Translations under genes and position numbers: made by a program
Notes under the pieces: model-generated
The model's input: only the letters and a program-made list of their open reading frames with translations
What the model was told of the DNA's origin: nothing
Databases searched by the model: none
Origin: Desulfobulbaceae bacterium
Lineage (GTDB): Bacteria; Desulfobacterota; Desulfobulbia; Desulfobulbales; SURF-16
NCBI GenBank assembly: GCA_002868945.1
Contig: PKTX01000045.1
Span: forward strand, 1 to 39,401
Direction of reading: 5' to 3'
DNA: 39,401 nucleotides
Part shown: piece by piece, positions 1 to 39,401 of the stretch
Layout: every line of letters starts with the position of its first letter
Position numbering within the stretch: the stretch's first letter is position 1

Positions 1-84
1 TTGAGCCGTTTTTCGACTCAATTTAACCCACGCTTGCAAGGATGGCAGGTCTCTTTTCTCTACTAAGGTGTCAACCATATTGTC

Positions 85-558
85 TCACTCCTCACTCCTC
101 ACCCCTTCTCCCTTGGGGAAAAGCTTGAGGTAGAGAAAACCGGAGAGTGTTATCATGGCGATGCTCATGGAGAGCTCCAGGGCGGCATGGTTCTTGGGCA
201 GGATGAGCGACAGGGTGGTGAGGACAAAGAGGTACTGGTAGCCCAGGCGGTGGAAGCGCAGGATCTCTTTAAGTATATAGACATTGATAATGGGCACCAC
301 CAGGCCGGTGAGAAAAGGGATGTCCAGTCGCCCGAAAGAGAAAAGGGTGATAAGCTCCTTGGCGGTCATAAAGGCCAGCATGAGGGCCAGGGCCAGATTG
401 GCATATTGAAAGCGTACCCTCTCTTTGAGACCTGCCTTGTTGTTGAGATAAAAGAGGACCTTTTCCGCTTCCTTTTCGCTCTGCATCTCCTGCCAGATGG
501 CTTGTTTACTCTCGCCGGCCAGCAGCTTTTTCTCGATCTCTTTTTCCATGGATTCCAC
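85..558 (-). CDS. Small multi-pass membrane protein of unknown function
   Basis: A 157-residue protein that I do not recognise. The first 45 residues or so are charged and look cytoplasmic and helical (many Glu and Lys). Three to four hydrophobic segments follow, roughly at residues 50-72, 78-95, 105-120 and 125-145, and the tail is short and charged. The GTG at 558 is preferred over the ATG nine bases downstream because an AAGGA ribosome-binding site lies 8 nt upstream of the GTG. It is divergent from the ketosynthase gene and separated from it by 470 bp, so nothing ties it to the hydrocarbon cluster. The stop codon falls within a short CT-rich run of repeated heptamers (CTCCTCA). The reading frame is credible because of the RBS and the ordered hydrophobic segments; the function is unknown. 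Confidence 0.7.
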   Translation of the reverse strand: MESMEKEIEKKLLAGESKQAIWQEMQSEKEAEKVLFYLNNKAGLKERVRFQYANLALALMLAFMTAKELITLFSFGRLDIPFLTGLVVPIINVYILKEILRFHRLGYQYLFVLTTLSLILPKNHAALELSMSIAMITLSGFLYLKLFPKGEGVRSEE

Positions 559-620
559 TGTTGTTTTCCTTCAAATTGCCGGGTTGTTGCAAAGGGTGGC
601 GGTGATCGCCGTCACTTGTC

Positions 621-649
621 TTGCAGGTCCTGATTATTTGAGCTATAGT
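621..649 (+). promoter_or_regulatory. Possible sigma-70 promoter upstream of the ole/FAS cluster
   Basis: TTGCAG (621-626) and TATAGT (644-649) are separated by 17 bp. The -10 box is good but the -35 box matches only its first three positions. It points toward the ketosynthase gene, about 380 bp downstream. This is a pattern match only. Confidence 0.3.
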
Positions 650-796
650 ACCACGCCTTCACGAAAAACATCTGCAGGCTGCCGAGCATGAAATCGTCTG
701 GGGCTTACCGGGCTGGGAGCGGCCCGGCCTGGCCGGCCATATCGATTTTGTTGCTCGCAGCATAAGCAGATACATGGGGTGTTTACCTCTTGGCAG

Positions 797-995
797 CCCG
801 TTGAAAAACCACAGCGCTCGAAGATCTCTCTTTGTTCGCTATCTACTGATGCGGCGTGAAAATTCGGCTCAGGTAAGCGAGCCTGCGAGACTCCGAAATG
901 CTCATTTACCACATGTAAAGTGCGCTTTTCGCCTCATTTTTCCTTGCCTCAGCTGTGCTCGCTATCTTTTTCAATGGGTTGTTGGACGGGCCGGT
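797..995. repeat. Dispersed intergenic repeat, family G (copy G1)
   Basis: This stretch is closely similar to 39060-39245. Both contain GTTGAAAAAC, GCTCGAAG, TTCGCTATCT, the word GAGACTCCGAAATGCTC, CATGTAAA and CTCATTTTTCC in the same order. Shorter related segments occur at 20778-20862, 32731-32750 and 36196-36415 (the last partly inverted). There is no open reading frame with coding character. It is probably a non-autonomous repeat. Confidence 0.75.
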
Positions 996-1030
996 AAGCA
1001 CGTTGCTCTGATTTTAACTTTTTTTTATAC

Positions 1031-2278
1031 ATGACAAACCTACCAGAAAATCAGCGTGTCGTCATTACCGGTGTGGGGCTGGCGGCGCCTAACGCCGCAA
1101 ACCTGACTGAGTATCGCCGCAAGGTGCTGGCCGGCATCAGCGAGATTACCACCATTGATCTGCGCTATATGGAGCCGGCGCCGGCAGGTGTCTGCCGCTT
1201 TGCCGAGACCAGGTATCGCAAGAAAAAAGAGAATAAGCGGGGCACCAGGGCCGGCTGCATCAGTGTCTACTGTGCCCACGAGGCCATCAATGATGCCGGT
1301 ATTGATTTCAGCGAGTACGGCAAGGACAAGACAGGGGTCTATCTCGGCCTCACCGAGCATGGCACGGTGGAGACCGAAAACGAGGTCTATAATATCAGTC
1401 AGTTTGATTACAACACCGACTACTGGACCCACCACCATAATCCCCGTACCGTCCTGAACAACCCGCCCGGCGAGGTAACCATGAGCCTGGGCATCACCGG
1501 TCCCCATTATGCGGTGGGTGCCGCCTGTGCCGCCGGTAATGCCGCCTTGATCCAGGGCGTCCAGATGTTGCGCCTGGGCGAGGTTGATCTGGCCCTGTGC
1601 GGCGGCATCTCCGAATGTGTCGGTTCCTTCGGTATCTTTGCCAGCTTCAAGGCCCAGGGCGCCCTGGCCGAACACCAGGACCCCACCAAGGCCAGTCGGC
1701 CCTTTGATATGGCCAGAAACGGTATTGTCATCTCCGAAGGCGGTTGTATCTACACCCTGGAGCGCCTTGACAGGGCCAAGGCGCGTGGTGCCAAGATATA
1801 CGGCGAGATTGCCGGTTATGCCATGAACTCCGATGCCCGAGATTTTGTCCTGCCCTTTGGCGAACGCCAGTCGCAGTGCATGGAGCTGGCCCTGGAGCGG
1901 GCCGGCATGGGGCCCGAGGATATTACCATCCTCAACACCCACGCCACCGGCACCCGACAGGGGGATGTGGAGGAATGCAAGGCCATCCGCCGTGTTTTTG
2001 CAGATTGTCCCAATACCTATATCAACAATACCAAGAGTCATATCGGCCACGCCATGGGCGCGGCCGGTGTCCTGGAACTGGCCGCCAATCTGCCATCCTT
2101 CACCGATAATATGGTTCATCCGACAATTAACCTGGAAAACCTCGATCCTGACTGCGATTTGCCCAATATTGTCGCCAATAAGGCAAAACAACTTGACAAT
2201 ATTGAAGCAATTTTGAATAACTCATTCGGCATGGTTGGCGTCAACTCTGTCGTCATTGTCAAAAAATATCGAAATTAG
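1031..2278 (+). CDS. FabF-like beta-ketoacyl-ACP synthase (condensing enzyme of a dedicated FAS)
   Basis: A 415-residue ketosynthase of the FabB/FabF family, the normal length for that family. It would join malonyl-ACP to a growing acyl chain in the cytoplasm. The thiolase-fold catalytic set is complete: the nucleophile is Cys166 in GAACAAGN, the first histidine is His304 in NTHATGT, and Lys335 and His340 lie in KSHIGH. The usual gatekeeper loop near the C-terminus (GFGGTN in ordinary FabF) reads GMVGVN at 400-405, which suggests altered acyl-pocket gating. It heads a cluster that holds its own ACP, ketoreductase, dehydratase, enoyl reductase and OleABCD, so it probably serves a special chain rather than housekeeping synthesis. 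The start has no obvious Shine-Dalgarno sequence. The stop TAG is followed at once by a purine-rich repeat. Family assignment is secure; the substrate is inferred. Confidence 0.93.
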   Translation: MTNLPENQRVVITGVGLAAPNAANLTEYRRKVLAGISEITTIDLRYMEPAPAGVCRFAETRYRKKKENKRGTRAGCISVYCAHEAINDAGIDFSEYGKDKTGVYLGLTEHGTVETENEVYNISQFDYNTDYWTHHHNPRTVLNNPPGEVTMSLGITGPHYAVGAACAAGNAALIQGVQMLRLGEVDLALCGGISECVGSFGIFASFKAQGALAEHQDPTKASRPFDMARNGIVISEGGCIYTLERLDRAKARGAKIYGEIAGYAMNSDARDFVLPFGERQSQCMELALERAGMGPEDITILNTHATGTRQGDVEECKAIRRVFADCPNTYINNTKSHIGHAMGAAGVLELAANLPSFTDNMVHPTINLENLDPDCDLPNIVANKAKQLDNIEAILNNSFGMVGVNSVVIVKKYRN

Positions 2279-2282
2279 AAGA

Positions 2283-2367
2283 TAAAAAAGAAGTTAGAGA
2301 AGTTAGAGAAGTTAGAGAAAGAAAGGGGTGATTCTTTACCTTCTCTCTTTCTTTACATTCTTTAACT
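2283..2367. repeat. Family A inverted repeat (9-bp words), copy A1, no cargo
   Basis: A purine-rich arm of GAAGTTAGA-type 9-bp words (about 2283-2328) is followed by a pyrimidine-rich arm of the complementary words (about 2332-2367). It sits between the ketosynthase and ACP genes, and the transcript could fold into an imperfect hairpin. Confidence 0.8.
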
Positions 2368-2391
2368 CCTGAATTTAATATAGAGGCCTCT

Positions 2392-2643
2392 ATGACCCGC
2401 GCTGAAATAAACGATTTAATCCTGGAAATCATTGCAGATATTGACGAAGACGCAGAGTTTGATGATCTTGATGCCGACAAGCCTCTTCGCGATCAGCTTG
2501 ATCTTGACTCCATGGATTTTCTTGACATCGTCATGGAGCTTCGCAAGCGTTATCAGCTGCAGATCCCCGAGGAAGATTATCCCGAGCTTGCCACCCTTAC
2601 CAGCTGCGTCAATTATCTTGAACCAAAACTGAAAGATAAATAG
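2392..2643 (+). CDS. Acyl carrier protein
   Basis: An 84-residue acidic protein with the length and four-helix pattern of an acyl carrier protein. Ser40 in LDSMDF is the expected 4'-phosphopantetheine attachment site; the family usually reads DSLD, so the Leu to Met change is mild. It would carry the growing chain between the cluster's ketosynthase, ketoreductase, dehydratase and enoyl reductase, and possibly present it to OleA. The FAD oxidoreductase gene starts 4 bp after its stop, which suggests co-translation. The upstream sequence contains the palindrome AGAGGCCTCT directly before the ATG, with GAGG as a weak ribosome-binding site. The assignment is confident; a dedicated role is inferred from the neighbours. 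Confidence 0.95.
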   Translation: MTRAEINDLILEIIADIDEDAEFDDLDADKPLRDQLDLDSMDFLDIVMELRKRYQLQIPEEDYPELATLTSCVNYLEPKLKDK

Positions 2644-2647
2644 TGGT

Positions 2648-4024
2648 TTGGCTGATTATCAGCTCATCATAATCGGCGGCGGCCTCTCCGGGCTTGCCGC
2701 CGGCATTCGCGCGGCTCGTTTTGGTCTGAAGACCCTCATCCTTGAGCAGCACTCCCTGCCAGGCGGCCTGAACTCATACTACTACAGACATGGTTTTCTG
2801 CTGGAAACCGGTCTGCATGCCATGACAAACTATGCCCAGGCTGGTGATCGGCATGCCCCCCTGAGCCGACTCTTTCGGCAGTTGAAGTTATCCCGCAAGC
2901 GTTTTACCACCCACCAGCAGTTCTCTTCCTTGATCCGGTTTCCGGATGTTTCCCTGCAGTTTTCCAATGATCTCGCCCTGCTTACCGAGGAAGTCGGCCA
3001 CCATTTTCCCCATTGCCGAGCCGCCTTTGCCAGGTTGGTGACCGCGGTCAGGGCCTATGACCCCTTTGCCCCGGCGCCCTGGCGCTCTACCCGGCACTTT
3101 TTAGGTGAGATTATCCCCGATCGACTGCTGATCGACATGCTTCTCCTGCCGCTGATGGTTTACGGCAACAGTGAGGAGCATGATATGGATCTGGGCCAGT
3201 TTGTCATCATGTTTCAGGCCCTGTTCCTGGAGGGGTTCTTTCGACCGCACGGCACCATGAAGGATTTTCTGGCCATGCTGGTCGAGCATTACAAGGGTTA
3301 TGACGGTGAGCTGCGTTACCGCGCCAAGGTGGAATCCGTGGAGCGCCAGGGTGACAGGGTGCGGGGCGTGCAACTGGCCGGCGGCGACTTTATCAGCTGT
3401 GATACGCTGCTTTCCACCGTGGGTGTCCCGGGAACGGCCGCCCTGGTGGACTGGCCGCCGCAGGCTGACAAGTATGAAGGCCGCATGAGTTTTGTTGAAT
3501 CAATCTCCGTGTTGCCCATGGCCCGCAAGGAGAGCCTGGCTGCGGATCACACCATAATCTTCTATAACAGTGGGCCGACCCTTGCCTATTGCCGGCCGCC
3601 CACTGCCATTAATGCCGACTGGGGTGTTATCTGTTTTCCGGAGAACTTTCAGGACCTGCCTGCCACGGACGTCTTTCAGGTACGGATCACCAACGCGGCT
3701 AATTACCATATCTGGCGGCAGGCGTCCCGGCAGGAATATCAGCGGTTAAAGGCCGATTGCGAGGCGCTGACCTTTGCCAGGGTCTCGGAAATAATTGGGA
3801 ATTACCACGAGAATAGGGTATATCACGACAGTTTTACCCCCTTGACCATTGAACGCTTCACCGCCAAGGCCCAGGGTGCGGTCTATGGCAGCCCCATCAA
3901 GATAAAAGACGGTGTAACACCCTACAGCAATCTCTTCATGGCCGGCACGGATCAAGGCTTTTTGGGGATTGTCGGCGCCATGCTGAGCGGCGTGACCATT
4001 GTGAATCAGAGAATATTGAAGTAG
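2648..4024 (+). CDS. CrtI-like FAD-dependent oxidoreductase (first of two)
   Basis: A 458-residue flavoprotein of the phytoene desaturase/CrtI superfamily. The N-terminal dinucleotide-binding motif is GGGLSGLAAG (residues 10-19), with the ribose-binding acid at Glu33 and LPGG just after it. The C-terminal segment FMAGTDQGFLGIVGAMLSG is the second FAD-contact region of this family. The start is a TTG 4 bp after the ACP stop. Members of this superfamily desaturate, saturate or isomerise polyene chains. No carotenoid genes (CrtB, CrtE, CrtY) are nearby, so a carotenoid role is unlikely. Placement directly after the ACP suggests that it acts on an ACP-bound or free acyl polyene, which is inference. 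The stop TAG forms the beginning of a family A repeat arm. Confidence 0.85.
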   Translation: MADYQLIIIGGGLSGLAAGIRAARFGLKTLILEQHSLPGGLNSYYYRHGFLLETGLHAMTNYAQAGDRHAPLSRLFRQLKLSRKRFTTHQQFSSLIRFPDVSLQFSNDLALLTEEVGHHFPHCRAAFARLVTAVRAYDPFAPAPWRSTRHFLGEIIPDRLLIDMLLLPLMVYGNSEEHDMDLGQFVIMFQALFLEGFFRPHGTMKDFLAMLVEHYKGYDGELRYRAKVESVERQGDRVRGVQLAGGDFISCDTLLSTVGVPGTAALVDWPPQADKYEGRMSFVESISVLPMARKESLAADHTIIFYNSGPTLAYCRPPTAINADWGVICFPENFQDLPATDVFQVRITNAANYHIWRQASRQEYQRLKADCEALTFARVSEIIGNYHENRVYHDSFTPLTIERFTAKAQGAVYGSPIKIKDGVTPYSNLFMAGTDQGFLGIVGAMLSGVTIVNQRILK

Positions 4025-4095
4025 AAGTTGAGAAGGTAGAGAAGTTACAGAAGGTAAAGGAGTTAGAGAAGATAGAGAAGATAGAGAAGTTTGTG
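4022..4095. repeat. Family A purine arm flanking the IVP gene (copy A2, left arm)
   Basis: A run of GARGKTARA-type 9-bp words on the + strand begins with the TAG stop of the upstream gene. The complementary arm lies on the far side of the four-helix-bundle gene at about 4505-4566, so the two arms enclose that gene. Confidence 0.8.
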
Positions 4096-4121
4096 GGAGA
4101 ATTGAAAGGAGTGTTTTGTAT

Positions 4122-4493
4122 ATGGCCGCTTACGCAAAGACCTTTAAGGATCTTAAAGTCTGGCAAAAAGCCCATGAATTTGTTCTCCTGACCTATAAGG
4201 TTACAGCTGATTTCCCTTCCCATGAACTGTTTGGGCTAACCTCTCAATTGCGGCGTGCGGCCGTTTCCATAGCCGCAAATATCGCTGAAGGATTTAAGAA
4301 AAAGGGTCAAGCTGATAAACTTCGATTTTACAATATTGCCCAAGGTTCTTTGGAGGAGTGTCGTTATTATTTGATCCTTGTCAATGATCTTCAATATACA
4401 CCGATTGATACGTTGCAAGCCCTTCTTGAAGATACCAGTCGCCTCCTTAATAACTATGCGAAGCAAATAGCCCTCAAAGATAAGAAGGAGTAA
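4122..4493 (+). CDS. Four-helix-bundle protein of the 23S rRNA intervening-sequence (IVP) family
   Basis: A 123-residue protein with the hallmarks of the four-helix-bundle family first met inside 23S rRNA intervening sequences: FKDLKVWQKAHEF near the start, LTSQLRRAAVSIAANIAEG in the middle and GSLEECRYYLIL later. It matches the family length. ATG 4122 is chosen because it gives the family-typical N-terminus; AAAGGA lies 11 nt upstream, and a TTG at 4116 is an alternative. The molecular function of the family is not established. It is flanked by a purine-rich arm and its pyrimidine-rich inverse, while the same repeat occurs without any gene at four other junctions in this cluster. Its base composition is visibly more AT-rich than the flanking oxidoreductase genes. 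I infer that it is cargo of a repeat-bounded mobile element, not part of the lipid pathway. Confidence 0.88.
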   Translation: MAAYAKTFKDLKVWQKAHEFVLLTYKVTADFPSHELFGLTSQLRRAAVSIAANIAEGFKKKGQADKLRFYNIAQGSLEECRYYLILVNDLQYTPIDTLQALLEDTSRLLNNYAKQIALKDKKE

Positions 4494-4504
4494 CTTCCGT
4501 TTTT

Positions 4505-4566
4505 TCCTCCTGGGTATTCTTTAACTCCTCTAACTCCTTTACCTTCTTTAACTTCTTTAAATATAC
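4505..4566. repeat. Family A pyrimidine arm flanking the IVP gene (copy A2, right arm)
   Basis: Pyrimidine-rich 9-bp words (TTTAACTCC, TCTAACTCC, TTTACCTTC) are the inverse of the arm at 4022-4095. They end about 20 bp before the next start codon. Confidence 0.8.
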
Positions 4567-4587
4567 ACATCACATTCTTAATCAAAT

Positions 4588-5997
4588 ATGTCCTTCACTC
4601 CCCTTGATCAAATAAAAGAGACCTATGATGTCATTGTCATCGGTTCCGGCCTTGGTGGCTTGACCTGTGCCAATCGTCTGGCAAGTGTCGGTCACTCGGT
4701 GCTGCTTCTGGAGCATCATTTTAAGCTGGGCGGTTTGGCCACCTGGTTCAAGCGCAAGTCCCATATCTTTGATGTGTCGTTGCACGGTTTTCCCTACGGC
4801 ATGGTCAAGACCTGTAAAAAATACTGGACCAGGGAGATCCGCGACTCCATTGTCCAGCTCACCGATATTGTCTTTGACAATCCGCAGTTTTCCCTGAAGA
4901 CCACCTTTGACAAGGTGGATTTCACCGACAAGCTGGTGCGCGACTTTGCTGTTGCGCGCCAGGTGGTGGATGATTTTTTTGCCACGGTCAACGCCATGAA
5001 CTTCTATGACGATGACGGCATGACCACTCGGCAGCTTTTTGAGAAGTTTTTTCCCGGCCGTACGGATGTGCATCGTTTTCTCATGGAGCCCATCACCTAT
5101 GCCAACGGCTCCACCTTTGACGAACCGGCCATCACCTACGGCATTGTCTTTTCCAACTTCATGAACAGGGGCGTCTTCACCTTCAAGGGCGGCACGGACC
5201 GGCTGATTGGCCTGATGGCCGACGAGTTGCAGCGCAACGGCGTTACCCTCTGCACCAGGGCCAAGGTGGATCGGGTGGTGGTGGACAACGGCCGGGTAGT
5301 GGGCGTGCAGGTGGGGGAGAAGCTGATCAAGGCGCCCTGCGTGGTTTCCAACAGCGGTATCACCAATACCATCTATAACCTGGCTGGTCGACAGGCCTTT
5401 CCGGAGGAATTTCTGGATCGCATCGACAAGGTCAAGGTCAACAACTCAAGCTGTCAGGTCTATTTCGGTATTCGTCCCGGCGAGACCATCCCTGCTATCG
5501 GCGACCTGCTTTTTACCTCCACGGCCGAGCAGTTCTCCTCTGAAGAGATGCTGCGCATGGACACCAGGAGTCGCACCTTTTCCGTCTACTATCCCAAGAC
5601 ACGGCCGGACGAAAAGGAGGATTATACGGTGGTCGCCTCCATGAATGCCCGTTTCGACGACTGGGCCGCGCTCTCCGAGGATGAGTATAAGCAGGCCAAG
5701 GAAGAGATGGTGGAACGCTGCTTTGTCGACCTGGAGCGCTACATTCCCGATATCAGGGACAAATGTGACTGGGTGGAGGCGGCCACACCACGTACCTTCA
5801 ACCGCTATACCCTGCACACCAAGGGCTCCTCTTTCGGTACCAAATTCGAAGGACTTGATGTGTCGCGCAAGTTGTTCAAGGCCCTGCCCGGTCTCTTCCA
5901 TGTCGGCTCCGTGGGCATCATCATGAGTGGCTGGCTCGGCGCCATTAATTACGGCGTTATTGTTGCCAACGACGCCGATGCCTACCTGCGAAGTTAA
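4588..5997 (+). CDS. CrtI-like FAD-dependent oxidoreductase (second of two)
   Basis: A 469-residue flavoprotein of the phytoene desaturase/retinol saturase superfamily. The FAD motif is GSGLGGL (residues 19-25), with Glu42 as the likely ribose ligand and KLGGL at 46-50. The C-terminal FAD-contact segment reads [19 protein letters not shown]. It is diverged from the first copy (2648-4024), for example in the sugar-binding and C-terminal motifs, so the two probably have different roles or form a heteromeric pair as some CrtI-type enzymes do. The context is a fatty-acid elongation and Ole cluster without carotenoid genes. The reaction is unknown; desaturation, saturation or double-bond isomerisation of an acyl chain are all possible. 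There is no clear Shine-Dalgarno sequence before the ATG, which follows a pyrimidine repeat arm. Confidence 0.85.
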
Positions 5998-6013
5998 GGG
6001 GGTCTTTATCTTT

Positions 6014-6040
6014 CACCACAGAGACACAAAGACACAGAGG
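6014..6040. repeat. Family B repeat arm (8-bp words), left of GxxExxY gene
   Basis: CACAGAGA/CACAAAGA/CACAGAGG words lie immediately 5' of the small gene. The last word also supplies the AGAGG that can serve as its ribosome-binding site. The inverse arm is at 6447-6472. Confidence 0.8.
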
Positions 6041-6047
6041 TTTTGTT

Positions 6048-6443
6048 GTGGTTCTTGATGAAAATCAGCAGGTAGAACTGAATGAATTGTCGAGGCGGAT
6101 ATTAGGTGCTGCCGTTGAGGGACACAAAATTCTGGGGCCAGGACTCTTGGGATCGGCTTATGAAGAGGCCGTCTGCCATGAATTTACTTTGCGAGGTCTT
6201 TCCTTTGAGCGCCAAAAGGCAGTTCCTGTTCAATATAAGGATGTAAAATTGTCCTGCGGCTATCGTTTGGACCTATTGGTGGAAAATAAGATTGTTGTTG
6301 AACTAAAAGCGGTTAAACAAATTGAACCAATTTTTGAAGCCCAACTTTTGACCTACCTAAAGCAGTTAGAGTTGTGGTTAGGATTGCTTTTAAATTTTAA
6401 TGTTCCCGTTATGAAACAAGGGATACGGAGAGTTGTTAATTGA
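6048..6443 (+). CDS. GxxExxY-family protein
   Basis: A 131-residue protein of the GxxExxY family, recognised from GAAVEGHKILGPGLLGSAY, then GYRLDLLVENKIVVELKAV and QLLTYLK. The family resembles PD-(D/E)XK nucleases, and the D-x-L-V-x-N-x-I-V-V-E-L-K segment fits such a core. In the defining motif the Glu is replaced by Gly (GLLGSAY), so this copy departs from the consensus. The start is GTG at 6048, with AGAGG 7 nt upstream provided by the flanking repeat. The gene is bounded by family B inverted arms on both sides, and the same repeat exists without a gene at 12982-13054. The AT-rich composition relative to its neighbours suggests acquisition. The function of this family is not known to me, and a role in the lipid cluster is unlikely. 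Confidence 0.85.
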   Translation: MVLDENQQVELNELSRRILGAAVEGHKILGPGLLGSAYEEAVCHEFTLRGLSFERQKAVPVQYKDVKLSCGYRLDLLVENKIVVELKAVKQIEPIFEAQLLTYLKQLELWLGLLLNFNVPVMKQGIRRVVN

Positions 6444-6446
6444 AAA

Positions 6447-6472
6447 CTTTGTGCCTCTGTGCCTTTGTGTTC
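6447..6472. repeat. Family B repeat arm (8-bp words), right of GxxExxY gene
   Basis: CTTTGTGC/CTCTGTGC/CTTTGTGT words are the inverse complement of the arm at 6014-6040. They start 3 bp after the gene's stop codon. Confidence 0.8.
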
Positions 6473-6489
6473 AGCAATTAAAGTATATT

Positions 6490-7230
6490 ATGTTCAATTT
6501 TAATGGCCAGAAGATTGTAGTAACTGGGGCGACCAGGGGTATTGGTGCTGCTATTGCCACGGCTTTCCTTGACCAGGGGGCCATTGTTATTGGTCTCTAC
6601 GCTGGCAATGATGCAGCGGCCGAGGCCTTTCGAGACAGATGCGGCGAGGCGGCTGCCCGTCTCCATCTCTTTGCCTGTGATGTCAGTGATTATGGCGCAG
6701 TGGAGGCACTTTTCGGCGAGATTGAGGCGCGGTTTGATACCATTGACGTGCTGATCAATAACGCCGGAATTCGGCGTGATGCCGTGCTGGCCATGATGAA
6801 GGAGGAGGAGTGGCGTCAGGTGATTGATGTCAATCTTACCGGCGGCTACACCATGAGCAAGTTTGCCGTGCAGCTCATGATGAAGCAGAAGTATGGCCGG
6901 ATCATCTTTATCACCTCGCCCATGTCGCATCTCGGTTTTGCCGGCCAGGCCAATTATGCCGCCTCCAAGGCCGGCCAGATCGGCATGATGAGGTCGCTCT
7001 CCAAGGAGACCGCCAAACGTAAAATAACGGTAAATGCCGTGTCGCCCGGTTTTATTGCCACGGATTTCCTCGATGATCTCGACAAGGAGCAGCTCAAGGC
7101 CTATAAGAAGATGGTGCCGGCCCGCCGTTTTGGCAAACCTGAAGAGGTGGCTGATGCCGTACTTTTTCTAGCCGGGCCCAAAGCTGCCTATATTAACGGC
7201 GCCGTTCTTGAGGTCACCGGCGGATTATGA
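6490..7230 (+). CDS. FabG-like 3-oxoacyl-ACP reductase (SDR)
   Basis: A 246-residue classical short-chain dehydrogenase, the usual length of FabG. The cofactor motif is TGATRGIG (residues 12-19), NNAG is at 90-93, and the catalytic set is Asn115, Ser143, Tyr156 and Lys160 (YAASK). The C-terminus INGAVLEVTGGL is typical. Arg17 in the glycine motif favours NADPH. The ATG at 6490 is preferred; the open frame extends upstream to 6433 but through the family B arm. It would reduce the beta-ketoacyl-ACP made by the cluster's ketosynthase. There is no clear Shine-Dalgarno sequence. The family is secure; the assignment to a dedicated chain rests on its neighbours. Confidence 0.92.
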   Translation: MFNFNGQKIVVTGATRGIGAAIATAFLDQGAIVIGLYAGNDAAAEAFRDRCGEAAARLHLFACDVSDYGAVEALFGEIEARFDTIDVLINNAGIRRDAVLAMMKEEEWRQVIDVNLTGGYTMSKFAVQLMMKQKYGRIIFITSPMSHLGFAGQANYAASKAGQIGMMRSLSKETAKRKITVNAVSPGFIATDFLDDLDKEQLKAYKKMVPARRFGKPEEVADAVLFLAGPKAAYINGAVLEVTGGL

Positions 7231-7235
7231 GGTCG

Positions 7236-7386
7236 GGAGTAAAGAAGGTAAAGAATGTAAGAAGGTAAAGAATGTATAGAAGGTAGAGAAGTTAAAGGAG
7301 TTAGAGAATGCAAAGCAGTCTCCGGAACTCTCTTGTTGCTTCTCTCCTTTGCGTCCTCTACATTCTCTAACTCCTTTACCTCCTCT
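7236..7386. repeat. Family A inverted repeat, copy A3, core in opposite orientation
   Basis: A purine arm (GGTAAAGAA-type words, about 7236-7310) and a pyrimidine arm (about 7341-7386) surround a central segment containing CCGGAACTC. The same central word appears as GAGTTCC(A/G)GGG in copies A4 and A5, so the core here is inverted relative to them. Confidence 0.75.
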
Positions 7387-7416
7387 CGTGACAGACACTA
7401 ATTATTCAAGACGGCC

Positions 7417-7896
7417 TTGAAAAACAAAGAAGAGCTGCTTGTGGAATTCCATCATCCTGACTTCATTACATCCCATATTCCCCATCGGCCGCCCTTCCTG
7501 TGGCTCGACTCCATCGTTTCCTTAAGTGGTGACAAGATCGTCGCCGAGAAGGAGATTGATACAGATCTGGAACTCTTTATCGGCCATTATCCAGACTACC
7601 CGATTATGCCCGGTGTGCTTCTCTGCGAGGCGATTTTTCAGGCCGGCGCCTTGTTGATAGCAGAAAACCTGAATAAGGGTAAGGTCGATCCCGAGATGCC
7701 CGCCGGTGTGCCGGTGTTGACCCGTATCCTTGGGGCCAAGTTTAAGCGGGAGGTCCGGCCGGGCGATCGCATTACCCTGACCGCCATCCTTACCGAAAAG
7801 GTGGGACCGGCTTGGTTCATGAAGGGTTCGGTTAAAGTGGCAGGCAAGGTGGCGGTCAAGGTTGAGTTTGCCTGTGCCTTGAAGGAGAGGGAGTAG
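7417..7896 (+). CDS. FabZ-like 3-hydroxyacyl-ACP dehydratase
   Basis: A 159-residue hot-dog-fold dehydratase. The sequence PHRPPFLWLD near residue 22 and GHYPDYPIMPGVLLCE at 56-71 match FabZ. The catalytic pair is His57 and Glu71, with the 14-residue spacing seen in FabZ. It would dehydrate 3-hydroxyacyl-ACP to the trans-2-enoyl form; some FabZ/FabA relatives also isomerise the double bond, which would matter for an unsaturated product, but the sequence does not decide this. The start is a TTG, the only reasonable choice because no ATG precedes the conserved core; the ribosome-binding site is weak. The TAG stop is the first triplet of the long family A array that follows. Confidence 0.92.
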   Translation: MKNKEELLVEFHHPDFITSHIPHRPPFLWLDSIVSLSGDKIVAEKEIDTDLELFIGHYPDYPIMPGVLLCEAIFQAGALLIAENLNKGKVDPEMPAGVPVLTRILGAKFKREVRPGDRITLTAILTEKVGPAWFMKGSVKVAGKVAVKVEFACALKERE

Positions 7897-8120
7897 AGAA
7901 GGTAGAGGAGTTAGAGAAGGTAGAGGAGTTAGAGAAGGTAGAGAAGGTAAAGAAGGTAAAGAAGTTAGAGGAGTTAGAGGAGTTAAAGAAGGTAAGGGAG
8001 ATAAAGAAGGGAGAGGAGGTGTAGAAGGTGCAGAATGAAGGCGTGAGAAGGGAGTTCCAGGGGATGTTTACATTCTCTAACTTCTTTACCTTCTCTAACT
8101 TCTCTAATTTCTCTAACTTC
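7894..8120. repeat. Family A inverted repeat, copy A4 (16 purine 9-mers and 6 pyrimidine 9-mers)
   Basis: From the TAG stop at 7894 the sequence reads as about 16 consecutive 9-bp words (TAGAGAAGG, TAGAGGAGT, TAAAGAAGG and variants) to about 8037. A short core with GGCGTGAGAAGG and GAGTTCC follows, then six inverse 9-mers at 8067-8120. It could form a long RNA hairpin between the dehydratase and enoyl reductase genes. Confidence 0.85.
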
Positions 8121-8129
8121 TGATCAGAA

Positions 8130-8930
8130 ATGAGTTTTCTTGGACTGCGTCATAAAAAAATAATCATCTTTGGGCTGGCCAACAAGAAGTCGGTGGCCTG
8201 TGCTATTGGCCGGGTATTGCGGGAAGAGGGCGCTGAGGTGATCCATGTGGTGCGCAGTGAGGAACGAGCCACGGCGGCCCGCAAGCTCTTTCCGGCCAGT
8301 GCGGTCTTTATCTGTGATGTGGAGGATGAGGCCAACATTGTCCGACTCCGCGACGAGATCAAGGAGCAGGTGGAAGGGCCCATTGCCGGCATTGTCCACT
8401 CCATTGCCTTTGCCAACTATTCAGAGGGGCTCAAACCCTTTCACGCCACCCTGAAAAAAGATTTCCTGCAGGCCATGGATATCTCCTGCTTCTCTTTTAT
8501 TGCCATTGCCAATCACTTCAAGGAGCTGCTGGCCGAAAATGGCTCCATGGTGACCATCTCCATCTCCACCACCAGGATGGCGGCTGAAAATTACGGCTAT
8601 ATGGCGCCGGTGAAGGCGGCCCTGGAATCTTCACTTGCTTTTCTCACCAAGAGCTTTTCCGCCTTCAGCGAGGTGCGTTTTAACGCAGTTTGCCCCAGTC
8701 TGCTGAAGACCTCGGCCTCGGCCGGTATTCCAGGTTATATCGACAGCTATCTCTTTGCCGAAAAGGTAATCCCGCGCAAAAGTGCCCTGGCAACCAAGGA
8801 GGCCGCTGATGTGGCCGCTTTTCTGCTCTCCGAAAGATCCTCAGGCATGACCGGCCAGTGCCTGGTGGTGGACGCCGGCATGGGACTCAACTACTTTGAT
8901 GCCGAGATTGTCAGGAAGAGTGTGAGCTGA
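8130..8930 (+). CDS. FabI-like enoyl-ACP reductase, atypical active site
   Basis: A 266-residue enoyl reductase of the FabI/SDR type. The cofactor segment is [13 protein letters not shown] (residues 15-27) and the catalytic Tyr-x6-Lys is Tyr155/Lys162 in NYGYMAPVK. The C-terminal [12 protein letters not shown] is FabI-like. In ordinary FabI a second tyrosine lies ten residues before the catalytic one; here that position is Ile145, in SISTTRM. The residue is conserved in many FabI proteins, so substrate handling may differ. It would complete the elongation cycle, or could be selective so that some double bonds are left in the chain (inference). The ATG at 8130 follows a pyrimidine repeat arm without a Shine-Dalgarno sequence. 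Confidence 0.88.
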
Positions 8931-8965
8931 TTTTTGCCACGGAAATGAATGATTTAAGAATAGAA

Positions 8966-9092
8966 AGAAGGTAGAGGAGGTAGAGGAGGTAGAGGAGATG
9001 TGGAAGGAAGGCGTGAGAAAGGAGTTCCGGGGGTATATTCTCTACCTTCTTTAACTCCTCTACCTTCTTTAACTTCTTTCTTTATCTTCTGT
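8966..9092. repeat. Family A inverted repeat, copy A5
   Basis: A purine arm with GGTAGAGGA words (about 8966-9000), a core GGCGTGAGAAAGGAGTTCC shared with copy A4, and a pyrimidine arm (about 9036-9092) ending 6 bp before the oleA start. Confidence 0.8.
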
Positions 9093-9098
9093 TGTCCC

Positions 9099-10133
9099 AT
9101 GAAATATTCCCGTGTCTGTCTGCATACTCCCGGCTATGCCCTGCCGCCCAATGAGGTGACCTCTGCTGCTATTGAGGCGCGGCTGGCCCCGGTCTACGAG
9201 CGCCTGAAGCTGCCCGAGGGGCGTCTGGAGCTGATGAGCGGTATCGCGGCCCGTCGTTTTTGGGATGCCGGCACCAGACCCAGTGACGGCGCCACCCTGG
9301 CGGGCCGGGATGCCATGGCCCGGGCCGGTGTTGACGCCGGTGCGCTGGAGTGCCTGATCTTTACCTCGGTGTGCCGTGACATGATGGAGCCGGCCACCGC
9401 TGCCTTTGTCCATCGTCGCCTTGGCCTGCCGGAGCGCTGCCAGATCTTTGATCTGTCCAATGCCTGCCTGGGTTTTCTGAACGGTATGATCATGCTGGCC
9501 AATATGATTGAGCTGGGCCAGGTGACGAAGGGTATCGTGGTGGCCGGCGAAACCGCTGAGGGCCTGGTGGAGTCCACTATTACGCATCTTTTGCAGGACA
9601 CCACCTTGAGCCGCAAGTCGATCAAACCTGCCTTTGCCTCGCTCACCATCGGCTCCGGGGCTGTGGCCCTGGTTATGGAAAGCAAGGCGTCGAGCGATAC
9701 CGGCCATTACCTGGTGGGCGGCGCCTGCCGAGCCAACACCAGCCATAATGACCTCTGCCAGGGCGGCCTGCCTGGCCAGGGCGGTGTCTTGATGGCCACG
9801 GATTCGGAACAGCTCCTCCAGCAGGGTGTGGAAACCGCGGCCCGCTGCTGGCAGGATTTTCAGGCCGAACTCGGCTGGCGGCAGGCGGATATTAATCGGT
9901 TTTTCTGTCACCAGGTGGGCCGGGCCCACGCCCATCTGCTCTTCAGCACCCTGGGCCTGGATGCGGCCAAGAATTTTGAGACCCTGGCCATGTTCGGCAA
10001 TGTCGGATCGGTTTCCGCGCCGCTTACCATGGCCATGGGTATTGAACAGCAGCTTCTGAAGGCCGGTGAACGGGCCGCCCTGCTCGGTATAGGCAGCGGC
10101 ATCAACTCTCTCATGCTGGGGATTGATTGGTAA
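9099..10133 (+). CDS. oleA: OleA, acyl-condensing thiolase of head-to-head olefin synthesis
   Basis: A 344-residue thiolase-superfamily enzyme of the FabH/OleA branch. It condenses two activated acyl chains to a beta-keto acid, the first step of long-chain olefin synthesis. The catalytic residues are Cys123 in SNACLGF, His271 in CHQVGRAH and Asn301 in FGNVGS. Glu97 in MEPATA sits 26 residues before the cysteine, the spacing of the glutamate that is characteristic of OleA and that FabH lacks. ATG 9099 is chosen; the frame is open further upstream only through the repeat. The downstream gene overlaps its stop (TAATG). With OleB, OleC and OleD in order, this is a confident assignment. Whether it takes acyl-CoA or acyl-ACP is open; the adjacent ACP makes the latter worth testing. 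Confidence 0.93.
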   Translation: MKYSRVCLHTPGYALPPNEVTSAAIEARLAPVYERLKLPEGRLELMSGIAARRFWDAGTRPSDGATLAGRDAMARAGVDAGALECLIFTSVCRDMMEPATAAFVHRRLGLPERCQIFDLSNACLGFLNGMIMLANMIELGQVTKGIVVAGETAEGLVESTITHLLQDTTLSRKSIKPAFASLTIGSGAVALVMESKASSDTGHYLVGGACRANTSHNDLCQGGLPGQGGVLMATDSEQLLQQGVETAARCWQDFQAELGWRQADINRFFCHQVGRAHAHLLFSTLGLDAAKNFETLAMFGNVGSVSAPLTMAMGIEQQLLKAGERAALLGIGSGINSLMLGIDW

Positions 10134-10984
10134 TGGTCCATGCGGCGCAGTATCCCTTCAGCCCCAAATCCCTCACCATTAACGGCCACAAACTCTCCTA
10201 CCTGGATGAGGGCCGGGGGCCGGTGCTGGTCATGCTGCACGGCAATCCCTCCTGGTCGTACCTCTATCGCAATCTGGTCAGGCGGCTGCAAGGTCGTTTT
10301 CGGCTTATTGTGCCGGATCACATGGGCTGCGGTTTGTCTGATAAGCCGCAGGAGTATGACTATAGCCTGGCCACCCATATTGCCAATCTCACTGCCCTGC
10401 TGGATCATCTCGGTCTGGAAAAATGCAGTCTGGTGCTCCATGACTGGGGCGGTGCCATCGGCATGGGCTGGGCCGTGGACCACCCCGGCCGGCTGGAGAA
10501 GATCTGTGTCTTCAATACAGCCGCCTTTCTCTCCAGCCGTATGCCTCTACGCATTGCGCTGTGCCGCGTTCCCCTCCTGGGCCGGCTGATTGTCCAGGGG
10601 TTGAACGGCTTTGCCCGGCCGGCAATCTCCATGGCGGTGACCAAAAAGATGAGCAAAGAGGTGGCTGCCGGCTTCCTGTTGCCCTATGACTCCTGGGCAA
10701 ACCGCATTGCCACCCATCGCTTTGTCCGGGATATCCCCCTGAAAAAATCACACCCCAGCTGGCCGGTGCTGGCCCGTATCGACGCGAAGCTCGCCACCCT
10801 GCGGCATAAAGAGATGCTTATCTGCTGGGGCGGCAGGGATTTTTGTTTTAATGACCACTTCCTGCACGAATGGCAGCGCCGTTTTCCGGCGGCCCACTGC
10901 CACTACTTTGCCGAGGCCGGCCACTATCTGCTGGAGGATGCCTTTGACGAGGTGGCCCCCCTGGTGGAGAATTTTTTTGTCTAA
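10133..10984 (+). CDS. oleB: OleB, beta-lactone decarboxylase (alpha/beta hydrolase)
   Basis: A 283-residue alpha/beta hydrolase related to haloalkane dehalogenases. The oxyanion motif is HGNPSW (residues 36-41), the nucleophile is Asp104 in LHDWGG, the acid is probably Asp236 in GGRD, and the base is His264 in EAGHYLLED. In the Ole pathway OleB removes CO2 from the cis-beta-lactone to give the cis-olefin. An aspartate nucleophile instead of serine fits that family. The ATG shares a base with the oleA stop (TAATG), so the two are translationally coupled; the TTG two codons upstream is less likely. It is a separate gene, not the OleBC fusion found in some actinobacteria. Confidence 0.92.
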   Translation: MVHAAQYPFSPKSLTINGHKLSYLDEGRGPVLVMLHGNPSWSYLYRNLVRRLQGRFRLIVPDHMGCGLSDKPQEYDYSLATHIANLTALLDHLGLEKCSLVLHDWGGAIGMGWAVDHPGRLEKICVFNTAAFLSSRMPLRIALCRVPLLGRLIVQGLNGFARPAISMAVTKKMSKEVAAGFLLPYDSWANRIATHRFVRDIPLKKSHPSWPVLARIDAKLATLRHKEMLICWGGRDFCFNDHFLHEWQRRFPAAHCHYFAEAGHYLLEDAFDEVAPLVENFFV

Positions 10985-11330
10985 CGGTGGGGCACCAGGT
11001 GCATGGGCAAGGTTCAACAAGAGGGAAGAGGTGAGAGGTGAGAGGTGAGGCACGGCATTGCGAGGGGAGCGTGGCAATCCAGGGGATTGATGGTGAGGAG
11101 TTAGGGGTTAGGAGAGAGGAGAGAGGGGTGCGTTGCGCGTGTCGAAACGCCCTTCGACAAGCTCAGGGCGCCTTGTCGCGCGACGATGGGCGGCAGCACT
11201 GGTGTGCCGCACCCCGTCATCTGCCTCGCCTCCCTCTTGTACCTTGGACCTTGTACCTTGGACCTTGCCCCTTGCCCCTTGCCCCTTGCAGCTTGCCCCT
11301 ATTAAAGATTGAAAGAGAAGTGTAGCCTCT
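10985..11330. other. oleB-oleC intergenic region filled with repeats
   Basis: A 346-bp gap without a gene. It holds a family D composite repeat (about 11005-11300): purine heptamer words (AGAGGTG), a segment related to the widespread repeat CATTGCGAGGGGAGCG...GCAATCC (11054-11082), the core GCGTTGCGCGTGTCGAAACG (11130-11149) followed by CCCTTCGACAAGCTCAGGG, and a right arm of CCTTGGACCTTG words. The oleC start has only a weak upstream GAGAAG. Confidence 0.75.
11005..11300. repeat. Family D composite repeat, copy D1
   Basis: Arms of CAAGGTTC/CCTTG-type heptamers flank the core word GCGTTGCGCGTGTCGAAACG. The same core, with small changes, lies inside similar arms at 15550, 23062 and 36562. Confidence 0.7.
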
Positions 11331-12956
11331 ATGAATTTTAATATTGCCCAGACCCTGGCTGATGTGGCGAGCCGGCGGCCTGACGAGATTGCCCTGATTC
11401 AGGGGCGGGCCGGCCACTATAGCCGCTGCACCTTTGCGGAGCTGCGCGCCTGTACGGCCCGTTATGTCAGTGCCTTGCGGGGCCAGGGGATTGGTCCCGA
11501 CCGCCGTGTCATGCTCATGGTGCCCCCTTCGCGGGATTTTGTTGCCCTGACCTTTGCCCTTTTCAGCCTGGGTGCCACGGTGATCCTCATTGATCCGGGC
11601 ATGGGCTACAAAAACCTGCTGCGCTGTATCGGCGCGGTGAAGCCCGACGTGTTGATCGGTATTCCCAAGGCGCAGATCTTCAAGCTCCTCTTTCCGCGTC
11701 CCTTTAAGAGCATCACGGGCAGGGTCTGTGTCGGCAAATCCCTGGGCATTCTCGGCGCCTCGCTGGCGGAGATAAGCAGGTCGGTTGCCCCTGATCCGGC
11801 TGTTTTTGCGGCAGGACGCGATGATCAGGCAGCCATTATCTTTACCACCGGTTCCACCGGCCCGCCCAAGGGAGTGCAGTATACGCACGGCATCTTCCAT
11901 GCCCAGCTTGAGCTGATCCGGAGCCATTATCAGATCGGTCCGGGCCAGGTTGATCAACCGGCTTTTCCGCTTTTTGCCCTCTTTTCCACGGCTTTGGGCG
12001 CCACGGCAGTGCTGCCTGACATGGACCCGGCCAAACCGGCCCGGGTGGATGCCGAAAAGTTTGTCCGTTCCCTGCTGGACCAGGGTGTCACCTACTCCTT
12101 TGGCTCGCCTGCCATTTGGAATGTGGTGAGCCGCTATTGCCTGGATAAGGGCATTGTCCTGCCGGTGAAGAAGATTCTCATGGCCGGGGCGCCGGTGGCC
12201 GGTGAGCTTATTGAAAGGGTCCTTGCCACCATGGCGGCCGGCGGCGAGGTCCATACCCCTTACGGCGCCACCGAATGCCTGCCCATTGCCTCCATGACCG
12301 GTTCGGAGATCGTTGGGCAGACCTGGCCCCTGACCATGACCGGCAAGGGCACCTGCGTCGGGCGGCCCCTGCCCGGTCTTAGCATCCGCATCATGCAGGC
12401 GGCTGATCGACCGGTGGAACGCTATCATCAGGTCGTCATTCTGCCTCCCGGTGAAATCGGCGAGATCATTGTCAAGGGGCCGGTGGTGACCAGGGCCTAT
12501 GACAATAATCCGCAGGAGAACAAGGCAGCCAAGATCCGGGATGGTGATTCCTTCTGGCATCGCATGGGCGACATGGGCTATTTTGATGAGCAGGGGCGCC
12601 TCTGGTTCTGTGGCCGCAAGGCCCATCGGGTCTTGACCCGCAACGGACCGCTTTATACCATTCCCTGTGAGGCGATTTATAATGTCCATGCCAAGGTCTA
12701 TCGCACGGCCCTGGTGGGTGTGGGCCGGCCGGGGAAGCAGATACCGGTGCTCTGTGTCGAATGTGTGGATAAAAGGTGTGATACAGAGAGACTGGCCCTG
12801 GAGCTGCGCGCCCTGGGTGTGCAGAATAAAATGACCAAAGGTATTGATCACATCCTCTTTTATCCGAAATTCCCGGTGGATATCCGCCATAATGCCAAGA
12901 TATTCCGGGAGAAACTGGCAGTCTGGGCCGCCAAGAAGCTGGCTAAAGAACGGTAA
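11331..12956 (+). CDS. oleC: OleC, beta-lactone synthetase (AMP-dependent)
   Basis: A 541-residue member of the ANL adenylating superfamily. Motifs seen: the phosphate loop FTTGSTGPPKG (171-181), YGATE (311-315), GDMGY (413-417), GRKAHRV (428-434) and the C-terminal lysine Lys523 in RHNAKIFRE. OleC adenylates the beta-hydroxy acid made by OleD and closes it to a beta-lactone, which OleB decarboxylates. The assignment rests on its position between oleB and oleD and on the FTTGSTGPPKG loop. Ordinary acyl-CoA synthetases share the fold, so context carries much of the weight. It is separated from oleB by a repeat-filled gap rather than coupled to it. Confidence 0.9.
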   Translation: MNFNIAQTLADVASRRPDEIALIQGRAGHYSRCTFAELRACTARYVSALRGQGIGPDRRVMLMVPPSRDFVALTFALFSLGATVILIDPGMGYKNLLRCIGAVKPDVLIGIPKAQIFKLLFPRPFKSITGRVCVGKSLGILGASLAEISRSVAPDPAVFAAGRDDQAAIIFTTGSTGPPKGVQYTHGIFHAQLELIRSHYQIGPGQVDQPAFPLFALFSTALGATAVLPDMDPAKPARVDAEKFVRSLLDQGVTYSFGSPAIWNVVSRYCLDKGIVLPVKKILMAGAPVAGELIERVLATMAAGGEVHTPYGATECLPIASMTGSEIVGQTWPLTMTGKGTCVGRPLPGLSIRIMQAADRPVERYHQVVILPPGEIGEIIVKGPVVTRAYDNNPQENKAAKIRDGDSFWHRMGDMGYFDEQGRLWFCGRKAHRVLTRNGPLYTIPCEAIYNVHAKVYRTALVGVGRPGKQIPVLCVECVDKRCDTERLALELRALGVQNKMTKGIDHILFYPKFPVDIRHNAKIFREKLAVWAAKKLAKER

Positions 12957-12981
12957 GAGGGTTTCAAAATAGACGGTTTTT

Positions 12982-13054
12982 TTCAACACAAGACACAGAG
13001 ACACAAAGGGTGTAAGGACAGGAACTCTTTGTGCCTCCGTGTCTTTGTGTTGAA
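12982..13054. repeat. Family B inverted repeat without gene (empty site)
   Basis: Left arm TTCAACACAAGACACAGAG... (12982-13009) and right arm CTTTGTGCC...GTGTTGAA (13027-13054) are near-perfect inverse complements with a loop of about 17 nt. The words are the same 8-mers that flank the GxxExxY gene at 6048-6443. It lies between oleC and oleD. Confidence 0.85.
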
Positions 13055-13104
13055 AGAAGAGGGTGATTGCCCCCTTTTTTTGTTACGCGAGAGGTTGGTG
13101 AAGA

Positions 13105-14103
13105 ATGAAAAACGTGCTGGTAACAGGGGGCGGGGGCTTTATCGGCCTCGGTATTGTCCGGGCCCTGGCGAAAACGGGGGTGCGCACCGTGGTGGTGGGC
13201 CGCCATCGTTACCCGGCCGTTGAGGAGGCCGGTGCCCTTTGCCTGGTGGGTGACATCCGCGACCGGGACTTCATGGTCCGCGCCTGTAATAATATCGACA
13301 CGGTCTTTCATGTGGCGGCCAAGGCCGGGGTCTGGGGCAGATGGCACGACTATTTTTCCATCAATGTCAAGGGCACGGAGAATGTCCTGGCTGCCTGCCG
13401 CCACAATCAGGTGGCTAATCTTGTCTATACCAGTACGCCCAGTGTGGTCTTTAATCGTGGTCATCTGCGCGGCGTGGATGAGAGCGCCCCCTATGCCGAC
13501 AATGTCCTCTGTCATTACGCTCGCAGCAAGATCATGGCTGAAATTCTCGTCTTACAGGCCAACAGTCCGCAGCTGCGGACCACGGCCCTGCGGCCCCACC
13601 TGGTCTGGGGGCCGGGTGATACCAATCTCATCCCACGCCTTTTGGCCCGCGGTCGGGCCGGCAGCCTGCGCATTGTCGGTGATGGCCGTAACAAGGTGGA
13701 TATTTCCTATATCGATAACGTGGTGGATGCCCATATCCAGGCCGCCAATAACCTGGAACATTTCGGCACGGCGGCCGGCGAAGCTTTTTTCATCTCCCAG
13801 GGGGAGCCGGTCAGGCTCTGGGAGTGTATCAACGATCTCTTTATGCAGCTGGCCATGCCGCCGGTGGCTCGCTCCATCAGTTTCAACAAGGCCTACAGGC
13901 TCGGCTTTGTCATGGAAAAGCTCTACGGTCTCCTTGCCGTAAAGAGTGAGCCCCGCATGACCCGTTTTCTGGCGGAGCAGCTCGCCAAGTCCCACTGGTT
14001 TTCCATTGCCAAGGCGCGTCGCATCCTGCCCTATGAGCCCAGGGTCTCCACTGAGGAGGGGATGCGACGTCTGGTGACCTGGGTGCGTGGAGGAGGGCTG
14101 TGA
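13105..14103 (+). CDS. oleD: OleD, NAD(P)H-dependent 2-alkyl-3-ketoacid reductase
   Basis: A 332-residue extended short-chain dehydrogenase/epimerase-fold protein. The cofactor loop is TGGGGFIG (7-14), the active site is Tyr138/Lys142 in HYARSK, and TSTPSVVF lies at 109-116 (Ser110/Thr111 are the likely catalytic hydroxyls). GWXXR-type substrate residues are not obvious. OleD reduces the beta-keto acid from OleA to the beta-hydroxy acid. GAGG lies about 9 nt before the ATG. The next gene begins inside its last codon (GTGA overlap). The family and the order oleA-oleB-oleC-oleD make this assignment strong. Confidence 0.92.
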   Translation: MKNVLVTGGGGFIGLGIVRALAKTGVRTVVVGRHRYPAVEEAGALCLVGDIRDRDFMVRACNNIDTVFHVAAKAGVWGRWHDYFSINVKGTENVLAACRHNQVANLVYTSTPSVVFNRGHLRGVDESAPYADNVLCHYARSKIMAEILVLQANSPQLRTTALRPHLVWGPGDTNLIPRLLARGRAGSLRIVGDGRNKVDISYIDNVVDAHIQAANNLEHFGTAAGEAFFISQGEPVRLWECINDLFMQLAMPPVARSISFNKAYRLGFVMEKLYGLLAVKSEPRMTRFLAEQLAKSHWFSIAKARRILPYEPRVSTEEGMRRLVTWVRGGGL

Positions 14104-14540
14104 GCGAGAAATGGGGCGCCCCGCTGGTCGGTTGCCAGTTTGTCCTGCTCATTTTGCTGATTGTCGGTACCACCTGGCATGATCTGCATGTCGCGGCGCT
14201 GCCCTTTCTGATCGCTTCGCTGATTATGGCGGGCTGGGCCCTTAAGGTCATGCGGCTGGGTCATTTTAACATCAGGCCGGCCGTTAAAGAGGGGGCGATC
14301 CTGGTAACCCATGGCCCCTATCGCTCTATCCGCCATCCCATGTACGCCAGTATCCTCCTTGCCGGCCTGGGGCTCTTGCTGATCACCTTCAGCTGGGTGC
14401 GACTGCTGCTCTTTTTTGTTCTCTGGCTGATCCTCTACCTCAAAGTGCGCATTGAGGAGCGCCTCCTGGCCCGCCATTTCACGGACTACCCTGCCTACCG
14501 CAAGCGTTCAGGCCTCTTCTTCCCCCGCCTGAAAGGGTGA
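14100..14540 (+). CDS. Small integral-membrane methyltransferase (isoprenylcysteine carboxyl methyltransferase/PEMT-like)
   Basis: A 146-residue protein with about four hydrophobic segments (roughly 8-22, 30-45, 82-97 and 100-118). It carries the conserved SAM-binding region of the ICMT/PEMT superfamily: HGPYRSIRHPMYAS (70-83), then EERLLARHFTDYPAYRKR near the C-terminus. These enzymes methylate lipids or membrane-bound substrates with S-adenosylmethionine. The GTG start overlaps the oleD stop, so it is translationally coupled to the hydrocarbon genes. I infer that it may methylate the olefin, an intermediate or another lipid; no such step is part of the standard Ole pathway. The substrate cannot be read from the sequence. 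Confidence 0.82.
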   Translation: MSEKWGAPLVGCQFVLLILLIVGTTWHDLHVAALPFLIASLIMAGWALKVMRLGHFNIRPAVKEGAILVTHGPYRSIRHPMYASILLAGLGLLLITFSWVRLLLFFVLWLILYLKVRIEERLLARHFTDYPAYRKRSGLFFPRLKG

Positions 14541-14561
14541 TGCAATTTTTTTGTCAATGAA

Positions 14562-14690
14562 GGGTGAGGCGGGAGGAGTGAGGAGTAAAAAGCTCAGCCG
14601 TTTTTCTGATTTCCCTGCCGCCTCACGCCTCACGCCTGACGCCTGACGCCTGACACCTCACGTCTGACGCCTCACGCCTCCCTTCTCACC
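14562..14690. repeat. Family E inverted repeat with ten CCTSACG heptamers
   Basis: The left arm is GGGTGAGGCGGGAGGAGTGAGG (about 14562-14584, with mismatches). The right arm is ten tandem 7-bp words (CCTCACG, CCTGACG and variants) at 14621-14690. It lies just upstream of the TetR promoter region. Confidence 0.8.
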
Positions 14691-14696
14691 CATCCG

Positions 14697-14714
14697 ATCG
14701 TTTAAACAAACGAT
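14697..14714. promoter_or_regulatory. Perfect inverted repeat ATCGTTT-N4-AAACGAT (possible operator)
   Basis: A 7-bp perfect dyad with a 4-bp spacer lies about 50 bp upstream of the TetR-family gene. It could be an operator; no second copy was seen upstream of the ketosynthase gene. Confidence 0.35.
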
Positions 14715-14720
14715 TCTCTC

Positions 14721-14761
14721 TTGCTTTCTCCGGTGGACGCGTTAATATGACCACCTGGTCA
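14721..14761 (+). promoter_or_regulatory. Possible promoter with overlapping operator for the TetR gene
   Basis: TTGCTT (14721-14726) and TAATAT (14743-14748) are 16 bp apart. The dyad TGACCA-CC-TGGTCA (14748-14761) begins at the end of the -10 box and ends 4 bp before the ATG. A regulator bound there would block its own transcription. With this promoter the leader would be only about ten bases, and no Shine-Dalgarno sequence is seen. Confidence 0.4.
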
Positions 14762-14765
14762 CATT

Positions 14766-15467
14766 ATGGATTTTACGAAATTTGCACAGGGCACCTTTGC
14801 CAATCTTGCCGAGGATAAGCAGCAGGCCATTATCAGGGCTGCCCTCTTTGAATTTGCCTCCCAGGGCTATCAGCGGGCCAGCTGTAATAATGTCGTTAAG
14901 GCGGCCGCTATCTCCAAGGGCTCGCTCTTTCAGTATTTCGGCAGCAAGGAAGGGCTTTTTCTCTTTGTCTTCGGCCGCTTTGTCGGCAAGGTCAAGGCCG
15001 CGGTCAAGGAGGCCACGGCCCGGCAGGAGGATTTCTTTGCCCTGGTACAGGCCATCCTGACGGCCGGTCTGCACTTTATTAAGCGCTATCCGCAATACTT
15101 TCAGATGTATCTGCAGGTCCTCTTTGAGCAGGAGGTGCCGCGCCGCCGGGAGCTGCTGGCCGAGGTTCGGCTCTTTTCCAGCGACTATTTCGGGCCGATC
15201 TGTGCAAGGGCGCGGGAGCAGGGTGTTATCCGTACTGATATTGGTGTGGAAATGGTGATCTTTATCCTTGATGCGGCCATTGACCGCTTTCTCCAGGCCT
15301 ATGCCCGCCCCTATCTCGACGCCGGTCTCGGCCTGGCCTCCTTGAGCGAGGCCGACTTGCAGGACAAGGTGGAAGAGTTGCTTGTCGTGCTGAAGAACGG
15401 CCTGCAACCGCCGGGCTTGTATTCAGGTTCAAGGGGCAAGGGGCAAGGGGCAAGGGGGGAGAGATGA
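14766..15467 (+). CDS. TetR-family transcriptional regulator
   Basis: A 233-residue regulator. The N-terminal helix-turn-helix is at about residues 19-65, with IIRAALFEFASQGYQRAS followed by KGSLFQYFGSKEGLF, the classic TetR recognition region. The rest is an all-helical ligand domain. It is the last gene of the hydrocarbon cluster in the same direction and is preceded by its own candidate promoter and a dyad (TGACCA-CC-TGGTCA), which suggests autoregulation and possibly control of the cluster. TetR regulators near lipid genes often sense acyl-CoA or fatty acids; the ligand here is unknown. The C-terminal 15 or so residues (SRGKGQGARGER) are encoded by the start of a family D repeat, so the repeat has extended the protein and supplied its stop. 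Confidence 0.88.
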   Translation: MDFTKFAQGTFANLAEDKQQAIIRAALFEFASQGYQRASCNNVVKAAAISKGSLFQYFGSKEGLFLFVFGRFVGKVKAAVKEATARQEDFFALVQAILTAGLHFIKRYPQYFQMYLQVLFEQEVPRRRELLAEVRLFSSDYFGPICARAREQGVIRTDIGVEMVIFILDAAIDRFLQAYARPYLDAGLGLASLSEADLQDKVEELLVVLKNGLQPPGLYSGSRGKGQGARGER

Positions 15468-15737
15468 GAGATTAGAGGTGAGAGGTGAGGGACAAGGACT
15501 GAGGGCTGAGGGCTGAGGGCTTGGGACTGGGGACTGGGGGCTGAGGGGGGCGTTGAGCGTGTCGAAACGTGGGGTGGTCAGCATTGGCCATGCGATATTT
15601 GACCATAAAACGATCCGGCACTTGCCGCCGTTGCACCATGCGCTTAGACTCTTTCCTTGAACCTTGAACCTTGAACCTTGAACCTTGAACCTTGAACCTT
15701 GAACCTTGAACCTTGAACCTTGAACCTTGAACCTTAA
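15424..15737. repeat. Family D composite repeat, copy D2, with about 11 tandem TTGAACC heptamers
   Basis: The left arm is GGTTCAAGGGGCAAGGGG-type words (from about 15424). The core GCGTTGAGCGTGTCGAAACG is at 15550-15569 and is followed by ATATTTGACCATAAAACG. The right arm is about 11 near-perfect TTGAACC units at 15657-15735. Positions 15550-15632 resemble 36562-36645 over about 85 bp. The array ends about 30 bp before the mqnE start. Confidence 0.85.
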
Positions 15738-15764
15738 AGATATCAATTCAACAGACGTGAAAAT

Positions 15765-16859
15765 ATGGAATCACTGGTAATCAAAGCAGGACTGGGCGAT
15801 ATTCTCGATAAGGTTAAAAGAGCTGAACGCATCACCAAGGAGGAGGCCATTCGTCTCTATGAAAGCCCGGACCTGCTGGCCGTGGGCTATCTGGCCAACA
15901 TGGTGCGCGAACGCAAGAATGGCGATAAGGCCTATTTCATCTACAATCAGCATGTCAACTACTCCAACATCTGCACCAATCTCTGTAAGTTCTGCGCCTT
16001 TGGTAAGGAAAAGGGCACTGACAAATCATACGAGATGACGGTGGAGGAGGCCGTCGGCAAGGTGCGTGATCGCCTTGATGAGCCGATCACCGAGGTGCAT
16101 ATGGTGGGCGGCATTCATCCGGATCTGCCCTTTTCCTACTACACCGATATTTTGAAGGGCATTAAAGAGGTGCGGCCCGACATTCATGTCCAGGCCTTTA
16201 CCTGTGTGGAAATCGATCACCTGGCCAAACTGGCCGACAAGCCGGTGAAGGAAACCCTGGAGATCCTCATGGCAGCGGGCCTGGACTCCATCCCCGGCGG
16301 CGGCGCCGAGGTCTTCAGCTCCAGAATCCGCGAGAAGACCTGCCCGGACAAGCTCTCCGGCCAGGGCTGGTTGGAGGTGGCCAAAACGGCCCATCGCCTG
16401 GGCCTGAATACCAATGCCACCATGCTCTACGGCCATATCGAGACCATTGAGGAACGCGTTGAGCATCTGGCCGCCCTGCGCGAGGCCCAGGATGAGACCG
16501 CCGGCTTTCTCGCCTTTATCCCCCTGGCCTTTCATCCCAAGAATACCAAGATGGATGATCTGTCCCGCACCTCCGGGGTGGATGATCTGAAAAATATCGC
16601 TGTTTCCCGCATCTTTCTGGACAACTTCCCCCACATCAAGGCCTACTGGGTTATGATCGGCCCCAAGCTGGCCCAGGTGGCCCTCTCCTTTGGTGCGGAT
16701 GACGTGGATGGTACGGTGAAGGAGGAGATAATCACCCATATGGCCGGCGCTGATACCGAACAGGCCATGGCCATCCCGGAACTGGTGCGCATCATCAAGG
16801 AGGCGGGCCGCACCCCTGTCCAGCGCGGGACCTTGTATGATGTGATTAAGGAATATTGA
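15765..16859 (+). CDS. mqnE: Aminodeoxyfutalosine synthase MqnE (radical SAM)
   Basis: A 364-residue radical SAM enzyme of the menaquinone futalosine pathway. The iron-sulfur cluster motif is C70-x3-C74-x2-C77 in NICTNLCKFCAFG. GGGAE lies in the middle, as in MqnE and MqnC, and the C-terminal HMAGADTEQ...GRTPVQRGTLYD distinguishes MqnE from MqnC. It joins 3-(1-carboxyvinyloxy)benzoate, the product of MqnA, to SAM-derived adenosine, giving aminodeoxyfutalosine. It is followed after 198 bp by mqnC and the rest of the pathway genes on the same strand. The ATG lies about 30 bp after a TTGAACC array. The assignment is confident. Confidence 0.95.
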   Translation: MESLVIKAGLGDILDKVKRAERITKEEAIRLYESPDLLAVGYLANMVRERKNGDKAYFIYNQHVNYSNICTNLCKFCAFGKEKGTDKSYEMTVEEAVGKVRDRLDEPITEVHMVGGIHPDLPFSYYTDILKGIKEVRPDIHVQAFTCVEIDHLAKLADKPVKETLEILMAAGLDSIPGGGAEVFSSRIREKTCPDKLSGQGWLEVAKTAHRLGLNTNATMLYGHIETIEERVEHLAALREAQDETAGFLAFIPLAFHPKNTKMDDLSRTSGVDDLKNIAVSRIFLDNFPHIKAYWVMIGPKLAQVALSFGADDVDGTVKEEIITHMAGADTEQAMAIPELVRIIKEAGRTPVQRGTLYDVIKEY

Positions 16860-17057
16860 TTTTTTAGAAATCAGAAATCAGGATTCAGGAGTCAATGTCC
16901 GTAATGGAGGCATCCATAATCTCCCTTTCCCCCTGGGAGAAGGTCGCGATGAGGGTGGAAACGACATTGAACCAGGAAGTCGGAAATAAAAAAAAAACAC
17001 TCTGAGCCGGTCTCTTTGTTTGTGTGGCGAGGGCTGGGAGGGTTTGAGAAATAAAAA
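16860..17057. other. mqnE-mqnC spacer with repeat fragments
   Basis: A 198-bp spacer without a gene. It contains a single arm of ATCAGGATTCAGGAGTCA type (16870-16895), related to the hairpin at 32799-32874. It also contains CCCTTTCCCCCTGGGAGAAGG (about 16922-16942), a word like the common intergenic repeat of the CTCTCCCNNNGGGAGAGGG kind. GGGAGGG lies about 19 bp before the mqnC start. Confidence 0.5.
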
Positions 17058-18107
17058 ATGCAAGAATTAAGAGCGAAAATATTGGACGGTGGTCGTATCT
17101 CCGAGGAGGAGGGCGTCAGGCTCTTCCAGGAGGGCAGCCTCTTTGATCTCGGCATGCTGGCTGATGAGATCCGCAAGCGCAAACACCCGGAGCCCATTGT
17201 CACCTATGTCATTGATCGTAATATCAACTACACGGACATCTGTGTCTCGGCCTGTAAGTTCTGCGCCTTTTACAAGGCGCCGGACGATGCGAACGGTTCG
17301 GTGCTCTCCCTGGAGGAGCTTGGCAAAAAGATCGAAGAGACCCAGCGTCTGGGCGGCAACCAGATTCTGCTGCAGGGTGGTCTCCATCCTGATCTGAGCC
17401 TGGAATTTTACGAGGATATGCTGCGCTTCATGAAGGGGTACGGCGTTCATGTCCACGGTTTTTCACCCCCTGAGGTCATGCATTTTGCGGCGGTTTCCGG
17501 TAAACCCATGCCCGAGGTCCTCATCCGTCTGCAGCGCGCCGGTCTCGACTCCATTCCCGGCGGCGGTGCCGAAATCCTCACTGATCGGGTCAGGCAGGAG
17601 AGTGCCCCCAGAAAGTGCACGGCCGATGAGTGGCTTGCCGTCATGGAAGAGGCCCATCGTCAGGGAATGCGCACCACCGCCACCATGATGTTCGGCCATG
17701 TGGAGAGCATTGCGGAACGGTTGGAGCACCTGCGGCGACTCCGTGACCTGCAGGACCGCACCCATGGCTTTACCGCCTTTATTCCCTGGCCCTTTCAGCC
17801 CGATAATACGGTGTATGACGGCATGGCCAAGACCACCGGCCATGAGTATCTGAAAATGCTGGCCCTGTCGCGTATCTTTCTGGATAATTTTGATAATATC
17901 CAGGCCTCCTGGGTGACCCAGGGGCCTAAGATCGCCCAGGTCTCCCTCTTCTTCGGGGCCAACGATTTCGGCTCCACCATGATCGAGGAGAATGTGGTGG
18001 CAGCGGCCGGCGTCAGCTTTCGTCTCTCCGAGGAGGAGATCCGCAAGCTGGTGAGTGGCGTGGGTATGACACCCAGGCAACGTCGGATGGACTATACGCT
18101 GGTCTGA
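17058..18107 (+). CDS. mqnC: Dehypoxanthine futalosine cyclase MqnC (radical SAM)
   Basis: A 349-residue radical SAM enzyme. The cluster ligands are C62-x3-C66-x2-C69 in DICVSACKFCAFYK; the Tyr after CAF is typical of MqnC. GLHPDL and GGGAE follow, and the C-terminal GMTPRQRRMDYTLV is the MqnC ending. It cyclises dehypoxanthine futalosine to cyclic DHFL, the step that builds the second ring of the naphthoate. The next gene starts 2 bp after its stop, so the operon continues. It is clearly a paralogue of the neighbouring mqnE but not a recent duplicate. Confidence 0.95.
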   Translation: MQELRAKILDGGRISEEEGVRLFQEGSLFDLGMLADEIRKRKHPEPIVTYVIDRNINYTDICVSACKFCAFYKAPDDANGSVLSLEELGKKIEETQRLGGNQILLQGGLHPDLSLEFYEDMLRFMKGYGVHVHGFSPPEVMHFAAVSGKPMPEVLIRLQRAGLDSIPGGGAEILTDRVRQESAPRKCTADEWLAVMEEAHRQGMRTTATMMFGHVESIAERLEHLRRLRDLQDRTHGFTAFIPWPFQPDNTVYDGMAKTTGHEYLKMLALSRIFLDNFDNIQASWVTQGPKIAQVSLFFGANDFGSTMIEENVVAAAGVSFRLSEEEIRKLVSGVGMTPRQRRMDYTLV

Positions 18108-18109
18108 TC

Positions 18110-19288
18110 ATGGCGATTCTGCACCGTGCCCCATGGGTTTTGCCGATTAGTGCGCCGCCTGTTGTTGATGGGGCGGTTATGGTTGAGAACGGCATGATCG
18201 TCGCGGTGGGACCATACCGGCACCTGCGCCATGGGAAGCACGCCCGGCTGGTGGAGCATGAGGGCCGTATATTGCTACCGGCCCTGCTCAACTGTCATTG
18301 TCATCTGGAGCTGAGCGGCTGCGCGGCAATGACCGACAGAGAAGTGGCTCCCGCCCATATGCCGGCCTGGATCACCGAACTCCTCGCCCTGCGCGCCAGC
18401 CGTTCCGGTGAGGATGACACCTCCCTGGCCTGCGCCGTCCTGGCGCGCCAACATGCTGACGGTGTCGCTCTGCTGGTGGATATCGGCAATGGTCTGCGGC
18501 CTGCCGCCTCCTGCCATGACATGACCCGGGTTGATTATTACACCGAACTGCTTGGCCTTTCCAGACAGGCCACCCTCCTGGCCCTGCAGGTCATGCAGGA
18601 TCATGATGACGGTCATAACTTTACCTGCCATGCCCCCTATTCCACCAGCGCCGCGCTGTTGCAGGCCGTCAAGGAGAGGGCCGCACTGCTCCGGCGCCTC
18701 TATCCTCTCCATGTCGGTGAATCCCTGGATGAGGTGGAGTTCCTGGCCACGGGCCACGGCCCTTTCCGCAGCTTTTTGGAGGAGCGCGGTGTCTGGGACG
18801 GCAGCTTTGCGGTGCCGGGCTGCGGGCCGGTTGCTTATCTGGAACGGCTTGGTCTCCTTGATGAGTTGACCCTCTGTGTGCATTGCCTCCACCTTGATGA
18901 GGCGGAGATCGACCTGCTGGCCCGAAGAAGGGCCGGAGTCTGTCTCTGTGCCGGCTCAAACCGTTTTTTGGGGGTGGGGCGGGCCCCGCTGGCCGAGATG
19001 CTGGCTGTCGGCCTCAAGCCCTGTCTGGGCACCGATAGCCTGGCCAGTAATCCGCGCCTTTCTCTGTGGCGCGAAATGAATATCCTGGCCGACGACCACC
19101 CGCAGCTTGATCCCGCCCTTATCCTGGCCATGGCTACCTGGAACGGTGCCGAGATTGTGGCCCGGTCGGAGCTGGGCCGGTTGGCGCCGGGCGGCAGCGC
19201 CCACTTTATTGCGGTGGCATATGAAGGGTCGTCACCCCTTGAGTTCCTGGTACGGGAGCCGCATGTCAAGGACGTTTATTGGGTGTGA
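18110..19288 (+). CDS. mqnX: Amidohydrolase, probable aminodeoxyfutalosine deaminase (MqnX-like)
   Basis: A 392-residue metal-dependent amidohydrolase of the SAH/adenosine deaminase-like group. The metal and catalytic residues are His63 and His65 in NCHCHLE, His174 in CHAPYST, His201 and Glu204 in HVGES, His258 in CVHCLH, and Asp309 in GTDSLASN. In the futalosine pathway such an enzyme deaminates aminodeoxyfutalosine to futalosine. Its place between mqnC and mqnA strongly supports that role. The pathway would then need a futalosine hydrolase (MqnB), which is not in this window. Other amidohydrolase substrates (SAH, guanine) are possible by family alone; the context makes MqnX the best call. 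Confidence 0.82.
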   Translation: MAILHRAPWVLPISAPPVVDGAVMVENGMIVAVGPYRHLRHGKHARLVEHEGRILLPALLNCHCHLELSGCAAMTDREVAPAHMPAWITELLALRASRSGEDDTSLACAVLARQHADGVALLVDIGNGLRPAASCHDMTRVDYYTELLGLSRQATLLALQVMQDHDDGHNFTCHAPYSTSAALLQAVKERAALLRRLYPLHVGESLDEVEFLATGHGPFRSFLEERGVWDGSFAVPGCGPVAYLERLGLLDELTLCVHCLHLDEAEIDLLARRRAGVCLCAGSNRFLGVGRAPLAEMLAVGLKPCLGTDSLASNPRLSLWREMNILADDHPQLDPALILAMATWNGAEIVARSELGRLAPGGSAHFIAVAYEGSSPLEFLVREPHVKDVYWV

Positions 19289-19292
19289 AACT

Positions 19293-20159
19293 ATGAAAGA
19301 GCAGAAGGGCAGGGCCACGGCCCGCATCGGCATGGTCAATTTCATTAACACCGCTCCCCTCTATGAGGTGTGGCGTCGTACGGTTCAGCGTCCCGAATGG
19401 CGGGTCACCGAGGCACCCCCTGCTGTTTTAAACGAAAAGCTCTACGGCGGCGAGCTGGACCTGGGCTTTATCTCTTCCCATGAGTATGGCGCCCATCCGG
19501 AGCACTACAGGATCCTGGCCGGGCTCTCCATCTCCGCCACCGGCCCGGTGGGCTCGGTCTTTCTCTTTTGCCGCCGGGCCATCGGCGAGCTCAACGGCCG
19601 GCGGCTGCTGCTCTCCTCCCAATCACAAACCTCGGTTGCCCTGGTCAAGGTCATCCTGGAGGAGTTTTACGGGGTGCAGCCCGCCTATAGTCAGGGGGCC
19701 ATTGATATTCATAATCTCGCGGCGCAGTATGATGCTGTCCTGGCCATTGGTGATGATGCCCTGCGTCTTAAGGAGCAGGAGGCCTTTCCGGTGCAACTTG
19801 ATCTCAGCGAGGTGTGGCAGCAGCATACCGGTCTGCCCTTTGTCTTTGCCGTCTGGGCGGTGCGTGAGGAGTTCTGCCGCCGTGCCCCCCTTACCGTACT
19901 GGAGATCCATCAGGAGCTTGAGCGTTGCCTGCAAGAGGGCAAAGATGATTTAATGCGGATATGTGAGATGGTGGCGCCGCGCATTCCCATGGCGGTGCAG
20001 GCCTGTCACAGCTATCTGCAGGGCATGGAGTATGATCTGGGGCCCGCTAAGATTGCCGCCCTGGAGCGTTTTTTTGAATTTCTGATAAAGAGGGGCGAGG
20101 CCGCCGCCGGCTCTCTGCCTCTGAAAATATGCGATGAGAGGATGACCCATGGGGGATAA
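19293..20159 (+). CDS. mqnA: Chorismate dehydratase MqnA
   Basis: A 288-residue protein with the periplasmic-binding-protein-like fold of MqnA/MqnD. IGMVNFINTAPLYE at the N-terminus, ELDLGFISSHEYG and LLLSSQSQTSVALVKVIL are typical of MqnA. It removes water from chorismate to give 3-(1-carboxyvinyloxy)benzoate, the entry step of the futalosine route. ATG 19293 is chosen, 4 bp after the upstream stop; the frame is open further upstream only as an overlap with the deaminase gene. The next gene overlaps its end by 11 bp. MqnD, the related later enzyme, lacks this IGMVNFINTAP start, so MqnA is preferred. Confidence 0.9.
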   Translation: MKEQKGRATARIGMVNFINTAPLYEVWRRTVQRPEWRVTEAPPAVLNEKLYGGELDLGFISSHEYGAHPEHYRILAGLSISATGPVGSVFLFCRRAIGELNGRRLLLSSQSQTSVALVKVILEEFYGVQPAYSQGAIDIHNLAAQYDAVLAIGDDALRLKEQEAFPVQLDLSEVWQQHTGLPFVFAVWAVREEFCRRAPLTVLEIHQELERCLQEGKDDLMRICEMVAPRIPMAVQACHSYLQGMEYDLGPAKIAALERFFEFLIKRGEAAAGSLPLKICDERMTHGG

Positions 20160-20703
20160 GATTATTATTGCCATAACCGGCGCCTCCGGCATGATCTATG
20201 TCAGGGAGCTTTTTGCACTGCTGGCCGACATCGATGTGGAGGTGCACGCTATTATCTCCGAGGCTGGTGAGCAGGTCCTTGATCTGGAGCTCGGCCTGGA
20301 ACCCGCCGACCTGGGGGAGGTGACCTGGTGGGGAATCAGACAGTTCACCGCGCCCATGGCCTCCGGTTCGGCCCCTTTCCGGGCCATGGCCGTGCTGCCC
20401 TGTACCATGGGGACCTTGGCGGCCATTGCCGGCGGCCTTTCCGCCAACCTCATCCATCGTGCCGCCGACGTCATGCTCAAGGAACAGCGCCGCCTGGTGC
20501 TGGCTGTGCGCGAAACCCCCTTGAACCGCACCCACCTGCAGAATATGCTCCGTGTCCATGATGCCGGTGCCACCATCTGCCCGGCCATGCCTTCCATGTA
20601 CCAGAAACCGCAAAGCATTGACGAGATGGCCCGCAACTATGCGGCCCGTCTTGTGGAAAGTCTCGGCCTGGCCGTGGAGTATCCCCGCTGGCAGGGGTGG
20701 TGA
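20149..20703 (+). CDS. UbiX-like flavin prenyltransferase
   Basis: A 184-residue protein of the UbiX/Pad1 family, the usual length. The flavin-binding loop is ITGASGMIY (9-17), and PCTMGTLAAIAGGLSANLI, LVLAVRETPLN and PAMPSMYQKPQS are the characteristic segments. UbiX proteins prenylate FMN to make the cofactor of UbiD-type decarboxylases. In the futalosine pathway a UbiX/UbiD-type pair is thought to decarboxylate the naphthoate late in the route. The partner UbiD-like gene is not in the window. The gene overlaps mqnA by 11 bp, so it is translationally linked to the menaquinone operon. Confidence 0.9.
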   Translation: MGDKIIIAITGASGMIYVRELFALLADIDVEVHAIISEAGEQVLDLELGLEPADLGEVTWWGIRQFTAPMASGSAPFRAMAVLPCTMGTLAAIAGGLSANLIHRAADVMLKEQRRLVLAVRETPLNRTHLQNMLRVHDAGATICPAMPSMYQKPQSIDEMARNYAARLVESLGLAVEYPRWQGW

Positions 20704-20777
20704 GGGGTAAAGGTTCAAGGTGCAAGGTGCAAGAGGCAAGAGGCCCCCAAGGCAGGTATTCGATAGCTGCTCAGGTG

Positions 20778-20862
20778 CGCTGCTGTTTTTAGTTTCGATG
20801 TTTGTCAAACTTGAACAGGTAAGCGATCCTCCGAAATATCTAATAATTCTAGATACCCTAAA
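20778..20862. repeat. Dispersed repeat family G (copy G2)
   Basis: The segment with TTTGTCAAACTTGAAC, CTCCGAAATATCT and AGATACCCT resembles 36340-36415 over about 75 bp. A short family D arm (TTCAAGGTGCAAGG) precedes it at about 20710. Confidence 0.65.
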
Positions 20863-20870
20863 GATAAAAA

Positions 20871-21725
20871 ATGCTGAAAAAAATCTCCGATCTTCTTGAA
20901 ATGATCAAATTCAAACACACGGTGTTTGCCCTGCCCTTTGCCTTTATGGGGGCCTGGCTGGCCCGGGGAGGAGTGCCCGACGCCATCACCTTTTTGTGGA
21001 TCGTTTTGGCCATGGTCGGCGCCAGGACCAGTGCCATGGGCTTTAATCGTATTATTGACGCCCGTTTCGACCGGGAGAATCCGCGCACTGCCGAACGCGC
21101 CATTCCGGCCGGCGCCGTCAAGATGGCCGAGGCCTGGGCCATGGTCATCCTGGCCGCCGCACTCTTTTTTGTGGCCTGTGCCCAGCTCAATGTTCTGACC
21201 CTGAAGCTTGCTCCGCTGGCCCTCGCTCTTACCCTCTTTTACTCCTATACCAAACGGTTCACCTGGCTCTGTCATGTGGTGCTCGGTGTCGCCCTGGCCT
21301 TTTCTCCCCTGGGCGGCTATGTGGCGGTCAAGGGCAGCCTGCTCGGCTTTCCCTGGATGCTGTCGGCGGCCGTGCTCTTTTGGGTGGCCGGTTTTGACGC
21401 GGTCTATGCCTGTCTTGATGCCGATTTTGACAGGGAGCGGGGCCTGCACTCCATGCCGGCCCGCTTCGGAAGGGAAGGGGCCTTTAAACTGGCCGTGCTC
21501 TTTCATGCCGTGGCCTTTGTCCTCTTTGCCGCCACCGGTTTTTACTGCCAGCTCAATATCTATTATTTCGTCGGTGTCGCTCTTACCGGTCTGGCCCTTT
21601 TCTATCAACATCTTATTGTCACGCCCAGGGATCTCTCCAATATCAAGATGAGCTTCTTTGCCATGAATGGTATTATCAGTATCACCCTCTTTGTTGCCAC
21701 CTGGCTGTCGCTCTTGACCTCGTGA
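20871..21725 (+). CDS. mqnP: UbiA-like prenyltransferase of menaquinone synthesis (MqnP-like)
   Basis: A 284-residue membrane protein with eight to nine hydrophobic helices. The two aspartate-rich prenyl-diphosphate motifs of the UbiA superfamily are present: NRIIDARFD (Asn59, Asp63, Asp67) and CLDADFDRE (Asp183, Asp187). It would attach the isoprenoid tail to the naphthoate in the cytoplasmic membrane. It lies downstream of mqnE-mqnC-mqnX-mqnA-ubiX, separated by 167 bp of repeat, and may have a separate translation signal. UbiA of ubiquinone synthesis is the alternative by fold, but the futalosine context decides for menaquinone. Confidence 0.88.
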   Translation: MLKKISDLLEMIKFKHTVFALPFAFMGAWLARGGVPDAITFLWIVLAMVGARTSAMGFNRIIDARFDRENPRTAERAIPAGAVKMAEAWAMVILAAALFFVACAQLNVLTLKLAPLALALTLFYSYTKRFTWLCHVVLGVALAFSPLGGYVAVKGSLLGFPWMLSAAVLFWVAGFDAVYACLDADFDRERGLHSMPARFGREGAFKLAVLFHAVAFVLFAATGFYCQLNIYYFVGVALTGLALFYQHLIVTPRDLSNIKMSFFAMNGIISITLFVATWLSLLTS

Positions 21726-21970
21726 TCCCTGGTGGCCGTGCCTGTCGGCCATCCTTGCGGATCCAGGCGGGAGAAGTTTTGCCGGGCTGTTTATTTCCAC
21801 GTTGATTTTCTTCTATCTTTTATGATGAAATCAGTATCTATTAGTAATTTTTCCTCCATCATCTCTTTGCCCTGCACCACAGAGGAAGGCGGGATGGCAG
21901 GATCCCGGCACTCCGGCCAGAGCGGTGTTGTCGGTTTGCAGCCAATATCTCAGGACCGGGAGTTCCATAC
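21726..21970. other. Spacer before cheV
   Basis: A 245-bp gap. I see no gene or repeat of the families found elsewhere. A purine-rich GGGAG lies 9 nt before the cheV ATG and is a good ribosome-binding site. No convincing promoter was found. Confidence 0.4.
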
Positions 21971-22951
21971 ATGAAACAGCAAAGCGCCTCGAACCAGTCA
22001 AAGATTCTCCTGGAAAGCGGCACCAATGAGCTTGAGGTTATCACCTTTTACCTCGAATTCATGGAACCGGGCAGCGCCACGCCTAAAAAGGTTGTCTTTG
22101 GCATCAATGCCGCCAAGGTGCGGGAGCTTGTTGCCTTTCCCGCTGAGATCACCGAGGTGGTGAACAGCCCTGCCTGTGTCAAGGGGGTGTTTCTGTTGCG
22201 TAACGCCACCATTCCCCTGATCGATATCAGTGACTATTTCGGCTACCAGGTGGAACAGACGGCTGATGACAGGAAAAAATGCGTGGTTATTGTGGCTGAG
22301 CTGAACGGTAAGCCCTTTGGTTTTATTACCCATGGCGTCGATAAGGTACACCGCCTCTCCTGGAGTCAGATTTCACCACCGCCCGAGATCATTGCCGAGA
22401 ATGCCTCAATAACCGGCATCAGTCTCTTGGGTGATCAGACCGTGCAGATGATCGATTTTGAGAGGATTGTCGCGGAAATCGACCCTTCCATGATTATTCA
22501 CAGTGAACGGGATACCGATGATTCCGATGCCATTGAGAAGAAGTATTCAAAAGAGGTGGTTATTGCCGACGATTCCCGCGTGGTGCTTATGCAGCTCTCC
22601 GCCACCCTGAAAAAGGCGGGCTTTCACGTCAAGGCCCACTCGGACGGTCAGTTTGCCTGGGAATATCTGGAAGGTCTGCGTGAGGCAGGTGAGTTGGACA
22701 ACACGATTCTGGCCGTTATCTCCGACATTGAGATGCCGCGCATGGATGGCCATCACTTCTGCATGAAGATCAAACAGAATCCGGCCTATAGCAAGATCCC
22801 GGTTATTCTCTTTTCATCCATGATTAATGATTCCCTCAAGAGAAAGGGGGAGGCGGTTGGGGCCGATGATCAGGTGACCAAGCCGGAGCTCGATACCCTC
22901 ATTGAAAGGCTGGAGGCCTGTCTGGCCCGACTTAATCCGGAATATGCCTGA
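21971..22951 (+). CDS. cheV: CheV-type chemotaxis coupling protein (CheW-REC)
   Basis: A 326-residue protein with an N-terminal CheW domain (about 20-170: VVFGINAAKVRELV, LRNATIPLIDISDYFG, FGFITHGVDKVHRLSW) and a C-terminal receiver domain (about 195-320). The receiver has the acidic pair Asp200/Asp201, phosphoacceptor Asp252 in VISDIEMPRMDG, Ser282 and Lys304 in VTKP, so it should be phosphorylated by CheA. CheV couples chemoreceptors to CheA and its phosphorylation tunes signalling. No other chemotaxis genes are adjacent, so it stands alone here. The assignment by domain order is secure. Confidence 0.93.
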   Translation: MKQQSASNQSKILLESGTNELEVITFYLEFMEPGSATPKKVVFGINAAKVRELVAFPAEITEVVNSPACVKGVFLLRNATIPLIDISDYFGYQVEQTADDRKKCVVIVAELNGKPFGFITHGVDKVHRLSWSQISPPPEIIAENASITGISLLGDQTVQMIDFERIVAEIDPSMIIHSERDTDDSDAIEKKYSKEVVIADDSRVVLMQLSATLKKAGFHVKAHSDGQFAWEYLEGLREAGELDNTILAVISDIEMPRMDGHHFCMKIKQNPAYSKIPVILFSSMINDSLKRKGEAVGADDQVTKPELDTLIERLEACLARLNPEYA

Positions 22952-22998
22952 GGCAATGTCTTGAGGCCATCTTGCCTTGCTTGATCGTGCCGTAATGA

Positions 22999-23191
22999 TA
23001 AGTTCAAGGTAGGTTCAAGGTTCAAGGTTCAAGGCTCAAGGGACAAGGGACGTTTTGGGGTACATTGAGCATGTCGAAACGCATGGTGGTTGACCCTGGA
23101 TACGGAAAGAAGGGGCGACAGGGCTGTTGCCTCGGCCCATCCTCCCCTAGGACCTTGCCCCTTGAATCTTGTCTCTTGAACCTCATAAGCT
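22999..23191. repeat. Family D composite repeat, copy D3
   Basis: The left arm of GGTTCAAGGTTCAAGG words (about 22999-23050), the core CATTGAGCATGTCGAAACG (23063-23081) and the right arm GGACCTTGCCCCTTGAATC...TTGAACC (about 23150-23182) form an inverted structure. It lies between the convergent cheV and phosphohexomutase genes, and could serve as a transcription barrier. Confidence 0.75.
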
Positions 23192-24917
23192 ACAAAAGGC
23201 CGATGTCGGCCAGCATATGTCTGGCCGACATAAAGAGGTCCTCTTTGCCCTGTGCCGTCCGCGCCTCCACGTAAAAGCGGACCTTGGGTTCGGTGCCGGA
23301 CGGCCTGATCAACAGCCAGCTCTTATCGTCAAAGACCAGCTTAAGACCATCAATATCAATGACCTGACTGATGCTCCTTTCCGTGGCGCCGATCTTGAGG
23401 CTGTCGCCCGGACGATATTTTTTCAGGCCATCCAGGCTGCTCTGCAGGGCATGGCCCTGTTGGCTGACCACCACACCGTCCTTGGCCGGGAAGAAGGCGC
23501 CGAATTGCCGGGCCAGTTCGCGGTAGTAGTCGCCCAGATTTTCGTTGCGACTCAGGACCATATCCAGGGCCAGCATGAGGCCGATATAGGCATCCTTTTC
23601 CGGAGTGTGGCCGATGACGGTGATGCCGTCCGACTCCTCGAAGCAGACCAGGGCCTTGTCGATCACCGGCTTGAATTCCTTGAAGCCCACCTTGGGCTCA
23701 AATACCTCTTCGCCAAAGGCGGCAGCCAGGCTGTTGGCCATGTTGCTGGTGGCCACGGTCTTGGCAACCATGCCCTTTTTCCCCTTGCCCTCGTGGAGAA
23801 AGTGGTAGGCCATGGCGCCGAAGGCGTTCATGTCGATTTCCGTGGTGCCGTCGCTGAAGCGGATCCTGTCACCATCCGGATCCATGACCACGCCGATTTT
23901 CAGGCGGTGCGGATGGCGTTGCAGGGCGGCATTGACGGAGCCCATATTGGCGGGTGACGGCTCCGGCGCCACACCGCCAAAGGTGACATCGGCAGTGGTA
24001 CGGATTTTCACCACTGCTTTTTGGGGCATGCCGGCAAGAAGACGATCGATATGTATCCTGCTGGCGCCATGGAGGCAATCCACGGCCAGGATAAGGTCAT
24101 CATGACTGGCCAGCCTGGTCATGATGTCGTCAATATCCAGGCCATGGCGGCCTTTGTTTTTCTTGAAGAGGGAGAACCACAGGGCCAGGGGATCGCATTG
24201 GCGGACCAGGGCCGGCTCAGGCGTCGGCTCAAACTGCACCTCCCGCTCCAGGAAGGCCAGGGCCAGTTCCGTGATGCGGCTGGTGAGGATCGGCGCCGCC
24301 GGGCCGCCGTCAGCGGCATTGTATTTGAAACCGGCATATTCCAGCGGGTTGTGGCTGGGGGTCAGGTTGATGGAAAAGGCGGCGCCCAGTTCGAGAACCG
24401 CCGCGGAAAGGGCGCCGGTGGTGGATTCACCGGCAAAGTGGACGGTAAAACCGAGTGAGGTCAGGACATCACAGGCGGCCTGGGCAAAGAGAGGGCCGCC
24501 GAAACGGTTGTCATGCCCCACCACGGCGCCGCGCCGGCGGGCCTCGTCAAGGTCGGTGGTGCCCAGGGCCTCCGCCAGTTCCTGATTATGTTGGAGATCA
24601 AGGTAGATCTGGGCAATGGCCCTGGTAACCAGCCTGACCGTGTAGATGTTGATATCCTTACCGATAATGCCGCGCCAGCCCGATGTGCCGAATTTAATGG
24701 GCGTCAGCGGCGGGTTGCGGTTGGTCTTGATCTCATCTTCGATCTTGGCGTAGACGCTGTTTATCTTTTTCTGCAATCCTTCATATTCGGCCGAGTTCAC
24801 CGGGCTTTCATTGCGTTTGGTTACCAATATTCTGATGGCCTGGAAATAATCATGTTCCGCATGGTTGGCGGTGTTGAGCACGGTAAGGATCTGGTCGATG
24901 GTGGACGGTGATGCCAT
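23190..24917 (-). CDS. Phosphoglucomutase/phosphomannomutase (alpha-D-phosphohexomutase family)
   Basis: A 575-residue enzyme of the alpha-D-phosphohexomutase superfamily. Four signature loops are visible: the catalytic phosphoserine Ser188 in TPSHNP, the metal-binding loop DPDGDRIRF, the sugar loop EESDG and the phosphate loop RPSGTEPKVRFYVE near the end. N-terminal FGTSGWRG (76-83) is also typical. It interconverts hexose 1- and 6-phosphates (glucose or mannose) in the cytoplasm; the sequence alone does not decide between substrates, though its length fits glucose-type enzymes. A strong ribosome-binding site, GAGGAAGG, precedes the ATG. It is a single gene, convergent with cheV. Confidence 0.9.
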   Translation of the reverse strand: MASPSTIDQILTVLNTANHAEHDYFQAIRILVTKRNESPVNSAEYEGLQKKINSVYAKIEDEIKTNRNPPLTPIKFGTSGWRGIIGKDINIYTVRLVTRAIAQIYLDLQHNQELAEALGTTDLDEARRRGAVVGHDNRFGGPLFAQAACDVLTSLGFTVHFAGESTTGALSAAVLELGAAFSINLTPSHNPLEYAGFKYNAADGGPAAPILTSRITELALAFLEREVQFEPTPEPALVRQCDPLALWFSLFKKNKGRHGLDIDDIMTRLASHDDLILAVDCLHGASRIHIDRLLAGMPQKAVVKIRTTADVTFGGVAPEPSPANMGSVNAALQRHPHRLKIGVVMDPDGDRIRFSDGTTEIDMNAFGAMAYHFLHEGKGKKGMVAKTVATSNMANSLAAAFGEEVFEPKVGFKEFKPVIDKALVCFEESDGITVIGHTPEKDAYIGLMLALDMVLSRNENLGDYYRELARQFGAFFPAKDGVVVSQQGHALQSSLDGLKKYRPGDSLKIGATERSISQVIDIDGLKLVFDDKSWLLIRPSGTEPKVRFYVEARTAQGKEDLFMSARHMLADIGLL

Positions 24918-25262
24918 AATGTTTCCTTCCTCTCTTTGTTAAAGCTACATAGTTTTTTCTCGGCAGGTCCGCAACATGGCCGTAGTAGGTGTGTTTACCG
25001 ACGCCTGTCTTCTGCCTGGTGTTTTTTCCGGTCCTTTTCTCTCTTTTTCATGATCAGACGGGCCGTGCCGGTTATGTCCACAACTCCATGGGTTGATCTA
25101 CCTAGTGGCAGGCGGCTGCGACGGGCTGATTGGCTGGGCCCTTTGCCACTGCTGCCATGGTATAAAATATGGAAAACAAAGTAAAAAAATAAATAGTGCC
25201 ATGGCCGGCGCGGCTGCTGAGCAGTTGACGGCAAAAACTCAATGGTTTCGGACTGTTTAGGG

Positions 25263-25291
25263 TTGACCTGCCAGGCAAGATTCGCTATATG
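25263..25291 (+). promoter_or_regulatory. Upstream promoter candidate for ppsA
   Basis: TTGACC (25263-25268), 17 bp, TATATG (25286-25291). Confidence 0.45.
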
Positions 25292-25357
25292 AAGTGTGAA
25301 TTTTGCCGGATATCTAAGCCGTTCCGCCGCCTATCTCCATCGTGCCGGCAACATCGC

Positions 25358-25386
25358 TTTACATCCTTCTTTCATCCAGTTATAAT
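25358..25386 (+). promoter_or_regulatory. Main sigma-70 promoter candidate for ppsA
   Basis: TTTACA (25358-25363) and a perfect TATAAT (25381-25386) are separated by 17 bp, which would give a leader of about 60 nt. The AGGAG ribosome-binding site is 8 nt before the ATG at 25453. Confidence 0.7.
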
Positions 25387-25452
25387 TTTTTACTCATTCT
25401 TATATAACGTATCCCCTCTATCATAAATTTAACTATTCCAGGAGTAGACGAG

Positions 25453-27894
25453 ATGGCAGAAAAACATGACGAGGCCCTCATCCTTTGGTTCGATGAAATC
25501 GGCATTGAAGATGTTCCCTTGGTTGGTGGTAAAAACGCTTCTTTGGGCGAGATGTATCAACATCTCACCGACAAAGGTGTGGCCGTGCCCCATGGTTTTG
25601 CCATTACGGCCTATGCCTACCGTTATCTTTTGAAGGCCGCTGGCCTTGAAGCGGAAATCAGAGAGGTTCTTGCCGACCTGGATACCGAGGATATGCATAA
25701 TCTTGCCGAGCGCGGCGAGAAATGCCGGAATATTATCCGTCATGCCGAGTTCCCGGAAGATCTGCGCGAGGTTATTATTGATGCATACAAGAAAATGGAG
25801 GCGGAGTATGGTGAAAATGTCGCCGTTGCCGTGCGTTCCTCCGCCACTGCGGAAGATCTGCCTGATGCCTCCTTTGCCGGCCAGCAGGAGACCTATCTCA
25901 ATATTCACGGCTACGAGAATATCATTGAAAACTGCCGGAAATGTTTTGCCTCCCTCTTTACTAATCGCGCCATCTCTTACCGCAAACATCAAGGTTTTGG
26001 TCAGTTTGACGTCTACCTCTCCATCACCATCCAGAAAATGGTTCGTTCCGACTCCGCCTCCTCCGGGGTCATGTTCTCCATTGATACGGAGTCCGGCTTT
26101 GAAAACGCCGTTTTCTTGACCGGAGCCTGGGGTCTTGGTGAAAATGTCGTCCAGGGTGCGGTAAATCCGGACGAATATTACATCTACAAACCCACCCTCA
26201 AAGAGGGCAAGCGTCCCATTGTCTCCAAAAAGGTGGGCTCCAAAGAGATCAAGATGATCTATGACGATGACGCCTCTTCCGTGGAGCCGGTCCGGAATAT
26301 CGAGACCACCCCGGAGGAGCGTAAATCCTACGTCCTTAATGACGATGAGATCCTGCAGCTTGCCAGGTGGGCCTGCATTATCGAGGATCATTACGGCAAG
26401 GGCATGGATATTGAGTGGGCCAAGGATGGTGACGGCGTCAATGTCGGGACCGGTGAGCTCTTTATTGTCCAGGCCCGCCCCGAGACCGTTCACTCCCAGG
26501 CCAACAAGGGCTCCATGTCGACTTACAAGCTCAAGGACTCCGGCAAGGTGATTGTCGAGGGTCTGGCGGTCGGCGCCAAGATCGGCCAGGGCGTTGCGCA
26601 CTGTATTGATGATGTTTCCGATATCCACACCTTCAAGAAGGGCCAGGTGCTGGTCACCGATATGACGGATCCCGATTGGGAGCCGATCATGAAGATCGCC
26701 GGCGCCATTGTCACCAATCGCGGTGGTCGTACCTGCCATGCCGCCATTATCTCCCGCGAGCTCGGCATCCCCTGTGTTATCGGCACCGGCAACGCCTCCA
26801 AGCTTATCGAAACAGGTCAGGAGATCACGGTATCCTCTGCCGAGGGTGAGACCGGTTACGTCTATGAGGGCCTCCTGGAGTATGAGATTGAGACCGTTGA
26901 CCTTGGTGACATGCCGGAGACCAAGACCAAGATCATGATGAATCTGGCCATTCCCGAGAAGGCCTTTACCGAATGTCAGATTCCCAATGATGGTGTCGGC
27001 CTGGCCCGTGAGGAGTTTATTATCAACTCCCACATCGGCCTGCATCCTCTGGCCCTTGTCAACTATGAGGAGCTGAAGAATTCCGACGACCCGGAGAAGC
27101 GGGCCGTGGCCGAGCAGATCGATGCCAAGACCGGCGCCTATGAGGACAAGCAGCAGTTCTTTGTCGACAAGGTAGCCGAGGGTGTCGGTCGTATTGCCGC
27201 CGGTTTTTATCCCAAGGATGTTATTGTCCGCCTTTCCGACTTCAAGAGTAACGAATATGCCAACCTGGTGGGCGGTTCCTTTTATGAGCCTGATGAGGAA
27301 AACCCCATGATCGGCTGGCGTGGTGCCTCCCGTTACTATGATCCCAAGTATCGGCCTGCCTTTGAGCTTGAATGCAAGGGACTGCTCAAGGCGCGTAATG
27401 AAATGGGACTGAATAATATCAAGCTCATGGTTCCCTTCTGTCGCACCCCGGCCGAGGGTAAAAAGGTGATCGAGGTCATGCGTGAGTGTGGTCTTGTTCA
27501 GGGTGAAAACGGCCTGGAGCTCTATGTCATGTGCGAGATTCCCAGTAATGTTATCTCCGCCGACGCCTTTGCCGATATCTTTGACGGTTTTTCCATCGGC
27601 TCCAATGACCTTACCCAGCTCACCTACGGCCTTGACCGTGACTCCGGTATTATCACCGGCATTGCCGATGAGCGCGATGAAGCGGTTAAGGAGATGATCA
27701 AGATGGTCATTGCCACTGCCAAGCGACGCGGCAAGAAGATCGGTATCTGCGGCCAGGGCCCCTCCGACTTTCCGGACTTTGCCACCTTCCTGGTTGAGCT
27801 GGGCATCGACTCCATGAGCCTGATACCTGACACCGCCATCAAGACCAGGCTGGCTGTTCATGAAAAGGAAAAAGAGATGGGTATTGCCCCCTGA
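25453..27894 (+). CDS. ppsA: Phosphoenolpyruvate synthase
   Basis: An 813-residue enzyme that makes phosphoenolpyruvate from pyruvate and ATP (with AMP and phosphate) and so feeds gluconeogenesis. The N-terminal ATP-grasp domain has VGGKNASLGEM and RSSATAEDLPDASFAGQQET. The swivelling phosphohistidine domain has GGRTCHAAIISRELGIPC with His429. The C-terminal PEP/pyruvate domain ends with CGQGPSDFPDF, where Cys766 is the catalytic cysteine. The length (about 790-815) and CGQGPSD fit PEP synthase rather than pyruvate phosphate dikinase. The gene has two promoter candidates and its own strong terminator, so it is a single-gene unit. Codon usage fits a highly expressed gene. Confidence 0.95.
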   Translation: MAEKHDEALILWFDEIGIEDVPLVGGKNASLGEMYQHLTDKGVAVPHGFAITAYAYRYLLKAAGLEAEIREVLADLDTEDMHNLAERGEKCRNIIRHAEFPEDLREVIIDAYKKMEAEYGENVAVAVRSSATAEDLPDASFAGQQETYLNIHGYENIIENCRKCFASLFTNRAISYRKHQGFGQFDVYLSITIQKMVRSDSASSGVMFSIDTESGFENAVFLTGAWGLGENVVQGAVNPDEYYIYKPTLKEGKRPIVSKKVGSKEIKMIYDDDASSVEPVRNIETTPEERKSYVLNDDEILQLARWACIIEDHYGKGMDIEWAKDGDGVNVGTGELFIVQARPETVHSQANKGSMSTYKLKDSGKVIVEGLAVGAKIGQGVAHCIDDVSDIHTFKKGQVLVTDMTDPDWEPIMKIAGAIVTNRGGRTCHAAIISRELGIPCVIGTGNASKLIETGQEITVSSAEGETGYVYEGLLEYEIETVDLGDMPETKTKIMMNLAIPEKAFTECQIPNDGVGLAREEFIINSHIGLHPLALVNYEELKNSDDPEKRAVAEQIDAKTGAYEDKQQFFVDKVAEGVGRIAAGFYPKDVIVRLSDFKSNEYANLVGGSFYEPDEENPMIGWRGASRYYDPKYRPAFELECKGLLKARNEMGLNNIKLMVPFCRTPAEGKKVIEVMRECGLVQGENGLELYVMCEIPSNVISADAFADIFDGFSIGSNDLTQLTYGLDRDSGIITGIADERDEAVKEMIKMVIATAKRRGKKIGICGQGPSDFPDFATFLVELGIDSMSLIPDTAIKTRLAVHEKEKEMGIAP

Positions 27895-27927
27895 TCCGCG
27901 TTGTTCCCAGCAGTTCAGTCTTGAAAC

Positions 27928-27970
27928 AAAAAAAGGCCCCTTCCGCTTTGGCGGAAGGGGCCTTTTTTTT
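27928..27970. terminator. Strong symmetrical (bidirectional) intrinsic terminator after ppsA
   Basis: A perfect 12-bp GC-rich stem GGCCCCTTCCGC with loop TTTG is flanked by seven A on the left and eight T on the right. It can stop ppsA on the + strand and the tol transcript arriving from the - strand. Confidence 0.95.
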
Positions 27971-28096
27971 ATTGCCAACGACTAACCCCGGCTACAGCCG
28001 CTTTCTTTGCAAGAAAGAAGAGGCGCCGGTGGGAGGAGATCTTTTCGTGCGCCCGGCGCCCGCATGCCCCACAATATCTCTCACCTCTCCCAGTAT

Positions 28097-29161
28097 CTAC
28101 TGCACTTTTTTGAGCAGTTCTTTGGCCTTGGTGGCCTGTTCCGAGTCGGGATAGTAGGTGAGTACGTCTGTATAGAGTTTGCGCTGCACCATCTTGTCGC
28201 CGAAATGTTCAAAGGCCTCAGCCTGTTTGAGCAGGGCCTCGGGGGCCTTGGCGTGGTCGGGATAATCCGCCACAATATTCTGAAACTCCAGAACAGCACC
28301 GCTGTAATCGCCGCTGTTTAAGAGGCTGGCGCCGAGCCAGAAACGGGCGTCCGCCACCAGACCTTTGTTATCCCTATATTGATCCAGGAAGGAGGTGAAG
28401 GTGGTGATCGCCTTTTTGTACTCTTTGCTGCGGTAGTGGCCAAGGCCGGTGTCGAAGAGTTTTTCCGCCGCGCTTTTGTCAACGGACGGTTCCGAGGAGC
28501 CTGACGTGCTTTGTGCCGGTTTGCTCTGGCCGCTCGGGGCTGCGGCGGCCTCATCCTTTGCCACCTTGTGGGTGCGCGGGGTCAGCTCCTTGGTCCTGGA
28601 ACTTGATGCGGCGGCACTCTGCCGGGCTGCCGCGGCCGCTGCGGCCCGACGCCTGGCCTCTTCTGCGGCCCGGACGGCCTCTTGCGCCCTCTTTTCGGCC
28701 TCTGCCGCTATTTTTTCCTTGATGGCGGCGATATTTTCCTCAAGTTCGGCGATTTTGGCGACATTCTTCCGGTTGGTTGCCGCCAGCTGCTGATTGGCTG
28801 CCTCCAGGTTGAGCAATCTGTTGTCGAGTTCCTTCTGGAGCCGCAGATTCTCTTCCTGTAACTGTTGGCTGTGATGGCGTGATTCATCCAGTTGTCCCTG
28901 GATCTGCAGCATTTCAATGTTCAGGTTCTCAAGTTCACTGGCCAGACTTGCCTGTTGTTTCTGGAGGGACTGGGTGGCGCTGATACCGCCGCTTGTCACC
29001 TGGTCGATCTGGTTTTCCATGCCCACCAGACGATTGTCGATATTACGGACGTTGAGTTGCATGCTCCGGAACTGCTTGCTGGTGACACAACCGGACAGCA
29101 GGGCGGCGGAGCAGAGGAGCAGGGCTGTACGCAGCAGGATTTTTTTTGTCATGGCATTCAT
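28097..29161 (-). CDS. CpoB/YbgF-like lipoprotein of the Tol system
   Basis: A 354-residue protein. The N-terminus is a lipoprotein signal, ALLLCSAALLSGC with Cys25 as the lipidated residue when ATG 29161 is used. A coiled-coil region rich in Gln, Glu and Leu follows (about 45-160), then an Ala/Arg-rich linker. The C-terminal TPR-like domain (about 230-354) starts LFDTGLGHYRSKEYKKA, with LDQYRDN and NSGDYSGAVLEFQN, as in CpoB/YbgF. CpoB links Tol-Pal to peptidoglycan synthesis during envelope constriction. E. coli CpoB is soluble in the periplasm, so the lipid anchor differs. AGG lies 8 nt upstream of ATG 29161; a TTG at 29215 gives a longer N-terminus and is less likely. It is the last gene of the tolQRAB operon. 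Confidence 0.85.
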   Translation of the reverse strand: MNAMTKKILLRTALLLCSAALLSGCVTSKQFRSMQLNVRNIDNRLVGMENQIDQVTSGGISATQSLQKQQASLASELENLNIEMLQIQGQLDESRHHSQQLQEENLRLQKELDNRLLNLEAANQQLAATNRKNVAKIAELEENIAAIKEKIAAEAEKRAQEAVRAAEEARRRAAAAAAARQSAAASSSRTKELTPRTHKVAKDEAAAAPSGQSKPAQSTSGSSEPSVDKSAAEKLFDTGLGHYRSKEYKKAITTFTSFLDQYRDNKGLVADARFWLGASLLNSGDYSGAVLEFQNIVADYPDHAKAPEALLKQAEAFEHFGDKMVQRKLYTDVLTYYPDSEQATKAKELLKKVQ

Positions 29162-29215
29162 GGTGTGGCCTGGGTGTAAGGTGAGGGCGGCAATCGTAAT
29201 TTTTTTAACTGACAA

Positions 29216-30568
29216 TTAGTAAAAATTCAACCGTTGCGACCATTGCGGACTTGTCTGGTTACCGTTGAGTACAAAGAGTTGGCGCAGCCACTGGCCGTCA
29301 CTGGTGATTGTGCACAGTCTGCTTTCGCCGTTTCTCGTTCTGGTAAAGGCTATCTGGCGTGAGTCGGGCGACCAGGTCGGCGACTCGTGGCTGCCCCAGG
29401 AGGCGGTAAGCTGGATTGGCGTGCCGCCGGCTGCCTTGATCTTGTAAATCTGATAGCCGTCATCGCCGCGGCCGGTGTAGGTGATCCACTCACCGTCCGG
29501 CGACCAGCTCGGCGTCGTATTTTCATTGCCTTGATAGGTGAGGCGTTTTGTTCGATTGCCGTCAAGATCCATGGTGTATATCTGCGGATCTCCGCTACGG
29601 TCGGAGACAAAGGCAATCTGGCTGCCGTCCGGTGAAAAGGTGGGAGAAACATTGATGCCGGCATTGACCGTCAACCTCTTGATGATGGTGCCGTCCAGCC
29701 GCATCTTGTAAAGATCGGGGTTGCCGTCCTTGCTCAGGGTCACCACCAGATAGGAGCTGTCCGGCGCCCAGGCCGGCGCATAGTTGATTCCCTTGCGACG
29801 GGAAATGGCGCGGGTCAGGTGGCTCGATTTTTTGAAATCAACGAGGTAGAGATTGGCATTGCCCTTGTGGTAAGAGGTGTAGGTCAGTTTACTGTTGTCC
29901 GGTGACAGGCGCGGTGTTATGGCCAGATGGCCATGTCGGGTGACCTGACGAATATCATCGCCCAGGGCATCGGCCAGATAGATCTCCTTGTGGCCGGTGC
30001 CGTCCGAGACAAAGGCGATTTCACTGGAGCTGATGCCCTGCTTGCCGGTGATCTTGTAGATCACCTCGTCACAGAACTTGAGGATCATCTGCCGTTTTTT
30101 GGGCCATGTATCGCGAAATCTCTTGCCCATGAGCATTCTGCCGCTGTTGGTCTCAATGAGGCGCAGCTCCAGGACAAGACGGGCCCCTTCATTGACATAT
30201 TTGCCGAGCACGGCATAGTCCGCCCCCAGCATGCGCCAGTTTTGCTCCTGACCGCCGCCGTATTCTTCCGGGGCTATAATGTTTATGAAACCATGGAATT
30301 CAAGACCTCTGGCCAGAAGATCCGCCATTGACTGGCCAACCTCATGGACCTGTTCGGGCTTGTTTTTGTCAACAAAGTAGGGGACGGCAAAATTAATCTT
30401 CTTGATGGTGGCATCGGTGATATCGATATCAATCACCTGGCGGGCCCGGCAGAGGGAGGCCGGTGTGCAGCAGGCCAGGATGACGAGGCAGAAGATAAAG
30501 GTGCTGGGCAGGAGATTGCGTATGGGCATGACAACTTTATGGTTAATTGGGTGAACTGCTGAAATCAC
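29216..30568 (-). CDS. tolB: TolB, periplasmic beta-propeller protein
   Basis: A 450-residue protein with a signal-peptide-like N-terminus (hydrophobic stretch at about 17-38), an N-terminal TolB domain (IDIDITDATIKKINFAVPYF onward, to about 180) and repeated beta-propeller blades with the words LSPDNSKLTY, APDSSYLVV, FSPDGSQIAFVSD, WSPDGEWITY and WSPDSRQIAF. TolB works in the periplasm between TolA, Pal and the outer membrane. GTG 30568 is chosen because GAAGGA lies just upstream inside tolA and the start overlaps the tolA stop (GTGA); ATG 30529 would give a shorter signal peptide but has no ribosome-binding site. Gene order and domains make this secure. Confidence 0.93.
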   Translation of the reverse strand: MISAVHPINHKVVMPIRNLLPSTFIFCLVILACCTPASLCRARQVIDIDITDATIKKINFAVPYFVDKNKPEQVHEVGQSMADLLARGLEFHGFINIIAPEEYGGGQEQNWRMLGADYAVLGKYVNEGARLVLELRLIETNSGRMLMGKRFRDTWPKKRQMILKFCDEVIYKITGKQGISSSEIAFVSDGTGHKEIYLADALGDDIRQVTRHGHLAITPRLSPDNSKLTYTSYHKGNANLYLVDFKKSSHLTRAISRRKGINYAPAWAPDSSYLVVTLSKDGNPDLYKMRLDGTIIKRLTVNAGINVSPTFSPDGSQIAFVSDRSGDPQIYTMDLDGNRTKRLTYQGNENTTPSWSPDGEWITYTGRGDDGYQIYKIKAAGGTPIQLTASWGSHESPTWSPDSRQIAFTRTRNGESRLCTITSDGQWLRQLFVLNGNQTSPQWSQRLNFY

Positions 30569-31473
30569 ATCATTCCTTCGGGGTAAAAGCGGAGCCGTAA
30601 GGGGGCCAGCGGGATTTCCTGCGGCACCGGCGGCAGGGGTGAGGCCTCTTCAATGGTCTGCATGACGAACTTGTCAAACTGGGCGCTGGCCGATGGTTTT
30701 TCAAAGCTTTTTTTGGTGACAATGCCGTCCTGTCTGATCTCGACAATGACTTCGGCCCGCAGGTCCTTGTGCCAGACCTGCCCCTCCGGCAGGCTCCAGT
30801 GACTGCCGATATGGCGGGCCACCATCGCCTTGTACTGTTTCAGGGCGGTATCAGCGGCCCGACCGCTGCCTGCTGCACCGCCATAGCCAGGGGAAGGACG
30901 CTTCATCTCGGCGCTGCCTTCGCCCGGCAGCTGGTCAGCCGTCGGTGTCTGTTCCGGTTCTGCCTCGGTTTGGGCCGACGGCCTGGTCAGGATCGATTCG
31001 CGAATGGCCTCCAGGGCCCTTTGTTTCTCTTCCTCGGCCTTCTGCTGTTGCTCGATGTGCTGCAGGGCGCCGAGAACCATGCTGGGGTCCATGGGCGGCA
31101 GGCGGATATCCTTTTTCATGGCCCGCGGTCTGAGCAGTTTGATCTCTGAAGGGGCCTTGGGGATGGTACGGGTCGACAGGACGGGCTGGCTGCTCGTGGT
31201 CTGCTCGACTGCGGGGGGCGGCTTCGGTTCCGGGGGCGGCGCCTTGCGTACCTCGGCCGGAGGGGGGGGAGGGGCCTCCTGCAGGTCGATCAGATCCACC
31301 TGATAAACTTCCGGAACATTGCGGCTGAAGTGAAAGAGGGAGCTGGGCAACAGGGCGATGGTGAGAATGATCAGGTGGACGGTGACGGAAAAGAGAAAGG
31401 GTTTTCGCCATCCGTCATCCAGCCACCTTTCCTTGAGGCACTCTCGGGGTGAAAATTTCAGTTGGCCGACCAT
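30565..31473 (-). CDS. tolA: TolA/TonB-family energy transducer
   Basis: A 302-residue protein with one N-terminal membrane helix (about 27-48) and a proline-rich stretch (APPPPPAEVRKAPPPEPKPP, about 66-87). A charged helical region with EEEKQRALEAIRESI follows, then a C-terminal TonB/TolA domain (about 215-300: ARHIGSHWSLPEG, VIVEIRQDGIV, LRLRFYPEG). In the tolQ-tolR-tolA-tolB order it acts as TolA, carrying energy from TolQR to the outer membrane. The central domain is short and proline-rich, so it looks TonB-like; by sequence alone it could be called TonB, but the operon decides. The tolB start overlaps its stop. Confidence 0.85.
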   Translation of the reverse strand: MVGQLKFSPRECLKERWLDDGWRKPFLFSVTVHLIILTIALLPSSLFHFSRNVPEVYQVDLIDLQEAPPPPPAEVRKAPPPEPKPPPAVEQTTSSQPVLSTRTIPKAPSEIKLLRPRAMKKDIRLPPMDPSMVLGALQHIEQQQKAEEEKQRALEAIRESILTRPSAQTEAEPEQTPTADQLPGEGSAEMKRPSPGYGGAAGSGRAADTALKQYKAMVARHIGSHWSLPEGQVWHKDLRAEVIVEIRQDGIVTKKSFEKPSASAQFDKFVMQTIEEASPLPPVPQEIPLAPLRLRFYPEGMM

Positions 31474-31528
31474 ATTAATCTTAAAACCCTTTTCTATAGA
31501 CCAGATTCCTTGCCTGGCAAGCCGCCTG

Positions 31529-31948
31529 TTATCGTTTCTTTTCCACCGGGATGGTCACCATGCCCAGGTTGTCGAATCCCGCCCCTTTGACATCCGCCAT
31601 GACCTGAACCACCAGGCCATACTCCACCTTCTTATCCGCCTTGATCAGGATTGTTCTGCCGCGGTCCTGTCGGCCGAGCTTGTCGAGCTCCTGGCGCAAA
31701 ATTTTGCGGTCGCCTCTGATCTTGTCTATGCCGATATCGCCGTTTTGCTTGATGGTGATGACAATGGGTTTATCATCCTGACGCAGGGCCTTGGCCGTGG
31801 TTTCCGGCAGGTTGACTTCAAGCCCCTCGGTCATCATGGGCGCGGTCACCATGAAGATGATGAGCAGCACAAGCATAACATCGACAAGGGGGGTGACATT
31901 GATGTCCGCCATCAGCCTCTTGTTGTTTTTATTATGCATCATGGCCAT
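31529..31948 (-). CDS. tolR: TolR (ExbD-family) proton-channel subunit
   Basis: A 139-residue ExbD/TolR protein with a single N-terminal membrane helix, NVTPLVDVMLVLLIIFMV, which contains the essential aspartate Asp23, then a periplasmic domain ending GFDNLGMVTIPVE. With TolQ it forms the proton-driven motor of the Tol system. It begins 2 bp after the tolQ stop. Assignment over ExbD follows from the operon. Confidence 0.92.
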   Translation of the reverse strand: MAMMHNKNNKRLMADINVTPLVDVMLVLLIIFMVTAPMMTEGLEVNLPETTAKALRQDDKPIVITIKQNGDIGIDKIRGDRKILRQELDKLGRQDRGRTILIKADKKVEYGLVVQVMADVKGAGFDNLGMVTIPVEKKR

Positions 31949-31950
31949 TT

Positions 31951-32643
31951 CTACTCAGCTCTCCTGGAGATGAAGTCTCTCTCCATCAGGTTGAGAAAGT
32001 CCGCCGAAAAGTTGGCCATCTCGCTTTCGACATCCGCCAGCTTGTTGGAGTAGAAGTTGTAAAAGATAACTGCCGGAATAGCCACGGCCAGACCGGCGGC
32101 CGTGGCCACCAGGGCCTCGGAGATGCCGGGGGCCACCACGGCCAGGGAGGCGGAGCCGTGCGCGCCGATTTCATTAAAGGAGACCATGATGCCCCACACC
32201 GTGCCGAACAGGCCGATAAAGGGAGTCGACGAGCCGGTGGTGGCAAGGAAGGGCAGCGATTTGCTGATCTTGATGCTCTCAATGGCCTCAGCCTTTTGCA
32301 GTACCCGTTTCAGGTTTTCCATGCCGGCCAGGCGCATTTCCAGGGTCTTTTGCTCGTGCTCCCTGGCCCGCTCTATCTTCTGCAGTTCCGTGTACCCGGT
32401 TAAAAATATGCGGCCTTCCGGGCAGGCACTCTCCTGGGCCACCTGTACGGCCTCGGTCAGGGTCCGGCATTTCCAAAAGGTCTTGAGAAAGGTGTGGGAC
32501 TCCTTTTTGAGTTGCTTGAAAAGCATCTGCTTCTGATAGATAATAAACCAGGAGATTCCGGAAAAACAGAGGAGGAGGAGCATGACGAACTTCACCGTGA
32601 AGCCGGCCTGCCAGAAGAGTGAGAAAATATTGATATCCTGCAC
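31951..32643 (-). CDS. tolQ: TolQ (ExbB/MotA-family) proton-channel subunit
   Basis: A 230-residue protein with three membrane helices (about 12-38, 133-155 and 170-195). The segment ATTGSSTPFIGLFGTVWGIM and the following EALVATAAGLAVAIPAVI are the ExbB/TolQ channel signature. It assembles with TolR and TolA in the cytoplasmic membrane. It is the first gene of the operon, so the promoter should lie in 32644-33220 on the - strand; I could not identify it with confidence. Confidence 0.93.
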   Translation of the reverse strand: MQDINIFSLFWQAGFTVKFVMLLLLCFSGISWFIIYQKQMLFKQLKKESHTFLKTFWKCRTLTEAVQVAQESACPEGRIFLTGYTELQKIERAREHEQKTLEMRLAGMENLKRVLQKAEAIESIKISKSLPFLATTGSSTPFIGLFGTVWGIMVSFNEIGAHGSASLAVVAPGISEALVATAAGLAVAIPAVIFYNFYSNKLADVESEMANFSADFLNLMERDFISRRAE

Positions 32644-33220
32644 GGTTTAATCCCTTGTTTGCATGGTGGAGGTTATCTGGAAAAGATTGCTACGTACCCT
32701 GCCGGCACGACTGGGTCATTTGAGGCCATCTTGAAGACTCCGAAATATCTCATTTCAACTTTCTGAGCTGAAATAACGATTCGATATTAGTTGTACGAGA
32801 ATTCAGAATTCAGGAAACAGAAGAAAAACTTGAAAATCAGCCGTTCTGACTCCTGAATTTCGATTCCTGAATTCTTCTTTAAAGTCGAAGTTGTATCACA
32901 ACTCGGCACTATTCAAGAGCCCCTTATATAAACAACTACGCATCTATATCGTTTTTTCTCTTGTTGATAAAGGAAATTATTGGTTTTCAAGGCCGGATGG
33001 CCGGCGCTGCCCGGCCACGCCGTCGTCACATACGTCGTGTTGATAAAATGAAGGCGTCTGGAGAAAAATGTTCCCTTTTTTCTTTAAAATCTCCGTATTT
33101 GGCGGCCGCGGAAGGGCAAATTCTTTTGACACCCTCTTGACCTTAATGGTACATGGTATGCTTCCAGATAGATTCACCTGATAATCCTTTTCGTGACATC
33201 GCAGTCCCGTTTTTTTACCT
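32644..33220. other. Divergent intergenic region tolQ-hom with hairpin repeat
   Basis: A 577-bp region without a gene. It contains a short family G word (CTCCGAAATATCTCATTTC, 32735-32753) and a long inverted repeat (32799-32874). Near hom a consensus-like TTGACA (33126-33131) lacks a convincing -10 box. No clear ribosome-binding site precedes the hom ATG. Confidence 0.5.
32799..32874. repeat. Long inverted repeat with GAATTCAG/ATTCAGGA words (family F)
   Basis: The left arm GAATTCAGAATTCAGGAAAC and the right arm ending TTCGATTCCTGAATTC are inverse complements with a few mismatches. A single arm of similar words occurs at 16870-16895. Confidence 0.75.
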
Positions 33221-34528
33221 ATGAAGACAATAAATATCGGAATAATTGGTTTCGGCACCGTGGGCAGCGGCACTGCCCAGGTGCTCATGGAACAGAGCCG
33301 GCGTATTACCCGGCGGACAGGGGTCAATATATGCCTGAAAACCGTGTTGGTCCGCTCCCTGCGCCGCCTGCCGGACGAGTTGGCGGATGTCACGGTTACC
33401 TGTGAGCCGGATGACCTCTTTGCTGATCCGCAGATCGACATCATCGTCGAGCTGATCGGCGGTATTGAGCCGGCCCGCAGCTATATCCTCAGGGCCATTG
33501 AGGAGGGGAAACATGTGGTCACCGCCAATAAGGCCCTGCTCTCCCAGTGCGGCATGGAGATCTTCAAGGCCGCGGCCGCCAAGAATGTTGAAATCGGTTT
33601 TGAGGGCAGTGTGGCCGGCGGTATCCCGCTTATCAAGACCTTTAAAGAGGGGCTTGCCGCCAACCGGATCGTCTCCATCATGGGCATCTTGAACGGCACG
33701 GCCAACTATATCCTCACCGAGATGACCGATCATGGCCTGCCCTTTGCCGAGGTCCTCAAGGATGCCCAGGCCAAGGGTTATGCCGAGGCTGATCCCACCT
33801 ATGACATCGAGGGCATTGATACGGCCCATAAACTGGCTATCCTGGTGACCATGGCCTATGGTATTGAGGTCAAGCTGAGCGATATTGCCGTGGAGGGTAT
33901 CAGTCGGATTGATCCCATTGATGTGGACCTGGCACGAGAATTCGGTTATCGCATCAAGCTGCTGGCCATCAGCCGCAACCATGGCGAGCATTTTGAGGTA
34001 CGCGTTCATCCCACCCTGGTGCCGGAATCTCATCCCCTGGCAGCCATCAGCGGCGCCTTTAACTCCGTGCATATCCATGGTGATATGGTGGGCGATATTC
34101 TTCTCTACGGACCCGGAGCCGGTAAGCTTGCCACCGGCAGTGCCGTGGTTGCCGATATTATCGATATCTCGCGCAATATACTGCATGGCGCCATTAACCG
34201 GGTTTCCAGTCTCTCCTATTTGCCGGAGTATATCGAAACCCGGCAGATTACGCCGATCAGTGAGCTGACCTGCCCCTATTACCTGCGCTTCACCACCCTG
34301 GATCAACCCGGCGTACTGGCCACCATCGCCGGTATCCTCGGTAAATACGGCATCAGTATTGAATCGGTGATCCAGAAGGCGAGCCGCAAGAGGGAAGGGG
34401 TACCCATTGTCGTCCGCACCTATGAGGCGCGCGAGGCGGATGTGGTCAAGGCCTTGGCCGAGATCGACAGATTGCCCATTGCGGCGGCGGAAACCGTTAA
34501 GATACGAATTCTGACCCAAGAGGATTGA
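33221..34528 (+). CDS. hom: Homoserine dehydrogenase
   Basis: A 435-residue single-function homoserine dehydrogenase with a C-terminal ACT domain. The N-terminal NAD(P)-binding loop is GFGTVGSG (10-17). ELIGG and TANKALLS follow, and the catalytic region reads GYAEADPTYDIEGIDTAHK, the dehydrogenase signature. The ACT domain (about 350-430: FTTLDQPGVLATIAGILGKY, SIESVIQKA) suggests feedback control by an end product such as threonine. It makes homoserine for threonine and methionine synthesis. It is followed 5 bp later by an ApgM-family gene and then a thioesterase, so the three form an operon. Confidence 0.95.
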   Translation: MKTINIGIIGFGTVGSGTAQVLMEQSRRITRRTGVNICLKTVLVRSLRRLPDELADVTVTCEPDDLFADPQIDIIVELIGGIEPARSYILRAIEEGKHVVTANKALLSQCGMEIFKAAAAKNVEIGFEGSVAGGIPLIKTFKEGLAANRIVSIMGILNGTANYILTEMTDHGLPFAEVLKDAQAKGYAEADPTYDIEGIDTAHKLAILVTMAYGIEVKLSDIAVEGISRIDPIDVDLAREFGYRIKLLAISRNHGEHFEVRVHPTLVPESHPLAAISGAFNSVHIHGDMVGDILLYGPGAGKLATGSAVVADIIDISRNILHGAINRVSSLSYLPEYIETRQITPISELTCPYYLRFTTLDQPGVLATIAGILGKYGISIESVIQKASRKREGVPIVVRTYEAREADVVKALAEIDRLPIAAAETVKIRILTQED

Positions 34529-34533
34529 TTGGC

Positions 34534-35733
34534 ATGAAGACGGTGATTCTGGTGGGCGACGGCATGGGTGATTACGGCCTCACCGAGCTTGGCGGCCAGA
34601 CCATTTTGGAGGCGGCGCACACGCCGAGCATGGATTATCTGGCCGGCCATGGCCGGATGGCCCTGCTGCGCACCGTTCCTCCGGGGATGCTGCCCGGCAG
34701 CGATGTGGCCAACCTCTCTTTGCTCGGCTATCGGGCCGAAGAGTTTTATACCGGCCGTTCCCCCCTTGAGGCCGCCAGTCTCGGCGTGGATCTCGGCCCG
34801 GATGAGGTTGCCTTCCGACTCAACCTGGTCAATATCAAAGAGGAAGAGGGCCGCATGATCATGGTGGATTACAGCGGCGGCCATATCTCCACGGCCGAGG
34901 CCCGGGAGCTGATCGATGCCCTGCAGGCCATTCTTCCCCCGCAGGGCCTGGCCCTGTATACCGGTGTCGGTTACCGGCATCTGCTGGTGGTTGAAGGTGA
35001 TCTGGACGGCCTGGCCACGGTGCCGCCCCATGACTATCCGGATCAGGATGTCACCTCCTTCTGGGACAACTACAGGCAGGTGCCCCTGCTGGCGGACTTT
35101 GTCAACCGGGCCAGGGAGGTTCTCGCCGAGCATCCTGTTAACCAGAGGCGTTTGCAGCAGGGTAAGGTGCCGGCCAACGGCATCTGGCTCTGGGGTGAGG
35201 GCAAGGCACCGGCCATGCTTACCCTGAAAGAACTCTACGGGGTGAGCGGCGCCCTTATCTCAGCCGTGGATCTTCTCAAGGGTATTGCCGTGTACGCCGG
35301 CATGGAGGTGCTGCCGGTCGTCGGCGCCACCGGTTACCTGGATACCAACTATCAAGGCAAGGTGGAGGCGGCCCTGGCGGCAATCGGCCGTCATGATCTG
35401 GTCTTTGTCCATGTTGAGGCGCCGGATGAAACCGGTCACCAGGGACTGCTCAAGGAAAAGATGCAGGCGGTGGAGGACTTTGACCAGAAGATCGTCGGGC
35501 CGGTGCTGGCCGGTTTGAGAAAGCAGGGTGACTTCCGCCTGGTGGTCTGTATGGATCACTTTACCCCCATTTCCCTGAAGACCCACACCACGGACCCGGT
35601 GCCGGTGCTTATCTATGACTCACGGCAGCCGCACGACAGCGGTCTTTCCGCCTACAGCGAGGCAAACGGCCGGGTTGCCGGCGTCTTTTACGAGCATGGC
35701 GGTGAATTCATGAAGGCGGTGCTGGCGGCATGA
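34534..35733 (+). CDS. ApgM-family alkaline-phosphatase-superfamily phosphotransferase, possible homoserine kinase
   Basis: A 399-residue protein of the archaeal-type, cofactor-independent phosphoglycerate mutase family. Asp9 in GDGMGD and the phosphorylated serine Ser56 in PGSDVANLSLLGY are the first metal and catalytic positions; further metal ligands lie in HVEAPDETGH and MDHFTPISLKTHTTDPVP. ATG 34534 follows AGGA at 9 nt; a TTG at 34525 is an alternative. The gene sits 5 bp after homoserine dehydrogenase, and no classical ThrB is seen. Family members in this position have been suggested in genome annotations to substitute for homoserine kinase. Phosphoglycerate mutase activity remains possible. 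The family is certain; the reaction is not. Confidence 0.85.
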   Translation: MKTVILVGDGMGDYGLTELGGQTILEAAHTPSMDYLAGHGRMALLRTVPPGMLPGSDVANLSLLGYRAEEFYTGRSPLEAASLGVDLGPDEVAFRLNLVNIKEEEGRMIMVDYSGGHISTAEARELIDALQAILPPQGLALYTGVGYRHLLVVEGDLDGLATVPPHDYPDQDVTSFWDNYRQVPLLADFVNRAREVLAEHPVNQRRLQQGKVPANGIWLWGEGKAPAMLTLKELYGVSGALISAVDLLKGIAVYAGMEVLPVVGATGYLDTNYQGKVEAALAAIGRHDLVFVHVEAPDETGHQGLLKEKMQAVEDFDQKIVGPVLAGLRKQGDFRLVVCMDHFTPISLKTHTTDPVPVLIYDSRQPHDSGLSAYSEANGRVAGVFYEHGGEFMKAVLAA

Positions 35734-36179
35734 AGAAGCTGCGCATGACCATGGCCGAACCAATGGCCTCAAGTCAGGTTCGTGTTCTCTATGGCGATAC
35801 CGATGCCGGTGGCGTGGTCTATAATGCCACCTATCTTCGCTATTTTGAGCAGGGGCGGGGTGAATTCATGCGTGACTGCGGACTGCCCTATAAAGATCTT
35901 GAGACGAGGGGCTATATCCTGCCCCTGGTGGAAAGCTATCTGCGCTATAAGGCCCCGGCCCGTTATGATGATCTGCTTGATATTGAGACCTGCCTGGCCG
36001 AGCTCACCCCCTTTTCCTGTCGATTCCATTGCCGGGTGAGCAACAGCGCCGACGGCAGGCTGCTGGTCAAGGGCTTTACCCATCACGCCTCCATTAACTG
36101 GCAGGGGAAATTAACGGCGCTGCCCGAGGATGTTATCACGGTGTTGCAGGGCTATCTCTGTAAAGGCCATCTTAAGTAG
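35730..36179 (+). CDS. YbgC-like acyl-CoA thioesterase (hot-dog fold)
   Basis: A 149-residue 4-hydroxybenzoyl-CoA thioesterase-family protein. VLYGDTDAGGVVYNATYLRYFEQGR near the N-terminus holds the catalytic aspartate (Asp23 in GDTDAGG) and the YF-E-R pattern of YbgC. YbgC proteins hydrolyse acyl-CoA thioesters and are commonly encoded with tol genes; here it is linked to hom and the ApgM-like gene, with the start overlapping the upstream stop (ATGA). The substrate is unknown. The reading frame ends at a clear stop, followed by repeats. Confidence 0.88.
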   Translation: MKKLRMTMAEPMASSQVRVLYGDTDAGGVVYNATYLRYFEQGRGEFMRDCGLPYKDLETRGYILPLVESYLRYKAPARYDDLLDIETCLAELTPFSCRFHCRVSNSADGRLLVKGFTHHASINWQGKLTALPEDVITVLQGYLCKGHLK

Positions 36180-36195
36180 TGCCTGTCCGGAAATG

Positions 36196-36415
36196 GCCCT
36201 CTCGGAGTCTCGCAGACCCGCTTACCTGCCCGTTTTTTCGGCGACACGAAAATAGAAATGCGCACATATACTCGATATGCTGCATCCCAAGGGCACCCGG
36301 AGTGTCGCAGGCTCCCTTACCTCTTTCAGGGCGCGCTTTTTATTTTCCATGCTTGTCAAACTCGAACCGGCGATGAGACTCCGAGGTATCTCATTATTCA
36401 AGGTACCCTGATGTC
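36196..36415. repeat. Dispersed repeat family G (copy G4), partly inverted
   Basis: CTCGGAGTCTCGCAGACCCG at 36201-36220, with the TTACCTG that follows, is the inverse of the CAGGTAAGCGAGCCTGCGAG region of copy G1. The right part (CTTGTCAAACTCGAAC, GAGACTCCGAGGTATCTC, GGTACCCTGA) matches copy G2. The copy is thus a head-to-head pair of related segments. Confidence 0.65.
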
Positions 36416-36472
36416 TGTCGGTGCGCTTATCCTGCCGAGGGCAGCACCTTTTCCTTCACACCTCACGCACCA

Positions 36473-36720
36473 CTTTGTGCCTTGAACCTTTTTCATTACC
36501 CCCTCCACCGTTAATACAAACGAGAGGGGAAGAGGTCAGGTGTCAGGGGGGAGGCGGGGGGGCGTTGAGCCTGTCGAAACGGAGGGTAGCCAGCACTGAC
36601 CAAGAGATATTTGACCATAAAAACGATCCGGCACGTGCCACAGCCCCGCCATCTGCCTCGCCTCACTCTTGTACCTTGCACCTTGAACAAGTCATTGCGA
36701 GTGGAACGAAGCAATCCAGG
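36473..36720. repeat. Family D composite repeat, copy D4
   Basis: The core GGCGTTGAGCCTGTCGAAACG (36561-36581) is followed by ATATTTGACCATAAAAACG, as in copy D2, and flanked by TTGTACCTTGCACCTTGAAC-type words at 36669-36690. The match to 15550-15632 extends over about 85 bp. Confidence 0.75.
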
Positions 36721-37018
36721 GATTTTGATGCTGTGTTGCCATCATTATACTTTCTGGACTGCCACGTCCCTCCGGGCCTCGCAGTGACGAAGGAGGGTGA
36801 GGGTTGAAAAAAAGACAAAAGATATCAATAGTTTAGCCGGGACGGAAAGGTGGGTGTCTCATGGTTGAAGAGAGCCGCAATGCATGATGCGGGCCTGCCT
36901 GCCGTAAAAATGAACCCGTAGATGCAAGGCGCGGTGGCGAGAGCTGAAGCGGAGGGGGGAGGGGGTACGTGGCGATCCGCCCGCAAGGCAGGGGATCGGA
37001 TTTCATGCGAATTCAGTA

Positions 37019-37056
37019 CAAAAAAAAAGGCTGACCAAATAAATTGGTCAGCCTTG
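37019..37056 (-). terminator. Intrinsic terminator of the tRNA-fMet gene
   Basis: On the - strand an 11-bp stem AAGGCTGACCA/TGGTCAGCCTT with a short A/T loop is followed by a run of nine T. It lies 10 bp after the tRNA 3' end. Confidence 0.9.
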
Positions 37057-37065
37057 TGACGGTCA

Positions 37066-37142
<77 letters not shown>

Positions 37143-37154
37143 TCAGTGATTTAG

Positions 37155-37183
37155 ACAATACTTTGTATACCTTGCTATGTCAA
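37155..37183 (-). promoter_or_regulatory. Promoter of the tRNA-fMet gene
   Basis: On the - strand a perfect TTGACA (37183-37178), 17 bp, then TATTGT (37160-37155), about 13 bp before the tRNA 5' end. Confidence 0.75.
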
Positions 37184-37259
37184 CGTTTTTGTTGTCTATA
37201 AAATGAAGGACATTCCATTCAAGATACCTTAAAATTAAGAGTTGCAGGTGAATTCCATT

Positions 37260-38405
37260 ATGGAGCAATTGCAGGGAAAAGAGGCGGCTGAGGAGCGCAA
37301 GAGTATACTCCTGGTCGATGATATGGTCAGCAATGTCAAACTGCTGGCCCGCCATCTGGATGATTATAAACTTTACTTTGCCCTGGACGGTGCCACCGCC
37401 CTGGCCGTGGCTGAACAATGTCAGCCTGATGTTATTCTGCTTGATGTGATGATGCCTGATATGGATGGTTTTGAGATCTGTCGTCACCTCAAGGGCAATG
37501 GCCGTACCCAGAAAATCCCGGTTATTTTCGTGACGGCCAAGAACAGTGAGGATGATGAGGAGTTGGGGCTGCAGGTGGGGGCCATTGATTTTATCTCCAA
37601 GCCGGTGAATGGTGCGATTCTGCGGGCCAGGATCAGTAACCACCTGGAACTGAAGGAGCATCGTGATAACCTGACCGGGCTGCTCTCTGAAAAGAGCAGC
37701 GAGCTTGATGAAACCTATGAGAAACTCCTGCACGCCGAAAAACTGAGCACCCTGGGCAAGTTGACTTCCTCCATTTCCCATGAGTTTTCCAGTCCCCTGT
37801 TCGGCATGGAGCAGATCCTCACCACCTTTCGTGAACAGGAGAAGAATGCGGACAGGAAGAACATGCTGGAGGTCTGTATCGGTGAGTGCCGGCGGTTGCG
37901 TGATCTGATTCGCTCCATGCAGAGTTTCGGTCGTCCCACCACGTCCCATAAGTGCCCCACTGATCTGAATACCATTATCAACGATGTCCTCTATCTGTGT
38001 GCCAAGATCTTTGAGAAAAACAACATCCATATTGAAAAGAAACTGCAATCAGTGCCCAGGGTTGATGCTGTTGAGGATCAGATGAAACAGGTGCTCTTCA
38101 ACCTGATTACCAACGCCTGTGATGCCGTGCCCCAGGAGGGGGGCAGGATCATGGTTTCAACCGTGCGGCAGGCTCGGCATGTCATTCTGGAGGTGGCGGA
38201 TAATGGCTGTGGTATTGGCGCCGACGATCTGCAGGCCGTCTTTGCCCCCTTTTTTACCACCAAGCAGGAGGATCGGGGCACCGGTCTCGGCTTGTCCATC
38301 TGCTATGGTATTGTCACCAGTCATAATGGCACCATTGAGGTGAAATCCCCACCCGGCGACGGTGCTGTTTTCACGGTGCGTATCCCTGTGCCGGAGGAGA
38401 GCTGA
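37260..38405 (+). CDS. Receiver-histidine kinase hybrid sensor
   Basis: A 381-residue soluble protein with an N-terminal receiver domain (about 14-130: LLVDDM, phosphoacceptor Asp62 in LLDVMMPDMDG, Lys114 in SKP), a short coiled linker (about 130-162), a HisKA dimerisation domain with His174 in SSISHEFSSPL, and an ATPase domain with LITNACDAV, VADNGCGIG and GTGLGLSICYGIV. It has no membrane segment, so its signal should come from another kinase phosphorylating the receiver. ATG 37260 is chosen: AGGTG lies 9 nt upstream. It is coupled (TGATG) to the response regulator that follows, its likely target. The process controlled is unknown. Confidence 0.92.
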   Translation: MEQLQGKEAAEERKSILLVDDMVSNVKLLARHLDDYKLYFALDGATALAVAEQCQPDVILLDVMMPDMDGFEICRHLKGNGRTQKIPVIFVTAKNSEDDEELGLQVGAIDFISKPVNGAILRARISNHLELKEHRDNLTGLLSEKSSELDETYEKLLHAEKLSTLGKLTSSISHEFSSPLFGMEQILTTFREQEKNADRKNMLEVCIGECRRLRDLIRSMQSFGRPTTSHKCPTDLNTIINDVLYLCAKIFEKNNIHIEKKLQSVPRVDAVEDQMKQVLFNLITNACDAVPQEGGRIMVSTVRQARHVILEVADNGCGIGADDLQAVFAPFFTTKQEDRGTGLGLSICYGIVTSHNGTIEVKSPPGDGAVFTVRIPVPEES

Positions 38406-39055
38406 TGCAAGAGCAAATAGATGTCCTGCTGGTTGATGACCACCTGCTGGTCAGATATGGCCTTAAATCGATGTTGGAGCGTCTTGATGGTTTTTCCTGC
38501 GTGGCTGAAGCGGAAAGTGGTCGGCAGGGTATCTGTCTGGCCCGTGATCATCAGCCGGATGTCGTGGTGCTTGACATTGATCTGGGCAAGGGGATGAATG
38601 GTTTTGACGTTGCCGAGGAGATACGGGATGTGTCGCCGCACAGTAAAATTCTCATGCTCACCGGTAATCCGAAGCCGCAGTTGTTTCAAACAGCAATCCA
38701 GGCAGGCTGCGACGGCTATGTCTTGAAGGTGGATTCAGACCAGGAATTTATTCTGGCCCTGGAAACCGTGGCCGGCGGCGGTAAATATCTGTCAAAATCC
38801 TTTACCGCCGATGTCTTCAGTCTGCTGCAACAGGGGGGCGACTCCGAGGGGCAGGCCGCCGAGCATCTCCTGACACCGCGGGAGAACTCCATCGCACACC
38901 TGCTCTGCAAGGGGCTCACGGATGAAGATATCGGTCGGGAGCTCTGTATCAGTCCCAAGACGGTGCGGGTTCATAAGTCTAATATCAAAAGAAAATTTCA
39001 TTGTCGCACCACTAACGAGCTTATCCTGAAACTGACCGGCCTTGATTTTGGCTAA
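38405..39055 (+). CDS. NarL/FixJ-type response regulator
   Basis: A 216-residue response regulator. The receiver domain (1-125) has the acidic pair Asp11/Asp12, phosphoacceptor Asp57 in VVVLDIDLG, and Lys109 in YVLKVDS. The C-terminal LuxR-type helix-turn-helix (about 152-212) has LTPREN, IGRELCISPKTVRVHKSNI and FHCRTTNELI. It is the probable partner of the upstream histidine kinase because the two genes overlap by one base. Target genes are unknown. Confidence 0.93.
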   Translation: MQEQIDVLLVDDHLLVRYGLKSMLERLDGFSCVAEAESGRQGICLARDHQPDVVVLDIDLGKGMNGFDVAEEIRDVSPHSKILMLTGNPKPQLFQTAIQAGCDGYVLKVDSDQEFILALETVAGGGKYLSKSFTADVFSLLQQGGDSEGQAAEHLLTPRENSIAHLLCKGLTDEDIGRELCISPKTVRVHKSNIKRKFHCRTTNELILKLTGLDFG

Positions 39056-39059
39056 CAAT

Positions 39060-39245
39060 CCGTTGAAAAACTACTGCGCTCGAAGGGCTCTCTTCGTTCG
39101 CTATCTGCTGATGCGTCGTCACAATTGGGCTTGAGCTAAGCGAGCGGAGCGAGACTCCGAAATGCTCCTGAGCCCCATGTAAACTGCGTGCCCCGCAGGT
39201 AATACCCTGTGGTGCTTTTTTGCTCATTTTTCCTCGCCTCAGCTA
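39060..39245. repeat. Dispersed repeat family G (copy G6)
   Basis: It matches copy G1 (797-995) over nearly its whole length, in the same orientation, with an extra segment around 39185-39218. The match stops after GCCTCAGCT, where the terminal palindrome follows within a few bases. Confidence 0.75.
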
Positions 39246-39251
39246 GGAGCC

Positions 39252-39401
39252 TGTCGGACTTAGACATAAATCTACTGCAAATTCAAGAAATCGGTCCATA
39301 TCCCCATGGCTTTTCGTTAAATAGCTCTGCTATTCGCCTCAAATCCATGAAAATCTGGCCTCGATTTCTTGAATTTTCGCTACGATTCTCTAAGTCCGAC
39401 A
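39252..39401. mobile_element. 150-bp palindromic element with TGTCGGACTTAGA ends (MITE-like)
   Basis: The ends are TGTCGGACTTAGA and its inverse TCTAAGTCCGACA. Inner arms AAATTCAAGAAATCG and CGATTTCTTGAATTT also pair, and the centre is the hairpin AATAGC-TCT-GCTATT. The whole element is an imperfect palindrome centred near 39327. It encodes no protein. It reaches exactly to the window edge, so its right flank cannot be seen. Confidence 0.75.

Follow-up and report, generated by a model that had tools for sequence, protein, structure and literature searches.

The apgM-type gene that directly follows homoserine dehydrogenase (hom) in the genome of this Desulfobulbaceae bacterium, a member of the sulfur cycle, probably encodes the enzyme that makes O-phosphohomoserine for threonine synthesis, most likely by phosphotransfer. 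The gene lies in what we call the window, the whole 39,401-nt stretch of contig PKTX01000045.1 that was analysed. A first-pass annotation of this DNA had suggested that the ApgM-like protein may be the homoserine kinase. The assignment to this step is supported by the gene content of the genome, by the presence of thrH in the same slot in relatives and by a relative (G095) in which apgM has been lost. On the other hand, "kinase", in the sense of an ATP-dependent enzyme, is probably the wrong word, and phosphotransferase fits better.

A conserved operon of hom, apgM and a thioesterase gene

The three genes run head to tail (Table 1). As the annotation had it, the gap between the end of hom (34528) and the ATG of apgM (34534) is 5 bp, and the ATG of the thioesterase gene at 35730 overlaps the apgM stop by 4 bp (ATGA). 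The NCBIfam cut-off of PRK06349, which the hom product passed, is 205 bits. No leader or riboswitch was found ahead of hom; the Rfam scan of the window returned one tRNA only.

Table 1. Genes of the hom operon and of the adjoining tol cluster in the window
Feature	Coordinates	Strand	Assignment
hom	33221..34528	+	Homoserine dehydrogenase with C-terminal ACT domain; PRK06349, 525 bits; Pfam Homoserine_dh, NAD_binding_3, ACT
ApgM-type gene	34534..35733	+	TIGR02535 "proposed homoserine kinase" (ThrB2), 514 bits; candidate homoserine phosphotransferase
Thioesterase gene	35730..36179	+	YbgC/FadM-family hotdog acyl-CoA thioesterase; TIGR00051; probable YbgC counterpart
tolQ	31951..32643	-	Divergent neighbour; TIGR02796, 230.9 bits (cut-off 221)
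tolR-like	31529..31948	-	Divergent neighbour; position and conserved order by tblastn
tolA-like	30565..31473	-	Divergent neighbour; position and conserved order by tblastn
tolB	29216..30568	-	Divergent neighbour; Pfam TolB_N and PD40
ybgF/cpoB-type tol-pal protein	28097..29215	-	TIGR02795 tol_pal_ybgF, 98.2 bits (cut-off 90.1)

The operon call also held beyond the window, with the triplet conserved across the class. Among 31 short-flank loci of the class, the window's own included, hom lay at most 450 nt upstream of the TIGR02535 gene in 30, and the thioesterase gene lay at most 600 nt downstream in 30; the single miss on each side (L040 and L019) falls at a contig end. All three genes were present in 20 of the 20 wide loci of the class, one of which (L089) has 4.7 kb between hom and apgM. 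This arrangement is far beyond chance. In the named loci, which are the best 80 of 559 relatives, hom was found upstream in 51 (41 of these within 450 nt) and the thioesterase gene downstream in 38. The named loci in this best 80 of 559 include Desulfogranum, Desulfofustis, Geomonas and two archaeal records. In wide loci from outside the class, hom preceded the TIGR02535 gene in 8 of 16; as the gene is often away from hom there, members of the family may differ in role. In distant loci, several open frames nearby matched no family in Pfam and NCBIfam scans, which leaves the genes that separate hom from apgM there without a name.

Threonine genes and phosphoglycerate mutases in the genome

The genome of the window is 99.99% complete in 83 contigs. 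ThrC was found over cut-off on contig C69, away from the hom operon. By contrast, no protein reached the cut-off of ThrB (TIGR00191): the best match scored 54.7 bits against a cut-off of 168.25. A hidden ThrB was rejected because this ThrB-like protein is IspE (204 bits, cut-off 138.7). The profile search found no APH-type ThrB, and ThrH (TIGR02137, cut-off 223.4 bits) had no match. The genome thus carries thrC with neither ThrB nor APH-type ThrB nor ThrH over cut-off. The lack of thrB and thrH, proposed as a check in the first-pass annotation, was borne out in this way, and so was the presence of another phosphoglycerate mutase, for the genome encodes two further homologues. One is GpmI, which adjoins thrC on C69 and scores at equivalog level (703 bits). 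The other is a second ApgM protein on contig C39, which passes TIGR00306 (331 bits, cut-off 320) and falls below the TIGR02535 cut-off at 168.5 bits.

The same profile extends over the class sample of 97 genomes, all from one order. TIGR02535 was over cut-off in 90 of them, ThrC in 95, GpmI in 94 and ThrH in 2, while ThrB and APH-type ThrB were over cut-off in 0 of 97. Of 14 control genomes, 11 gave a ThrB score above the cut-off. Seven genomes had no TIGR02535 protein (G004, G034, G062, G063, G069, G078 and G095). Five of the seven have no hom match, the hom of G078 is cut by a contig end, and only that of G095 is intact. In G062 and G069, thrC is present with no hom match and with no TIGR02535, ThrB or ThrH over cut-off, which we count against our reading.

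Family membership and residues of the ApgM protein

The ApgM protein is a member of TIGR02535, with 514.1 bits against a cut-off of 446.3 over profile positions 1-396 of 397. It also passed the NCBIfam cut-offs of PRK04200 (517 bits, cut-off 426) and TIGR00306, and it is homologous over most of its length to the solved archaeal phosphoglycerate mutases 3kd8 (E 1e-59) and 2zkt (E 3e-56). The residues D9, S56, D298, H302, D341, H342 and H351 are kept across 139 TIGR02535 proteins and are common to 3kd8, 2zkt and the C39 ApgM protein. We take them to be the nucleophile serine and the two-metal ligands of the iPGM family. In its nucleophile and metal-type residues, the window protein is therefore like the archaeal cofactor-independent mutases. 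Conversely, 21 TIGR02535 columns that are conserved in at least 97% of the 139 proteins differ from both solved structures, in a comparison with three reference sequences (3kd8, 2zkt and the C39 ApgM protein). The changes relative to both mutases include R to H117, R to W220 and K to E295, together with invariant D246, D270 and E299. Judged from the alignment, the loss of two arginines and the gain of acidic residues would suit a substrate that is an amino acid in place of the doubly anionic phosphoglycerate. Zinc sites are reported to be conserved in BT2402, a TIGR02535 protein of Bacteroides thetaiotaomicron (PMC9765024).

These data bear on whether the protein is an ordinary glycolytic or gluconeogenic phosphoglycerate mutase that lies after hom by chance. 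The name speaks for it, being carried by both PRK04200 and TIGR00306 and by the solved relatives 3kd8, 3idd and 2zkt. Nevertheless, such a mutase would be redundant with the GpmI and the second ApgM protein of the same genome, on which ground we rejected it; GpmI is over cut-off in 94 of 97 relatives. Neither the conserved adjacency to hom nor the 21 family-specific columns agrees with it, and BT2402 mutants are reported to require threonine in minimal medium (PMC7311316). We therefore regard this explanation as improbable.

Still less probable is that the protein phosphorylates some other small alcohol, for example threonine. A threonine kinase in cobamide synthesis was proposed for the TIGR02535 member Dehre_1608 of Dehalobacter (PMC4285132). 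For the window protein, this is opposed by the position of apgM after hom throughout the class loci examined, and by the finding of no competing ThrB, APH-type ThrB or ThrH in its own genome.

Exchange of apgM with thrH after hom

We extended the search to a phylum sample of 246 genomes. TIGR02535 was over cut-off in 205 of them, ThrB in 2 and ThrH in 16, and one more genome (G325) has thrH in two pieces. The only two ThrB genomes, G100 and G102, contain TIGR02535 as well, a point against our reading. TIGR02535 was over cut-off in none of the 16 ThrH genomes, with G161 near the cut-off (E 1.3e-131). ThrH and TIGR02535 were thus anticorrelated, with a Fisher exact p of 2e-14 over cut-off and of 1.3e-13 when every TIGR02535 match below 1e-100 counts as present, both values ignoring kinship. 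For the second value the counts, made by hand, were 35 genomes without TIGR02535, 15 of which have ThrH. Eight of the 35 belong to one genus (g91), whose genomes may use another kinase.

The position of thrH was informative as well. Of the 17 loci with thrH in the phylum sample (the 16 and G325), 12 have thrH directly after hom, the same slot that apgM takes in the window, and in 7 of these 12 it is followed by the same type of thioesterase; the other 5 of 17 have no hom directly upstream. ThrH identity was at equivalog level in the two proteins checked. In an unrooted tree of 62 homs, the 12 homs that precede thrH formed one clade with a support of 100/100, indicating one event and therefore few independent swaps. 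Many independent swaps between apgM and thrH were accordingly rejected: within the hom operon the state changed once, in a direction that the unrooted tree does not give, and G095 is a second, separate loss of apgM. In G095, hom and the thioesterase gene lie 8 bp apart with apgM gone, and thrH is present elsewhere, outside this operon. G093, of the same genus, has hom-apgM-thioesterase and thrH. Because thrH takes the apgM slot, and because apgM is lost in the thrH-bearing G095, the reading of the ApgM protein as a homoserine phosphotransferase is strengthened.

ThrH has a HAD fold and is unrelated to the ApgM protein. It is reported to use phosphoserine, and no ATP, in making O-phosphohomoserine, presumably by way of a phospho-enzyme (PMC1079889), and this presumed chemistry is like that which we propose for the window protein. 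A ThrH-like protein was proposed between two threonine genes in Geobacter (PMC2700814). Our literature searches turned up no account of an exchange between apgM and thrH after hom.

The exchange also bears on the view that homoserine is phosphorylated by a different protein, either the GpmI encoded next to thrC or an enzyme of the shikimate-kinase-like type known from Desulfovibrio, and that the ApgM protein acts otherwise near the pathway. The gpmI gene next to thrC is a second candidate, which we counted against our reading; GpmI adjoins thrC in 39 of the 49 genomes with that GpmI type. Moreover, a shikimate-kinase-like homoserine kinase is described as proven in Desulfovibrio vulgaris (PMC5764234), and BT2402 is reported not to have rescued an E. 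coli thrB mutant (PMC7311316); both likewise speak against our reading. Yet the GpmI of the window genome is an equivalog-level mutase. Genomes of family f4 keep hom-apgM, whereas their lower-scoring GpmI type lies away from thrC. Furthermore, it is apgM that thrH replaces after hom, while gpmI-thrC persists without TIGR02535 in G062, G069 and G078. We consider a different kinase unlikely, to much the same degree as an ordinary mutase.

A proposed phosphotransfer mechanism

For the ApgM protein as a homoserine phosphotransferase, we infer the activity, the phosphoserine intermediate and the donor as follows. Hom would supply homoserine, the TIGR02535 protein would phosphorylate it, and ThrC, encoded on C69, would convert the product to threonine. 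A metal-dependent phosphotransferase seems more likely than an ATP kinase. Ser56 would take up the phosphate of a small phosphoester, giving a phosphoserine intermediate, and hand it on to homoserine. A phosphoester as the source is predicted from the analogy with ThrH; the TIGRFAM curators proposed a phosphate donor such as phosphoenolpyruvate, as cited in PMC7311316. The chemistry would be a ping-pong variant of that of cofactor-independent phosphoglycerate mutase and a functional parallel of ThrH.

For the family as a whole, we lean slightly towards TIGR02535 proteins having an alkaline-phosphatase fold and transferring phosphate to homoserine independently of ATP, through a phosphoserine and with a phosphoester metabolite as donor. 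Alongside ThrH, they would then be a second answer of the phosphatase type, and the two could replace each other in the operon slot. If this is true, dependence on a particular donor or metal would account for the failure to rescue the E. coli thrB mutant.

The thioesterase and the neighbouring tol genes

The first-pass annotation had called the thioesterase YbgC-like and found it unexplained in an amino-acid operon. The family part of the name stands, with 87.9 bits against the TIGR00051 (YbgC/FadM) cut-off of 68.7; the tol-pal-specific model thio_ybgC (TIGR02799) gave only 81 bits against an equivalog cut-off of 141.35. The copy after hom or thrH passes TIGR00051 in 17 of the 17 genomes searched, and it is the only protein to do so in 10 of the 17, the window's own among them (both counted by hand).

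An ordinary candidate explanation is at hand, namely that the thioesterase is the YbgC counterpart of the adjoining tol cluster. In E. coli, ybgC is the first gene of the tol-pal operon, and tol genes divergently adjoin the hom operon: hom and tolQ are transcribed away from each other in the window, as they are in 10 of the 20 wide loci from relatives. For these reasons, we consider it probable that the genome's counterpart of YbgC is this thioesterase, set across the divergent promoter region from tol and outside the threonine pathway. It resembles YbgC in its family and in the adjoining cluster, but its score falls short of the equivalog cut-off, its gene overlaps apgM, and it is found after hom-thrH as well. 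No tol genes were found near hom-thrH-thioesterase within the fetched flanks, which weakens a purely positional reading. The thioesterase is independent of the ApgM protein, for it is retained in G095, where apgM is missing. A thioesterase tree (51 rows) had too little resolution to date when the gene joined the operon, but it placed the G095 copy firmly among the operon copies of its own genus.

Relation to published work and significance

The earlier proposal by annotators of a homoserine kinase, to which the first-pass annotation referred, is indeed in print as TIGR02535, in GapMind and as ThrB2, and the hypothesis itself is not new. Among the 148 organisms in GapMind, ThrB is reported missing from 29, and 15 of the 29 have TIGR02535 (PMC7311316). 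ThrB2 is described as complementary to ThrB in occurrence, with ThrB replacing it in some Bacteroides operons (PMC9026213). Like BT2402/ThrB2, the window protein passes the family cut-off, has no classical ThrB in its genome and neighbours homoserine dehydrogenase. In Bacteroidetes, the published operon of ThrB2 includes ThrC and Asd-Hom (PMC9026213), whereas the window gene precedes a YbgC-type thioesterase and sits away from thrC. To this we add comparative evidence of moderate weight: ThrB is missing across the class, apgM and thrH are exchanged in one slot, apgM has dropped cleanly out of the operon in G095, and the thioesterase gene is conserved.

A missing homoserine kinase is among the commonest apparent gaps in the amino-acid pathways of prototrophs. 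The exchange with thrH suggests a chemistry, phosphotransfer from a phosphoester and not from ATP, and G093 (apgM and thrH) and G095 (thrH only) form a natural gene pair. A settled function would mend wrong annotations as "phosphoglycerate mutase" and "threonine auxotroph".

Gene neighbourhood of the hom-apgM-thioesterase operon

The tol cluster beside the operon lacks a ybgC gene upstream of tolQ. In E. coli, pal sits between tolB and ybgF; in the window cluster, this interval holds no separate gene. The cluster order was kept in 10 of the 20 loci of relatives fetched with long flanks, one of these 10 being cut at a contig end. Farther away, MqnE and MqnC matched at 505 and 487 bits, each exceeding its cut-off, and the stretch to which they belong carries futalosine menaquinone genes. 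Another row of genes resembles an oleABCD long-chain olefin cluster. Its matches to the family models for OleD and for olefin beta-lactone synthetase fall short of the respective cut-offs. An Rfam scan of the whole window matched nothing besides a single tRNA gene.

Features of the window, of a locus elsewhere in its genome and of a locus in a relative
Feature	Sequence	Positions	Strand	Remark
KAS III, haloalkane-dehalogenase-like hydrolase, AMP-binding, OleD-like genes	window	9000-14103	+	in a row
MqnE, MqnC, then aminofutalosine-deaminase-like hydrolase	window	15765-19288	+
tolQ-R-A-B-ybgF	window	28097-32643	-	divergent from hom
tRNA gene	window	37069-37142	-	Rfam match
gpmI	L063 (G000:C69)	4522-6090	same as thrC	directly before thrC
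thrC	L063 (G000:C69)	6356-7762	same as gpmI	directly after gpmI
hom, apgM and thioesterase genes	L089 (G046)	2710-9869		hom and apgM 4.7 kb apart

Threonine genes in relatives

In one relative (G046), hom and apgM are separated by 4.7 kb containing an ORF of 732 codons; despite this separation, the thioesterase gene still follows apgM. Two related genomes of family f8 (G062 and G069) have both thrC and gpmI, but neither gave a hom match or a TIGR02535 ("proposed homoserine kinase"), ThrB or ThrH protein over cut-off. ThrB exceeded its cut-off in only 2 of the 246 genomes of the phylum sample (G100:C35 and G102:C78), both also with TIGR02535, a combination that may reflect redundancy, contamination or a different role.

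In the genome of the window, gpmI adjoins thrC. Among the 49 class genomes with the same GpmI type, 39 have the two genes adjacent on one strand, with gpmI immediately upstream of thrC. A phosphoglycerate mutase gene next to the threonine synthase gene could have a bearing on the phosphate donor, the phosphoester proposed to supply phosphate for homoserine phosphorylation by the ApgM-type protein.
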